64,000 nt of DNA from NCBI GenBank assembly GCA_964017195.1, contig OZ024889.1:53228711-53292710 (forward strand). The letters are read 5' to 3'. The position numbers and the translations under genes are program-made. Source of the stretch: Siderastrea radians (Eukaryota; Cnidaria; Anthozoa; Scleractinia; Rhizangiidae). Positions 1 through 64,000 of the stretch are shown piece after piece. Each line of letters begins with the position of its first letter. Position 1 is the stretch's first letter. The notes below the pieces were generated by a model. It searched no databases. It was given only the letters and a program-made list of their open reading frames with translations, and had not been told where the DNA came from.

Positions 1-186
1 GCTAAAATACCTTTCCAACGGATGGTGACTGAACAGATTGGCTCAAAATTATTTCCTCTCTCTACCATTATCTTTACTCTTGATGTACCAGTAATTATCA
101 TCATATAATAATTTTTCCAAGTATGATCAAAACCACAGATTATTTCGCAAAATAGGTTTCAGTTCCCCAAACAGTGCATATTTGTG

Positions 187-840
187 TATCAGCAATAAAA
201 AGAATTTAAATTTTAAGTTTAGGACGTTCCCGAAAAAAATATTTGAAAGAATCATATTGGATCAGTATTAATTTATAAGAGTTTATGCTTCCCTTTTCGG
301 ATATTGATCCTGTTAATAGATGGATTAGAAAGGACACTTTCTGTTCACAATTTGGATAGAAATGCACTCACAAGTATTGCTCTGCTCCTAGCAATTACCA
401 CTTAATGTGTAGCGGGGATAGGTACATGTATGTATGTATTTATGTATTTATGTATTTATGTATGTGTATGGTGTGAAACAAAAATTACTGCTTAACATTA
501 ATTATTGATATTAATTTCATTCTGCATATAGTAACCAGCATCACAGTTCTCCTCGCAATGCCCAAGCAAGAACCAAGATCATGGGAATTGAGAACCTGAT
601 CACCTTCAACGTGAGTTGTCTATGTGAACGTTTACTTACTTCTGAAGGTTTCACATACTATAATCTACATTCACCCTTTCCCTTAATTAACTACTCTTGC
701 TTTCCATACCAATCGAGCCTTTAAGCCCAAATGTAAACCTGCAAATTCTCCTTACTGGTCTTCATACAGTTCTTGTAGTACTTGTGCAGAGACCTTCTTT
801 CTACTGACATTAACACTATTCATGTTTGGTGATCAATTCC
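187..840 (+). repeat. Left copy of ~650 bp direct repeat
   Basis: This block matches 18064-18670 almost base for base along most of its length, in the same orientation. Both copies end at the same phrase (catgtttggtgatcaattcc). The left copy is longer because it has an expanded TATG/TATT microsatellite and about 20 extra bases near 300-325. The right copy starts where the hAT C-terminal exon (17087-18060) ends at a splice acceptor, so the repeat may be intron sequence of that hAT family. A segmental duplication is the alternative. Confidence 0.85.
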
Positions 841-1977
841 TTAATTCTTATGACCTGATTTAAGCATTGCTATTGTAGGGAGATGTGGGACACTGGGGCT
901 TCAAGGTTAGTGTACATGTATTATTTTATTGTGACAACTATCTAATCCAATTTTATAGTATGTTGGGGGAATGAACAAACATGTTACCACCTCAATATGA
1001 AACTCTGTGCTTTGCTTACCATTATTCTGCATTAGTCTCATTTCAATTTTGGGGTAAAAACGAATAATTTTTTTAATCCGGCTGTACCAACATTGTATTT
1101 TCTGCATTGCATCACTTTTTAGCAGTAATAGACTCCTGCTATCTCAACCATTCAACGGAAATAAAAAATTGCTTTAACTATCGACACTTGTCAATACCCA
1201 GTAAAGAGAGCAAACACTGTACAACAGCGTCTAAAGGAAATGGCCGGGTTAATGTTGGAGATAACGTGCGAGCAATTCCAAGTTGGAATTTGAACTGCAT
1301 TTCTGATAAGCCTACTCTCACCCAACCAAAATAAACAGAAAGACCCCAGTCTTGGACAACAGGTCCACAACAACACTATGCATCCTCTCTAGAGAGCAAT
1401 GTCAGAATGAAGAAAGGGTGGGAGGGGGTGGGGGGGGGGGGCTGAATGTATTTTCGTATCCAGTCGCATACAGCAGTTAGCTCCAATTAAACCCTCAAAC
1501 TCGTACCCAGGTCCTATGCATTAGATTTTAAGATGACAGGGGATTGGATGCAAGTTACATGGAAGCGACTGGGAACCAGAATGTCTATCTGAACTCCCAA
1601 TTCGGGACCATTGTGGCCACCCATCCACACCTCCAGTTAAACCGAAATTGTATCCCCTCCCCACCCCCATCGCTCAATTCTGTGGTGCACCCTTGCCCGA
1701 GCTTCGCGAGGTTATGCCAATCACGTATCTCTAGTACACTATATTATCACCTGTGTATACTACAGGCAAAGAAACATCACTTGACATGCCTTAGTGACAC
1801 TTACTAGAGTATTAACAAATCATACTTTCTTCTTTGGTAGAAGAGAATACTTAATGTCAAAACCTTTATGTGGTGGCCTCTTGTGCCACATGCACATACA
1901 TGGAAAAGAACTAAACGTCTTCACCTTTTTCAATATATTAGAGTTTGCCTTTGTAAAATAATATAATAAAGTGAACA

Positions 1978-1983
1978 GTTCGC
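1978..1983. repeat. Target site duplication of Polinton 1, left
   Basis: The six bases gttcgc lie directly before the element's first base and recur directly after its last base (16900-16905). Six-base duplications are typical of Polintons. Confidence 0.95.
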
Positions 1984-2468
1984 AGTAGTTTAGCAAATGG
2001 GACTACCAGCGCAGCGGTCAATCTTTGGAGAATTTTTGGAGAATTTTTTGGTAAACTTTTCTGCTAAATTCGAACAGAAAAGTTTTCAGTGAGAATACGA
2101 GCGCACTAGTCAAATCTTTTGTTAAATTCGAGGGCTACCAGCGCAGCGGTCAATCTTTGGTGAATCTTTTAGCGAATTGGGCTACCAATGCAGTGAAAAA
2201 CCTTGGCAAATAGGACTACCAGCGCAGCGACGAATTTTTGCGACGAATTGGGCTACCAGCGCAGCGGCGAATCTTTTGTGAAACTTTGACGAATCTTTTT
2301 AGCTGAGAATACGAGCGCACTAGTCAAATTTAACAGAAAACTTTTTTGTTAAATTTCAAAGTCTATTATGACCGTAAGCATAACTTGTCACGCCATTTTT
2401 ATGAATATATCTCTTATCGTCGAAGCAGCTGAGTGATATTTTATTCACCACATAGCTACCAATTTGAT
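1984..2468 (+). repeat. Left terminal inverted repeat of Polinton 1 (485 bp)
   Basis: The sequence is the reverse complement of 16415-16899 with one mismatch (position 2380 against 16503). It contains about five degenerate copies of a short unit built on gctaccagcgcagcg (near 2001, 2131, 2179, 2213, 2248) and two copies of gagaatacgagcgcactag (near 2091 and 2304). The inner ~110 bp is an antisense copy of the 3' end of the polymerase gene, because the right-hand repeat runs into that coding sequence. Confidence 0.96.
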
Positions 2469-2474
2469 TAGTCT

Positions 2475-2503
2475 ACAGGGACTTTCCCGAGGAAATGAGT
2501 CAT
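2475..2503 (+). promoter_or_regulatory. kappaB + AP-1 module, copy 1
   Basis: GGGACTTTCC at 2478-2487 fits the NF-kappaB consensus GGGRNNYYCC, and TGAGTCA at 2496-2502 is a perfect AP-1 site. GGAAA immediately before the AP-1 site resembles an NFAT half-site. The module is repeated exactly at 2560-2588. It lies directly inside the left terminal repeat, so it is placed like a viral enhancer. Its function is inferred. Confidence 0.6.
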
Positions 2504-2559
2504 TAAGTTTTTTAATTGTTTTTCTAACGCGTTAGACAGTTCTTTTTGTCTTGAAAACC

Positions 2560-2588
2560 ACAGGGACTTTCCCGAGGAAATGAGTCAT
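2560..2588 (+). promoter_or_regulatory. kappaB + AP-1 module, copy 2
   Basis: This is an exact 29 bp repeat of the module at 2475-2503. GGGACTTTCC lies at 2563-2572 and TGAGTCA at 2581-2587. The sequence between the two modules (2504-2559) is not repeated, so the module itself has been duplicated or kept. Confidence 0.6.
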
Positions 2589-2627
2589 CAGATTGTTATG
2601 TAATATTAGATGAACTTGTATTTGAAG

Positions 2628-2692
2628 TAAAGTTTATCGGTAAAGTTTATTGGTGAAGTTTGTCGGTAAAGTTTATCGGTGAAGTTTGTTAT
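2628..2692 (+). repeat. 13 bp tandem repeat, five units
   Basis: Five in-phase units of the form t(a/g)aagttt(a/g)t(c/t)gg run from the end of the enhancer region to just before the 3' end of the fibre gene. They may be spacer or a regulatory array. Confidence 0.85.
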
Positions 2693-2737
2693 TTCTTAGA
2701 AAAGTAGACTTGTGCTATATAATAAATGAAAAAATGT

Positions 2738-4423
2738 TTATGGCACTCTATATTCAATCAACAGTAACAGTTCCACATTTTTTATAACCGAAGCCAATTC
2801 CACACCCATATGACCAAACGCTAGTACTACATTGATATTTATTGTCTGTGATTTAGTTGATTGGGTTGAAGTGTAAGTGATTGATTGAGTTAAATGGTCA
2901 CTGTGTTTTACTTTTAAAGAAATAGGTGTATATCGTCTTTTGACTTTGAAATAGAGCACTGTTATAGTTAATATGTGGCTATGATTTGGAATAATTATTT
3001 TATCACAACCATTCAATAAAAATGTGTTCCCATTTTTTGTATTCAAAATCCCATTTATGTAATGAACGGAACCACTCAAATGGTGTCCGTTTAAAGATAA
3101 ATCTGTTTCCATCACCAATTTCCCATTCTCAATTACAAAAGCGGTGTCATAGACACTTGGGTCAACGTTTGAAATTGTTTCTTTTACACCATAAACAATT
3201 AGATGCCCAATTGTTAAAAGTGACGGAAAAGTAACTGTACCGTATAGATCGAGATAAATAAATTGTGGAGGTGAGCTACCCCATCGGTGAAAATTGATAA
3301 CTGTTTTGGTATAGTTTTCGAATGTTTTTGTTGCATAATTAGAAATTGAAATCGTAGTGCCTTGCACTGCCACACTCAACTCACTCATTTCCGGCGGAAA
3401 CCATTCAACGACCAAAGTATAGTAACCGACTGAAAGTTTATAAAGGTTTAAACCGAGGCGTGATTGGTACTGGTTTGGTGAGCTTTTTTGAAACAGGAGT
3501 TTAAGTTGGTAAGCTTTTTTATTAATTTGATGTGGAGAATTGGAAAAATTAACAATACCCAAAACCTGAATATTTGATTCACTTGAAGATTCGTCGTCGT
3601 TTTCCATCAAGTATCTGAATACATCTTTTTTCCCCGAGCTAGTGATATGAGATTCATGAATTTTTTGAGTGACAAGATTTCTCAAATCTGTTATTTCATT
3701 TTCCATTAACTCAACATTAACTGCGGATTTCGAATTTTTTGAATCGGTTTGTAAGTTAACAATTTTATTGTTATTTAAATTTAAGTCTCCCGACATACTT
3801 GTTGTGCCATCAAGTTTGAGATAATTTTTTTGCGAGTTAGTGATTCTCTGAGTGATATATTCTACAGTAGCAACGTCTTTTTGGCTTACTGGAAATTTGA
3901 CATTGGTGATCGCATTATTTTTCATATCAATAGTAGTGTCTTTATCTATTTTTCCGGAAAGCTGATTATCAACATACTTTTTATTCACTCCATGATCTAA
4001 ATTGATTGGGTCTTTGATATTTGTTATGAAATGGTTGTTCATGTCTAAAGATTGTAGCATGGACCCACCTTCTTTTTTACTCAAGAATATATTCCGGGCT
4101 GCATTATAAGAGATGGCTTTATTCGTGTTTCCATGAATTGGGTACGGCTGTGGTTGTAAAATTAGGTCTCCGTTCATAGTTGCTCCTGTCTTTTTTACAA
4201 ACTGAGTTGTATCCGCACTTGGAATCTTAGCTATTTCACTGTCTAACTGACTTTTTGTAACCACATCATTATTATTGGTTCCTTGTTTTACATTCACTAA
4301 TTTTTTATTCTGCATATCATAATCATTATTAGCATCTAATTTAAATCCAATACCAGGTAAACCTCTGAGGCCTCTCGAATTCATGAAATGATTGAAATTC
4401 AATACTCCATTATAAAAACTCAT
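2738..4423 (-). CDS. Fibre-like protein with phage-tail-type repeats
   Basis: A 561-residue protein. Near the N-terminus there are only about three Gly-X-Y triplets (GLRGLPGIG). Roughly residues 35-235 hold four degenerate repeats of the form (L/I)D(M/L)xNxxIxNVxxP...A.xxYVDxxI, the pattern seen in bacteriophage tail fibres. The C-terminal half lacks a recognised domain but is strongly conserved with the protein at 25076-26851, except for the last ~110 residues. It is most likely a trimeric attachment fibre projecting from the capsid. The start lies 11 bp downstream of the ATPase stop codon, so the two may share a transcript from the divergent promoter at 5080-5131. The role is inferred; no homologue of known function was recognised. 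Confidence 0.8.
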   Translation of the reverse strand: MSFYNGVLNFNHFMNSRGLRGLPGIGFKLDANNDYDMQNKKLVNVKQGTNNNDVVTKSQLDSEIAKIPSADTTQFVKKTGATMNGDLILQPQPYPIHGNTNKAISYNAARNIFLSKKEGGSMLQSLDMNNHFITNIKDPINLDHGVNKKYVDNQLSGKIDKDTTIDMKNNAITNVKFPVSQKDVATVEYITQRITNSQKNYLKLDGTTSMSGDLNLNNNKIVNLQTDSKNSKSAVNVELMENEITDLRNLVTQKIHESHITSSGKKDVFRYLMENDDESSSESNIQVLGIVNFSNSPHQINKKAYQLKLLFQKSSPNQYQSRLGLNLYKLSVGYYTLVVEWFPPEMSELSVAVQGTTISISNYATKTFENYTKTVINFHRWGSSPPQFIYLDLYGTVTFPSLLTIGHLIVYGVKETISNVDPSVYDTAFVIENGKLVMETDLSLNGHHLSGSVHYINGILNTKNGNTFLLNGCDKIIIPNHSHILTITVLYFKVKRRYTPISLKVKHSDHLTQSITYTSTQSTKSQTININVVLAFGHMGVELASVIKNVELLLLIEYRVP

Positions 4424-4434
4424 TTATTAAATAT

Positions 4435-5079
4435 TCAGATTATTTCAGTAAAATTTTTTGCATTAAATTTTCTCGGCTTGTCAACATATAAAAAAGTATA
4501 CGGTTCATTTGTTGCCAAGAGATAGTCATCTTTGTCAACGTTCAATTCTTGACATATCATTCTTTGTTCGTTCTTGCTCGGAAAATCATAAATGCAGTGA
4601 TGAGAACAGTTCAATCTGATGGTTTTATCTGTATTGTAAAAAGACTGAGAAAGATATATACAGCTGCAATTTTTATTCCTCGAGTTTGTGAAATAGTTTC
4701 GTATTTCTCGATCATTTTTGGGTCCGGTGTTGAGGTAATCATCGAAAATGATCAATTTTTGGTTTCCATCGACCATTTCATCAAGAGGAATTATCTCACC
4801 GTTGCTCCCTTCAATGATATTATAACCATATTTTTTCGAAAGAGGCTCAAATTCTTTCAACAAATGCTGATACTTGTTTTGTTGCAAGTTTTTTGCGTAC
4901 AGATGAATCTTATCATAAAATAACAGTGGTTTTTTTATCATGTGAAGTAAAAGATTGGTTTTACCACTTCCACTGGGAGCGCAGATTAACATTCTGAAGC
5001 ATCTATCCGGCATATAAGGATATAATTGGGTGAAATTACTGTCTTCATCACCTTTTACATCATAGTTTGGTATTTCCAT
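4435..5079 (-). CDS. FtsK/HerA-type genome packaging ATPase
   Basis: A 214-residue ATPase of the A32/FtsK-HerA type that Polintons and related viruses use to pump DNA into capsids. Walker A is APSGSGKTN at residues 34-42, and Walker B is LIIFDDY at about 109-115. An arginine-rich stretch (NSRNKNC) and the SQSF motif follow, as in the paralogue at 26851-27483, which aligns over its whole length. It starts at the ATG at 5077-5079, 52 bp from the oppositely oriented gene at 5132/5168. Confidence 0.95.
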   Translation of the reverse strand: MEIPNYDVKGDEDSNFTQLYPYMPDRCFRMLICAPSGSGKTNLLLHMIKKPLLFYDKIHLYAKNLQQNKYQHLLKEFEPLSKKYGYNIIEGSNGEIIPLDEMVDGNQKLIIFDDYLNTGPKNDREIRNYFTNSRNKNCSCIYLSQSFYNTDKTIRLNCSHHCIYDFPSKNEQRMICQELNVDKDDYLLATNEPYTFLYVDKPRKFNAKNFTEII

Positions 5080-5167
5080 TTATTGATTCACAACAGAATT
5101 TTTTTTCAAACAACTCGCATAGCAACACGCAATGCGAGTTGTTTCATATTTAATTGGAAGAAAAATA
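5080..5167. promoter_or_regulatory. Divergent promoter region with 13 bp palindrome arms
   Basis: This is the only gap between the leftward (ATPase, fibre) and rightward (capsid) gene blocks, so it should hold promoters for both. It contains a perfect inverted repeat, aaacaactcgcat (5108-5120) and its complement (5132-5144), separated by 11 bp. The ATG at 5132 is the first three bases of the right arm. That makes the in-frame ATG at 5168 the more likely start. Confidence 0.6.
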
Positions 5168-6154
5168 ATGTTTCGATTTAATAAAATGAGTTTGCTAAAG
5201 TGGAAAGAAATGGCCGAAAAAAGATCAAAAATTGGCCGAGATGTTAATACTGTCAGAGAAACGTTGAAACAAAAGAAAATAACCGATACAATGAGTGATG
5301 TCGAAGCGGAGAAGCTTTTTAAACCGATTACATCGGGTTTGAAGGAATTGACGCAACCTCAACCTTTGAAAAGACGATTGAGGAAAAAAGCACAAGTTCC
5401 AGATTATGGCATCAATTTAGAAGATGAAGTTCCGGATTACAATCTCGAAGATTTGTTTCATGAACCGGAAAATACCAAACAGCTTGTCCCAAAACCACCA
5501 TCTTATGATGATGTTCTGAAAGAGTTGGAAATGGGGGAAAAGAAAATATACATTGATCCTGAGTATATGCAACAACATGAAGATGAAGTCCCAGATTATG
5601 AGATTTTTGAAGAAGATAGAATAAATGAGACTTTAGATGAACTTGGATTGGCCAATTATGATGATATTGAAGCACAACTTGAAAGAGAAGATATGACAGA
5701 AAAAACAAGGCATTCTTTCCTATCGAAGAAAATAGAAAATGCAGTCATGAAAAGGCAGCAACTTCCAGGTTATAAAACACAAATTACAAAGCAGTTGAAC
5801 AAAGGTTTGATAAGCCAATCTGAAGCACAGTTGAGAAGAAAGGTTATCGACGACGCTCGAAAAGTTATCAACGATTATATCAATTTCAACAAAAATAAGT
5901 TAAAGAGTTTCAAAGGTTCTGGAATCAAAAGAAAAACAACAAAAGGAGGTGGAAAATCGGTCGCAGTTTTCATCAATCCTGAAGAAGCCATTAAAAAATT
6001 GGGATTGATTGTCGGATCGATTGATGCTGGTAATAATAGCATAGAACTCAGAAACACTGGTGTTGCTATTCTCGATATTTTGTTGAGAAATTTCATTATC
6101 AGCAAGGATAAATACAACAAAATTTACAAAAACTTTTTTCATTTGAATGAATAA
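5168..6154 (+). CDS. Conserved Polinton protein, acidic, unknown function
   Basis: A 328-residue protein from the ATG at 5168. An in-frame ATG at 5132 would add 12 residues but lies within a palindrome. The N-terminal part is charged, followed by several 'VPDY' motifs in an acidic stretch, then a basic GSGIKRK segment. The conserved C-terminus has the pattern LG.IVGSIDAGNNSIELRN...ILDIL. The same order and C-terminal motif (LGSIKAGNSSIKLKN) appear in the broken gene at 27510-28466, also directly upstream of the minor capsid gene. It is probably a virion or assembly protein, but the function is not known. The stop codon abuts the next ATG (TAA|ATG). Confidence 0.85.
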   Translation: MFRFNKMSLLKWKEMAEKRSKIGRDVNTVRETLKQKKITDTMSDVEAEKLFKPITSGLKELTQPQPLKRRLRKKAQVPDYGINLEDEVPDYNLEDLFHEPENTKQLVPKPPSYDDVLKELEMGEKKIYIDPEYMQQHEDEVPDYEIFEEDRINETLDELGLANYDDIEAQLEREDMTEKTRHSFLSKKIENAVMKRQQLPGYKTQITKQLNKGLISQSEAQLRRKVIDDARKVINDYINFNKNKLKSFKGSGIKRKTTKGGGKSVAVFINPEEAIKKLGLIVGSIDAGNNSIELRNTGVAILDILLRNFIISKDKYNKIYKNFFHLNE

Positions 6155-6919
6155 ATGAAGACGACATTGGTATTATCCTCTCACAACGTCAAGAAACAAA
6201 CAAAAAATAAGCCCAGCGATTTCACAATCAGATTTAATCAACCAATAATACTTGATCCAAACAGACAATATGAACTCGGTTTAGGTCGAATAATATCCAT
6301 GTCTTTCACATGGTTCAATATCACATCAGAGTTGAACAACCAAAAAATAAAATACTCTTCCGATGGTGGAAAAACTTGGAAAGATATAATCTTCCCACCG
6401 GGCACATGGAATTACGTCAGTTTCAATGATTTCATCAAGCAACAGACAAAAATAACAACTTCAAGCGCGACTACGTATCCAATAACATTGCAATTCAACA
6501 ACACGACTTTCAAAACAACAGTAAATCTCGCAACAAACTACCGGCTGGACCTGACAACATCGAATTTCGGCGATCTGATTGGTTTCAACAAACGAATTTT
6601 AACCAGTTCAAGTGATGGCGACTACACACCGAATCTCAGTCAAGATACAGAGATTTTGAATATACATTGTGATCTTATTTCGGAGAGTCTTGTTGATGAA
6701 CATGAAACGGATATTATTTACACCTTTGGAACAAATGATTTACAACCATCTTATGCTTTCACCAAAGAGCCATTGAGAGTTCAATATTACCCAGTTAATA
6801 AATATATGATACACGCCCTGCGGATATACATCACTGATGGAAAACGACGAATTATTGATTTGAACGACGCGGATACATCATTTTCTCTGATTTTGAGAGA
6901 AAAAAAAAATAACGGTTAA
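6155..6919 (+). CDS. Minor capsid (penton) protein, single jelly roll
   Basis: A 254-residue protein matching the Polinton minor capsid family. Its N-terminus reads (SH..K)...PSDFTIRFNQPI.L, followed by YELGLGRIISMSFTWFNI and the FGDLIGFNKRIL segment, all also present in the protein at 28471-29232. Its length fits a single jelly roll. In this family the protein forms the capsid vertices. The ATG begins immediately after the preceding stop codon. Confidence 0.9.
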   Translation: MKTTLVLSSHNVKKQTKNKPSDFTIRFNQPIILDPNRQYELGLGRIISMSFTWFNITSELNNQKIKYSSDGGKTWKDIIFPPGTWNYVSFNDFIKQQTKITTSSATTYPITLQFNNTTFKTTVNLATNYRLDLTTSNFGDLIGFNKRILTSSSDGDYTPNLSQDTEILNIHCDLISESLVDEHETDIIYTFGTNDLQPSYAFTKEPLRVQYYPVNKYMIHALRIYITDGKRRIIDLNDADTSFSLILREKKNNG

Positions 6920-6928
6920 TTATAAAAA

Positions 6929-7360
6929 ATGCTGTCATATCATTACGAAAGAATTTATCACCCAAGTCTTGGTAGATTTGTTTACAAACACAAAGGATCC
7001 GGTTTGATTGTGGACAATATTTTCAAACCGGTTAAAATGATTGTGAATAAAGTTTTGAAGCCAGTCGCCAAAAAAGCTTTGAAATCGGGGATAGAAAGTG
7101 CTGGCGACAAAATTGGTAAGAAAGTTGTTGAAAAAGTTGTTGAAAAATCTGGCCATCTTTTCATAAAAGACCTTCAGAAAAAAAATCCCAAAGCGACAAA
7201 GAAACAAAAAGGGAAAGATGTTGATGTAATATTGGACGAATTGGTTTCCGGAAAACAAATTCCAAAAGAAGAAGAAGATTACAACGTATTGTTGAATAGA
7301 ATGATTTCTGGAGAGGGGTATAAAATAAAAAAAAACAAAAAAAAAGTTTCATTGAAATAA
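6929..7360 (+). CDS. Small basic virion protein
   Basis: A 143-residue lysine-rich protein. The start has an aromatic stretch followed by YKHKGSGLI, then an amphipathic Lys/Val-rich helix-forming region (about residues 30-75). A truncated copy with the same YKHKGSG motif sits at 29261 in Polinton 2, again directly after the minor capsid gene. Residues 126-130 (ISGEG) fit the adenovirus-protease recognition pattern (M/I/L)XGX-G, so the basic tail may be cut off during maturation. It is likely a core or DNA-condensing protein, by inference from composition and position. Confidence 0.75.
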   Translation: MLSYHYERIYHPSLGRFVYKHKGSGLIVDNIFKPVKMIVNKVLKPVAKKALKSGIESAGDKIGKKVVEKVVEKSGHLFIKDLQKKNPKATKKQKGKDVDVILDELVSGKQIPKEEEDYNVLLNRMISGEGYKIKKNKKKVSLK

Positions 7361-8650
7361 ATGACTTTCAGAACAAGTGATAAAGTGCAGAGATATGAAA
7401 TGGTTAGATTCTCTCTTGATAATATTATTGAACAACCCGGAAACAATAATTATCAAAAGAAAACAGGATATAAATTCACAATAACGGACAGATCCACTCT
7501 TTTCGATTATTTCAACGGGTATTTTGAGGTGACAAAAGAGCTTCAAAAGAAAGCCGATGGATCGGGTTATGCAGCGGCCGATCGAATTTCAATGATCAAT
7601 GGGTCACATTCTCTCATCAGACATATGGTCATCAAATCTGCCGGTAAAATAGTTTATGATAGTGATAACATTCACAGAGTTGTAAATGTCAAAAATTTGC
7701 TGGAATACGGCGATGATTTTAGCAGATCGGTCGCTAAAAATAGTTTTTGGTATCTTGACACTGAAAATTCAACAGCGAATACTAATTCAGGTTTTGAACA
7801 AAGACGACTTTTAACTCAGGCGAAACAGAACAATGGCGGCGGCGGACCGAGAAGCGTGAATGAGATCATTCCATTGAATAGGTATAGTTTCTTTGAGGAA
7901 TTGGAAGACAAAATGCTCCCTCCAATGCAGCTCACTTTCGAACTGGACTTGAATGATGACGATGAATTGATTCACAAAGCGGCCGGTGCAGATGATGGAC
8001 GAGTTGTCGTCAATCGATTTTATCTTTGGCTTCCAAAAATAGTTCCTAAAGATAGTGTGTACAGTGAATTCGTGGAAGATTTTCTCAAACCAACCAAATG
8101 GATGTATATGAAAGACATGTATATTCAGAGTGCGAATACAAGAGCTGTCCAAAACATGTTTCAAATTAGTCCGGCCATCGACAATGTTGAACATGTATTC
8201 ATTTATCTTCAGAGAACCAATGGTCCGAACAATGAGGAATCTGAAAGGACCCCCTTCATTTTTGATACTTTCAAGCTGAATGCGGCCGATACCAATAGCT
8301 CTCTTGCATCGTGTCGTTTGGAGTATGGAAACAGTACTTTTTATCCTGAATTGGAGTATGATGCAGATTCGAAATCGAGAATCTTCAACGATTTAATGTC
8401 TTATGCTTTCAGAAAGAATAATCTGAACACAGGAACGCAGTTGAACATCCACAATTTCACATCCATTTACGGTCTTGTTTATTTCGATCTGACTTATCAA
8501 AAAGAGTCTGTCACTCGGGATCCAAAACAACTGATTTTGAACTACAGATTGAATGTGGCACCGACTGCCGATGTGAGAGCTCATGCCATTGTATTTTACA
8601 AAAATGAGATTATTGTCAACAAGGTTGGAAATGAACTTATGATTGTCTGA
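7361..8650 (+). CDS. Major capsid protein, double jelly roll
   Basis: A 429-residue protein of the Polinton major capsid family, which forms trimeric pseudo-hexagonal capsomers. Supporting features are its length, position after the minor capsid gene, and family-type segments such as NGSHSLIRHMVIKSAGK, LPPMQLTFELDLN and the C-terminal RLNVAP..DVRAHAIVFYKNE. It starts at the ATG overlapping the previous gene's end (TAA|ATG). Polinton 2 has lost this gene. Confidence 0.92.
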   Translation: MTFRTSDKVQRYEMVRFSLDNIIEQPGNNNYQKKTGYKFTITDRSTLFDYFNGYFEVTKELQKKADGSGYAAADRISMINGSHSLIRHMVIKSAGKIVYDSDNIHRVVNVKNLLEYGDDFSRSVAKNSFWYLDTENSTANTNSGFEQRRLLTQAKQNNGGGGPRSVNEIIPLNRYSFFEELEDKMLPPMQLTFELDLNDDDELIHKAAGADDGRVVVNRFYLWLPKIVPKDSVYSEFVEDFLKPTKWMYMKDMYIQSANTRAVQNMFQISPAIDNVEHVFIYLQRTNGPNNEESERTPFIFDTFKLNAADTNSSLASCRLEYGNSTFYPELEYDADSKSRIFNDLMSYAFRKNNLNTGTQLNIHNFTSIYGLVYFDLTYQKESVTRDPKQLILNYRLNVAPTADVRAHAIVFYKNEIIVNKVGNELMIV

Positions 8651-8666
8651 TTCGAAAATTTCGTGA

Positions 8667-8696
8667 TTTTTTTTTATTTCGTTGAAATAAAAAAAA
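8667..8696 (+). promoter_or_regulatory. Hairpin directly before start codon, copy 1
   Basis: A T-rich arm ending atttc (8667-8680), loop gtt, and complementary gaaat plus A run (8684-8696) give a ~13 bp stem ending one base before the ATG at 8698. The same structure precedes the paralogue at 9059. It could be a 3'-end signal for the capsid transcript or a translation element. Confidence 0.55.
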
Positions 8697-8697
8697 G

Positions 8698-9006
8698 ATG
8701 CCTCAAATCCATAAAATAAATGTAACACTTTCTGAGTCTCAGAAAATACAAATGAATCAAGCTTTTTTCAAACGTGGACCAATCACACTGAGGTTGAAAA
8801 ATGATGCCCTCAGCGGAAGTGATACTCTTCTTGTTCCTTCAACGATCTTTGAAAGGTTGGAAAAGAATCGCGCGATGAATAAAGGAATAGAAATAAAATT
8901 TCGTGAAATTAACTTTTTAATGCCGATGAGTGGTTCAGATTTTGATTCATTAATATCAATCAGTGAAACTTATGGAGTTTCAGTGGCAGAAGCACTGGGA
9001 TTTTAA
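8698..9006 (+). CDS. Short paralogue of the virion protein at 9059
   Basis: A 102-residue protein. Its first ~67 residues are about 75% identical to the start of the next gene (shared segment LRLKNDALSGSDTLLVPSTI). It then diverges and ends where the longer protein continues with its hydrophobic region. Upstream hairpin, spacing and coding start are all duplicated, so this is a tandem duplication with loss of the C-terminal part. It keeps a good open frame, so it may be functional, perhaps as a dominant partner of the longer form. No function can be assigned. Confidence 0.75.
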   Translation: MPQIHKINVTLSESQKIQMNQAFFKRGPITLRLKNDALSGSDTLLVPSTIFERLEKNRAMNKGIEIKFREINFLMPMSGSDFDSLISISETYGVSVAEALGF

Positions 9007-9030
9007 ACAAGGTTGGAAAATTTCATGAAT

Positions 9031-9057
9031 TTATTTTATTTCGTTGAAATAAAATAA
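9031..9057 (+). promoter_or_regulatory. Hairpin directly before start codon, copy 2
   Basis: A perfect 12 bp stem, ttattttatttc (9031-9042) with gaaataaaataa (9046-9057) and loop gtt, ends one base before the ATG at 9059. It duplicates the structure at 8667-8696. The T/A compositions differ but pairing is kept, which is consistent with selection on the structure. Confidence 0.6.
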
Positions 9058-9058
9058 G

Positions 9059-9814
9059 ATGTCTCAACTTTATGAAATAAATGTAACACTTTCTGAGAAT
9101 CAGAAAAAGAAACTGAGTAAAGCTTTTCACGACCGTGAAACAATCACACTGAGGTTGAAAAATGATGCCCTCAGCGGAAGTGATACTCTTCTTGTTCCTT
9201 CAACGATCGTTAAAAGGTTGGAAAAGAATCGCGCGATGAATAAAGGAATGGAAATAAAACTGGTCAAAACGAACATTAGAAAGCAGGTCGGTGGTTCACT
9301 TTTGAGTTCAATCTTGTCACTCGGTCGAACTTTTGGACCGACATTGGCAAAAACACTGGGATTGTCGGCTCTCGCCGGTGTTGCTTCCGAAGGGGCATCT
9401 CAAGTGGTCAAAAAGATATCCGGCGGTTCACAAACTGGCGGTTTTCTCATTCCAAATTCTAAAATAAATCAACTCGTTGCAAATAAACATCTTTTGAGTG
9501 AAAAACAGAAAAGAGATATTATCAATGCCATTCAAACCGGTTCCGGTGTACATATAAAACCCACAAAAAAACAAACTGGTGGTTTTCTCGGTACCCTTCT
9601 TGCGTCGATCGGTGTTCCACTCGCTCTTGAAGCTTTCAAAAAGATGGTGGGTGGATCGGCTCCTAGAATGGGAGTATATCAACCACCACCTCCATTTTAT
9701 GGAACATGGGAAGAAAACTCAGGTGGAGGAAAAAAAAAAAAGTTGGGGGATGGGTTGCTTCTAGGGAAAAACAGTCCATTCAATGGGATACCACTGTTGG
9801 GAACAATTCTTTGA
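9059..9814 (+). CDS. Virion precursor with hydrophobic segments (pVI-like)
   Basis: A 251-residue protein. Residues 1-70 form a polar domain shared with the gene at 8698. Two small-residue-rich amphipathic or hydrophobic segments follow (about 78-120 and 174-198), each bracketed by double-glycine motifs. ISGG-S (120-124) and MVGG-S (196-200) fit the adenovirus protease pattern (M/I/L)XGG-X. A proline run, a tyrosine motif and a Gly/Lys-rich region lead to the C-terminus. The arrangement is reminiscent of adenovirus pVI-type precursors cut to free membrane-active peptides. The protease gene follows in the -1 frame and overlaps its end. The role is inferred from layout. Confidence 0.75.
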   Translation: MSQLYEINVTLSENQKKKLSKAFHDRETITLRLKNDALSGSDTLLVPSTIVKRLEKNRAMNKGMEIKLVKTNIRKQVGGSLLSSILSLGRTFGPTLAKTLGLSALAGVASEGASQVVKKISGGSQTGGFLIPNSKINQLVANKHLLSEKQKRDIINAIQTGSGVHIKPTKKQTGGFLGTLLASIGVPLALEAFKKMVGGSAPRMGVYQPPPPFYGTWEENSGGGKKKKLGDGLLLGKNSPFNGIPLLGTIL

Positions 9815-10275
9815 AATTCCACAAAAATGTGCCATTGAGCAATTACGATTTGATTAAATGGTGTCGCCATCTTAAAATACCAATTGACAAAGGTGGCGTC
9901 TTGTCAAGAGACCAAACTGTTCCACACAACCACAAAATGGCGTTTTTCATTTACAATCTTGAGCCGTCATACATGAGTGGAAGTCATTGGGTTGCAACAT
10001 TTGTTGAGAATGGAAAAATCGATTATTTCGACAGCTTTGGGTTACTGCCATTTCAAGAAATTGTGGACCATGCAAAGAAAAAAAATCTCACTTTGGTTCA
10101 TCAAAATGATCAGATACAAGATTTGAATACAACGACTTGTGGATACTTTTGTTTATACTTTTTGAATGAGATGAATAAAGGTTCGTCATATTTTGACCTT
10201 TTGCAAGTTTTTGATGTTCATGATACCACGAAAAATGAGAGATTCATTGAAAGATATTTTGAAAAAATTTTATGA
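9706..10275 (+). CDS. Adenain-like cysteine protease
   Basis: The cysteine protease that matures virion proteins in Polintons and adenoviruses. From the only in-frame ATG (9706) it has 189 residues. The catalytic residues appear as His94 (GSHWVATF), Asp109 (YFDSFG) and Cys145 (TTTCGYF), with the usual spacing. The first ~36 codons overlap the preceding gene in the -1 frame, and the conserved protease domain begins only near residue 42. The start is therefore uncertain. It could be internal initiation at 9706, or a -1 frameshift on the 12-A run at 9730-9741, where A AAA AAG is in phase. Confidence 0.9.
   Translation: MGRKLRWRKKKKVGGWVASREKQSIQWDTTVGNNSLKFHKNVPLSNYDLIKWCRHLKIPIDKGGVLSRDQTVPHNHKMAFFIYNLEPSYMSGSHWVATFVENGKIDYFDSFGLLPFQEIVDHAKKKNLTLVHQNDQIQDLNTTTCGYFCLYFLNEMNKGSSYFDLLQVFDVHDTTKNERFIERYFEKIL
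9730..9742 (+). promoter_or_regulatory. Possible -1 frameshift site (12-A run)
   Basis: A run of 12 A followed by G places A AAA AAG (9736-9742) in phase with the zero frame of the gene at 9059. The -1 frame leads into the protease. No strong downstream stem was found, only a weak 6 bp pairing (gatggg with tccatt), so support is weaker than at the two downstream sites. Confidence 0.35.
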
Positions 10276-10286
10276 CCTTATTGTAA

Positions 10287-10439
10287 ATGAAAACGTATTG
10301 CGTGAAACAAAGAAAAGAAACTGAGTGTGTTGAGCCTTCGGGCTATAAATATGCAAAAAACGGTCGACTTATGTTCTTTTGCACATGTGCTGAATGTGGA
10401 ATAACTAAAACTAGATTCGTGAAACAAACGGGAAACTAA
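10287..10439 (+). CDS. Small zinc-ribbon protein (DUF5679-like)
   Basis: A 50-residue protein with four main cysteines, one near the N-terminus (TYC), one at about residue 14 (TEC), and CTCAEC near residues 32-37, around an aromatic/basic core ending in TKTRFV. It fits the small zinc-ribbon family found in many virus-like elements. It probably binds nucleic acid or structures the core. The ATG is at 10287, 11 bp after the protease stop. Its last two sense codons form a slippery site, and the PLA2 frame opens in -1. It may therefore be the N-terminal module of a larger polyprotein. Confidence 0.75.
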   Translation: MKTYCVKQRKETECVEPSGYKYAKNGRLMFFCTCAECGITKTRFVKQTGN

Positions 10440-10462
10440 TTGGCCCGTCTGAAGGGGCGGGC
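10430..10462 (+). promoter_or_regulatory. Predicted -1 ribosomal frameshift signal 1
   Basis: The slippery heptamer G GGA AAC (10430-10436) is in phase with the zinc-ribbon frame and is followed at once by its TAA stop. After a 6 nt spacer (10437-10442) comes an 8 bp GC-rich hairpin: gcccgtct (10443-10450), loop gaag, gggcgggc (10455-10462), with two G.U pairs. Slipping one base back enters the PLA2 frame, which is open from the heptamer onward. GGGAAAC is a known functional heptamer in luteovirus-type frameshift signals. Confidence 0.8.
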
Positions 10463-11086
10463 ATTTTGGATACAATAGCATCCACTGGTACTGATATGTT
10501 AATTCAACATGGTATTCCTTGGCTTGGAAAAAAAGCAGTTGAAATGGGAAGATATTATGGATCAGAAGCCTTGAGAAACCCAAAACTGCAGAAAAAGGCT
10601 CTCGATTATGCTTTGGAAAGAGCAACTCCTTTCATTCAAAAAACAGGATCAGAGATGCTTGATCAATTATCCACTAAAATCAGACCAAATAGAAAGTATA
10701 AAACCGACAGAAAGGATTTGGATGGAGGTGGGCTTGACATTCATAAAATGATTGGAAAACTCCCTAAACCAAAAGGGGGTTGGACTCTTCCAGGGCATCG
10801 ATACACAGGCCCCTACAATGACCTTGAAAATCAGGTGAGATGGGATCCAAAAACAGGAGAGATACTCGAGATATATGACAAACCAACGGGTAAGACCGAT
10901 GCCATAGCGATGCAGCATGATGTTGATTATTCAGTTTGTAAAGATGATAAAAAATGTAAGAACAAAGCCGACAGGAAAATGGTCAAAGCGTTGGATTCTG
11001 TTCCTTATAATGAGAGACAATGGGGTCATTGGATGGCACGAAATATTATTGATAAAAAGCAAAAACTTGGTCTTGGTTTAAACTGA
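10436..11086 (+). CDS. Parvovirus-type phospholipase A2, -1 frame
   Basis: A secreted-type PLA2 domain like that of parvovirus VP1, which breaches the endosomal membrane during entry. It has the calcium-loop pattern LPGHRYTGPYN and the catalytic pair in MQHDVDYS (H-D), followed by a cysteine-bearing helix. An N-terminal ~85-residue head is followed by LDGG-G, which fits the adenain cleavage pattern, so the catalytic domain could be released. No ATG starts the frame; the first one is about 11 residues into the conserved head, at 10496. The frame is continuous with the slippery site at 10430, which suggests expression as a fusion to the zinc-ribbon protein. Its own end (TTA AAC TGA) is a second slippery site. 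Confidence 0.9.
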   Translation, partial: LIGPSEGAGILDTIASTGTDMLIQHGIPWLGKKAVEMGRYYGSEALRNPKLQKKALDYALERATPFIQKTGSEMLDQLSTKIRPNRKYKTDRKDLDGGGLDIHKMIGKLPKPKGGWTLPGHRYTGPYNDLENQVRWDPKTGEILEIYDKPTGKTDAIAMQHDVDYSVCKDDKKCKNKADRKMVKALDSVPYNERQWGHWMARNIIDKKQKLGLGLN

Positions 11087-11170
11087 AAAGGCCGCCGGGT
11101 GAAGAAAACTGGCAAGAAAAATTAGCTGATGAGCTTCATAAACCGATAAAGCGTAACTTCACCCGGCGGC
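11077..11170 (+). promoter_or_regulatory. Predicted -1 ribosomal frameshift signal 2
   Basis: U UUA AAC (11077-11083), the heptamer used by coronaviruses, lies in phase with the PLA2 frame. The zero-frame stop TGA follows directly. After a 7 nt spacer, a perfect 14 bp GC-rich stem forms between gccgccgggtgaag (11091-11104) and cttcacccggcggc (11157-11170), with a 52 nt loop. Slipping back one base enters exactly the integrase frame. The loop offers a possible 5 bp pseudoknot pairing (aatta with taatt at 11174-11178), which is not convincing by itself. Confidence 0.88.
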
Positions 11171-12036
11171 GGGTAATTGTAAACCATATTGACGAGACAT
11201 GGTGTTCAGATATCGTTGAGATGCAAAAATTCAGTCGATGGAACGCTGGCTACAGATATCTTCTCATGGTACTCGATGTGTTTAGTAAATATGGTTGGAT
11301 CGTTCCATTAAAAGATAAAAAGGGTGAAACCGTTATGAATGCATTCAAAACAATATTCAAAGAGGGGCGTAAACCACAATATCTTTGGACTGATAAAGGG
11401 AAAGAGTATTACAACAAACATGTTAAGGAACTACTTGATAAGAATAAAATAACCTTGTACTCAACTGAGAATGAGGAAAAGTCGTCAGTTTGCGAAAGAT
11501 GGAACCGTACAATCAAAACCAAAATGTGGAAAAAGTTTACTGTTCAGGGGAATACACAGTATCTTGACATGCTACCAAAATTAGTGAAACAGTATAACAA
11601 CACCAGACATAGCTCTATCAAAATGATGCCCATAGAAGCCAGTAAAAAGAAGAATGAAGGAGTTGTTTACTTTAATCTATATGGTGATATGAAGCCAATC
11701 TCAACAAAGTCAAAATACAGAGTCGGTGATAAGGTCAGAATATCTAAGTACAAACGTCCTGTCTTTGACAAAGGATACACAGCCAATTGGACAGAAGAAG
11801 TTTTCACAGTCGACAAGATACAATACACCAATCCGATCACTTACAGACTCAAAGATCTCAGTGGTGAGGAGATATCAGGTTCTTTTTATGAACAGGAGAT
11901 GCAGAAGGCTATTCAAGACGTTTACCGTATTGAGAAAGTGATTCGACGAGACGCTCGAAAAGGTAAAGCTTTGGTGAAGTGGAGCGGTTACCCAGAAAAA
12001 TTCAATTCCTGGGTAGATATTAACAATCTGATGTAA
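11083..12036 (+). CDS. Retrovirus-like integrase with chromodomain, -1 frame
   Basis: The DDE integrase that inserts the linear element into host DNA. The catalytic residues are visible as Asp in WCSDIVEM, Asp in LWTDKGKEYY and Glu in SSVCERWNRT, with about 33 residues between the last two. A C-terminal chromodomain ends in VKWSGYPEKFNSWVDINNL. The first ATG in the frame (11221) lies just after the first catalytic Asp, so a protein begun there would be inactive. The frame is open upstream to the slippery site at 11077 and includes the usual family N-terminus (basic FTRRRVIVN). It must therefore be made by frameshift from the PLA2 frame, or by an unseen splice. Confidence 0.93.
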   Translation: MKRPPGEENWQEKLADELHKPIKRNFTRRRVIVNHIDETWCSDIVEMQKFSRWNAGYRYLLMVLDVFSKYGWIVPLKDKKGETVMNAFKTIFKEGRKPQYLWTDKGKEYYNKHVKELLDKNKITLYSTENEEKSSVCERWNRTIKTKMWKKFTVQGNTQYLDMLPKLVKQYNNTRHSSIKMMPIEASKKKNEGVVYFNLYGDMKPISTKSKYRVGDKVRISKYKRPVFDKGYTANWTEEVFTVDKIQYTNPITYRLKDLSGEEISGSFYEQEMQKAIQDVYRIEKVIRRDARKGKALVKWSGYPEKFNSWVDINNLM

Positions 12037-12070
12037 AAATAAATTTAAAAAATTCTTGTATATATAAAAA
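12036..12070 (+). promoter_or_regulatory. TATA-like promoter motif before SAP-like gene
   Basis: AT-rich lead followed by TCTTGTATATATAAAA (12054-12069), 8 bases before the ATG at 12078. The same motif occurs twice before the polymerase gene (12423-12438 and 12456-12471), with the same aaataaatttaaaa lead. Repetition only upstream of these two genes suggests a shared, perhaps early, promoter. Confidence 0.55.
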
Positions 12071-12077
12071 AGAAAAA

Positions 12078-12389
12078 ATGACGAAAATTTTAACTCTTAA
12101 AGAAATTCGAAAAATGGCTGTAGAAAAAAATATCAAACATTCAAACAAACTCTCAAAAGCAGAGCTGGTAAAAGCGTTAAATCTTGATGAAGAAGTGTAT
12201 AAAAAACCAAGTAACGCAATGGAGGTGTTGATTACCAATGTTGACACACAGGTTGTCACAAAATGTAAAAGCATCTATCAGTGTTCAAAAGTGTTGGGTA
12301 AAAGGTATGGTTCGGTTCATTATTTCGTAAATTGTGGAAATGCGTTTGTGGATAAGGATGGAAATAAAGTCAGATTGTCTTTTGCTTAA
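12078..12389 (+). CDS. SAP-like DNA-binding protein
   Basis: A 103-residue protein. Residues ~5-40 fit a SAP/LEM-like helix pair (LTLKEIRKMAVEKNI... LSKAELVKAL). The C-terminal half (SIYQCSKVLGKRYGSVHYFV) resembles a NUMOD1-type helix-turn-helix. The polymerase N-terminus just downstream has a similar Lys/Leu SAP-like segment. It is likely a DNA-binding accessory to replication or integration, but this rests on local pattern only. Confidence 0.65.
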   Translation: MTKILTLKEIRKMAVEKNIKHSNKLSKAELVKALNLDEEVYKKPSNAMEVLITNVDTQVVTKCKSIYQCSKVLGKRYGSVHYFVNCGNAFVDKDGNKVRLSFA

Positions 12390-12391
12390 AC

Positions 12392-12422
12392 TTTTTCATT
12401 TCATGAAACGTGAAATGAAAAA
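12392..12422 (+). terminator. Hairpin between SAP-like and polymerase genes
   Basis: A perfect 12 bp stem, tttttcatttca (12392-12403) with tgaaatgaaaaa (12411-12422) and a 7 nt loop, starts 3 bases after the SAP-like stop. It may mark a transcript end or, like the hairpins at 8667 and 9031, belong to the leader of the next gene. Confidence 0.5.
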
Positions 12423-12471
12423 TCTTGTATATATAAAAATAAATTTAAAAAAAATTCTTGTATATATAAAA
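12423..12471 (+). promoter_or_regulatory. Duplicated TATA-like promoter of polymerase gene
   Basis: TCTTGTATATATAAAA occurs at 12423-12438 and 12456-12471. The second copy touches the ATG at 12472. The first is 34-49 bases upstream, the right distance for a TATA box with a short leader. Confidence 0.55.
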
Positions 12472-15400
12472 ATGGATTTACAAACAGAAATGAACAAAGC
12501 TAGTTTGAAGAAACTTAGCAAATCAAAACTTATCAAATTGCTTTTGAATCAAAAGAAAAGTAAGCCTGAAATCATCATAGCAGATGATACCAAACCAGTT
12601 CAAACACAAAGGACTTATAAACCAAGACCACCTGTTCCAACACCTCGTACGAGTGCCAAACAGGTGGTTAAAAAATATGAAGAAAACATCATTCTTCCAC
12701 CTCCAGAATTCAGGGATAATTACAAACCAGTTCCAACACAAAGAACTTATAAACCAAGACCACCTGTTCCAACACCAAGACAAAGACAACCCCCTAGCTT
12801 ATTTGGTGAAGTACCTGAGATTAACGTTCCCATCCTCAAACCAACAGTTGTGACAACAACACTCAAAAAGCTACCAAATCTAATTCAAAAAACGACTAAA
12901 AACGTTATTAATTGGGGAGAGTGGTTGAAAAATGCAGATGAAGCAATTGAAGCAATTAATGCAACAAAAAATGAGACAAAAAATGAGATAATGAATATGT
13001 TCACACAAACTGAAAAGCAAACTGAACCAACTTTCACACAGAAAGAACAAGCCCTGCGAGGGTTTACAAGATCATATGAAATTGGTCTCATAAACAGACA
13101 AGACCCATTAATTCAACTTCAGAACACCCGTTCAGTGATTAAGAACAATCTATTGAAGATTCTGAATGAGATGAAAGGTCTCAAATTCAATGAAACGTTG
13201 AAGATTATGTTTGAAAAACAGAATGGAGACAAGTTGATTGAAAAGGAAGCTTATTTCAATGCAAAGCCACAAACAGTAACAAATGATGTAGATATTGATA
13301 ACTTGTTGCAGATAACACAACAACAGATTGTAAATATGATTCAGCAATGGATTTCAGAAGGATCAGCATGGACAATTAAATCGGTTGATGGTCATTTCAT
13401 CAATGTTGTAAAGTACAGACCACTCAGAGGTTCTTCATATATTCCATTACCCAAAGAGCTTCAGAACTCAGCTAAAGGGATTATAAACATGAAAAATAAT
13501 GACGATGAATGTTTTCGTTGGTGTCATATTCGTCAGCTCTTGCCACAGAATAAAGATCCACAGAGAATAAAAGAGTGTGATAAAAAATATGTAGAAAAAT
13601 TGGATTACTCGGGAATCGAGTTTCCCGTTTCTGTAAAACAATACAACAAAATAGAGAAACAGAATAATATTCGTGTTAATGTCTTCGGTTATGAAGAAAA
13701 GCAACCGTATGTGATTTACGTTTCAAAAGAAAAGTTTAACTCTTGTTTGAATCTACTCTTAATAACCAGGGGAGGGGTGAAACATTATTGTTTAATAAAG
13801 GATTTCAATAAATTTATGCACAGTCAAACGAATCACAATGGAAGAAAGCATTTCTGTATGTACTGTCTTCAATGTTTAAGCTCGAAAGAGCATCTTGAAA
13901 AACACAAAGTTGATTGTATTGAAATTAATGGGAAACAAGCCATTAAAATGCCAGAACCTGGATCAAAAATTGCATTCAGAAATTATCGTAAACAGTTACC
14001 AGCACCTTTCGTGATTTATGCTGATTTTGAAGCCATCACCGAAAAAGTTGATGAGAAAGCTCCGCAAAAATCCTACACCGAACAATATCAAAAACATACG
14101 GCTTGTGGATATGGTTATAAAGTTGTTTGCTGTTATGACGATAAATTTTCAAAACCAATTAAAATTTACAGAGGAGAAATGGCCATTCACAAGTTCATGA
14201 AGGATATGTTGTCTGAAGTTGAATACTGTCAAGAGGTTGTGAAAACCCACTTCACAAAACCTCTCGAAATGACAGACGAGGATGAGGAAAGTTTCCAAAG
14301 AGCTGAAGAATGTCACATCTGCAAGAAACCTTATGACACAAGTGATGTTGGAGTAAGAAATGTTGGAGTAAGAAATGTTAAAAATGTTAGAATAGGAAAT
14401 GTTAGAGTAAGAGATCACTGTCATATCACCGGCAAATATAGAGGCTCAGCACATGCAATTTGTAATCTAAATTTTCAATTGACTAATAAGATACCTGTGG
14501 TGTTTCACAATCTCAAGGGGTATGACAGTCACTTTATAATGCAAGAGATTGGTAATATTGTGAAAAATAATGTGTATTATGATAAAGAAGGAAAGGAACA
14601 TGAGATGAAAATAAATGTCATTCCATGTAACATGGAGAAATACTTAGCCTTCATGTTGGGTCAAAACCTTGTGTTCATCGACAGCTTTCAATTCATGAGC
14701 TCATCATTGAGTAATTTGGTGAATAATCTTCCTGCTGAAGCGTTCAAACACACGGGACAAGTATTTCAAGGTGAACAATTGAGTTTGATGACAAAGAAAG
14801 GTGTCTATCCTTATGACTATATGAATAGTTTTGAAAAGTTTGAGGACAGCAGGTTGCCGAAGAAAGAAGATTTTTTCAGTATTATGAATAATGAACATAT
14901 CACAGACGAAGAGTATCAACATGCACAGAATGTTTGGAATGAATTTGGTCTATCATCAATGGGAGAGTATCACGATTTATATCTCAAATCGGATATTTTA
15001 TTGTTGACTGATGTTTTTGAAAATTTCCGCAAAGCATGTCAACAATACTATGGATTGGATCCTGCTCATTATTTCACATCACCCGGTCTGAGTTGGGATG
15101 CAATGTTGAAAAGGACAGAAACTGAATTGGAGTTGATTAGTGATGTTGATATGTTTCAATTCATTGAAAAAGGTATGCGTGGTGGAATCAGTTACATCGC
15201 CAATCGATATGGAAAGGCAAATAACAAGTATATGGTTCATCACAATCCAAAGGATGCATCAAAATACATCATGTATTTGGATGCAAATAATCTTTATGGT
15301 TGGGCGATGATTCAATATCTTCCAACAGGTGGGTTTGAATGGTTGACTGAAGAAGAGGTGGATTTATCCAAGTATAATGATGAGTCTGAAAAAGGATTGG

Positions 15401-16527
15401 TATTGGAGGTCGATTTGGAATATCCAGAGGAGTTACATGATCTCCACAACGACTATCCTCTGGCAGCAGAAAAAATCAAAGTAACTGAAGATATGTTGTC
15501 ACCTTATTCTCGAGAAATTGCTGGAAAATTTAAAGTAAAGGTTGGACTGGTTGAAAAGTTGGTGCCGACGTTGTCAAATAAAGAGAAATATGTTTTGCAT
15601 TATCGCAACTTGCAACTCTATATGTCTTTGGGGTTGAAACTAACAAAGATTCATAGAGCTCTCGAATTCAATCAGAGTCCATGGTTGAAACCTTACATCG
15701 ATTTTAACACAAAAAAGAGAGCAAAGGCAAAGAACTCTTTTGAAAAGGATTTTTTCAAGTTGATGAACAATTCAGTGTTCGGAAAGACTATGGAAAATCT
15801 GAGAAAACGACAAGACATCAAACTTGTTACTGATGAAGAAACACTATTAAGGTGGACCAGTAAACCGAGTTTCATAAACAACAAAATATTTAATGAGGAT
15901 TTAGTTGCCGTTCATAAAATTAAACTAACTTTGAAATTGAACAGACCGGCATATGTTGGAATGTGCATCCTAGACTTATCAAAAACATTGATGTATGATT
16001 TTCATTACAATTACATCAAAAGTCAGTATGGTGGCAAAGCTCGGTTGCTGTTCACAGATACTGACAGTCTGACCTATGAAATTGAAGCAGATGATGTTTA
16101 TCAAGATTTTTGGAAAGACAAACATCTATTCGATAACAGTGATTATCCAAAGAATAGTCCGTTTTTTGATAACTCAAACAAGAAAGTTATTGGGAAATTC
16201 AAGGACGAAGCAGCAGGAATCCCAATTGTGGAGTTTGTTGGTTTGAGGTCAAAAATGTATTCTTACATGAAAGACAATAAACAGGGTAGTCGCACAGCAA
16301 AGGGAATAAAAAAGAATGTGATAAAACAACAGTTGCGACACGATAATTATAAGGACGTTCTTTTCAACAAAAAGCAGATGCGTCATATAATGAGACTAAT
16401 TAAAAGTGAAAAACATCAAATTGGTAGCTATGTGGTGAATAAAATATCACTCAGCTGCTTCGACGATAAGAGATATATTCATAAAAATGGCGTGACAAGT
16501 TACGCTTACGGTCATAATAGACTTTGA
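12472..16527 (+). CDS. Protein-primed DNA polymerase B
   Basis: A 1351-residue family B polymerase from the ATG at 12472. Open frame continues upstream, but it overlaps the SAP-like gene and the promoter repeats. Order: SAP-like N-terminus; two copies of a proline-rich repeat (YKPRPPVPTPR); C2H2 finger (CMYC...EKHKVDC, ~460); exonuclease motif (VIYADFEA, ~510); a second zinc site (CHICKK ... DHCH, ~614-650) split by a VGVRN repeat; NLKGYDSHFIM (~680); polymerase motifs A (YLDANNLYGWAM, ~933), B (KLMNNSVFGKTMEN, ~1096) and C (TDTDSL, ~1195). The last ~37 codons lie inside the right terminal repeat. It replicates the element from protein-primed ends. Confidence 0.96.
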   Translation: MDLQTEMNKASLKKLSKSKLIKLLLNQKKSKPEIIIADDTKPVQTQRTYKPRPPVPTPRTSAKQVVKKYEENIILPPPEFRDNYKPVPTQRTYKPRPPVPTPRQRQPPSLFGEVPEINVPILKPTVVTTTLKKLPNLIQKTTKNVINWGEWLKNADEAIEAINATKNETKNEIMNMFTQTEKQTEPTFTQKEQALRGFTRSYEIGLINRQDPLIQLQNTRSVIKNNLLKILNEMKGLKFNETLKIMFEKQNGDKLIEKEAYFNAKPQTVTNDVDIDNLLQITQQQIVNMIQQWISEGSAWTIKSVDGHFINVVKYRPLRGSSYIPLPKELQNSAKGIINMKNNDDECFRWCHIRQLLPQNKDPQRIKECDKKYVEKLDYSGIEFPVSVKQYNKIEKQNNIRVNVFGYEEKQPYVIYVSKEKFNSCLNLLLITRGGVKHYCLIKDFNKFMHSQTNHNGRKHFCMYCLQCLSSKEHLEKHKVDCIEINGKQAIKMPEPGSKIAFRNYRKQLPAPFVIYADFEAITEKVDEKAPQKSYTEQYQKHTACGYGYKVVCCYDDKFSKPIKIYRGEMAIHKFMKDMLSEVEYCQEVVKTHFTKPLEMTDEDEESFQRAEECHICKKPYDTSDVGVRNVGVRNVKNVRIGNVRVRDHCHITGKYRGSAHAICNLNFQLTNKIPVVFHNLKGYDSHFIMQEIGNIVKNNVYYDKEGKEHEMKINVIPCNMEKYLAFMLGQNLVFIDSFQFMSSSLSNLVNNLPAEAFKHTGQVFQGEQLSLMTKKGVYPYDYMNSFEKFEDSRLPKKEDFFSIMNNEHITDEEYQHAQNVWNEFGLSSMGEYHDLYLKSDILLLTDVFENFRKACQQYYGLDPAHYFTSPGLSWDAMLKRTETELELISDVDMFQFIEKGMRGGISYIANRYGKANNKYMVHHNPKDASKYIMYLDANNLYGWAMIQYLPTGGFEWLTEEEVDLSKYNDESEKGLVLEVDLEYPEELHDLHNDYPLAAEKIKVTEDMLSPYSREIAGKFKVKVGLVEKLVPTLSNKEKYVLHYRNLQLYMSLGLKLTKIHRALEFNQSPWLKPYIDFNTKKRAKAKNSFEKDFFKLMNNSVFGKTMENLRKRQDIKLVTDEETLLRWTSKPSFINNKIFNEDLVAVHKIKLTLKLNRPAYVGMCILDLSKTLMYDFHYNYIKSQYGGKARLLFTDTDSLTYEIEADDVYQDFWKDKHLFDNSDYPKNSPFFDNSNKKVIGKFKDEAAGIPIVEFVGLRSKMYSYMKDNKQGSRTAKGIKKNVIKQQLRHDNYKDVLFNKKQMRHIMRLIKSEKHQIGSYVVNKISLSCFDDKRYIHKNGVTSYAYGHNRL
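14347..14415 (+). repeat. 15 bp coding minisatellite in polymerase zinc site
   Basis: Units of 15, 15, 9, 15 and 15 bp encode VGVRN, VGVRN, VKN, VRIGN, VRVRD between the CHIC and DHCH zinc-ligand pairs. All are multiples of three, so the frame is kept. It looks like a recent length expansion of a linker. Confidence 0.85.
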
Positions 16528-16899
16528 AATTTAACAAAAAAGTTTTCTGTTAAATTTGACTAGTGCGCTCGTATTCTCAGCTAAAAAGATTCGTCAAAGT
16601 TTCACAAAAGATTCGCCGCTGCGCTGGTAGCCCAATTCGTCGCAAAAATTCGTCGCTGCGCTGGTAGTCCTATTTGCCAAGGTTTTTCACTGCATTGGTA
16701 GCCCAATTCGCTAAAAGATTCACCAAAGATTGACCGCTGCGCTGGTAGCCCTCGAATTTAACAAAAGATTTGACTAGTGCGCTCGTATTCTCACTGAAAA
16801 CTTTTCTGTTCGAATTTAGCAGAAAAGTTTACCAAAAAATTCTCCAAAAATTCTCCAAAGATTGACCGCTGCGCTGGTAGTCCCATTTGCTAAACTACT
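16415..16899 (-). repeat. Right terminal inverted repeat of Polinton 1 (485 bp)
   Basis: Reverse complement of 1984-2468 with one mismatch. It includes the 3' end of the polymerase gene (stop at 16525-16527), which is unusual because terminal repeats are generally non-coding. Confidence 0.96.
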
Positions 16900-16905
16900 G
16901 TTCGC
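16900..16905. repeat. Target site duplication of Polinton 1, right
   Basis: gttcgc, identical to 1978-1983, directly follows the element's terminal CTACT. Confidence 0.95.
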
Positions 16906-17086
16906 ATACCTGACTCTGAGTGGTCTCTATTTCTGTAATGTCCATTGACAGGTTCTTAACAACTACTGTAATACAAGTCCTGCTGAGTCTAAAGGACGTA
17001 AACTACATGTTTTGATACTCAGAGTTGAGAAAAGGAGTATGCTGAGCAAATACTCGTACTTCCTGAGTTCTTTGAAAGACACACGA

Positions 17087-18060
17087 TTACTCATAATCAT
17101 ATTCGAAGTCAGAGTCTCCACTACTCTCTGAATCACCGTCTTCAGGAAGCTTTAACAGTCTCACTGCCGTTGCTAATTCTGCATCCATGTTGTGCAGCCG
17201 TTCATCATCATCGTTTTCAGTCTGAAATGGGGCTTCATTCTCCTCAGGCTCAGATTCCTGGTCCATGTCTTCCTGTGCGTAGGTAGCATTCTCGACTTGT
17301 ACACCTACATCTTCACGCTCATAAGCATTCATTTCTTCCCCCCTGGCAAGTCTTCTGCGTGGTTGAGCTAGCCATTCTTTCACAGTTTCTGCAATAAGAG
17401 TGCCGCACTCGCTTGTATGCACTTCAGGCCCATTGATGTTCACGTGTATTAGGGCGGAGAGCATGTCATTGTTAAGGCTGCTTCTCAAACGAGTCTTTAA
17501 TTGCTTCACAACGGAAGCTCTCCTTTCAGGCCAGGCGTTAGAAACAGGCAACGAAAGGCAAATTTCTGCGCTTTGAAGAAGATAGGGGAAAAAATGGTGG
17601 TATGAGTGCCGCATCAACAACAAGTGGTTAAGCAACCACTCAGCTGGGGTAGAAGAAGTCATGTTTTTCTGTGGCTTCGAAACATGCAAGGGAATGTCGC
17701 TCTTGAGCTTAAGTAGATTATACTTGAACTTCCTCCATTCGCACATAAACTCTTCTTTCAGCTCTTCTTTGTTTTCTTCACATTGGTAGAAGTGGTCAGC
17801 TAAAATGTTAATGTCACAATTGCCATACTCTTTAAATGCCTCATCTGACCTATCAGGCAGTGCCAGTGGTTCAAATATCTTGAAAGCAGTTAACACTGGG
17901 AGGCTGTTACTGAAACGGTTTTTAATGCTCTCTACCAGTAAATGTGCATACCTTTCAGTCAAGTTAACGAGGATTTTTTCATCATTCTCCCCGAGTGCCA
18001 TCTCGCATTCAGATAGTCTCTTATCCACAATGTCTTCTTTAAGTTGCTTCAGTGGCTTCT
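17087..18060 (-). CDS. hAT transposase C-terminal exon
   Basis: An open exon of about 320 codons. It ends in an acidic tail and holds the hAT dimerisation signature (CLSLPVSNAWPERRASVVKQ ... NNDMLSALIHVNINGP). The conserved core sits at about two thirds of its length. Upstream on the minus strand a pyrimidine-rich tract ends in AG near 18061, a plausible splice acceptor, so this is the last exon of a longer gene whose earlier exons are not seen in this window. No frame breaks were seen, so it is either a young hAT or a domesticated copy. No ATG suits as a start. Confidence 0.75.
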
Positions 18061-18063
18061 GCT

Positions 18064-18670
18064 TATCAGTAAAAAGAATTTAAATTTTAAGTTTAGGACG
18101 TTCCCGAAAAAAAAATTTTTGAAAGAAATGATTCATGTTGGATCAGTAAGAATTTATAAGAGTTTATGTTTTCCGTTTCGGATTAGAAAGAACACTTTCT
18201 GTTCACAATTTGAATGAAAATGCATTTACAAGTATTGCTCTGCTCCTAGCAATTACCACTTAATGTGTAGCGGGGATAGGTACATTTATGTATGTGTATG
18301 GTGTGAAGCAAAAATTACTGCTTAACATTAATTATTGATAATAATTTCATGCTACATATAATGACCAGCATCGCAGCTCTCCTCGCAATGCTCAAACAAG
18401 CACCAAGATCATTGGAATTGAGATCCTGATCACCTTCAACATGAGTTGTCTATGTGAAAGTTTACTTACTTCTGAAGGTTTCACGTGCTATAATCTACAT
18501 TCGCCCTTTCCCTTAATTAACTACTCTTGCTTTCCATACCAATCGAGCCTTTAAGCCCAAATGTAAACCTGCAAATTCTCCTTACTGGTCTTCATACAGT
18601 TCTTGTAGTACTTTTGCAGAGACCTTCTTTCTACTGACATTAACACTATTCATGTTTGGTGATCAATTCC
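18064..18670 (+). repeat. Right copy of ~650 bp direct repeat
   Basis: Matches 187-840. It begins at the splice acceptor of the hAT exon and ends at gatcaattcc. Small deletions relative to the left copy lie in the microsatellite and near 18180. Confidence 0.85.
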
Positions 18671-18697
18671 AGTCAGTGCTTTCAATGAGACCCGGTT

Positions 18698-18717
18698 CCC
18701 GCCGGAGCTCCGGCGGG
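18698..18717. repeat. Perfect 20 bp GC-rich palindrome
   Basis: cccgccggagctccggcggg reads the same on both strands. It lies in otherwise AT-rich DNA 28 bp after the end of the direct repeat. The purpose is unknown; it could be the end of an element or a protein-binding site. Confidence 0.8.
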
Positions 18718-19100
18718 TACTCTCTTGCGAATCGCCGCTATATTTCTTGGGTTAACGTCCCGCGAAGAAATAAAAAGGAACTAGCGATTCACCGGTCAGT
18801 TGCTATTGGAAAACTAATAAAAACGTTTAAAAACTCATTGTCCGTTTGATTTATACACTCCCCTGCGATTTTTTTGCTGTACATGACCGTACATGCTACA
18901 AACAGTCGTATACCGTTTGCGTATTTAACATCACGTTGTCGTTAACATCATCGTCACTAAAGGTCACACTCCAGTACACATTACACAATGTAACTCGTGA
19001 TGACAGAGCCTTGTTTCTATGTTACGTCCTAAAACATGGCGGAAAATGATCGGAGGCGTGTCAAAAGGAAAGTAATTAATTGAGGAATCGTCAAGCCACG

Positions 19101-21535
19101 ATGAAGCGGCAGCAATCCATGCTGTCGTTTCTGTCTGCCCCTGCAAAAAGCTTACGGTGGCAATCAGGTAAGTCTGAAATATAGTGTGAGAAGTCATCAA
19201 GCTAAGTCCTAAGCTTCAACAATATTCTCCAAAATACTAAATCTCAAAAAATTGGTTTTCGATTGCTTCTTCAGAAGACTCTTCAAAACTAGTGTTATTA
19301 AAAGTTACAACTTTAATATAAAGGAAACCTTCAGTAAAAACAGTTTTTTAATAATGTTTTTGTCGTGTTGCATCAGATACAGAACCTGCGAGTAGCCTAG
19401 TTACGTTGACTGGTGCAGAGAGCTACGAAGAGGCACACAGAAAACATAGCGCTTGTTTAAAATTTTATTTCCAAAGTTCAATTGACATGTACAGGGCTAC
19501 AAACCTCGTTTATGAAACATATTGTTAATAACTAACTAACTTACTTAGATACTTACAAACAACAACTACGTAAGTTTCAAGCGCTTTATAGTCAACAACA
19601 ATCTTTATTTGCACTCAAGTAAAAAATACAGTTTACATTTGAAAGAAAGTACCCATCTCCTCAATTCAAGTTAACGATGCAATATAACATGTCATTTAAC
19701 AGATGAAGGAACAACAACTAACCGCACTACGGGAAACAGCACTGTGAACGAAGGGTCAAGGTCTACAACTCCCACTCCAAATGAAGAAACAATGAGTGAC
19801 CTCACTATGGAGACTGTAAAGGAAACCTCAAAGTCTACAAATTCACGTGAAAAAGATGCGTCAACCAAGGCAAGCCCAATCTCGGCAGATGAAGTTAGAA
19901 AGTTCTTAAACCATTCTTTCCCTGGTGATGCCAAAGTCCACAGTTTTTACAGCTGTCAAGCGGAGAAGTGTGCTACCTTGAGTAAAGATGAGCAACAGCG
20001 AATGAAAACGGAAGATCGTTTCTAGCACCAGTGGATCTTTGACACAACCCTCTCTTACTGTAACAAAACTGGCTACCACTGGCTCCTCTTTCAAGAAGGA
20101 GAAGGGATGTTCTGTATGATATGTCGAAAGCATGACGCAGTCAATCCTCAGAACAAAAGCAAGAAATTTAACAGTGAGCCTTCCATTCGGTATAAACGGA
20201 AAACAGTTAAAGAACACTCAAGCCACCAACAGCACGTGGCAGCAATAGAGGCCGAGCTTCTGAGTAGAGTTTCAGTTTTTCACCATCAAGTTAACTACTG
20301 GGCGGAAGTCAAAGAGGGCGTTTATCATGAAGCCTTTCACACGCTATACTGGGTTGCAAGAAAGAACTGGCAAATTGCAAGTTTGTTCGTCTGCTGGAGG
20401 TGGTAGAAGAATTAGGAGTATCCGACATAAAGTTGTTTCAACATCGTTCAAGTGGTTCAGACAGAGAAATGTTCCTTTTGCTGGGAAAAATAATCAAAGA
20501 GTACGTGGTGAAGAGAGTCCTTAAATCCAACTGCTTCGGTTTACTTTGTGATGAAGTCTGCGACATTTCGTGCAAGGAGCAGCTCGTTACTTTCATCAAA
20601 TTTGTTGACCCGACAGGCAAAGTTACTACAGAATTTCTTGCCGTGGATGACGTGCTGGAAAATTTCAACTCTGCTAACGCTGAACCTATTAAATCTGTTG
20701 TCATCAAGCAACTCGAAGAATCCAAACTGGATGTAAGGAAAATTACTGGTCTTGCATCAGATGGTGCAAGTATCATGACCGGTAACCGAAATTGTGCTGC
20801 ATCCTTACTTCGAAAAGAATGTAAAATTATGCGCAATGTCCACTGCATATGCCCCCGATTGGCACTAGCCTGTGGTGATGCCAACGATGATGTCGCTTAC
20901 ATAAAAACTGTGGAGAAGATTTTGGTGCAACTTTGGTCATTCTTTAACAACTCTGCCCAAAAAAACTGCATCCTATGCTAAGGCAGTCAAAGAATCAAAG
21001 GCGATCACTCTGTCAGAAGAAGGGAAGAAAAGAGCTGCAAAGAAGTTCAAGAAAGCTTGTAGAAGCCGATGGTTATCCACAGAGAGGGCAATTCAAGGAG
21101 TTTATGAAGATTTTATGGCTCTAACACAGACCCTAAGAGTATTTAAAGAAGAGGGCGACGCTTCAGCAACTCGGCTTTTGTAGCAGGTGTCCAATGTAAA
21201 GTTCCTTGGAAATGTTTATCTCCTTCAGCAAGTTCTCCCAGCTCTTTCACACTTGAGCAGATCATTTCAAGGTGGAAATGTGTCTTTCGCAGCAATTGAG
21301 CCAGCAATAAAGTTCACCATTGATGAAATTAAAGATATTGCTGATAACAAATCTAACTTTTATACCAGTAATACATGCGTCATGCTACTTTAGAAATATA
21401 GTGGAAAAAGTTAAAACTATCGAGACTTGTTTAAATGAGAGAGTCTCAAACTGGCCAATGTTAACGGTATCAACAAGAAGCGGGTCAAGTGGTAAGACAA
21501 AAAGAAACGTTTCACAAAATTCTGACTTACTCTGA
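19101..21535 (+). pseudogene. hAT-type transposase gene (ZNF862/KIAA1586-like), broken
   Basis: Exon 1 (19101-19167) starts with an ATG and encodes MKRQQSMLSFL..., which contains a PIP-box-like motif, and ends at a GTAAGT donor. Exon 2 starts after a CAG acceptor near 19700. It carries a Ser/Thr-rich leader, a TTF-type zinc finger (CMICRKHDAV ... HSSHQQH) and the hAT catalytic region (FGLLCDEVCDISCKEQLVTF, GLASDGASIMTG). Breaks: an in-frame TAG at 20023, frame changes near 20400 and after 20970, and further stops around 21180 and 21393. The dimerisation domain is missing from this copy. It is non-functional as read. Confidence 0.75.
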
Positions 21536-22310
21536 CAATCTTTTGTATTTTTTTGAAAGAGTACTAGGATAGTGTCCTTGAACTACTTAATAATATTTTG
21601 TGGATCTCTAACATGTGAACAGTTCCAACGATTTTGGAGAAATTCGTTATTCGGCAACAACTGTAATGCGTCCGAGTGTGACAACGAGCGTCCAAATTTA
21701 GATGTCTTTGTCTTGTTCACGGATTAAAATGGGCAACACTATAACTAAAGGGTAAAAATTAAAATCATACCTAGAAAGTTGTCCAGCTTTATTCCTAGGG
21801 CTGTTTTTCAACAGCTAACCGGCTGCAAATTTAATGGTTTTGCAACGTATTCCATCGATTTCGTAGTCCTCTTTCATCCGCTTTCAGGCGGCGATCTCGT
21901 GAGCTTAAAGCCTGAAGAACTCCGTTATGTTGCGTGAAGAGACTGACTAAATTCATTGTATTAATCTGCTGATTAAGGAAACGCTAGTGACCAGTGAAAG
22001 AACTAAGAGAAATCTAGGAAATGACACCTGAAGAATACTACGCCGTCCACCTTGTTTCAAGTGTATTACCGCTGACCGCAACACTACATTTTCTTCCTGA
22101 TCGTAGCGGAAACGACACCGGAAATTAAAACCGGAAATTACTTACTTGGAAGTGACCAGTAACTCGATTGCCTTGCAAACCAGAAAAAAAAATTGTTCAC
22201 AATCAGAGTATGGTTTTGATTGTGTTACTATAAGAACTAATCTCTACAGGTACAGACAGGTACTAAAGGTCAACTTAAAGTTGGATTTTCCTAGAGATGA
22301 AGCAGAATAT
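21350..22310 (+). repeat. Arm A of ~1 kb imperfect inverted repeat
   Basis: The hAT 3' part and its downstream non-coding sequence recur in reverse orientation at 35409-36483 with roughly 90% identity by eye. Landmarks are the aggaaatgacacctgaa / ttcaggtgtcatttcct and gcagaatat / atattctgc stretches. Polinton 2 and a foldback element lie between the arms. Confidence 0.85.
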
Positions 22311-22318
22311 GTTGGTAA

Positions 22319-22323
22319 CAGTG
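22319..22323. repeat. Target site duplication of Polinton 2, left
   Basis: cagtg directly precedes the terminal AGTAG and recurs at 33402-33406 after the terminal CTACT. Confidence 0.8.
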
Positions 22324-22675
22324 AGTAGTATAGTAAAATAGGAGTTCTGTAACAGCTTTCATATTGGGAGCTCTCTTTTAAGATTTTAACCGCTCACATA
22401 TGAAATAATTTTTCCAAATTGGTGAAAGAGAAAACTTTTATAAACGAGAGTTCTATTTCCGTTTTTTACACCGATAGCACAAAAACTGGTTTTATAAAGG
22501 TGGAAAAGGTGGAAAGAATATTATTGCATCACTTTTAAAAAAACCGAAATAATATATTTTGCAAGTGTTTTGTTGTTAACTGTCACAGAATTCCAAAAAT
22601 TTTTTTTCCATTTAGAGATTTGTGTTTTGTTATTATATCAAAAGTGTTACAGAATCCAAAATGTCTGTTGCAAGA
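22324..22675 (+). repeat. Left terminal inverted repeat of Polinton 2
   Basis: 352 bp matching the reverse complement of 33063-33401, with a ~13 bp indel near 22410 and several substitutions, so it is older than Polinton 1. It contains the ATG and first five codons (MSVAR) of the gene at 22661. Confidence 0.92.
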
Positions 22676-22978
22676 TATTCGTCCTTGAAAGAGGTACACA
22701 ATGAGTTATTAAGACAACCTTTCTGTCATAACAGGCAGCAACTTGCGCGTATAATTATATGTTTAGATTATATAGACTGCCGCTGGGAAGGGCTTTGTTA
22801 TCCCTGTTTTAAGCAAGGAATCAAACATAAACTGTTATACACTCCTCCGATCGAGAATTTACCTTTATTAAAGAGATGCTCTGATACTTACGATTGGCAT
22901 AGTGCATATAACGAAATAAAATTATTAGAACGAAAATATGCCCGAACACACACACACACACAAAAAAACTATTTATAA
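22661..22978 (+). CDS. Cys-rich Polinton accessory protein
   Basis: A 105-residue protein starting MSVAR in the terminal repeat. It contains a VHNELLRQPFC...ICLDYIDCRWEGLCYPC segment, a cysteine arrangement likely to bind zinc, which is repeated in the neighbouring gene at 23008-23351. It ends in a CA-repeat-coded tail (RTHTHTQ), suggesting the original C-terminus has been altered. An in-frame ATG at 22622 lies within the terminal repeat and is less likely. Function unknown; the shared segment is a recurrent Polinton family without assigned role. Confidence 0.65.
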   Translation: MSVARYSSLKEVHNELLRQPFCHNRQQLARIIICLDYIDCRWEGLCYPCFKQGIKHKLLYTPPIENLPLLKRCSDTYDWHSAYNEIKLLERKYARTHTHTQKNYL

Positions 22979-23007
22979 TCGATTAAAATATTTGTGAGTC
23001 AAATTCG

Positions 23008-23351
23008 ATGGCTGCCGGGTTCAACAACTGTCAGATTGCCGAAGCAATACAGAGCCTACCACCAGAGTTACGTGAGATAATTTACAAACATTACCTTACC
23101 ATAAGACTGAAAGAGCGAGAGGCCTTGTTCACAATGAGCTTTTAATACAACCTTTCTGTCCTGAAATGGAGCGGCTTGTACATATTATAGTGTGTGTTGC
23201 CTATATGCATTGTTGTTGTGGAGGGTGTTGTTACCCTTGTTATAAACAAGAAGAAATCTTACATGAAATAACCATCTCTGTCCCCGATATAATTGATTTA
23301 ATCTTAATTAAGTTTTGTACTGATATATGGGAAGAGGCCCACAACCATTAA
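23008..23351 (+). pseudogene. F-box-like plus Cys-rich protein, one frameshift
   Basis: The first frame (23008-23145) encodes an N-terminus with the F-box-like pattern IQSLPPELREIIYKHYL. The second, shifted after about 23127, encodes the same Cys-rich module as the previous gene (IQPFC ... VAYMHCCCGGCCYPCYKQ). If expressed intact in relatives, an F-box could recruit host SCF ubiquitin ligase; that is inference from the short motif. The break does not lie in a homopolymer, so it looks like real decay. Confidence 0.6.
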
Positions 23352-23400
23352 GTTGTGTTTACGGCGCGTGACTTCGCGGTTCGGTGAAACCCGCAGACAA

Positions 23401-23442
23401 TGACGTAATTTATATTCTCGTACAACCCTGAAGGGAAACCCC
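23401..23442 (+). promoter_or_regulatory. ATF-like and kappaB-like sites in Polinton 2
   Basis: TGACGTAA (23401-23408) resembles an ATF/CRE site and GGGAAACCCC (23433-23442) fits the kappaB consensus. They lie in the short gap between convergent genes. This is weaker than the duplicated module in Polinton 1. Confidence 0.3.
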
Positions 23443-23579
23443 CTTAGCAACTCAAGCTTGAAAAAATACAGTGAAACTTCTTAAATCACTCTCCTGAAAA
23501 ATAACTCTTGGTCTTTAAAATTTTCAAGCACTCAGGAATGCAGACGCTATTGTTTAACTATATTGGTGGTCTCTGTTGC

Positions 23580-24008
23580 TTACATTAATTCATAATCAAA
23601 ATATTCATTACCGTCAGCAGACGTTTTGAGACCAATTTTATAAACAAATTGATAAGAATTATCTTCCATCAGGTCTTCAGCAAGACGTTTAGGAGCCCAT
23701 ACAAGAAACTCATCTCCACATTTTGTTTTTAAAGTTAAAATAGCTGAAATCCCATATTTACTATCCCGATGTGAAACTTTTTTAATTTTGTATACATCAT
23801 CTGAAATATTTCTCCATTTTAAGATTTCTCTTCTTATAAAACTTTCTTTAGTTGGCCATTCTTCTGATATCTCTTGTTGATCTGAATATACATCTTTTTT
23901 TAGCCAGTCTTGTGGGATTTCTTGTTGATTTATTAATACATCTTCTGTTGGGCAATCTTGTGAGATCGCTTGTTGATCTGTACAGACATCCATAGTAAGA
24001 AGATACAT
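23580..24008 (-). CDS. OB-fold-like Polinton protein with N-terminal repeats
   Basis: A 142-residue protein. The N-terminal ~50 residues contain three repeats of the form DVxxxQQ(A/E)I(S/P)(Q/E)(D/E)(C/W). The C-terminal ~90 residues (WRNISDDVYKIKKVSHRD ... ILTLKTKCGDEFLVWAPKRL ... YKIGLKTSADGNEYFDYEL) have the strand-rich pattern of an OB fold, consistent with a single-stranded DNA-binding protein for protein-primed replication. The assignment is by pattern only. No counterpart was seen in Polinton 1. Confidence 0.65.
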   Translation of the reverse strand: MYLLTMDVCTDQQAISQDCPTEDVLINQQEIPQDWLKKDVYSDQQEISEEWPTKESFIRREILKWRNISDDVYKIKKVSHRDSKYGISAILTLKTKCGDEFLVWAPKRLAEDLMEDNSYQFVYKIGLKTSADGNEYFDYELM

Positions 24009-24060
24009 TGGAAGATATATTTGTTTAATAGGGGTGTTCTTTTTTGTGAAGCGGAACGCA

Positions 24061-24128
24061 TACCGAAAGGCGCCGTAATTCCGAAGGGCGCCGGAAATTC
24101 TGAAAGGTGCCGTTAAATTCGAAAGGTG
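24061..24128. repeat. ~20 bp GC-rich tandem repeat
   Basis: About 3.5 units of the form (t/c)cgaaaggcgccgtaaat occur 50 bp upstream of the OB-like gene start (minus strand). They may be promoter-associated. Confidence 0.75.
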
Positions 24129-24381
24129 TTGATTTCTGTCTGACTTTTTTCTCTCCCACTCACGTGTGCTGTCACGCTTTGTCTCACATGTTTTAGTTTA
24201 ACCTTGACACTGGATTATGTAATATCACGTGGAGCTCAGGTGCTTGTTGCTGTAACATGTAATGTTTGTAACGTTTCAATTAAAATTTTATTGTGACTCT
24301 GTTGGTGAAGTTGACAACTTAGAGATGGAAATCGTATTACGGAACCACATCTTGGCCTGAAATGGGGTAGCCATTTTCATC

Positions 24382-24447
24382 ACGAGTTGGTAACGATATT
24401 TTTGAAACACATTCACGAGTTGGTGACAATATTTTTGAAACACACTC
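24382..24447. repeat. 33 bp direct repeat, two units
   Basis: acgagttggtaacgatattt-type units (24382-24414 and 24415-24447) differ at three or so positions. They lie just 3' of the membrane-type gene, in the 24129-24493 stretch where no other gene could be supported. Confidence 0.8.
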
Positions 24448-24493
24448 ACGAGTAATGTATCGTATTTGTCTTATATCAGGAGGAGTGAGAAGC

Positions 24494-25048
24494 TCAAAAA
24501 ACCAATGACAAATAGTTGCAAAAAGTGCAATCATTTTGTAAGCGTATATAATTACTTTGAAAATCTACAATTGAGTGAATTTTTTTCATACTTTCTTTGA
24601 ACAGAAAGCGAATCTCCATACAATGATCAGTGACGAAATTATCTTTCATTTTCAAGCTATCAAGAAAGGCATTCTCGTCGAAATCTTCGCCTCGGAGGTA
24701 AAAGCGAATCTCGTCAAGGATTTTCTGGTATTCGATACGGGCAAAATTTGCTTGTTCGGTCTTCTTATCATATTTCTTAAGGCTTGCCACTGCTTTCAAA
24801 ATAAGACCAACACCAGTTAAAGTTGCCATGACAGCAGGGTTCAGTGTTATTCCTCCGGCTACTGCGGCACTTATAATTAACTTGCCAGCTGAAAGATTAC
24901 AAACAAAATTTTTTCTTCGAAAACCGCGGTGCAACTTTTCATAGCCGTAATGCTTCTTATGATAATAACCATACAAATCTTTCAGAATTTTAACTTTCTC
25001 TGTAGAAAGTGTTTGGTTGATATGGTTGAATTCGAAAATGTCTCGCAT
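24494..25048 (-). CDS. Polinton accessory protein with hydrophobic segment
   Basis: A 184-residue protein. A basic region (YGYEKLHRGFRRKNFVCN) is followed by a 30-residue small/hydrophobic segment (LIISAAVAGGITLNPAVMAT...), then charged helices. It could insert in a membrane. I recognise it as a recurrent Polinton companion gene without a known function. The C-terminal residues after the helices look random, so the original end may have been lost. It lies 28 bp upstream of the fibre gene's stop, on the same strand. Confidence 0.6.
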   Translation of the reverse strand: MRDIFEFNHINQTLSTEKVKILKDLYGYYHKKHYGYEKLHRGFRRKNFVCNLSAGKLIISAAVAGGITLNPAVMATLTGVGLILKAVASLKKYDKKTEQANFARIEYQKILDEIRFYLRGEDFDENAFLDSLKMKDNFVTDHCMEIRFLFKESMKKIHSIVDFQSNYIRLQNDCTFCNYLSLVF

Positions 25049-25075
25049 TGTGTTATATAATAAATGAAAAAATTT

Positions 25076-26851
25076 TTATGGCACTTGATATTCAATTAAA
25101 ATTAAGAAATCTTCATTTTTAAATTTTGGAGATGACAAAAACACCGAAAAAATACCCTTTGGTGTTTTTACATTAATATTTATTTTTTGTTTTTGAATTG
25201 CTTTTGTTGAAGAGAAAGTCAATGTAGGAAAATCATCAACAACTACTCCTAAAGTAATAGCTGGAAATGGACCAATAATTTTTCCATATAATACTGTCAT
25301 ATTCATTATTTTGCTATTTTCTGGAATGAGTAACTGTAAATTACCATTTAATTCAAAACGTTTTTTATCATTTTTTGTAGATAAACTCCCATGTAAATAA
25401 TGAACGGAACCATTCAAATTATGTCCGTTTAAAGAAAGGTCTGTTTGCATCACTATTTTTCCATTCTCAATAACAAAAGCGGTGTCATAAACGCGTGGGT
25501 CAACGTTTGAAATTGTTTCTTTAACACCATAAACAATTAGATGTCCAATTGTTAAAAGTGATGGAAAACTAACTGTACCGTGCAGATCAAGATAAAGAAA
25601 TTGTGGAGGTGAGCTACCCCATCTGTGAAAATTGATGACTGTTTTGGTGTACTTCTGGAATGTTTTTGTTGCATAATTAGAAATTGAAATCGTTGTGCCT
25701 TGCACTGCCACACTCAACTCACTCATTTCGGGCGGAAACCATTCAACGACCATTGTATAGTAACCAACTGGAAGTTTATATAAGTTAAAACCGAGGCGTG
25801 ACCGGTACTGGTTGGGTGAGCCTTTTTCAAACAAGAGTTGGAGAGAGTAAGCTTTTTTATTTATTTGATGTGGAGACTCGGAAAAACCACTGATACCCAA
25901 AACCTTGATATTGTTTTCACTCGAAGATTCATCACTGTCTTCCATCAAGTATCTGAAAGCGTCTCTTTTTTGCCCCGAGTTAATAATCTGAGATTCATGA
26001 ATTTTTTGAGTAACAAGATCTTTCATAGTTGTTATTTTATTTTCCATTAACTCAACATTAACTGCGGATTTCGAATTTTTTGAATCGGTTTGAAGGTTAA
26101 CAATTTTATTGTTATTTAAATTTAAGTCTCCAGACATACTTTTTGAGCCATCAAGTTTAAGATATTCTTTTTGTGTTTCACTAAGTTTGTAGTTAACAAA
26201 CTCGACACATGCAGCGTCTCTTTTGTTTGATGTAAGGTCAAGATTGATAATTGATTTATTTTTCATATCAATTTTAGCTCCTTTATCCAATTTTTTCGCA
26301 AGCTGATTATCGACATACTTTTTGTTTGTGGCATGATCTGCCTGTACTGGGTCTTTTACGTTGTAGATTGTATTATTGTTCATGTCAATGCTTGCTTCCA
26401 TTTTTCCGCCTTCCTTTTTTGAAAGAAAGATATTTCTCGTGTCTTGATAGTTTATCACCTTTGTCAGATCACCGTGGACAGGATTAGGGTTGCTTTTTAA
26501 TCGCAAAATATCGTATTTGTTTTGCATGTCAATATCAGCAGAACCGCTGGCACTACCCTGAGGGCCACGATCACCTTTATCGCCCTTATCGCCCTTATCG
26601 CCCTTGTCGCCCTTGTCGCCCTTATCGCCTTTTAAACCCCGTGGTCCTTGTGCTCCCTCCTGACCTTGTGGTCCTGTGGCACCTTTTTCACCCCTAGGTC
26701 TAAAAGGACCTTGTGGTCCCGCTGGGCCTTTATCACCCTTCGGCCCAGGAGGGCCTTCAGGGCCAGGAGGACCCCCTGGGCCAGGAGGACCCACTTTTTC
26801 ACTCGTCGTTGTTTGGCTAGTTCCACCTATTTGACTGTTAATATACCCCAT
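25076..26851 (-). CDS. Collagen-like fibre protein
   Basis: A 591-residue protein. Residues ~20-98 are Gly-X-Y triplets, including a GDK run, with one glycine replaced by arginine (PFRPRGEK). Phage-tail-fibre-type repeats follow ([14 protein letters not shown] ... NKKYVDNQL and two more). A C-terminal half about 85% identical to the fibre of Polinton 1 follows, but its last ~110 residues differ strongly. The collagen shaft is nearly absent in Polinton 1. It is likely a trimeric attachment fibre. Its ATG overlaps the ATPase stop by one base (TAATG), so the two genes are translated from a common transcript or close starts. Confidence 0.82.
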
Positions 26852-27483
26852 TATATATCTTCATCAAAATTTTTTTTCATTAATTTTTGGGGTTTGTCAT
26901 AATAAAAGAAAGAATATTTTTTATCGGTGGCGCGATCTAAAATGTCATGATCCACACCTATCTCGTCTGCAATTCGTTTGTTTTCTCTTGGAAGAAATCT
27001 GAAAATACAAAAATGGCTGCAGTTATCACGAATGTTTTTCGGCACCTTGTAAAAAGTTTGAGTGAGGTAAATGACGCAGCAGTTTTTGTGCCGCCCGTTG
27101 ATAAAATAATTAATGATATCGTTTTGGTTTTTTTCGTAAACAAGATCATCAAAAATAACTATTTTTTGGTTGTCCGCCGGAAGTTTTTCGAGTGGAATGA
27201 TTTCATCACCGTAAGCCTCGATAATATCATAATCAACCTTGGGGTTGAAATCTTCAGCAAATTCCTGCAAAAGAGAATGATATTTGTTCTGGTGCAGGTT
27301 TTTTGAAAAGAGGTAAATTTTATCATACTCTAACAACTCATAAAGCATATGCAATAATGTGTTTGTTTTACCAGAATTACTAGGTCCACAAATTAACATC
27401 CGAAAAACATCTGCTGGCATACAAGGGTGACCTTGCCTGTAGTCACTCTCAGAAAAACCTGGGTCATAATTTGGAATCTTCAT
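26851..27483 (-). CDS. FtsK/HerA-type packaging ATPase (Polinton 2)
   Basis: A 210-residue homologue of 4435-5079. Walker A is GPSNSGKT (residues 33-40), Walker B is KIVIFDDL, then [11 protein letters not shown] and the TQTF motif. It appears intact. It faces the broken gene at 27510-28466, the same divergent arrangement as in Polinton 1. Confidence 0.93.
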
Positions 27484-27509
27484 TTATTTTTTCGCTTCTA
27501 TATATTAAC

Positions 27510-28466
27510 GCTGGAAATATGTCAATGAAAAATGGCGTCAGCGGGCTGAAGAAAAGTTGAAGCTTGATGAACAAACAGAAGAAATTCACCAAAAATTCAA
27601 AATGGATAAAATAAACAAAGATTTTGGTCAGCTTTCAGGAGAAGAGTTTTTTAAACCAATCACAAAAAGGCTTGATGAAAAGAGCACCACTGTGGAAGAA
27701 GAAGAAGAGGAGGAGCAGGAATTTCCTGATTACACAATGGATGAATTTGACGAAACTTACCCATTTGGTGATGAATTCAGACCGGATGCACCAACACCAT
27801 CATCATCACCACCACCACCACCATCGCTGATGATGATGAGGATGATGGTGATGATTTCCCACCACCACCACCCCCACCGCTGATGGAAGAAACATCCAAA
27901 AGAAAAGAGTGTGCGAAGCCGGGACCGGTTGAGCCTAAATATCAACACGAATCAACCCTGTTGCAAACGGTCAATCAACTGATCACGAAATACGGAAATG
28001 ATCCCAACTACAAAGTAGGAAAATCGAAATTAGGTTTGAAAGGTAAAACCATTGCGGAACTAAAAAAGATAAGAGATGGGATCGATGAAATAAGAAGGGT
28101 GACAAAAGAATATCTTTTTTCGAAACGGTTACAGGGGGGGAAAAAAGACTGCAGTCCACTTCCTTACAAGAAAAAAGAGAAAGACCTCTAACGCCTTTGG
28201 AAAAAACTGTCATGAGCCGAAGACCTGCTTTTGAACTTTCTGACAATGAAGATGACTTTTCTGAACAGGATTGGGAAATCGAAGGAAGTGGCATCGCTGG
28301 TGAAGCTGAGAAATTGATCAACCAACTTCATGTGAGCTTAGGTTCGATAAAAGCAGGAAACAGCTCAATAAAACTAAAAAATCAGGTATTATATCTGCTT
28401 GATTTACTTGTTGAACTCAGCACAATAAATAAAAAGGAAAAGAAAAATTTTTTTCTAATTATATAA
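27510..28466 (+). pseudogene. Counterpart of the 5168-6154 protein, frame-broken
   Basis: Three frames carry successive parts matching the protein at 5168-6154: an N-terminal part with FFKPITKRL and PDY motifs, a middle basic part, and a C-terminal part with LGSIKAGNSSIKLKN. The first change of frame lies in a CAC/GAT simple repeat at about 27795-27860. The second lies at a G7-A6 run (28134-28146). There is no ATG at the expected start; the frame is open from about 27509. IEGSG near 28288 fits the adenain cleavage pattern. Breaks in simple sequence could be sequencing errors rather than decay. Confidence 0.75.
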
Positions 28467-28470
28467 AACA

Positions 28471-29232
28471 ATGAGCTTTGACATACTGCTTGACTCGAGC
28501 CTTGCAAAAAAAGAAAGAGGTGGAGAACGAAATGTTTCACATGATTTCACAGTGAATTTTTATCCTCCGATCGAATTGAGTGAAGGAAACTATAAAGCTG
28601 CGCTGAACAGACTTATCACAATGAGTTACTCATGGAATAATATCGATTCTCGTTATGATAACAACAAAATTCGCTGGAAGAAAAAAACAGAACAAGCGTG
28701 GAAGACCTTAACTTTTCCGAATGGAATGTATGATTACAAAAGAATCAACACATTTCTTCAGCAAAACACCAGTAAAGTAGACCCAACAAAAAAAGATAGC
28801 GATTACATTTTCACAATACATTTCGAGTTTGCAACTTATAGAATTTTAATTATAGTGCACAGAGATTATGAGCTTGACTTGTCTCAAGGAAAGTTTGGCG
28901 AATTGCTTGGTTATAACAAAAGAATCTTGACTGGTCCAAGTTTAGGAGATAAAGTTCCAAATATCACAAGAGGTGTTGATTGGGTATATTTGCACTGCGA
29001 TCTTATTTCACGTCAAACAAACAATGTTCCAAGCGATTTGTTATACAGTTTTTCAACAGCAGATCTTCATGTTAGCTATCCATTTCGAAAAGAGCCGCGT
29101 CGACTTGAGTGGCAACCTGTTAATAAAAGAAATAAAGATGCAATAAGAGTTTGGATAACAGACGGAAGAAACAATATTCTGGATCTCAACGGGACAGGCA
29201 TTGCAATAAGCTTAATGATTGAAAAAGATTAA
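28471..29232 (+). CDS. Minor capsid (penton) protein, Polinton 2
   Basis: A 253-residue single-jelly-roll capsid protein, intact and homologous to 6155-6919 over its full length (HDFTVNFYPPIELSEGNY, FGELLGYNKRILTGPS, PVNKRNKDAIRVWITDG). It starts at the ATG at 28471, five bases after the preceding stop. It remains intact although the major capsid gene has been lost. Confidence 0.9.
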   Translation: MSFDILLDSSLAKKERGGERNVSHDFTVNFYPPIELSEGNYKAALNRLITMSYSWNNIDSRYDNNKIRWKKKTEQAWKTLTFPNGMYDYKRINTFLQQNTSKVDPTKKDSDYIFTIHFEFATYRILIIVHRDYELDLSQGKFGELLGYNKRILTGPSLGDKVPNITRGVDWVYLHCDLISRQTNNVPSDLLYSFSTADLHVSYPFRKEPRRLEWQPVNKRNKDAIRVWITDGRNNILDLNGTGIAISLMIEKD

Positions 29233-29260
29233 AGTTTTTTTGTCGGTTTAATATACAATC

Positions 29261-29377
29261 ATGTATCATCCAAGCGAGTGGGCAAGATAATTTGATGAAA
29301 AAACCGGGAGTTATCGATATAAACACAAAGGGTCGGGTGTGATCCGTGAAACTTTGAATCAAGTGAGGAAAGCGATT
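29261..29377 (+). pseudogene. Truncated small basic virion protein, deletion junction
   Basis: After the minor capsid gene the sequence encodes the aromatic start and YRYKHKGSGVIRE motif of the small basic protein found at 6929 in Polinton 1. It has an in-frame TAA at 29288 and stops matching after about 40 codons. There it meets the 3' end of the polymerase gene on the other strand. This marks the edge of the internal deletion. Confidence 0.8.
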
Positions 29378-32300
29378 TTTTGTTAACATACATGCCATAG
29401 ATCTCATGTCCCTCGCTTCGAAGAATGTTCATTCCATGCCATAACTGCTTCTTATCAAAAAGCGTTTCCTTGTACTGTTCATGCATTATTTGTTTCTTGA
29501 CGACACATTTTTTCACACCCTTCGCTTTTTTTATATTTTTTTTATCGCCTTTCAGTATCGAGTACATTTTCGATCTCAGACAGACACACTCTGATATGGA
29601 GGTTCCATTGCATTCGTCTTTCATTTTTCCCAAGACCTTTTTGTTGACATTTGAGTAAAGTGGATGCTCCTTCGGGTAATCACTCGTATCATATAGATTT
29701 TTGTAGACATCATCCGTTTCAATCTCAAGCAGAAGGCTGTCGGTGTCTGTGTACAAAAGTTCGCACTTTGGGCCATATTTTTTTTTTCAGCTCGTTGTAG
29801 AAAAAATCGTACATGAGGATCTTGCTGTTGTCAAGGATCGTCATACCGGTGTAGACCGGTTTGTTCAGAAGCAGCTTGCTTTTGCGCATGCCGATTCCAA
29901 ATAAGTCGTTTGAAAACATAACATGCCCTGAGTAAAAAGGACTTGCAACAAATTTCCTTATTTTGTCTGTCTCATTACCTCTCGCTAATTTTATTTCAAC
30001 ACGGTTACGCAGGTTTTCCATGGTTTTTCCAAAAACTGAGTTATTCATTAACTTGTAAAAATTCTTTTCAAAGTCACTCTTTGCATTTTTTCTGAATTCT
30101 GTATTCATCCGGATGTACGGCTTCATCCAGCATTCTTGTTCGAACTCCAACACCTTGTTCACACGCTTCAGTTTCATTCCTTGCTTCAGATAAAACTGCA
30201 AGTTTCGGTAATGCACCACATAGTTGTTTTTGTCCTGAAGAGTCAACAACAACTTGTTGCATTTTGGTGTTTTCAGATCCAAGTCTTTTATCAAACTGTG
30301 TTGGTATTCCGACATCCATTCATTTTTAACCTGTTTTTTCTCAGGGGCGAGGGGAAAGCTGTTGTGTTCTTCATGCAGTTCTTTTGGGTATTCAAGATCC
30401 ACATCAAGAATCCATCCATTCTTTGCGTTTTCTTTTTTCTTAATGATTTCTTCCTCAGTGGGCATAACACGTTTCCATTTAAAATCTCTTTTCGGGAGTG
30501 GCTTGCTCATTGCCCATCCATAAAGATTATTTGCGTCTAGATACATAATGTATTTGTTTGGTCTGCTTGGGTCATAGTCAGGTACATACGGGTTGTTTGC
30601 CTTTGCGTATCTCTTGCTTACCATGGAGATTCCACCCCGCATTCCCCTTTCCACAAATAGATACATATCAATGTCTGTGAACAACTCAAGCTCGACCCCC
30701 GTCTTTTTCAATAAAGCGTCCCAGGATAATCCTGGTGATGTGTAATAATGAGCTGGATCTAACCCATACTGCTCTTGGCATAGATTTCGGAAGTTCTTAA
30801 AAACATCTGCCAACAGGGCAACATCTGTTTTCAAGTAAAGATCGTGATAACCGCCCAGCGTTTTGCATTCAAAAGCATCCCAAACAGTCTTCGCGTGCGC
30901 ATACTCTTCGTCTGTTATGTGCTCGTCATTCAGCTTGCTGTAAAACTTCTCTTTGTCCGGAAGCCTTGTCTCGCTAAATCTCTCCCATGAATCCATGTAC
31001 TCATAAGGATAGATCCCTTTTTTGTAAAGCAGGTCGCTGCCTTTTGAAATGGTTGATGTTATTTTCAATGACTCCTGTGGTGTTGCGCTTACAAGTGAAC
31101 CAAGACTTCCTTGCAAAAAGTTAAAGCTGTCAATGAAACGCAGACCTCCGACTGAAAATGTGATATATTTCTCCATGTTTATTGGAATGCATTTAACCTC
31201 TTCATCAAGTTTCGACATCTCTTGCATTAAATGGTGCGCGTCGTAACCCTTTAGCTTGTGAAATACAATAGGTATGGGGGCTGTTTTTGGGTTAATGTAC
31301 AGTTTTACATTGCAATTGTTGTGCGCCGCACCGCGATACCTTCCAGTTATGTGACAATGGTCTTTCACTGCGTCTCTGAAGTTTTTCTGAAGTAATGGAT
31401 TATCACAGAAAATACAATTTTTCTGTTGTTTTGCTTCCAACTGGTCTTTTTTTTCTGTTAATTTTTGTAGCTTAAGAATCCCCCCATTGTTGCTCTTTCT
31501 GTGCTCTGTAAAAACATTTTTTATGCCCTTGACCCTTGTAGCTGCATTTTTCTCCACCTTCAACATCTTCTATGCTCCAAACCGGCAAAGAGTCTAAGAA
31601 TTCATCTTTTATCAAACTTTTATTACAAATGTGACAATCTGTTGCGTTTTTGTATTTTTTCCAGTCTTCAGCCGTCATCACAATTGGTTTTGGTGCTGCC
31701 AAACTCTCTCTTATTTTCACCTCTTCCTTCAGAATGTTACTAAAAAACGTTCCCACCGCGTTTTCACCCCTGTAAACTTTTGGTCCTGAAACTTCACCGT
31801 CACTTCTCACAACCGTGTAAGAATAACCACTTGCCTCGTGATATTCTGTTTTCATGGTGTAACTTTTTTTCTTGCTCTCTGGCCCAAGCTCACAAAGTGA
31901 AATCTTTTTTACTAAAGCCTCAAAGTCAGCGTATATAACATAAGGCACTTTCATTTGTTTGTAATAATCTTGAAATGAAATAATTTTTTTCTCCTCTTTT
32001 GGCATATCAATCCTTGTCAGTTTTCCTTTTAAGCCATTGCAATATTTTTCATGATCAACCAACAAGTCCTCTCTTGAAAAACCATTCATGCACAACATGC
32101 AGTAGTGTTTTGTGTTGTGAGATTTGCTCTGATCATAAAGCAAAGCGCTCACCCGTTTTACATAACAATAATGCTGCTTTTCACCCGACTCAATCAACAT
32201 CAGTTCTATCCGCGGCACGCTTTTTTCTTTTTCACTTATCCTATGCACAATCACACAATCATTTTCATTTTCCCAGCCAAATACGTTTATTGCGAGGTTT

Positions 32301-32782
32301 TCGTTTTGCGCCTCAAGCTTGTCAATTTGTTTTACTGGTGTTGGGAAAGTAATGCCACTCCAATTAATACCATCGTTAACTGGGTAAGAACTTGGTCTGT
32401 TTGGATTTTTTCCTTTCGGTGGGGGGAACAATGCTGATCTTATTGCCCACTTCAAACACTCGTTGTCCTTATTTTCCACGTTTAGTACTGCTTTTTTGTT
32501 TTTCAACTTTGTTGGAATTGGCAAATATGTTCCTCCACGCAGTGGCTGTAAACGTGCGACATTCACATACACAAGCTCTATTTTATCTACTTCCCATCCT
32601 GACCCTTCCGCTACCCATGCCTCGATTTTTCCATTTATAATTTCAAAAATGCTATCGAAATATTCTTCTATCTTTTTTTCATCGTCGTGTTCGTAAAAAA
32701 GCTGTGGCTCATTTTCTCGAAAATATTGCTCCATGTATTGAGTTTGTTCTTCTTCTTCTTCCTTTTTAAACCTGATTTTCAT
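29370..32782 (-). pseudogene. Protein-primed DNA polymerase B, two frame breaks, 3' truncated
   Basis: Three successive frames cover the polymerase: N-terminal zinc finger and exonuclease region (HYCMLCMNGFSREDLL, VIYADFEAL), the CHIC/DHCH zinc site and polymerase motifs A (YLDANNLYGWAM) and B (KLMNNSVFGKTMEN), and finally motif C (TDTDSL). Frame changes lie at a C6 run (31480-31485) and a T10 run (29778-29787), both homopolymers. The 3' end stops matching at about 29375 (YVNKKSLS), losing the last ~25 codons of the family. It starts one base after the stop of the gene at 32784. Confidence 0.9.
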
Positions 32783-32783
32783 C

Positions 32784-33077
32784 TCAAGACTTACTTTTAT
32801 TTTTTTTTAACTCTTTTAGTTCTCTTTTTATTAAATCTATAAAACTTTCTTTTGTTTCTCTTGCAAACTCAAAAAGATCTTTATTGTGAGGGTTTGTTTC
32901 CGATACAACCATTTTCCAAACATGAAGCCATTTATTATTATTGTTTGTTGATATGTAAAACTCATCCTCAATTTCAATAAGCGGTTTTAATGGACTAGGT
33001 AAACTCTTTTTTATTTTTTCCGGTATTTCACCATAAAACATTTGAAAAATATCTTTCTGATTTCTTGCAACAGACAT
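32784..33077 (-). CDS. Small acidic/basic Polinton protein, unknown
   Basis: A 97-residue protein. Its first five residues (MSVAR) and promoter come from the right terminal repeat and are identical to those of the unrelated gene at the left end (22661). The rest (FYGEIPEKIKKSLPSPLKPLI..., IKRELKELKKNKSKS) is not recognised. Position directly upstream of the polymerase (stop TGA, one base, ATG) suggests a replication role such as a terminal-protein or accessory gene, without sequence support. Confidence 0.6.
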   Translation of the reverse strand: MSVARNQKDIFQMFYGEIPEKIKKSLPSPLKPLIEIEDEFYISTNNNNKWLHVWKMVVSETNPHNKDLFEFARETKESFIDLIKRELKELKKNKSKS

Positions 33078-33401
33078 TTTGGATTCTGTAACACTTTTGA
33101 TATAATAACAAAACACAAATCTCTAAATGGAAAAAAATTTTTTGGAATTCTGTGACAGTTAACAACAAAACACTTGCAAAATATATTATTTCGGTTTTTT
33201 TAAAAGTGATTCAATAATATTCTTTCCACCTTTTCCACCTTTATAAAACCGGTTTTTGTGCTATCGGTGTAAAAAACGGAAATAGAACTCTCATTTATAA
33301 AAGTTTTCTCTTTCACAATTTCATATGTGAGCGGTTTAAAATCTTAAAAGAGAGCTCCCAATATGAAAGCTGTTACAGAACTCCTATTTTACTATACTAC
33401 T
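33063..33401 (-). repeat. Right terminal inverted repeat of Polinton 2
   Basis: 339 bp reverse complement of 22324-22675, lacking the ~13 bp insert of the left copy. Confidence 0.92.
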
Positions 33402-33406
33402 CAGTG
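33402..33406. repeat. Target site duplication of Polinton 2, right
   Basis: cagtg, identical to 22319-22323. Its last two bases are also the first two of the foldback element's terminal repeat, so Polinton 2 inserted at that element's edge. Confidence 0.8.
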
Positions 33407-35385
33407 GCATATTTTAATCTCTCTTAGGCAAACGTGAGATTAGCCTGCGATTGCAGAAGTTTAAAGTCACTAGCGTTTACCATTTAGTGGGAGACAAGTC
33501 AACCGTTTGGATTTTGAAAAGTTGGATTTTTAAAATATTGTCTTATTGCGTTTTCGGCTAGATGGTGTGCTTTTTAAGGGGTGGTGTTAGGCTTTATAGC
33601 CCCTGGGTTCCTTTCTTCGGGTAGCACACAGGTGCTTAGACTTTCTTATTTTATTGGATCTTGTTATCTCGTAGCTCCGTTGTCAGTGCTGGGTGTCAAT
33701 GCTTCTGTCAGGTTGTTTATCCCTGGTTTATTGTTTTGTCAGCCAATCCTGTGTGACGTTCTAAGAGCTCTTTAAGCTCGAACAACGACTTTCCTTGAAT
33801 TTGATCCTCTAGTAACGAAGGAACTCTGAAACTAAACGGTGGCTTTTTTTTGTCCTCTTTAACGTTAAATCTAAAAGTGTTCTAGTGAATCAATGTTAAT
33901 AAGACTCAATACTAAAATTGGTCACATCGTCAAGCACGCGTGTTTAGTGTTTGAAAATAAATCTACCGAGCCGTTATTATGATTCTCGCAAAAGTGCTCA
34001 AATTCAAAAATTACCACAAAATTATTACGCCGATGATCTTAAAAACATTTCGTTCTCGAAATCGCAAACACCAGTTTCAACGAAACTTTCTGGGCGTAAA
34101 ATAGCAAGTAAAAGACACATTTTAATAGTATTTCCTAGCCATTTCATGCATTGATTATTTATCGGTGCATTCACTATTACTATGCAAAAACTGAGGTTGA
34201 AAATGTTTTTGCGATTTACTTCAAAACAAACATATAAAATTCTTTTGTTGTTGTATAGTTTGTTTGCCATACACAACAGTTTAAGATGTTGGTATTTGCT
34301 TTTCAAAGTGAAATCTGGATCGCGCAAAATTTCAATTTTACTGTTTTTGAGGATTTTTGTTATCGTTGTCATGGAAATATCGATTTTCACAAAATGTAAG
34401 CCACGCTATAGTTCAATCTAAAACCAACAAGTATTGCAAATTTCACGTTGATCTGACAAGCAGAAGACTGTCTAAGAGCCGATTCAAAAAGTTAGGTATG
34501 GTCCCAAAAAAACTCTATCGAAACACCTTAAGGCACTTATATAGGGACAAGTGCGGCGAACTTGCCCCTATCTCAAGTTTTGGAAACATGTCCCTTTGTG
34601 TGAACTACCCATTTCTCAGTAATTATTTCAGAAACCAAACCAGAATACTGAGTAACAAAATCAAATGTACAGCTTGTCGAAGCTTGGCGTGTACAATTTG
34701 CGTTAAGTGAAAAAAAGAAAAAAAAAAAAACAAACTGACCGAAAAGTGCTGTAATCGACGATTATTAGACTTTTTTGTACCCTTAAAGACTACCAAACAA
34801 ATGCAATATTATGATCACACCCCACAGTCTCTATAAGTTACACCAGCATTTCGAGGAACGAAGGAAAACAGAGACACGCAGCTTTTCAAGGATGCTTCGG
34901 TCAATCAAGGATGCTCGGTCAACGATTTGATTGGCAAGACAATAAACCGCTGACTTAGTGTCCCGAAGTTTTAGACCACACCCTTTCTTACCCGCCCCCC
35001 CCCCCCTCCCCAACAAATCTCCTCAAATCCTAGAAAACCGCCACCCCAACAAACGTTCGACTCAGGAATGATAATTAAATTAAACCGGTATCAAACTCAA
35101 ACACACACGCTAACAACACAAAAATGGGGACGCATAGGTTCATACTGCGTCAAAATATACATAGTTTCCCTACCAGACAATCAGCCTTGCTGTTTTATCG
35201 TATTTGGTTCTTTATTTTTGACTGATTAGATCCTTTACTGGATCCTTCCCTGGGAACGAGGCCGTCATTCAGTGAAAAAGTGAGTCATTCAATCAGTGCG
35301 AACGCCTTAGCGGCCGGGAGCGATGAGAAGTGCCTGCAATCGCAGGCTTATCTCACGTTTGCCTAAGACAGATTAAAAAATGCCA
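33405..35385. mobile_element. Non-coding foldback-type element, 52 bp inverted ends
   Basis: tggcat...ttgcag (33405-33456) and its complement (35334-35385) match with three mismatches in 52. Both include the subterminal phrase gcctgcgattgcag. No transposase could be recognised in the 1.9 kb between them; short open frames around 33581 and 34357 show no domain. There is no flanking target duplication, because both sides join inverted copies of hAT tail sequence. A C-run lies near 35000. Confidence 0.7.
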
Positions 35386-35408
35386 TTGATATCAAGGTCG
35401 CCCACGAG

Positions 35409-36483
35409 AATATTCTGCTCTATTTCTAGGAATTTCCAACTTTGAGTAGTAATTGTAATAGTTAAGTTTCCCAGGCCTCCTTTTGATAACAGAGTCAAAA
35501 CTGACTGGATCACCCTGGCATAAAGAAATAAAGGTGTATGTATGTATGAGTTGACCTTTAGTACCTATCGTACCTAGTATCGTAATTCTCGTGAGACGCA
35601 AAACAATCAAAACTGTACTTTGATTGTGAATTATTTTAATGAAGTGGTTTGTAAGGCAATCGAATTACTAGTCACTTCAAGTTAGTGATTTCCGATTTAA
35701 ATTTCCGGTGTCATTTCCGCTACGACCAGGAAGGAAATGTGTTGTTGAGGTCAGCGGTAATACACTTAAAACAAGGTGGACGGCGTAGCATTTTTCAGGT
35801 GTCATTTCCTGGATATGTCTTTGTTCTTTTACTGGTCAGTGACGTTTCCTTAGTCAGCAGTTTGTTACAATGAATTTAGTCAGTCTCTTTACGCAACATA
35901 ATGGAGTTCTTGAGGCCTTTAGCTCACGAGATCAACGCCTGCAAGCGGATGAAAGAAGACTACGAAAATGATGGAATCCGTTGCAAAACCATTAAATTTG
36001 CAGCCGGTTAGCTGTTGAAAAACAGCCCTAGGAATAAAGCTGGGCAACTTTCAAGGTATGATTTTAATTTTTACCCTTTTAAGTATAGTGTTGCCCATTT
36101 TCATCCGTGAACAAGACAAAGAAGTCTAAATTTAGACGCTCGTTGTCACACTCGGTTGCATTACAGTTGTTGCCGAATAACGGATTTCTCCAAAATTGTT
36201 GCAACTGTTCACATGTTAGAGATCCACGAAATATTATTAAGTAGTTTAAGGATACTATCCTAGTATCCTTTAGAAAAATACAAAAGATCGTCAGAGTAAG
36301 TCAGAATTTTGTGAAACGTTTGTTTTTGTCTGACCACTTGATCATGACCCGCTTCTTGCTGATACCATTAACATTGGCCAGTTTGATACTCTCTCATTTA
36401 AACAAGTCTCGATAATTTTAACTTTTTCCACCATATCTGTAAAGTAACATGGCGAAAGTATTACTAGTATAAAGGTTAGATTT
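35409..36483 (-). repeat. Arm B of ~1 kb imperfect inverted repeat
   Basis: Reverse-oriented copy of 21350-22310, containing the hAT 3' coding remains (near 36300-36480) and its downstream region. Roughly 90% identical to arm A by eye, with small indels. Confidence 0.85.
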
Positions 36484-36839
36484 TCTGGATAAAAATACGA
36501 TCGGCAGCAGACTTCCTAAAATTGGCTAATTTGGACTTGACAAAAGGGCTCCGGGTGTCAACAACATTTGCCTCAAAATCTCGGGTATGCTGAAGATTAC
36601 CAATAAACGAAATGTATGTTCATTAGTCCTATATCAACCTTGTTTCGTACAGAAAGTTTGAAGGAAATCAAAAACTTGATCAAAATTGAGTGATCGACAA
36701 TTACGTGGACAACCAGTTAAAAAAGGCTTGTGAAGGTGAAGGCTCATCGACGAGACCAACTTGGCATGTGATTCGTCACTTTCTGGCGCGTCATCTCATT
36801 GAGTTTATACCTTTTCTAAGATTACACTCAAACCAAAAT

Positions 36840-38832
36840 CAAATATGGATAGAACCAAGATCAAAGCAAGATTCGACACACAGAAGCTGCAAAATGAAAT
36901 ATTCAGATCAAAGTTTTGCGTTGATCCGCGCAGCAGATTTGAAGTACTAGAGGTGGAAGAAAATAAAGGAGACTGCATACAGGTGGAGGAAATGTACACA
37001 GAATCCGCGGAAAAAAATATTAAGCCGAGTGAAAAAGAAAAACAAGCAGTGGTAGAGAGAGGACACCTGAAAAGCGCCTATAGGCCAGCGAAAGAAAATC
37101 CATGACAAAATGCACAGAACAAAATCAGAGAGGATAAAAGGCAAGCTACAATTAGAGTACACGCTGAAAGACGGAGAGGTTAAGCGCGGATCAAGGGATG
37201 ACAGGAGGATCTGGTTAGAAAAGATAGGATGCGAAGCAGAGAAGTCCGCTGAGAAGGGAGAAACCAGAGAACTATACCCAGCAGCCAGGAAAATCACAAG
37301 CAAGAAACATAAACAAGTTGTAGCAGTCAAGAAGAAGAAGGATGAGGTAATAAAGACAAGGATGCTCGACTTAAAAGATGGGTGAAAACTTTGAGGAGGT
37401 ACAAGTCAGGGAAGCTCCAATGAGCCAAATTGAAGAGAACGAACTCCAGACAGATGAATTAGGGAGATGGGCAGAACCAAGATAAGAGATGCGGAGGCGA
37501 GGCGAGCACTGAAGAAGTCAAAGAGTGGAACACCAGGAATCGATGATGTCCCAGCAGAATTGTGCAAAGCAGCCAGTGATGTGGCAGTAAAAGAACTGAC
37601 AAGACTGACAAGACTGTTCAACAGAGGGTACCTGACAAATAAAAGAAAGGCCTCATAGTCAAATTACCGAAAAAAAGGAGACCTGAAGGAGTGAAAAAAC
37701 TGGTGCAGTGTGACAGTGTTACCTGTAGACAGCAAAGTAATGAGGAGAGACATTGTACAGAGGATCCAAAACGGAGTAGACAGTGCCCTTCGAAAGGAAC
37801 AAGCTGGGTTTCATCAGAATAGGAGCACAGTCGAACAACTATTCATCCTCCCCAACATCATGGAACAGATCAATGAGCGGCAGACTACATCATACACACA
37901 TTTTATCGACTTCAAAAAAGCCTTCGATTCAATACACCGTGAAGGACTGTGGAGAATAATGAAGTTCTATGGAATCCCTGACAAGCTGATAAGAATGGTG
38001 AAGATCATGTACGACGATTTCGAATGTTCAGTACTGGATGAGGGAAAACAGACAAGATGGTTCAAGATCACCACTGACGTCATACAAGGCTGTGTCATGT
38101 CAGGATTCTTGTTATTGCTTGCTATCGGCTAGGAGATACAACAGAAGGACAGAGAAACGGCATCATATGGAACTTCACGACTTCTCTTGAAGATCTTGAG
38201 GTTTTGGAAATGAAGAGGCGGAAGACGTAGAAGAGTTTGTTTACCTGGGCGCAACTGTGACAGAGGATGGTGGAGGCAGTGAAGAAAACAAGAAACGTCT
38301 AAACAAAGCACGAAGGGCCTTTTTCTACCTGATGAGGATCTGGAAAACACAAAGTATTGGTCAAAACACTAAAATCAACCTATTCTAGACACTGGTGCGA
38401 CCAGTACTACTGTGTGGATGTAAAGCCGGGAAGATAACCAAAACAGAAGAGGAGAGACTGGACAGATTCCAGTTCACGTGCTTGAGAAAGATCCTAAGAA
38501 TATGGTGGCCAAGACGTGTCCAAAACGAGACAATATCTAAAATAACAGGTGTGAATAATATCAGGAATGAGATTCGAAGGAGAAGATGAAAATGGATTGG
38601 ACATGTGCTCAGAAAAGAGAGAACAATGACTGCATGGTGACGAAGGAGTAGCAGCCTGTAGGAAGAAGGAAATCGGGACGGCCAAAGATCACTTGGAGAA
38701 GGAAAGTGGAACATGAGCGCAGACAGGAGGGATGGTCCAGCTGGGTCGAAGTTAGGAGCACGGCACAAGACAGGGCTAGTTGGAGAACGAGAGTTTCAGC
38801 CTTATGCGCCTCATGGCGCGGAGAGAGCTAAG
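36840..38832 (+). pseudogene. RTE-like LINE remains
   Basis: Successive broken frames encode parts of a non-LTR retrotransposon: the linker after the endonuclease (RSRFEVLEVEENK), an RT start (SKSGTPGIDDVPAELCKA), the RT core with the first catalytic Asp (HFIDFKKAFDSIHREGLWRI) and the VIQGCVMSGF segment, then the C-terminal region (LRKILRIWWPRRVQNETISK and a GHVLRKE motif). It ends near 38832 with a short coding tail. Many stops and indels interrupt it, and no YxDD box is readable. It is clearly dead. The clade is judged by overall pattern. Confidence 0.8.
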
Positions 38833-39102
38833 TGCTTAGTAAGTTATACACGCAAACGGCTTTGGTATTGTATCGAACAGAAGAGAAAGTAGAGCCACCA
38901 ACAAACATGACAAGGAAGATTATTGGAATATACATCTTACATTAAGAACGGCAGTAAGCTCTGACTTTAAAATGAGAAGGATAGCGATGAAAATAGCAGT
39001 AAAATAATTTTGTAAAACATGATAACACAGACAACAGGTAATCACAATTAAAAGAGCGGGTAAAAATATCTTATATTAGAACAAAATCATGTTCTGTCTT
39101 AC

Positions 39103-39483
39103 CACTGATTTCGCACACGTAACGAAGAGATCGGTTACAGTTCTTGTCGTTCCATTTCGCTCCACGATAAGACGTTAAGAGTTCAACACAATTCTCACCG
39201 CCTCCAAAGTCGTTAGGTCCTCCAGTATACCAGTTAGTATAAGTAACAAGAGACTCGTCGACCCACAACCAGCGTGACATGTTCTTGGGATCCCTGTGTA
39301 AACCAATCCATGTTGGTTTTGCCACACTTGAAGCAAGTGCCTGTTGTTCAGCTTGTGAAGTCACCACTGCAAGGTTTGATCCCAGTGCCTGGCAATCATA
39401 TTGGGCCTCACTCCAAACCAGGGTTTTGTTCGAGAATCTGTAGCAAGAATCTCGGAGGTGGATCCAGGACTGGGGGCATGTTG
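39103..39483 (-). CDS. C-type lectin domain exon with GPN motif
   Basis: One 381 bp exon between a TTTCAG acceptor and a GTAAGA donor encodes a full C-type lectin domain: CPQSW...SCYRFS, WIGLHRDP, TNWYTGGPNDFGGGENCVEL, KWNDKNC, YVCEIS. The sugar-binding motif reads GPN where calcium-dependent mannose-type binders have EPN, while WND is intact, so its ligand binding may differ from its neighbour's. The exon phase matches the next exon (39923-40306), so both belong to one tandem-lectin host gene on the minus strand. Confidence 0.85.
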
Positions 39484-39922
39484 CTGAAATATAAGTGAGT
39501 TTACAAAGGGTATCAGTGTAAAAATACTGATGCTGTCGGAAGGTCCTTTAATGTATTTAAAGTAATGCTTCTTGTACACTGAAATATCAATTGTAACTAA
39601 ATGATAGACAGATAGACAGACTAGTTTCAAAGGAAATAACTAAACAGGGGATTGTCCCTTTGCGTGTAAATGTGTCTTTTGGGTGTTTTTAATGTCCGAG
39701 TGACGGGTTGTGATAAATAATGGCCCGTAGTGGCTTAAGCGCGACTTGGCAGGTGATGCCGCTTCATGACACATGATATGGTTTCGCGTAACACCAATGC
39801 AGTTAGGTATGAAGTTAAAAAAAAGGAAGCATTTACTTTGAAATTCTTACAAAAATAAAAACGTGTTCAGTAAAGTGGTCTTCTCAGAAAAAAAATCGAA
39901 TACCATTGATTTATTTACTTAC

Positions 39923-40306
39923 GACTGATTTCGCAGATGTACTGGAGAGAATTGTCACAGTTTCGGTCATTCCACTTCCCTGCGTGAGGAGACTTTAAGA
40001 GTGCCACACAATCTTCCCTCCCTTTAAAGTCGTTAGGTTCTCCATCATACCAGTTAGTGTAAGTAGCGTATGACCCGTCAACCCACAGCCACCTTGATTT
40101 GTCCTTGGGGTCCCTGTGCAAACCAATCCATGCCCTTTTAGCTACTTTTGGCACAAGAAATTGCTGTTCATCTTGTGAATTCAAGACTGCAAGCTTTGAT
40201 CCCTGTGCTTCACAGGCGGATTTGGCTCCGTTCCATCCCAGGGTGGTGGATGAGAACTTGTAGCAGGAACCGTAGAGACCTTGAACCCACCTCTTTGCGC
40301 ATGACG
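39923..40306 (-). CDS. C-type lectin domain exon with EPN motif
   Basis: A 384 bp exon between a TTTTTCAG acceptor and a GTAAGT donor encodes a full domain: CAKRWVQGLYGSCYKFS, WIGLHRDPKDKSRWLWVDGS, YDGEPNDFKGREDC, KWNDRNC, YICEIS. EPN plus WND is the calcium-binding set of mannose-type lectins. It lies 5' of the 39103 exon in transcription order. Together with the CUB exon at 41397 it suggests a multidomain surface or secreted receptor of the host. Confidence 0.88.
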
Positions 40307-40471
40307 CTGAAAAAAGAAAGAAGAAGAAGTATAAGAAGAAGAATTTAATGTCTGATTTAGAATATAACATTCGTAAGCAATTATATTATTTTTATGCAGT
40401 TCGGGTGATAGATCAGGCGAAGTCGGTGGAATCTAGCTTTGTATTTGGCAAGATGCAATCGATGCATAACG

Positions 40472-40523
40472 GAATAAATAAATAAATAAATAAATAAATA
40501 GATAAATAAATAAATAAATAAAA
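40472..40523. repeat. AAAT microsatellite (SINE tail)
   Basis: Uninterrupted aaat/aata units, broken once by gata. It adjoins the SINE at 40524 and is likely that element's tail. Confidence 0.85.
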
Positions 40524-40735
40524 TACATAAATTGGAATTTGCAGTGGCAGCTCCAGAAAGTGGCCATACGTTTGTTTTGGTGAAGGGAGAAAAACCGGAG
40601 AACCCGAAGAAAAACCCTCAGAGCAAGGACAACAACCAAGATCAAACATAGCCCCCATATGACACCGGGAGCGGGAATCGAACCCGGGCCACATTGGTTT
40701 GGGCCGAGTGTTCTCACCACGGCGCCAATAGTACG
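40524..40735 (-). repeat. tRNA-derived SINE, copy 1
   Basis: On the minus strand a head with gtggtgagaacactcg (40705-40720, A-box-like) and gggttcgattcccg (40672-40685, B box) is followed by a body containing ccggtttttctccc and a TTTA-rich tail. A related copy lies at 63600-63830 with the same order. Confidence 0.7.
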
Positions 40736-41396
40736 ACGAATTAAGGACGCTTATTTTCGCTCAAAACGCTTCAAATCGCCCCCAAAACGCAATTAAATAG
40801 CAATTAATACAACACAGAAACAAGGTGAACTATTAATTATTGTGAATTATTTCGCATTTATGGCAATTAAAGCGTATTTGTTGCATTTTTCATACAAACT
40901 CTTGCATTTTGCCGAGGTCATAATATATGCAAAAAGGAACAGGTTAATATATGCACTCCTCTCATAGTGAGCTTGGCCTACCTGTGCGTAGACTATTATA
41001 CTCTAATGTAAATTCTTCTTTCCTGATGCATTAAATAATTCCACAGGTTTAAACTTTTTTATCCCGATTTAAAACAGACTACTACTGTGAAAAAAACAAA
41101 TTAGTTATCAAGCTGCTATCGTTTTTTTTTCGGGAAATAAAGTGTTTCACTCGCACATTTCTTGCCAAATACGTTGAAACGGTTTCGTCAGTAACAGATA
41201 ATAGATATAAACAAGGTGAAATTATCTTTATAAAACTTGTTTGTAGCTTATAATCTCCTTAACGGATATAGCCGCCTCGTCCGCAAATTCCAGAGTGCAA
41301 CTGAGGCATTAAATGGGGAGGAGTTTGTCCTTTTATACCGGAACTTCCTGTTTAATCGAAGTCTGCTCTGTCCGAGCTTCTTTCCCATGTACTTAC

Positions 41397-41569
41397 TAAG
41401 TTGAACAGCAGTAAATAATATCCGAAATCCTCTCTTTTGCACACTGAGATCGGAGTGGAATGTTAACACTGCGTAGTCTCCACTTACAACAACTTCCTTC
41501 CCAGTGAGCTCACCACAGTATTTACCGATATCAATGTTGTTACCGCTTGTAATCTTTAAATGATCGTTT
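41397..41569 (-). CDS. CUB domain partial exon
   Basis: A 173 bp exon between a TTTCTTGCAG acceptor and a GTAAGT donor encodes the second half of a CUB domain: NDHLKITSGNNIDIGKYCGE, VVVSGDYAVLTFHSDLS, KRGFRILFTAVQL. It lies on the same strand as, and upstream of, the lectin exons, so it probably belongs to the same host gene. The exon for the first half of the domain was not found in the window. Confidence 0.75.
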
Positions 41570-41973
41570 CTGCAAGAAAAATAAAATTTACGTAAGGAAT
41601 TGAGAATCATTTTATCTATTAAAAAGTTTCACCAAACCCTGAATTTACATTTATGAATCAGTAGGCTTTTAACAAGCATTGTTCCACTAAAGAATAGAGC
41701 TGCCGTATACGCGGCAGGTATCATTTATCTAAAGTAACTTATAATATTTTATAAACTGGAGTGTTTTGTAAAGATTCCGACCACTGAGAAAAATCGTAAC
41801 TAATTAAATTACGATAATTTTACATGTGAAAATACGGCCAATCAGCTTTCGCGACGTCACGGGCCTTCTTTTGCGCCACTTTTCACAACGGTTTGCCCAT
41901 CGATTTCGTAGTTCTCGATCTCTGAGTTCGCTTGGCTCGTTCAGAAAAAAGAAATAACTACTAACAGTTTACG

Positions 41974-42300
41974 ATGGCCTCGAGCAATACACCAGAAAAG
42001 ACAGCCAAAAATTTGGCAAGTGAAAGATTCGTGTCCCTCACCGACGAAGGTGTGGAAAGATTTGTCGAAGCTGAAGCCAACAAAACACTCAAAGAAAGAC
42101 GCACAGCGACGTAGTATCGATAAAGTCGTTTTTGCCAAATGAAAACAAAACAAGACAACTCCAAGACATACCGCCACCAGAATACGACGCTTCCCTCAGC
42201 AGATTTCTATTGTCTGTATGAAAAAAAAGTCTGGTGATGAATGTGAGCCAGCAACACTCAGAGGAATTATAGCTTCTGTGAAGCGTTATCTGAAAAACGT
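41974..42300 (+). pseudogene. Crypton-like tyrosine recombinase fragment (DUF3504-type)
   Basis: Begins with an ATG and encodes FVSLTDEGVERFVEAEANKT, then, after stops and shifts near 42113, the CEPATLRGIIASVKRYLKN stretch typical of the N-terminal region of DUF3504/ZMYM-type recombinases. The catalytic domain is absent, so this is a dead fragment. Confidence 0.6.
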
Positions 42301-42490
42301 ACGCTACATCTCAGCTACAGCTAGTCTAGTTCAACGTTCTACAGTTGAATTGTTTGAGAGGCACTTGTTTAAGCGAATTTCTCGATTTAGAGACGAGACC
42401 TTGGATCAGGCTGTGTATAGGCTTCGACAACGAGCGGCGAGTTGCGACTTTGCCAAATTTGAGGATGATCATATTCGGGTTAATCGGTAA
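42301..42490 (+). pseudogene. Gypsy-like gag fragment
   Basis: The frame continues into a stretch with STVELFERHLFKRISRF...AVYRLRQRAASCDF, a pattern of Ty3/gypsy gag proteins (RxxFxxRxQ... LRxLAxxCDF). It is joined directly to the recombinase fragment and has no further retroelement parts. It is a remnant. Confidence 0.45.
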
Positions 42491-42851
42491 GTGTTATTCC
42501 AGTCATTTACGTCTCAAGTTAAATCTGGAGCAAGAAGGTACGGTGACTTTAGACTGCCTACTAATGAATGCGGACAAATAAAGCAATAAAAAGTAGCAAT
42601 AATAAAATGAAAATAAAATAATAGTGAAAAGTTTTCTATTGTGTTAATGAATGTAATTGAAAATTGTTTGTTTGAATCAGTTGAACTGGAATTACTTTTA
42701 TCTTTGGCAATTGCGCTAACTGCTGCTGCCCGAGTAACTGAATAAAAATTGTTTCAGTAATATTGTGAGCTTTTGGGTTTACATAATAAACACAATAATA
42801 CATGGTTACTTGGAGATATGGAATTTCTCTTGTCTTGTTCAATTCGATATC

Positions 42852-44300
42852 TCATTCGTTCGCTACGCTCACTCGATGTTGTAAAAAGCCGTCTACATAG
42901 TCCTTACATAAGATTGTAAAAGTGTCATCTACATATCGCTTCCAGATCTTAGGTTTATAGGTCGCTGTTGCTATCGCCCGTTCCTCAAACCCTTCCATGT
43001 AAAGGTTAGCAATAACCGCGGAGACAGGGCTCCCCATAGCTGCTCCGTCTTTTTGTTCGTAAAACAATCCGTTGTATTGGAAATAAGAGGATCTTAAGAC
43101 ACAGTTTAAAGGGTCGGCATTCTGTAGAGGTGCAAGGTTTGTGCGATCGGCAAGACCGGGATCGTTGTCTAGTTTGCATTATGCGGCCTTTACGGCACCT
43201 TCGTTCGGCACGTTCGTAAATAACGTTTCTACGTCAAAAGATACCATGACTTTGTTTTCTTATATTCACTCATGGCTGATGGTAGACACAAAATGAGTAG
43301 AGTTGGCAACTGTGTAGTGTGATTTGCCTGTCAACGGGGACAGGATGTCAGCTAAGAGAGTCGACGAATCGTAAGCGAAGGTGTTTACACACTATATATA
43401 CAATGGGTCTTAATGGTATCTGGGGCTTGAGTATCTTAGGTAGACTATATATCTTAGGTGGCTGTTTTTGCCTAGGTTTGATTTTGTTGTAGACAGTTTC
43501 TGAAAGATGTCCACTTCGTTTTAAGCTAAGAAGCTTTGCAGTAAGTTTTCGGCTAAGTCGGTCCGTTGGGTCTTTATTAAGGAGTTGATATGGTCCTTTT
43601 TGCAATGAATGTTTTCATTTTATCATGGTTTGTGTCGGTGTTCAAGACTACACTGGGGCGACCTTTGTCCGCTGGTAGAATCATAATAGAGTCGTCTTGT
43701 TTCAAGTTCTTGAGGTCTTCTTACATTTCCTTCTTGATGTTAGGCTTGGGCGGTTCAGCCTGTTGAACTGGCGTTGTTAACAGTTCTCCTTATGGTGTCT
43801 GCTTATTCTGAGTCAAGCTTTGTTTTGGCCGATTCAACTTTGGCGACTATTTCAGTGGGTGGAATGTTAGTTGGTGTTACTACGAAATTCAACCCTTTCT
43901 CTAGTAATGATACCCCAGCATCGCTGAGGGGCCGTGACGATACGTTAATAACCCATTTATTTTTGTCGACTTGAGGTGTTTGGTCAACATGAGATGTTTT
44001 AGAAACAGAAGCCTATTTCTCTTATACAAGTTTCAGAACTTGTGTTGTTACCTATCTTTTGTGGCAGTAAATACTCTTTGGGTATTGACTCTGATCTTTC
44101 CAAGTATTTTAATGGCCTCGTCTGCCGTGAGGGCGGCTGTTATGCCTCTGGCAGTGGATTCAGTTTCTCTTTTCGCATTTCCCTTTGCTCTCTGAGTAAG
44201 TCGTATTCTCTCCCTCAGGAACCTCATGGAGGCTAGTTCGGCTACTCTGCGAGCACCTTTAGTTGGAACCGGTGATTGGACCCGAAGGTCTCGTGGAATA
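42852..44300 (-). pseudogene. Penelope-like retroelement remains
   Basis: On the minus strand, broken frames give an upstream helical region (YDLLREQREMRKEKLNPLPE, near 44190), then RT pieces: YQLLNKDPTDRLSRKLTAKL, PPKIYSLPKI near 43400-43600, and AMGSPVSAVIANLYME followed by WKRYVDDTFTI near 42900-43040 (YVDD catalytic box). The GIY-YIG endonuclease expected at the C-terminus is missing. Stops are numerous. Confidence 0.78.
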
Positions 44301-44400
44301 ACGTGGCTGTTTCACGTTTTCGAGCGAGAACACGACAAGAACTTGTTACGTTATTTTGAAGTTGCCTATTTACGGACACCACGAAGATCAAACACATTTT

Positions 44401-46136
44401 GTAGTTAAATGGCAATTTCATTGAAGAATGGTGAAGAGAAATACTTCTCCAAACAGCTCCTAACTAAACCTAACTGTTTTGAAAGCAAGCCGTCGGAATT
44501 GACTCACATCTACAATTTGAGCAGCAAAATGTTTTAGTACCGCTTAAGACCCTTGTTTGTTTTTGAAACAAGCGCTTGAAATCTATACGAAGAATATTTA
44601 TCCCTTTAAGTGAATAGAAACGGTGAACAATATGTACTCAAGAGACCATAGAATTAGCTATTTTCTCACACCTTCTCCTGCAAATTTTTATCGGCTTTTA
44701 TGAATTTGAAACTTCGTAGAAGTGTAAACTGCAGGCGGAGATGGCGGCTTCGGTCCATAGGTCAAGCCAAGCAACCAAAGGTTGTAAATTTCATTGAGGC
44801 CGATGAGGGAAGGGTAGAGAGGTATTTTTTCCACCCGCCACTTATTTAATGCTCAAGGAAGGCCTCTCCAAAACTAGACCACGAGCGGTTTCTTCTTTCC
44901 GCTCAGCTTTTGTAGTCGAGCAGAAAAAAAAAAGCCCAGATCGAGCGTAAGAATCGTCTGTGGTGTGCGTGAAAACATGACGCGCGTTTGATGACGTAAA
45001 AATGCGTTTTAAGTCGAGAAAAGGTAATAGTAACATTAAATGTTCCTTTATTTTTGTCTAGCGAGACGTACATTCACATGGCTCAGAGGAATGTTTCCAG
45101 AAAAGGCGAATAATGATCTACGAACGCTCGTCCGAAAATAGACTACTTGTACGAAAATAGGCCGCCTAACTTCAACAATATTTTTCAAAATAACGAAGAA
45201 ATCTCAGACATTCAGTCAGCAAATCGTTTGAGTGTGTTTACAAAAGGACGAAAATATGTACTAGGAAAGTATAAGCTCCCTCCTCTTCTGGAGTAAGTTG
45301 TTGTGATAGGTGCAAAAAGCGTCCGAAAATAGGCACATATACTGTACTTTCACGGATTTGTTACTACATCAGTTTAAGATGGATGTTAACAAGATAAAGA
45401 GCAATAAACTTCCACTAAGCACTGACAAGTACATAATTCGAATGGCCTGTTATCACGGAACAAATTTTATCTGAAGTCAACAGTATGGCCGCTGGCTTCC
45501 CGTACGCTCGATTTTCAATACGGAAATTTTACATGTTTGGAATGAAGACACACCTTTTAATAGCTCTACATGAAAAGGAAAAGACCTCATGGATTTTTCA
45601 ATTCGACGGCGCGTATAGAAGAAATTGGAGAGCTTGAAGGGATGAAATCCTTGTTCGAGATCATACTTGTTTCTTCAGAGGAGATCTGCAAAGGACACTC
45701 GAGCGTTAAACTTTCGTTTAAATTTTGAAGTACTTCTTTCGCTTCAACGGTAAAGTAAATTACATATTCGATTGTGGATTTACATGGTTAGAATTGCCCA
45801 TTCATTCCCCCTAAGTTTAATATAGTGAAATCTTGTGATTTTTAAATGTATATTGTAAATTTTAATTTATATCAAGTAGTAGTGTCCCCAATTAGCTGTC
45901 AAAGGCTAAATACTCACCTTGACACTTAAATAAAGTTATTCATTCATTCCTGTGTTTATGGTTCATCGTGGTGTAAGAGAGGAAAGATGAACGTTTGTTC
46001 GTTTTTCCCACGACGGAATCACTTTGAGTTGTTGATCGCGACATTTCAACTGCATTAGTCTTCTGTCTTCGGCTAGTTTTCTCGATTTCCACGGTAAAAC
46101 GAATACTAGGCTGTTGACTGTTTTCAGTGGTAGTTT
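44401..46136. other. No gene seen
   Basis: Apart from a possible LINE 3' end near 45880-45955 (an AATAAA-like signal followed by ATTC repeats), nothing recognisable was found on either strand. Confidence 0.5.
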
Positions 46137-46330
46137 AAAAAGCCGTCTACATAGTCCTTAATTACCTTAGATTGTAAAAGTGCCATCTACATATCGCTTC
46201 CAGATCTTAGGTTTGTAGGTCGCTGTTGCTATCGCCCGTTCCTCAAACTCTTTCATGTAAAGGTTAGCAATAACCGCGGAGACAGGGCTCCCCATAGCTG
46301 CTCCGTCTTTTTGTTCGTAAACATGTGGTG
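46137..46330 (-). pseudogene. Second Penelope-like RT fragment
   Basis: Nearly identical to 42880-43075, encoding AMGSPVSAVIANLYMKEF and a degraded catalytic box (WKRYVDGTFTI, the second Asp replaced by Gly). It is a truncated duplicate 3.3 kb from the first copy. Confidence 0.75.
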
Positions 46331-46521
46331 CATTTCGATCCTCATTATTATTCCGACTATTAGATGTTGTTCGCTCATAAGTCCACTTTGTGGTTGATCG
46401 GCTGTTGTGCTTTTTGATCGTAGGTATCCAAGCTTCAGGAATTTCGGTTCCACTATCTCTACTGATGTTATTAGCTAGGATGAAGTCTGATATGGATAGC
46501 CCCTTTGACCCTAAGTGTGTA

Positions 46522-46613
46522 CCAGTAAGGGTCACGATCAATAAACTTAGCAATAAACGTTATTTGTTCCATGTTGGTTCGGTGCTAAGTTTATTGATCG
46601 TGACCTTTACTGG
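46522..46613. repeat. Inverted repeat, 30 bp arms
   Basis: 46522-46551 and 46584-46613 are complementary with one mismatch, around a 32 bp spacer. It sits just beyond the Penelope-like fragment and may belong to its terminal structure. Confidence 0.85.
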
Positions 46614-48973
46614 CACGTCTTTTTCTGTATTCAAAAATATTTATTGAAAGAATTTCCTCGATAAGCTATTTGTAAAGTTAAAAGAACCCAAAACTTCTAT
46701 TGCACTCGTAAATTTTTTTTTACGATTTTACATTTCAAGTTTGTTTGGCAATGTTTATTATGCAACTGGTGTGATTTATTCAAAAAGTAATAATACTAAC
46801 TACTCTAGACTGAGATGGTGTTGCAATTGATTCTCAAGCCATTTTGTTGTTCCTCGATACCACTGCAGATGGGATTGTTGGATGATGACTTACATATTGA
46901 CCATCAGAAAAATCGCTCGGTCGCCAATATTGTATAGTCTTACCGTTTGAAGCTCTGTACACATAACAGTTGATGTTTTATGTTTTCCCTTCTTATTTTT
47001 CATCTTTTGGCGAATTGCACAGCTTAAATGTACTGTACATGATTTTAGGAGCCGATAAGCTGAGAAGAATTTCATCTTAAAAGTCCACAAATGTACTCCA
47101 ATTTCTTCAAATTTCAGAGTGTTTAGTGCGTTCGGGATAAAAACGCAGAACAATTCACGAGTAGAAAAATTTTATTATAGTATAACCTTCTCTTTAAGGA
47201 CGCTTATAATATGAAAGCTATAAAAAGGCGGCACTGTATAGGGAACAGAGTTCAGGCAAACTACCTGTTTTAGATTTAAACAATGTCTCACCTAACGCGA
47301 AACCGACAGATTCAGTCAGACACGAGCAGTATTGAATTTCCGATCTTTCGCAGTAACTGAAATAAATAAATGACTTCTATTTTCCACGTGTGGCATTTTC
47401 TTTTAGAGGGAAAGTAAACGTATCTAAGGTTTACATCTGATGAAAAACCTTTCCATTTGTAGTTTGCTCTTCAGAGATTGGAAAGAGTCAAAAGAGTAAA
47501 CAAATTGTGAAGCAACTTCATGGAAAACAAAACAAAACAAAACAAAACAAATCAAAACAAAACAAAAACAGCACCTTATAACCGAGCTGAGTCGTTAGTC
47601 AATAAAATCTTAAAAGAAAACCTACCTCCTCTCGGTCTGGAAAATTGTCAGTAACTACCGCAATCGATAGAAAGAAAACTAGGTCGGCCAAACGCTGAAG
47701 CAGACGAGTTTCCGATTTTGATAACTCCACTGAGGAATCTAGCCGAATGAGAGACAACATTTCAACATTCGATTACAAGTCATTCCGCTTTAGCGCTAAT
47801 GTTGCGCTAGTGCCACTGGCATTTTGTGTTGTTTGATAAGATCCGAAAACGATGCATGAAAACCCAAAACGATAACCCGTTTAGTTTAGAGTGAGATATT
47901 TAGCCGTTGTAGATAAGTGACGTTTCCAGTTCATTAAAGCGAACAGCCAGTGGTCTGAGATGATTTGACAACCCTCGAAAGTTAAATGACAGGATATTGA
48001 AACGTTGTAAAAACCAAGGAAGACGGCGCAAGAATGAGAAAAATATTTTACGCGCACAGTTTGAAGCTCCAAAAAATTAATAATAACAATAACGCTCTCT
48101 TCTAGAGTGACTTTCGGATCCAGATTATTGTGGGGCAATTCGCAGGAACAATTTGCGGCGCTGAACAGAACACTTCTGGTTTTCCTTTTAGGAAACTTTT
48201 TTCAAGAGAAGTTCGCAAGCGGAAATAGCCCTGAAAAAGTTTTGGGCCCGAAGAGTTTCTTTTTTTTGAGAAACGAACACCAGCTTATTCATGGCAGCTC
48301 TGTTAGAACAATTTATCGCTATATATTACACAGAGCTATCTCTATGTAGTACAAACAATCTTGACTGAACAAAGCGTCCTGCTATCGCGTTACGCGTTAT
48401 CCGCAAGATAAAAGGCCGACAATCCGGGCTACGCGATGATTGCGACTTGATACGCCCACAGTAAATGCTGTATGCGGTTTTTGTCTTGCGGATAGAATTT
48501 CAACAGACGCATTAGATGACGCTCTGTTCAGTCACGTTCATTGTTTTGATTTGCGCGATGAATTTAGCCAGCATTACGGTCAAACATGACTCCTCTGTGC
48601 CCTGTGTATATTATATGTTCTGCCTCTATAAGAATGGAGCTCTTCTCTCACGGGGCCTTCCGTCCACGAAGCAGCTCCGCTATTATATGTGTACAATTTG
48701 AAGGCCCGAAAAATAGTAATAAAGCCGTGCTTTAGAGTGGCCTTTTGGGCTCAGATTTACAGAAAAGATCCCCAAAATTCGATAAAATATTGGAGGACAA
48801 TTCGGAGCACTTTAATTCTGGCTTTTCGGAAAGAGAACGCGGAAACCAACACCAGCTTGTTCCTTGGGAGTTCCTCTGTTAAGCTATCCTAGCTCTTTAT
48901 ATTACCAATATAATCCACTTCTCCGTGTTCACATCGGTTCTTTGCGAAAATCGAGACCGTGAACTAAAAGTGG
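46614..48973. other. No gene seen; AAAAC microsatellite
   Basis: A run of aaaac units lies at 47523-47567. No coding region, RNA gene or transposon end could be supported elsewhere in this stretch. Confidence 0.5.
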
Positions 48974-49059
48974 TAGCCTCCCACGCAGTCGTTTTTAGGA
49001 GAGTAGTATCACCGCGAATCGTATTACACTCTCCTAAGAAACGACTGCCCGGGAGGCTA
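48974..49059. repeat. Small foldback repeat
   Basis: tagcctccca...aggagag (48974-49003) pairs with 49029-49059 with a few mismatches. The resulting ~30 bp hairpin resembles a MITE or snapback sequence. Confidence 0.75.
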
Positions 49060-49503
49060 TATATAAGTGGAAGCTCATGTCGAAATTTAGTAGATAAAGC
49101 ATCCGAAGGTCGAATTGTCTAAAATCTCACAACAAAGAATTTTTCACTGGGATCCAGTAAACGTCGGACATCACATCAATAAAATGACTGAAATTAGATA
49201 AACAATAGTTCAGTTGGGTATTTGGTTCCCATATGGACTCCGTAAAGAAAGGCTCATTGACAGACAAGAGGGGTGGTTATGCTTTGGCTTACCTGCATGA
49301 TGATGCACTATCCAGGTCAAAGTTTTGAAACTTTATTTTCAGCGCCTTGCCATGTTGAATAGAAACTTTATAAATACAGTTCATTTGGCTTGGGTAGGCG
49401 TTTGGATACCCAGGACTTGTCAATATATCGTCTACCACTGAACCACATTCTGTCAAACCAATAGTAGAGATATCACCGGCAAAATAATTATATGGATCAG
49501 AGA

Positions 49504-49622
49504 TAAAATAAATAAAAATAAAACGAGGTGTGGAGAAAGGAAACTCTGAGTTCGCAGATGGGATTTGAACCCACGACCTTCCGTATTCTAGTCGGATGCT
49601 CTTACCACTGAGCTACGAGAAC
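49504..49622 (-). repeat. tRNA-derived SINE or degenerate tRNA
   Basis: On the minus strand 49622-49550 folds as a tRNA: D-arm gctcagtggtaagagc, anticodon loop ctagaat, T-arm gtgggttcaaatcccat, and an acceptor stem with one mismatch. The anticodon would read AGA, but the variable loop is too short for a serine tRNA, and the sequence continues into a T-rich tail (49504-49521 complement). A SINE head is therefore more likely than a working tRNA gene. Confidence 0.6.
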
Positions 49623-49629
49623 TCTAGTA

Positions 49630-50640
49630 GTGAGCGATCGTCAATTGTGGGCTGGGAGATTAAAAAAAGGAAATAATGACGTTTTCTTTTATCTACTTAG
49701 GTCCATAAAGGTATAATTTTATTGGCTTTTACTTTGAAGCCGATGAACCAACTCGGCTGAAGTTCCCTATCATAAGAATCAATCCATCAGCCAGACAGCA
49801 GTCAATCAGTCGGTGCGTCAGACGTGCGTCCAGGCAAAAGAAGAAGCGCTAAAAAAAATGAGACTGGTAATCGATGTCTAACTCTCGTAGAGTATACCAT
49901 ATCGATACTCCTGGTCCTAGAGCAGTACCAAGCCACTTGCATTTTTGAACTTTGTGTAGCCAGGAATGAAAGCCATAATTAAGAAGAATCATCAGAAATG
50001 TAGCGAGCGATGCGTGAGCAACGTTTAATAATGGCGGGGAAAAGATTATCTGCAAAAACAGAAAACAGGTTCAACGCTATCGTAAACGTCTAAACAACCA
50101 TTGGTTAAAGTATGAATTAACCAAGCCCAGGTTAGTTGGAAAAGAACGCAGCAAATGCAGATTCGTGGCTACAATGGGACATGTCCACCCAATGGAAGTC
50201 CTAATAGACGTTTAAAACTGAGACGAAAATGAGTTGATTCGTCCAGGTATGCCATCATAATCACCCTTTTACCATGTCTACCATGTATCTAATTTCGTAA
50301 CAGTGTCGATATCGAAGGTTCGTGTGTCATTCGTCCATTCCACTTTTGTTCCAGAGCAATACAACTTTGCTTTTCAAATTATTGTTTGGACAGTTTTTTT
50401 TTGTTTATAAAGAAAAATGAAAAGCATGATGAGTGAAATAATTCTTTCATGGTTTCTTTAAAGAAAGGAAATCGAAGTCTAGTTGTTTAAATATTCGTAT
50501 CCTAAAGAAAAAGTTTTATCTTGTTAAAATTTACATTATTATACGTTGGGAAAAATGAAAAATGGGACATCATTTCAGTACTTTCGATCACTCTTGAAAA
50601 CAAAACTTGAAAATTGATTTAAATTTTCAATTTCTGTCTC
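49630..50640. other. No gene seen
   Basis: AT-rich sequence without a recognisable coding region or repeat on either strand. Confidence 0.5.
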
Positions 50641-50898
50641 ACTCTAGGGTGATCAAACTTAGTGCACGCATTCCTGCAATGAGTTCCTGGGATAATCACA
50701 AGTTCTTTAATAGCACACTTACAACTGCTTCAGCCGAAAAAGTGGCCACTTCCACAGTAGGAAGACTTTAATGGGTCTTCTTGGTTGCTCGTTGCCAAAT
50801 CCTACCATTGACCACTTCGTTTTGGTTTTGGGTGCCCCCCATAAAAACACCTCGATAACAGACCTTCATTATTCAGTGCTTCAAAAGTTGGATAAATA

Positions 50899-50909
50899 AC
50901 ATCAGAAAT
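50899..50909. repeat. Target duplication of foldback MITE, left
   Basis: acatcagaaat, repeated at 51205-51215. Confidence 0.85.
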
Positions 50910-51204
50910 AGCCTGAGAAAACAGCCGACGTTTCTTGAGGTCGCCACTTGAGCCCTCGCAAAACAACGTCTGAGTAACGAGCTCGAGCGCAGAAATTCCA
51001 TACTGATGACGGGCACTACCCAGATCTTGGTAGTGCTTCTGATTGGTCGAAAGAAAATTCCCTCGCGGTATAACTAATCAGAGGCGCTACCAAGATCTGG
51101 GTAGTGCACATCACCAGTATGGAATTTCTGCGCTCGTTTCTCAGACGTCGTTTTGGGAGGGCTCAAGTGGCGACCTCGCGAAACGTCGGCTGTTTTCTCA
51201 GGCT
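50910..51204. mobile_element. 295 bp foldback MITE
   Basis: The two halves are near-perfect reverse complements over ~135 bp each, ending agcctgagaaaacagcc / ggctgttttctcaggct. An 11 bp target duplication flanks it, a length typical of Mutator-type elements. It sits in the coding sequence of a MULE-like transposase relic. Confidence 0.9.
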
Positions 51205-51215
51205 ACATCAGAAAT
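51205..51215. repeat. Target duplication of foldback MITE, right
   Basis: acatcagaaat, identical to 50899-50909. Confidence 0.85.
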
Positions 51216-52080
51216 AGCCTTTGGAATGTGATGATTATGTTTGTAGTCTGATGTACCATTTGCAATGTCTCTTTGAAATCCACACCAGGAATCTTCTCCT
51301 GGGGGACAAAGAACATGGTCTGGATTCTCATCAGTGGACTTTGGTTGGTGCCAAATGGCTATGACTGCTTGCCTTATAGATTCATTATTATACGTGTTTC
51401 CTCTGATTTCTTTGCCATATGACACTTGAAGCTTGTCATTCTTCTTTTAGAAACCCTTCCTGTTCCACCAATACTTGTCTCATCCGCTAGGGGCTTTTAT
51501 CCAAGTCTGTTAAACAGAGAACGAATGCAAGACCCTAAGCGCCTCTGTACATGCCCCACACATTCAAGCTTTTCAACTTGGACACCATCACAAACTGCCT
51601 CCTCAAGAAGTCGACTGTGAGCCTTGCTCTCACCATCACCGAGAAATTCTACATAGCAAATTAAGCATTGTGCTTTCCAACACTGGATCTTTAAAAAATG
51701 GTCAACAAACCAGCTGTATCCATTGCCCCTGAATACCCAGAGACATTTGCATGACATTCATACTGATGCCCATTCCACCATTACTAAAATTCTTCAGGCC
51801 CTTCTTTTCCTCTCCAAGGCATACACAACCCGCATTCCAAGACATGACCCCGCAGTCCAAAGCCTTACCAGTGACTGTAGACAATACAGTTACAACTTCT
51901 CCTCTAGGTCCCGTATCCTGAAATGGCAATATTGTATAAGCCATGACTCTCTGTTTCATAAAATGCTGTTACTTCTTCGGAGGCCTTTGACATACATTCT
52001 TCAACAACAGTTTGAACTGCATTTCTAATTGCTTTTACATAATCTTGGTAGGAGTTTTCACTCGTGGGAGGCAGCATGCT

Positions 52081-53070
52081 CATGACACCGTAATATTTGA
52101 CAAGTACTTGATGGCCAACACCTAATGTTTCTTGCTGCCAAAACTACTCTTCTGTTTACCTCGAACTCTTAACCATTCTCCACTTTACCCGACGTGTAAA
52201 AAAGGCTTGTTAAATGTACACTTCATAGAACTGCACCTCAACATAAGGAGGGACGCTAGGCCTATTTTAGCCATGGGGAGCTTTGGTACGCTCAGGATTT
52301 CACAGCAAGAAGTAATTCAAGGCGCGAAGTTCTGTCAATCTATTAATGATCTTGCGGTTAGTTCGGTTCCACGGGTGGTATAATAAATTGACATTCTACT
52401 GTAATATTTTAATTTACACATCAAGCATATGCCTGTGCAATATCTGTCGGCAATACATTTCGCCAACTATGTTCTTCGGGCAGTAACAAAACGCATGATT
52501 TAGATGCGTGCGGGTATATTTTGAAACCAAAACTTTCCGATCTGATTGACGGTCTACATAACGAACGACAAAATCTATGCCTTGATGTACGCATTATTTA
52601 TAGTTTTCAAATGACTATACATTGGGAAACAGTACTGTATTTATTACGGGGACAGGTCAAATAAAACCTCGCATACATTTCTGTTTGTGACAAGGTATTA
52701 TTTTGCGATGCATTTCAACTTTCATGTGAAATTGAAATTCGACGGTTTGTACACCCGGTGTACACCGAACACTAATAATGTACTCACCAACCCGGGCTCG
52801 CCAATCAGTTTGACCTGAGTTTTATCTGCTTGATGACGTTCCCTCATCAGTTATCCCTCCCGGCGACAATCAATTGTCTACAATTTACCATACTTCAATG
52901 TACAATATTGCAAAGCTTTCACAAGAGACTCAATTCGTAGATCTGATTGGTGTTGAAGACTAATAAGTTAAAAGGCTACAGAATCATTAATGTTCTACTT
53001 GAGCGGAAATAACAAGCTACAGAGGACAATAAGTTTACTGTGTCACTGGTACGCTCGATAAAATAGAGCT
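52081..53070. other. No gene seen
   Basis: No supported feature. Several short frames without conserved pattern. Confidence 0.5.
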
Positions 53071-53162
53071 ATGGCGTCGATCGCGCGTCATCCGAGTATC
53101 TTTGGTCACTTTCCGCATGTTTCCAGAGTTACTGGCTATAATCGGGACCCAGGAAAGCACTG
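53071..53162 (+). CDS. Possible first coding exon of a host gene
   Basis: An ATG at 53071 opens a frame (MASIARHPSIFGHF...) that reaches a strong GTATGT donor at 53163. No downstream exon could be linked to it, so it remains a weak candidate. The tandem repeat at 53510 would lie in its first intron. Confidence 0.25.
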
Positions 53163-53509
53163 GTATGTAGTCACTAAACTTGCGTACGGCTTAAGGCTTA
53201 AGATGAATTTGCTAAGAGCGGAATTTTCACCACTTTCCTGACGAAATACACTGTTGCATCAACACGTCGGAAGCCCGCCAAGCGAGGTTGTGACTTCAAC
53301 AGACAACCAAGCCATAGTTTTGTTGTGTCGTCGTTTGAGCTTTATGCCAGATTGCCTCGGTGCCGAGGCTGCCCAGCGAAGGTGTGCGAAAGACGGGTTG
53401 GCTCCTCAAAATTTGGCCCTGCTGTAGACGCGGTAAAAGGAATTGCTTTGGACTGTGACTCACCGTGTAGTTTTGGCGGGAAAACTTCGAGTTGAATCAA
53501 AGTGCCCTT

Positions 53510-54165
53510 TTAGTAAGCATATACCCATAGATAGAGGTAAGTTTGCCTTCGCATTAATCTGCTCTGTGCCCTTTTAGGTGGCACACACCCAAGGGTTCAG
53601 TTAATTTTTACTTCGCATTAATCTGCCCTGTGCCCTTTTAGGTAGCACATACCCACGGACACAAATAATGCTGCCTTCGCCTTAATCTGCTCTGTGCTCT
53701 CTTAGGTAGCACATACCCAAGGGTTCATTTAATTTTGCCTTCGCATTAATCTGCTCTGTGCCCTTTTAGGTAGCACATACCCAAGGGTCCAGTTAATTTT
53801 GCCTTCGCATTAATCTGCTCTGTGCCCTTTTAGGTAGCACATACCCAAGGGTTCATTTAATTTTGCCTTCGAATTAACCTGCTCTGTGGCTTTTTAGGTA
53901 GCACATACCCAAGGAGAGAAGTAATTTTGCCTTCGCATTAATCTGCTCTGTGCCTTTTTAGGTAGCACATTACCCAAGGGCACGGTTAATTTTGCCTTTA
54001 GGTGGATCTACTCTGTGCCCTTTTAGGTAGCACATACCCAAGGGTACGGTTAATTTTGCCTTTGCGTTAATCTGCTCTGTACTCTTTTACATAGCATATA
54101 CCCAAGGGTATGGCTAAAATTAATCTGCTCTGTACGGCTAATTTTGCTTTCGCAGCATATAAATA
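53510..54165 (+). repeat. ~64 bp tandem repeat, about ten units
   Basis: Units built on ttaattttgccttcgcatta, atctgctctgtgccctttta and ggtagcacatacccaaggg repeat about ten times. Identity is highest in the middle and decays at both ends. Each unit contains a pyrimidine tract ending in TTTTAG, resembling a splice acceptor. Confidence 0.9.
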
Positions 54166-54169
54166 CCCA

Positions 54170-55459
54170 AGGGAATCAATTGCGCGCGCGTCACGATTCT
54201 ACGCAGCGGGCGTTTTTCGCGCTGCCTCACGTTCTTCTTAATTTGCTAGACTGTCCCTAAGCGAAAAGAGAGATTGCTCGTAATGTGTACACGACTCCAA
54301 ACCTAATCAGAATCAACAAGCAACCCCTTTTTTTTATCGGAGACGCTAGAATGTAACTAATAGTTAACGTTACGGCAGAGGTTACGTTACGCAAAGGTGT
54401 TATGGAAGACTTTCACTCTTCCTCTGACGTTACGGTTAAGGCGCCGTCTTGATAACTCCGCTCTTGCGGAAACTTTGTTTTATAAAGGGTCACCCGGCGT
54501 GAAATATACACCCAGCTGATGTACACATCTCACCCAACGCGCGCCGGCTTGAATCAGTATTAACATCTCGGAATCATTCACGCTGGTGGTCCAGGGAAAT
54601 TCACACAGAACAAATTGAGAACCACGTAAAGCAGCGGAAATACTCAATGCCCAGGTTAATGCTACTTTGAGAAGCAGAGAAACAGAAAAGCGATGCCCCG
54701 ATGGCCTTCGATGTCCAGTCGTGTCAACAAGGTCGAATAAACAGTAGCAGAGATTGCGGTGAAATTTATCTCGCAAGCAGGCTTCCTCTTTGGCTTATGT
54801 CTTATGCAAGCGACAAAAGCCGGGGTACTTGTCCTGCCTGTGCCCTCGAAGTAATTACTCTCCTTGTTTGTTTGCTTGTTTTTTTAGTAGAAATCAGTTT
54901 AGTTACTTGATAAAAAATGAGCTGCAATCAGGTTAAAATTTCACGGCGATCTTGTTTTCATTAGTCATACAAAGGGACAGACGAAAAGAAATTCAACGAA
55001 ACCAAGCCAAGAAATTTCTAGCGAATACTTGATCCACGCCGGCTTTCACGTTGTAGGGCAAAAAAGTGCCCGGCAAAAATGTTAAAAGCGAACAAATTTC
55101 TCGATCCTCTGCGAAAAATTACGCGTGACCTGCGGCCAGACTCTATTTCCGTTCGGACGGGCCCGCGGTAACCTCAGAGCAAGAAAAGTTTTTAGCGAAC
55201 GACCAAATAAGAGGAAATATAAAGAACACTGCTAAAATTGGGCCCGATAGAGATTATATTGCGCGCTTTATTTTCCTTTTTTTTCTCTTCTCTGTTTGTC
55301 AACAGGTCTCAATAAGTTGCAATTATCTGTCAACATCGTCATATTTTGCAGCAAGAAGCTAACACCTCGTTTCATTCTTATGAATCCTTAAGCTGACGAA
55401 AAACGTTACTGTAAAGTTACTGTTAATATTAACTGAGGGGGGATTCAATCCCCCTTCAG
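54170..55459. other. No gene seen
   Basis: Mixed sequence with a purine-rich stretch near 54220 and AT-rich tracts. No coding region or RNA gene was supported. Confidence 0.5.
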
Positions 55460-55795
55460 CTAATTTGCATAACAAATCCTGAAGCGATCAAAGCCCGTCA
55501 TGTTTACATCTTCTTCAAGTACAATATGACCATGTTTACACAATGGGCACCGAAGCAACTGAAAAATAGAAGCGAGAACGGAGATGGCGATTAAACGAAA
55601 ACATTCTAGCCCTTCAAATTCTTCTTCCCTGGGGCAATCCTCAAAAGAATCACAAGACTGTGTCTTCAGTTTGCGCACAGAAGCTGGCAAGGACTTGAAA
55701 TTACTCGCCTCCTCGGCGTCCACGTGGTCTTCGTCACGTTCAGATTCTCCTCTACTCTCGCCAGCTGTTTCGCTCACTTTTACTCCATCTACGGC
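55460..55795 (-). CDS. Uncharacterised Cys-containing exon
   Basis: An open stretch of about 110 codons without an ATG. It has an acidic start (SETAGESRGESERDEDHV), a SNFKSLPASVRKL stretch and a C-terminal LLRCPLCKHGHIVLEED with a CxxC pair, perhaps half a zinc site. It looks like a real coding exon or fragment of a multi-copy family seen in cnidarian genomes, perhaps transposon-related. The BEL/Pao element lies 84 bp upstream of it on the same strand. Function not assigned. Confidence 0.4.
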   Translation of the reverse strand, partial: AVDGVKVSETAGESRGESERDEDHVDAEEASNFKSLPASVRKLKTQSCDSFEDCPREEEFEGLECFRLIAISVLASIFQLLRCPLCKHGHIVLEEDVNMTGFDRFRICYAN

Positions 55796-55878
55796 TGCTT
55801 TTTACACTAATTGGTGTAATGGTTTTCAGTAAATTTCCTTTTCTTTCTTTTTCCACTTCGAAATTTCTTCCTTGGTGG

Positions 55879-56083
55879 TGTTCTTTCCGATTTCGAACTG
55901 TCCGAAATCAACGACGAAAATAGAACGAATATTTGCATCAACGACCGACACGTTTTCTCATTGCAACACACATTTATTCTATTTACAAAATCAAGATATT
56001 AGATTACATCAATTGATTACATAACTACAAACGGAAGTGACATTAGTGTTCTTGTCACGCAATGTTCTTGCCGCTTCGGAACA
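55879..56083 (-). repeat. BEL/Pao 3' LTR
   Basis: 205 bp, begins tgttctttcc and ends ttcggaaca on the plus strand. Four mismatches to 61779-61983. Confidence 0.95.
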
Positions 56084-56095
56084 TTTCCCCCTCCC
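56084..56095 (-). other. Polypurine tract of BEL/Pao element
   Basis: Minus-strand gggagggggaaa abuts the 3' LTR, the expected place for the plus-strand primer. Confidence 0.85.
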
Positions 56096-56212
56096 GAATT
56101 ACAATCATTATCTAAGTGTTGAAATTCGACGTTACGAAACAAACTGTAATAACTGGAAATAAAACGAAATGTTGAATGAATTGTCACTTTCTCTATAATT
56201 AAAGTATTAATC

Positions 56213-56557
56213 CTACATCTCTAACGGGGAAAGTTTAGATACAGGTCTCTGCAAAATCGTATCGCCAACTTTCACATCTACCACTCGCACGAGACCATCT
56301 CCTCCCGGGTAGGTGCGAACAACTCCGCCTACTTTCCAATCTCTTCTTCTTGCTTTGGGGTCGATTACAACCACTACGTCATCTTCTTTTAGATTCACCT
56401 CCTTAGAGAACCACTTGTTGCGGGAGCCAATGTATGGGAGATATTCTCTCAACCACCGCTGCCATACGCGGCGGATGAGCTCTTGAACACGTCTCCATCG
56501 TTGACGAGGGTTGAACTCGGTCATGTCGACACTTTCCGGTAGTATGCCTCCACCCAT
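56213..56557 (-). pseudogene. BEL/Pao C-terminal domain (DUF5641-type)
   Basis: A frame with RWRRVQELIRRVWQRWLREYL, KWFSKEVNLKEDDVVVVID, RRRDWKVGGVVRTYPGGDG and RPVSKLSPLE. These are family features of the domain that follows the BEL integrase. It is separated from the integrase core by a frame break near 56600. Confidence 0.85.
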
Positions 56558-56599
56558 TTGACCAATAATAAAGTGGTTTGGCGTCAGTACTGATTCATC

Positions 56600-57319
56600 G
56601 TTAGGATCGTCACTGGCGGTCGTGAGTGGCCTGAAATTTAACAGCCTCTCGACTCCTATGAAGCAGGTGTAGGCTCCTCGTCTGTAACGCCTGCGTTCTT
56701 TAAAATGGCTGAAATAGCTCGTTTCGCGGCCTTAATCATTGATTGGAACACACCACCGAAGTGTGGCGCTGCAGGTGGGTTCCAATGCCACTCCACGCCT
56801 TCATTCGCTGTTGCACGCCAAATTTGGTCCTGATCCAATTGAGCCACCAATTCTCGAATTTGTCTGTCTGCAGCGACAAAATCTGTTCCGTTGTCGCTTA
56901 GCATCATCTTGGGCCAACCTCTTCTAGCGGGCATTCTGGTGAATGCGTTCATAAAGCCTCTTGTGTCTAGGGATGTAGCCACTTGCAGGTGGCAACAGTG
57001 TTCTTGTAAACAAAGGGAAAAGGCACAGGTAGCGCTTTGTTCGTGTTCGTCCACGTCCTTGCATGGTCACGTAAGGGCCACCGAAATCTGTTACGCAGTT
57101 TGTAAATGGTTTGTACGTCATCTGTAAACGAAATTGCGGCAAAGAAACCATCCGTTGTTTCGCAGGGTGTAGTTGGAAACGCCTCTTACACTCGTAGCAG
57201 TTTCGAATGCACGCCTTCACTTCTTGTCTGCTGTGAATTACATGGTACTTCTCGCGATGGTGATTGAGGGTATAGTTTACACCTATCTCGTGTCCTTTGA
57301 TTTCGTGATGGTACTTCAC
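56600..57319 (-). pseudogene. BEL/Pao integrase
   Basis: The zinc domain (HHEIKGHEIGVNYTLNHHRE ... CIRNCYECKRR) and catalytic core with the first Asp in CVTDFGGPYV and the second in LSDNGTDFV. The usual Glu in the GGVWE-type segment is Gln here (HFGGVFQSM), so a catalytic residue is missing in addition to a frame break near 57000-57050. Confidence 0.85.
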
Positions 57320-57330
57320 ATTCAGCCGTG

Positions 57331-58707
57331 TTAGGGGGTGCTTCTTGGGTAGGATGATCGGGAACTTAGTTTTTCTGCAAGATCATCTGATTGCCGAAGT
57401 CTTGTGTTTGCTCGTAGAATCCCTGCTTGCTGTATCGGAGTGAGGGAGAGTAGAGGGCTTCTCTTTAACAACTCTTTTCCCGTGGCTAGAGCTGTGATCT
57501 CTTCGTTGAATTGTTCTCTTTGTGCCTTTCTAATTATTTCCAATTCGGTGTCTTGAAATTCGCTTGCAGTCAGTTCTCTTTTCAAACGCCTGTCGCTTAG
57601 AACTCTGCAGTTGTTGAAACGCCTGACCCAGCTTCTTACATGAACCAGTAACAGCCCAAGCTCTAAGCGTCTAACTCGATGCCACTTGGAAAATCTTGAC
57701 GGATGTAAGCGCCAATTGTTTTCGTTGGTTGTCACAAAAGTTGAGTTTGATGAATCCTCCTGGTCGATCTCTTCATCTGGTAGCCGCGTAGTCGGTTGCT
57801 CCACAGCTCGACGTTCACACTTGACCTCTTTAAAGGCCTCCAAGGGTTTGGACGATTTTCTTTCGGGCCATTCACTTTCTTGGTACAACAGAAACTTCGG
57901 ACCGTTCCACCAAAGATCACATTCTGCTAGTTCGGAAACTGTAAGTCCTCTCGTACCATGGTCTGCGGGGTTAAGCTTGGTGGGAACGTAGCGCCATTGA
58001 TCTGGGTTTGAATGCTCATGAATCGCCCCAATGCGATGGGAAACGAAAGGTTTGTAATCTCGACTTTGTCCTTGAATCCAGAAGACAACGTTTAGACTGT
58101 CAGCCCAGAAGGTAACGTATTCCATCGGGATCCTGAGAGCTGAACAGGTTTGTTTAGTCAATCTTAAGCCAATCAGCGCTCCCACTAGCTCAAGTCAGGG
58201 AATGCTCATCGCTTTAAGGGGGGCCGGCTGCGTCTTGGATCCAACAAGTCTGGCAGTGATTGATCCATCTTCGTATTCGTGGCGAACGTAAACCGATGCG
58301 GCATAAGCTGACTCTGAATCGTCCGAAAATGTATGTAACGATACATTACTGTCTTGGAAACCCCTGTCCTTCAGACATCGTGGGATTTCGATTTGCTCTA
58401 GCTCTCTCAATTCTTGAAACCACGCCCTCCACTGTTCCTGGTGGCGTACTGGTAATAGCACATCCCAATCTGCTGCTTCCATCCTTGCCTTTTGAATCAG
58501 GAGTTTTGCCCTCACGACATAGGGCGTCAAGAATCCTAGAGGGTCATAAATGGTCGCAGTCTTCTTTAGAACGTTTCGTTTTGCAAGCTTTATGTCCGGT
58601 GTCAGTTCGTAGCTGAATGAGAAGGTGTCACGTTCTGCAGTCCCACAGGACTTCCAACGTCTTTGTAGTTGAAAACTTGTTTCTCTCCAAATCAATTTCT
58701 GATGCAC
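57331..58707 (-). pseudogene. BEL/Pao RT C-terminus and RNase H
   Basis: Two adjoining frames: DPLGFLTPYVVRAKLLIQ and the HTFSDDSESAYAASVYVR segment near 58300 (RNase H start), then FWADSLNVVFWIQGQSRDYK, RYVPTKLNPADHGTRG near 57950-58100. A break lies between them at about 58190. The order fits BEL/Pao pol. Confidence 0.88.
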
Positions 58708-59884
58708 GGTCGGCTTCTGCGATGTCTTTGAGTACTTCTGCTCGATTAGAAATCCACTTACGAATGCGGAAACCAGCCAGGCTACCTAGTTCTGTCAGCT
58801 GTCTTCGTGTTTCTTTCGCGATCTCGACTATAGGTACGGATGGCATCAAATCATCTATGTAACAATTGTGGTGAACAGCTTCGGCCGCCAAAGGGTACTT
58901 GCTCTTGTGGTTCTCAGCGTGGGTTTGCCAGGTAAACTGAGCGCAAGACGGGCAGTAGCATCCGCCAAAAACGAATCGGGAGAACTCGTAAACTTGAGGA
59001 AGACTCTTTGTATCGAGGTTTCGCCACAGGAACCGATGAAATGGTCCGTCTTCCGGTTTAAGAATTAGCCGGTGGTGCATTTGGCTGACATCACCCACTA
59101 GAACTTCCAGCTCTTGAAGAAATCTCACAAGAATATCAAAGATGTTACTTTGAAGCTTTGGTCCATGCAAAGCTTCAGTGTTCAAGCTTTTGTCATTGAA
59201 CTTAGTAGATGCATCGAAAACGATTCTGACTTTAGTCGTTTCTCTGTCTGGGCGTACCACTGGGAAATGAGGAAGAATCCACTCGCTGTCTGGCTCAGGT
59301 TTGGAGTTTGGTACTTAAAGAATGTATCCTTTGTGCAGATAGTAATCTATTACGCCTTGGTAGGCATGGGCAAGGCGTGTATCTTTCATGAGCTTGTTCT
59401 CAACCAGTCGGAGTCGCCTCTTTGCGATTGGTCGATTGTTTTCGAGACTCGGTCTTTCGTTTTTCCACGGTACAGCGACCTCATACCGTTCCCCATTGTA
59501 CGTTAAGGACTGCTCGACTTTCTTCCACGCAAACCTCTCGTCCGGGGTCATACCACTGTTTTCTGATGTCTGTGCAGTAATTCCGATTGTCTCTAGGTCC
59601 CACAACCGTTTGAGAGTTGTGTTCATATCTGCTTCGTTTGCTTCTAGTATTGTGGGAAACATGTCTGGTGATGCGAGTTGTGCACGAAAGGTGTGTAGAT
59701 AGCCAGTGTTCGCTGATTGAGGACGTTGTTCCGATTTGCCGATTCTTCCGATTGCTGTCCATCCTAGGGGACAAAGTCTTGCGGATGGTTCATCCTCCTT
59801 GCCTCGAATTTCTCGTATCAGGAACATCAAATTATAATAGTCAGTCGATGACCCCTTTTTGCGCGAGCGTAGGGAATGGCACAT
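58628..59884 (-). pseudogene. BEL/Pao reverse transcriptase
   Basis: An upstream frame holds the pre-RT region (WDLETIGITAQTSEN, KNERPSLENNRPIAKRRLRL), the next the RT core: RIVFDASTKFNDKSLN, LVGDVSQMHHRLIL and the catalytic box CYIDDLM. The frame changes near 59280. RT active-site aspartates are present, but the gene cannot be read through. Confidence 0.9.
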
Positions 59885-59968
59885 CTTTCAAGTGATCCTA
59901 CTGGTGTTGAATCTCGACCCAGTTGGTGGGTTTCATTCCGCCACAAATCTTGTCGCTTGTTCCCACGA

Positions 59969-60487
59969 CTATGGAATGTCGACTTTCCCATCGATGCTCT
60001 CAGTGACGACCTCAACCGTTGCAGCCATCAGATGCACCTTCTGATAGTTAGCTACGTTGATGGTAACTTGTTCTTTTGATGCACGGATCCCCAATGCTTC
60101 GATAACATCTTCATTGGCGCAAGTTGTGTCGCTTCCCTCATCGAGAAAGCAGTTCACTAAAAGCCGTGTTTTGCCATGTTTCAGTATCACTGGGATTGTA
60201 CGGAGTGCGATTATTCTCTCGTCGTGTTTCTTGGCTGTGTTCAGGGTCGTGGCGTGGGTGGTTCTATCCCCCTCCGTGATCGGTGGTGTCGATTCCTTCT
60301 TTTTTTTTGATTTTTCATCAAGCAGAGGGTGATGAGTCTTCAAACGTCCGTCAATGTTACATAGTTTACTCTCGGGACATTCGTTTCCTAAATGATCGTC
60401 ACGCAAACAGCGATAACAGAGACCAAATTGCTTCGCTGCTTCCCATTTCTTCTGAGTAGGCCAGCCGCTTAAAGCTTGACATTTCAA
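59969..60487 (-). pseudogene. BEL/Pao zinc knuckle and aspartic protease
   Basis: A zinc knuckle CYRCLRDDHLGNEC followed by the protease active-site segment NCFLDEGSDTT. The residue between Asp and Gly is Glu, rather than the usual Ser or Thr. Frame breaks separate it from gag (about 60500-60990) and from RT. Confidence 0.85.
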
Positions 60488-60996
60488 AATGGGATAACTT
60501 TCGCCACACGCTCGGCAAGCTTTCTGTTTTCTTTCGCCATTGGGGGGGGGGGGGAAGGCTTCTGTTTTCGATCGTCTTCGGGTGGCGAAGACTTCTGTTT
60601 CTAATCGTCGTCCAGTTGCGTGCCGTACGATTTTCCTGACTTCGAATCGGTTCCTCGTCTGTTCCCGTTGCCGTCGTCACGTCTTCGTTGCGAAAATTCT
60701 CCTGATTTCTGTGTAAATCCGTGCTTCCCTTCAGACGCTTGCATCTGAAAGTCCGCCTCCTCCACTAGCCATTCATTTAAAGTTTACATCGTTTCCGTTT
60801 TTCCCTTTTCTTTTACCTAGCGATAATACTGCTTGAGCAGATTCTCTGGTATTTTTTCGACTACGATTCCATAAAGAGTGCCCCCCTCCAAGTGCGCTTC
60901 GAGCTTGTTTTCTTTTAGAACTACCACGGTTCGCTCTCAAACGTCGGCAAACTTGTTAAGATATTTCGGATTTCCTTCGATAAGTGGCTTGATTTT

Positions 60997-61653
60997 TCAC
61001 AATTCATCTAGCTGGGCTTGAACCTTTCTCCGATCCCCACCGTATTTTCGTTGCAATCTTGCTATTGCAGCGTTGTACGCGAACTCGGAATATCCGAGGC
61101 CTTTGATGGTTTCCGCCGCCTCGCCACGAAGACAACTTTCCAGTCTCAGCATCTTGAATTGAGGCGCCAGCGATGTGGTGTCCACGCAGGTAGAAAAGGC
61201 AGCAACCCATTGTTGAAACTCCAATTTATTTCCTGTGAGCATTGGAATTCGGATCCTTTCAAGTTGTTTATGAGGCTCGCTATTCGCCACGTGGGGATTA
61301 CATTCCTTGGTATCCACGCTTGTAGAAGCGAGTGCTTTGGACGAAATTCCGATGGAAGCCAAGGATGAACGCGCTTGAATTCTTTCTTGGTCGATTTTAC
61401 CGATCAAAGAGTCTGCTTCATCGCCAATCTTTTCCGCTTGATCCGTTTGTTCCTCTTTCTCTAGCGCAGATTCGAGTTCCTCCATTACCGATAATACTTC
61501 TTGTTTTCTTTCCTTGATTCCTTCCAATACGGCTTTAATGCCGGTACGATCTGGTTTAGATTCCGATAAACGTCCTGCAAGATCCGTCAACGATTTTGTG
61601 ATAGCTGTTTTTAACTTTCTTTTCGCTTTCTTTAGCTCCTTCACCGAAGTCAT
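60997..61653 (-). pseudogene. BEL/Pao gag (DUF1759)
   Basis: Starts at an ATG at 61651-61653, about 125 bp after the 5' LTR. It has a coiled-coil-like N-terminus and the DUF1759 pattern (IRIPMLTGNKLEFQQWVAAF ... LRLESCLRGEAAETIKGL ... ALARLQRKYG-like end). It stops early at 60997, before the zinc knuckle, because of a stop codon. Confidence 0.85.
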
Positions 61654-61761
61654 GGTTGTCTTCGTTCTGTGCGCCCCGCCTCCAAAAATAAACGACGTTT
61701 CTTATTCGACGTAAAGCAATGTTCGCATCCAAAATCCACTGATAATCCAAAAGTTCTGTTT

Positions 61762-61775
61762 AACTCGAGGGACCA
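61762..61775 (-). other. Primer binding site of BEL/Pao element
   Basis: Minus-strand TGGTCCCTCGAGTT begins three bases after the 5' LTR, complementary to a tRNA ending in ...CTCGAGGGACCA. Which tRNA it is was not determined. Confidence 0.75.
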
Positions 61776-61778
61776 AAT

Positions 61779-61983
61779 TGTTCTTTCCGATTTCGAACTG
61801 TCCGAAATCAACGACGAAAATAGAACGAATATTTGCATCAACCACCGACACGTTTTCTCATTGCAACACACATTTATTCTATTTACAAAATCAAGATATT
61901 AGATTACATCAATTGATTACAGAACTACAAACGGAAGTCACATCAGTGTTCTTGTCACGCAATGTTCTTGCCGCTTCGGAACA
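61779..61983 (-). repeat. BEL/Pao 5' LTR
   Basis: 205 bp direct repeat of 55879-56083 with four substitutions. Confidence 0.95.
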
Positions 61984-63599
61984 GGAGGCATAATTCATAA
62001 CTCAATGAGGGCATTTGTCCACGAAAACACTGCTGTGTAAACTACCTTTTTGTGTCCTTTGTTTTGGAAAAAAAACTATTTACCAGGCTAGCGTAAGTCG
62101 GCAGCCTGCTTGAGTTCGAAAAGAATTTTCATATGAATTAAAGTGAAACAAACCACGTTTTTCGCTAAAAATTGCGTATTAACAATACGGCTGCCATTGC
62201 AACGGAGTAACCTGCGCAGACTATGTTAACTTGACACTTCTATGTTTGAACTTACCAAAAAGTATTAAACAAAATTGGAAAATTGTTATGGTTTTGGGCC
62301 TGCTGTCACCTTATTTGATAAATTGAAAATTTACTGATCAAAGAATGCTTGTACTCAAACGGCAACCGGTTTCCGAATAAGTCGAAAAATAAGAGTTGAA
62401 AATCGATTTTTTGACTTCCGTTAATTTCCGATAATATCCAAAAAACGAAAGTCGAACCTCGACAATCTATTTTATTTTCCTTTACTTGAGTGTACAAATT
62501 TAAACTTTTATGTTTGCTATTCCTCGACTAAAGGGTCCCAAACTGTATTTCCGGTTTTCCAGCGCCGGAAGTATTTCCAAAACGCAAATGAAACTGTGAC
62601 TCTTCTGACTCTTTCCTATTAAAAAAGGTGTTTTCGTGGAAATCTAGAAGCACTAATCATAATACAAGTAACTTCCCGCGCATTACTTTAAGTACACTGT
62701 GCAGTGAAGTGCTCGCTTGCACGCTTCACTGCTCGTGCTGTTCGATCTCTTTGATGGAACGGCCGTCTTTCTTAAGCTATTTAATAGTGGCAATTGCAGA
62801 ATAGGATTGTTTGATTTTTCAAGCTCAAACTATTCAACATTGTTTGGGTATTTGTCAGTTCATGCTGATTTGTTATTAACCTGCGTATAATACATACTAT
62901 CAATGTTTAAAGTGTGGATGTTAGAAAAAACAGGGGTAGAATGAGCGCGCTTTGTTTTCGCTCATTCCTCGGAGCAACATTCATGCCTATATTAAAAGCT
63001 TACTAGATTTGGCTGCCTAAGCCGACCGAAAGTGAGGCCTTACTGGCTTTTACTTAGTCCTGCGTTTTCCCGCAACCTTTCTGTTCAAGATTTGTAGTAT
63101 CCCTAGCGTCTTTAGGATTAAAAGGGAACTTTTTATGATAGTGCTTTAAAAAAATCTGTCACAAGGTCAAGATTAGACATCTTAGTGAAAATGGCGCGTC
63201 TCTCTTATTGGCCCGCAGTCCTTGCTGCTTGATAATTTCAAGCGTCCGGTGCTGGAAAACCGGAAGGACAATTAGCAACCTTAAGGTCGAAAAATGGTTA
63301 TAAAAAATGGACGTAGACATTTATTTTTCGAGTAGGTCGGAACAGGCAAAAGTAAAAAAAAAGATAACTTTCGAATTTCGTTTAAGGAAGGGGGCTTCAG
63401 CGAGCGAGAAGTCAGGAGGTACCTTTTGAAAAAAATTCATTCGTACTGGCATCTCAAATGAAGAGCTAGAAGGACAGGTTCGAACCACTTTTGAGCAGGT
63501 TACCTTAATCTCACTTGAATTCAATCTTAACATGTGTTCAAATTTTTCAAAATCTTCTACTTTCATACATAAAATGAAATAAAATAAAATAAATTGACT
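61984..63599. other. No gene seen
   Basis: No supported coding region, RNA gene or transposon end in this stretch. Confidence 0.5.
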
Positions 63600-63835
63600 T
63601 AGTTTAACAAGGGCGACACTAGACACCCGTCAACTGATAAACCTTTGGCCCTCGGATTGCACATGGAATTGGAATTTGCAAATGTTGAATTTTGAGCAGG
63701 GAGGAAAAACCGGAGGACCCGGGACGAGAACTTACAACAAACTCAACCCACATAAGATGCCGGGACCAGGAATCACACTCAGGCCACGTTGGTGGAAGGC
63801 TAGTGCTCACACCTTTGCGCCAACCCTGGCTTTCC
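63574..63835 (-). repeat. tRNA-derived SINE, copy 2
   Basis: Shares the order and several phrases of the copy at 40524-40735 (plus strand: ttggaatttgca..., aaaaaccgga, ccgggagcg/ccgggaccagg, ctcac...gcgcc) and has an aaata-rich tail at 63574-63595. The B box is degraded. Confidence 0.6.
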
Positions 63836-64000
63836 AGGAGACAGTAAAACACTCTTAACGTAAACTTCCTATAATAAGCCCTGGGCTTAAATTTGTCTAA
63901 AAGGGGTTTTTTGGTTGACATATTTTCGTTTCGTGGAAGGGCGGGGTGGGGAGAGCTTATTATTGGAGGAAGGTTTAATTTGGGCTTCGAAAATGGTTTG

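Follow-up and report, generated by a model that had tools for sequence, protein, structure and literature searches.

A three-frame cassette within a Polinton-like element

The window, by which we mean the whole 64-kb stretch of DNA that was analyzed, holds a Polinton/adintovirus-like element, its source probably a stony coral, in which genes for a zinc ribbon, a phospholipase A2 (PLA2) and an integrase overlap one another in successive reading frames. The element, its protease gene and the three cassette frames are as follows:

1984..16899, forward strand: Polinton/adintovirus-like element holding the cassette, delimited by TIRs and a TSD
9706..10275, forward strand: adenain-like protease ORF (PF00770, E 3.1e-4, 20.9 bits, just below the cut-off of 21.3; HW and CGYFC motifs)
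10287..10439, forward strand: zinc-ribbon ORF (DUF5679), 50 aa, frame 0 (PF18930, 27 bits, equal to the cut-off of 27)
10415..11086, forward strand: PLA2 open frame, -1 relative to the zinc ribbon, parvovirus-type phospholipase A2 (PF08398, 40.7 bits against a cut-off of 23.9)
11056..12036, forward strand: integrase open frame, -1 relative to PLA2, rve core and chromodomain (PF00665, PF00385; matches to retroviral integrases in the PDB)

The TIR arms measure 485 bp each (1984-2468 and 16415-16899) and are complementary at 484 of 485 positions, perfectly so over the first 396. The element ends in AGTAGT...ACTACT, an AGT-AGT motif described in PMC8097293, and is flanked by a 6-bp TSD, GTTCGC, at 1978-1983 and 16900-16905. 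It thus displays both the AGT-type ends and the short TSD looked for at the terminal repeats of a Polinton. The near-identity of the TIRs together with the intact TSD mark it as an apparently young, intact-looking copy. The integrase likewise has the expected Polinton form, with an rve core (45.5 bits) and a C-terminal chromodomain (29.7 bits) that both score above their cut-offs, and one of its relatives is named as the integrase of a Stylophora coral adintovirus.

Elsewhere in the element, ORF 4435-5079, searched as a possible packaging ATPase, matched a PHROGs terminase family (1.1e-11). As checks for capsid proteins, ORF 7361-8650 gave no match in Pfam or PHROGs and ORF 6155-6919 none in PHROGs. 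The 1349-aa reading at 12478-16524 matched nothing in PHROGs, or in the PDB at E up to 1, and a longer reading from 12334 matched nothing in Pfam; the former has a DTDS motif, a mark of family B, at residue 1194. A second Polinton-like element lies in the same window (21349-36483). Since zinc ribbon, PLA2 and integrase are all absent from it (tblastn, 1e-3), it was unusable as a comparison.

Within the cassette, the zinc-ribbon frame overlaps the PLA2 frame by 25 nt and the latter overlaps the integrase frame by 31 nt, each downstream gene lying in the -1 frame. The structure model of the zinc ribbon (pLDDT 79) is all beta; Foldseek returned no match at 0.001, leaving the fold unconfirmed. The PLA2 model was too poor for use (mean pLDDT 44), and the single PDB match of the PLA2 profile, at E 0.25, was set aside. 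The catalytic codons of the integrase are D 11209, D 11392 and E 11494. No AUG occurs between the opening of its frame and the first of these, the first ATG being at 11221, 3' of the catalytic Asp. In the PLA2 frame, the first ATG 3' of the zinc ribbon-PLA2 junction lies at 10496, upstream of the whole PLA2 domain.

Heptamers and RNA structures at the two junctions

Both upstream genes end in a slippery heptamer that is followed directly by a stop codon and, a few nucleotides further, by a potential RNA structure:

10430..10436, forward strand: shift site 1, GGGAAAC, in phase as G_GGA_AAC, with TAA at 10437-10439 directly after
10443-10450/10455-10462, forward strand: hairpin 3' of shift site 1, 8 pairs (6 G-C), loop of 4, spacer of 6 nt
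11077..11083, forward strand: shift site 2, TTTAAAC, in phase as T_TTA_AAC, with TGA at 11084-11086 directly after
11091-11104/11157-11170, forward strand: perfect 14-bp stem 3' of shift site 2, loop of 52 nt, spacer of 7 nt

The original prediction of two -1 signals with correct phase, stop, spacer and stem was confirmed at both junctions, the hairpin at junction 1 being an ordinary one. An in-phase X_XXY_YYZ heptamer is found at each, and each has an RNA structure within 5-9 nt 3' of it, strong at junction 2 and near chance at junction 1. The accompanying argument that two such terminal heptamers would seldom arise by chance also held: given the element's own codons, the probability that an ORF closes on an in-phase heptamer across its final two codons is 0.0078, or 6e-5 for both ORFs, and exactly 2 of the 14 ORFs examined in the element, zinc ribbon and PLA2, end in this way. 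Within ORFs, in-phase heptamers are no rarity, with 42 among 4476 codons.

The 14-bp stem at junction 2 is far beyond chance. It was matched in none of 2000 dinucleotide shuffles and none of 3000 synonymous recodings, is equalled nowhere else in the element, has a fold z-score of -4.96 and employs the rare codons ACC CGG CGG CGG (usage product 3.8e-6). The junction 1 hairpin is unremarkable, with 57 of 2000 shuffles (2.9%) and 42 of 3000 recodings (1.4%) doing as well and a z-score of -1.39. Neither junction has a prominent pseudoknot, and an Rfam search of 10200-11400 at E up to 1 matched no family.

Conservation of the junctions and competing explanations

Relatives were compared as proteins, and heptamers in them are deduced from protein rather than DNA sequence; searches for their DNA found none among viral contigs (queried with the integrase, a PLA2 alignment and an integrase alignment) or genome contigs (queried with the two alignments). 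The zinc-ribbon set comprised 120 listed of 226 relatives, from which 32 of other architecture were excluded to leave 88. Gly-Asn (GN), as encoded by shift site 1 in frame 0, is kept in 60 of these 88 (one doubtful) behind linkers that vary in length and sequence; 35 of the 60 end at GN and 25, including the doubtful one, continue past the junction. LN (6) and KN (2) were also found as C-termini. On the PLA2 side, GK[LRWP] appears at junction 1 in frame -1 in 35 rows, 2 of them in the zinc ribbon's frame, while P0046, P0083 and P0108 cross the junction without GK. When the two frames were reconstructed for 33 rows, the zinc-ribbon C-terminus was recovered in 27 (at least 10 of 13-14 residues), compared with 2-5 residues in the other frame and at most 8 with shuffled peptides. 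Two rows were left out of the counts because their matches were misplaced: P0104 (GK), which brought the reconstruction set from 34 to 33, and P0120 (GKN).

These data bear on whether junction 2 alone is programmed. In that case re-initiation or leaky scanning would let PLA2 be translated separately from AUG 10496, and GGGAAAC would be a side effect of the overlap between coding frames. The position of that in-frame ATG ahead of the whole domain and the near-chance hairpin would suit such an arrangement, as would retention of GKL in relatives in which zinc ribbon and PLA2 share a single frame (P0076, P0090), which may point to a function of the peptide itself. We nevertheless regard it as improbable, for GN and GK[LRWP] are both kept and are joined by the two-frame fit, GN persists even in the rows whose 0 frame continues past the junction, the peptide between junction 1 and ATG 10496 is similar across relatives, and several relatives hold zinc ribbon and PLA2 within one protein (e.g. 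P0076, P0083, P0127 and P0157).

At junction 2, the PLA2 set comprised 120 listed of 2647 relatives. Of these 120, 110 retain either LN (45) or xKN (65), none of the 65 relying solely on a terminal GKKN of the protein, and on the PLA2 tree the two types replace one another. Where the 5' arm of the 14-bp stem lies, relatives such as P0121 have P-S-S instead of P-P-G. The PLA2 C-terminus was recovered by reconstruction in 16 of 24 rows (at least 14 of 18 residues, against 44-62% for the other frame). Of these 16 rows, 13 gave a canonical heptamer and 3 a non-canonical site; the remaining 8 of 24 gave no clear match. The terminal KKN of PLA2 relatives was considered as a second, A-rich slip site and rejected, since the overlapping integrase residues W-Q-E-K-L dictate its codons. 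Lys-Asn at junction 2 may similarly be due in part to Lys-Lys-Arg in the overlapping -1 frame, which is retained in single-frame fusions too. Taken together, shift heptamers fit both junctions in most usable relative rows. Their absence from relatives with this gene order had been named as the observation that would count against tandem shifting; as judged from the proteins, the sites are conserved.

An integrase that starts independently, whether at a non-AUG codon or by re-initiation, would render TTTAAAC and its stem incidental. There is a CTG at 11083 in the integrase frame, and in 40 of 120 integrase relatives the protein has a Met of its own near the integrase start, so separate initiation may work in the family and frameshifting is not its sole route. 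For the present copy we consider this very unlikely: its first ATG comes only after the catalytic Asp at 11209, a stem of that length at shift spacing is not a chance occurrence, and LN/KN is retained at the frequency given above.

Joining of the frames in RNA, through either removal of a small intron or slippage of the transcribing polymerase, is still harder to credit. The host is probably an animal that splices its transcripts, and some relatives with A-runs could slip during transcription. In most usable rows, however, the fit of the 0 frame extends as far as the heptamer and the -1 frame reads through it unbroken, so that an intron would have no space; neither TTTAAAC nor GGGAAAC is a long homopolymer; and immediate stops with a downstream stem are marks of a ribosomal shift.

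The original prediction had also treated single-frame versions of this locus as evidence against itself, and in part such versions exist, in relatives: some of these are single PLA2-integrase proteins, two of which have a zinc-ribbon domain as well. Moreover, P0142 and P0016, and likewise P0178 and P0013, have identical PLA2 cores over the tree columns, one member of each pair being single-frame and the other of KN type, as one-base indels would give. Sequencing error or decay, with accidental stops and frames, is nonetheless equally hard to credit, as the TIRs and TSD described above mark a young copy and many protein clusters share these frame breaks, 37 of the 120 listed PLA2 clusters ending in LN and then a stop. 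We read the single-frame fusions as showing that the fused product is real, not that the shift is an error.

Proposed translation of the cassette and comparison with known systems

The original proposal that two serial -1 shifts link zinc ribbon, PLA2 and integrase is well supported by the sequence and its relatives, and tandem -1 frameshifting probably yields the zinc ribbon by itself, its fusion to PLA2 and a full fusion of all three. On this model, the cassette (10287-12036) would be a single translation unit in three frames. Ribosomes would initiate at the zinc-ribbon AUG and mostly terminate at TAA 10437. A fraction would slip -1 on GGGAAAC into PLA2, of which most would terminate at TGA 11084, and a fraction of these, delayed by the 14-bp stem, would slip -1 again on TTTAAAC into the integrase. 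The three products would accordingly decrease in amount from zinc ribbon to zinc ribbon-PLA2 to the full fusion. It is from conservation that we infer use of the shift sites in translation.

Release of the products by the adenain-like protease had been proposed as well, and a candidate cleavage site was found:

10718..10732, forward strand: LDGGG, a match to the adenain-type cleavage consensus, just 5' of the PLA2 core

The consensus (LDGG|x or LDGA|G) occurs at the same place in 98 of 119 anchored PLA2 relatives (120 rows, one without an anchor). The protease ORF upstream is a candidate enzyme for the LDGG site, and the conserved site leads us to infer a probable cut 5' of PLA2 by this protease. 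Neither the integrase frame here nor the region separating PLA2 from integrase in 21 fused rows contains a match to it. With no such site before the integrase, these data lend no support to the release of free integrase. Its delivery in the virion would follow by analogy with Gag-Pro-Pol.

It is conceivable, though we put it forward tentatively and at somewhat less than even chances, that a dsDNA virus lineage of eukaryotes independently reached the retroviral type of integrase delivery. In such a -1 ladder, a small zinc-binding virion protein would carry a limited amount of membrane-breaching phospholipase and still less integrase into the particle, and the lineage would several times have exchanged slippery heptamers, fusion in a single frame and separate initiation for one another. 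Two serial shifts kept across a Polinton family, in which protein clusters reach a size of a few hundred (226 sequences in P0001 and 164 in P0121, for example), would be a clear case, and would account for an integrase made without a usable start codon. Maverick particles have not been observed, according to PMC8097293, and the double shift would be a reason to seek integrase inside them. Gene finders that split or shorten such genes would need a recoding rule.

No description of a zinc ribbon-PLA2-integrase double shift was found in the literature covered, of which the founding adintovirus paper (Starrett 2021) was no part. The cassette thus remains undescribed in that literature, as had been supposed for tandem shifting in Polintons, but single shifts had already been suggested for other adintovirus genes. 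A preprint from the Buck group (PMC11071296) suggests -1 frameshifting for the Penton and Hexon-Adenain genes; the passages covered make no mention of zinc ribbon-PLA2-integrase. Like the cassette, those cases belong to this virus group and have a predicted -1 shift, with the slippery site close to where a virion gene ends, but they concern other genes and single events and rest on KnotInFrame prediction. A parvovirus-type PLA2 is likewise known from a Maverick, being reported for Sf Mavericks in a capsid-like ORF, CAP (PMC5803895), in contrast to its position here between zinc ribbon and integrase.

Bacteria offer a further parallel in IS2, a member of the IS3 family. Its transposase is of the rve type. 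OrfA and OrfB are joined by a -1 shift on an A6G window, and when one base is inserted into the A-run (A7G), the enzyme is encoded in a single frame (PMC3219604). By analogy, such an insertion may lie behind some of the single-frame relatives here. IS2 differs from the cassette in being bacterial and in having one shift, no PLA2 and no virion.

The closest likeness is to retroviral Gag-Pro-Pol, in which serial -1 shifts also fall at ORF ends and the order is zinc protein, enzyme, integrase. Double -1 shifts occur in primate D-type and HTLV/BLV viruses, and GGGAAAC and TTTAAAC are heptamers of SRV/MPMV gag-pro and HTLV/BLV pro-pol. In MMTV, too, two successive -1 events are required (PMC8310308). 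In contrast to the retroviral arrangement, the cassette resides in a dsDNA Polinton, its middle enzyme is PLA2 rather than a protease, and no capsid domain was matched in its first ORF. Since Pfam searches of the three frames matched neither a reverse transcriptase nor a retroviral protease, the cassette would work like Gag-Pro-Pol without being a member of it.

Architecture of the two junctions

The zinc ribbon, PLA2 and integrase genes belong to a Polinton/adintovirus-like element, at both flanks of which GTTCGC is duplicated.

Features of the element and its gene row
1984-16899, +: element; terminal repeats matching at 484/485 positions, AGTAGT ends
9706-10275, +: protease-like ORF, first of four genes in a row
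10287-10439, +: zinc-ribbon ORF (DUF5679)
between zinc ribbon and integrase, +: PLA2 ORF (PF08398)
to 12036, +: integrase, rve plus chromodomain

The zinc-ribbon ORF ends in ACG GGA AAC TAA, with G_GGA_AAC in phase (10430-10436), and a hairpin of GCCCGTCT and GGGCGGGC starts 6 nt past this heptamer. PLA2 occupies the -1 frame of the zinc ribbon and is open from 10415. Likewise, PLA2 ends in GGT TTA AAC TGA, with T_TTA_AAC in phase (11077-11083); 7 nt further on starts a stem in which GCCGCCGGGTGAAG is perfectly paired with CTTCACCCGGCGGC, and the integrase, open from 11056, is in the -1 frame of PLA2. These observations uphold the original prediction that two successive -1 signals, each in phase with stop, spacer and stem, join three modules, the first hairpin being modest.

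With codons drawn from the element, the final two codons of an ORF form an in-phase heptamer with a probability of 0.0078, and do so at both junctions with one of 6e-5. In-phase heptamers are not rare in general (42 in 4476 codons); among the 14 ORFs examined, the zinc ribbon and PLA2 were the only 2 to terminate in one, in agreement with the claim that two at successive gene ends are improbable. The second stem was equalled at no other place in the element, in 0 of 2000 shuffles and in 0 of 3000 recodings that kept the integrase protein fixed and redrew codons from element usage; its 3' arm requires ACC CGG CGG CGG, and CGG makes up 3% of the element's arginine codons. The first hairpin was equalled in 57 of 2000 shuffles and 42 of 3000 recodings. 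Taken together, the double -1 arrangement is real and not due to chance.

Several further features were observed. The protease ORF is itself in the -1 frame of the preceding ORF (9059-9814), and within their overlap (9706-9814) the heptamer A_AAA_AAA occurs in phase at 9730 and again at 9733 (slip run 9730-9741). The two ORFs may be joined by a -1 shift as well, a third fusion comparable to those suggested for Hexon-Adenain in the available text of PMC11071296; the protease ORF also has its own ATG (9706), whose -3 position is A and +4 position G. The neighbouring ORFs 8698-9006 and 9059-9364 share 59% identity over their first 102 residues (DNA 79%), which identifies them as a tandem duplication. 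Boxes like TTCTTGTATATATAA at 12053-12067, 12422-12436 and 12455-12469, directly upstream of ORFs at 12078 and 12478, are possibly shared promoters; a search allowing up to 3 mismatches found none near the zinc-ribbon start. Direct repeats (322-753 and 18180-18583, 17.8 kb apart, ~94% identity) flank the element. A second Polinton-like element (21349-36483) is probably older: its inverted outer arms are imperfect (about 89-92%), only some genes have relatives there, and its polymerase relative is split into three separate matches. A tandem array with a 64 bp unit occupies 53438-54172.

Probable conservation of the junctions in relatives

We analysed 120 rows each of 226 zinc-ribbon, 2647 PLA2 and 5510 integrase relatives. 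Those integrase relatives that have names belong to stony corals (Oculina patagonica, Stylophora pistillata, 'Stylophora coral adintovirus'), which makes a coral the probable host. After 32 zinc-ribbon rows of other architecture were set aside, 60 of the remaining 88 carried Gly-Asn preceded by a linker that differs among rows (P0351 among them is doubtful), 6 ended Leu-Asn, 2 ended Lys-Asn, and in 3 the same frame gave Gly-Lys-Leu or Gly-Lys-Ile; 17 fitted no class, one being of the set-aside architecture and two ending Glu-Asn. Since 35 of the 60 stop right after Gly-Asn and 25 (P0351 included) run on, mostly by about ten residues, Gly-Asn is kept independently of the stop position. The PLA2 rows comprised 37 with Leu-Asn and a stop, 8 with Leu-Asn and a tail, 65 with x-Lys-Asn and 10 with neither. 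Gly-Lys-(Leu, Arg, Trp or Pro) was present in 35 PLA2 rows extending across junction 1 (zinc ribbon/PLA2), of which two share a single frame with the zinc ribbon, and was absent from P0046, P0083 and P0108, which also span the junction.

Two zinc-ribbon classes stood apart. P0272, P0283, P0285, P0294, P0305 and P0309 end ...INNLN, compatible with TTTAAAC rather than GGGAAAC as their junction 1 heptamer. Most of P0327-P0360 carry a GLLLGKNSPFxxIPVLGAIL-like peptide, found in the window at the end of ORF 9059-9814.

A -1-frame peptide constrains the possible 0-frame peptide. For 33 PLA2 rows crossing junction 1 (one of 34 was dropped for a false position), we sought codons whose 0 frame fits a zinc-ribbon tail: 27 matched at least 10 of 13-14 residues, several 14/14, and the six weaker rows 6-9, compared with 2-5 residues when the other frame was used and no more than 8 for shuffled peptides. 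A 0 frame reading Gly-Asn would make the heptamer GGGAAAC or GGGAAAT, with C forced in 9 rows. At both junctions templates were picked by best fit, and at junction 1 every one held Gly-Asn. At junction 2 (PLA2/integrase), 16 of 24 integrase rows extending upstream matched at least 14 of 18 PLA2-tail residues, compared with 44-62% in the other frame; the remaining 8 gave no clear match. Sites in the 16 were AAAAAA(C/T) or TTTAAA(C/T) in 11, AAAAAAA in 2 and non-canonical in 3 (P0184, P0204, P0219). Lys-Asn here may follow partly from the overlapping Lys-Lys-Arg, which single-frame fusions also keep. By inference from proteins (Gly-Asn, Leu-Asn, x-Lys-Asn and the two-frame fits), the heptamers, and with them the double -1 arrangement, thus appear conserved in relatives.

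Need for a shift and other routes to the integrase

The integrase catalytic residues lie at 11209 (D), 11392 (D) and 11494 (E). For the second D and the E, the positions match those in retroviral integrases of the PDB; the first D was placed by the invariant W..D column of the family alignment and by a Pfam match starting upstream of it. Because the first ATG of the frame open from 11056 is at 11221, past the first Asp codon, an integrase started there would lack one catalytic residue of three. PLA2 has an in-frame ATG (10496) upstream of its domain, so a shift is less needed at junction 1. Programmed tandem frameshifting is the likely explanation of the arrangement, and the best one.

Relatives appear to make the integrase by other routes as well. 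Grouped by pattern, the 120 of 5510 integrase rows include 23 in which PLA2 and integrase form one protein and 24 that read through the junction in -1; single-frame versions, which the original prediction had counted against itself if long reads of this locus carried them, exist among these relatives. Another 40 have their own Met close by. The remaining rows, 15 starting past the first Asp and 18 whose Met falls in between, are gene calls of little information. P0127 and P0157 hold all three domains in a single predicted protein, and a few fused rows (P0196, P0238), being NCBI gene models, could be joined across introns. In a PLA2 tree of 117 rows, with few columns in support and many forks open, the well-supported branches require no fewer than 3 changes for Leu-Asn-stop, 7 for x-Lys-Asn and 4 for fusion; each of two fused rows has a PLA2 core that is the same as in a Lys-Asn row over the tree's columns.

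Processing and known systems

Adenain cleaves at (M/I/L)xGG|x or (M/I/L)xGx|G. Of 119 anchored relatives, 98 have a match directly ahead of the PLA2 core and 21 do not. When the fourth residue is other than Gly, a Gly mostly follows it, as the consensus has it (LDGAG 12, LDGRG 2; LDGRS, LDGFS and LNGRP 1 each). Matches per protein did not exceed shuffles, so the conserved place alone counts. The consensus was absent from the window's integrase frame and, in 21 fused rows, from between PLA2 and integrase. Release by the adenain-like protease, as originally proposed, may therefore occur at the site before PLA2 and is not supported between PLA2 and integrase: cleavage may separate PLA2, with or without attached integrase, from the zinc ribbon, and the integrase may stay joined to PLA2.

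In the available text of the literature covered (Polintons/Mavericks, adintoviruses, frameshifting in eukaryotic dsDNA viruses, transposon/integrase and adenovirus), we found no description of the cassette, in line with the original remark that no description of tandem frameshifting in Polintons was known. As far as the available texts go, PLA2 is already known in Mavericks (PMC5803895, PMC3671162), and the nearest precedent is the -1 shifting suggested for adintovirus Penton and Hexon-Adenain genes (PMC11071296). The picture suggested by the relatives is of a product that is kept while its means of production turns over. IS2 is alike in that the product is kept and the means changed: according to the available text of PMC3219604, shifting takes place on A6G, and an engineered A7G puts the protein into one frame.
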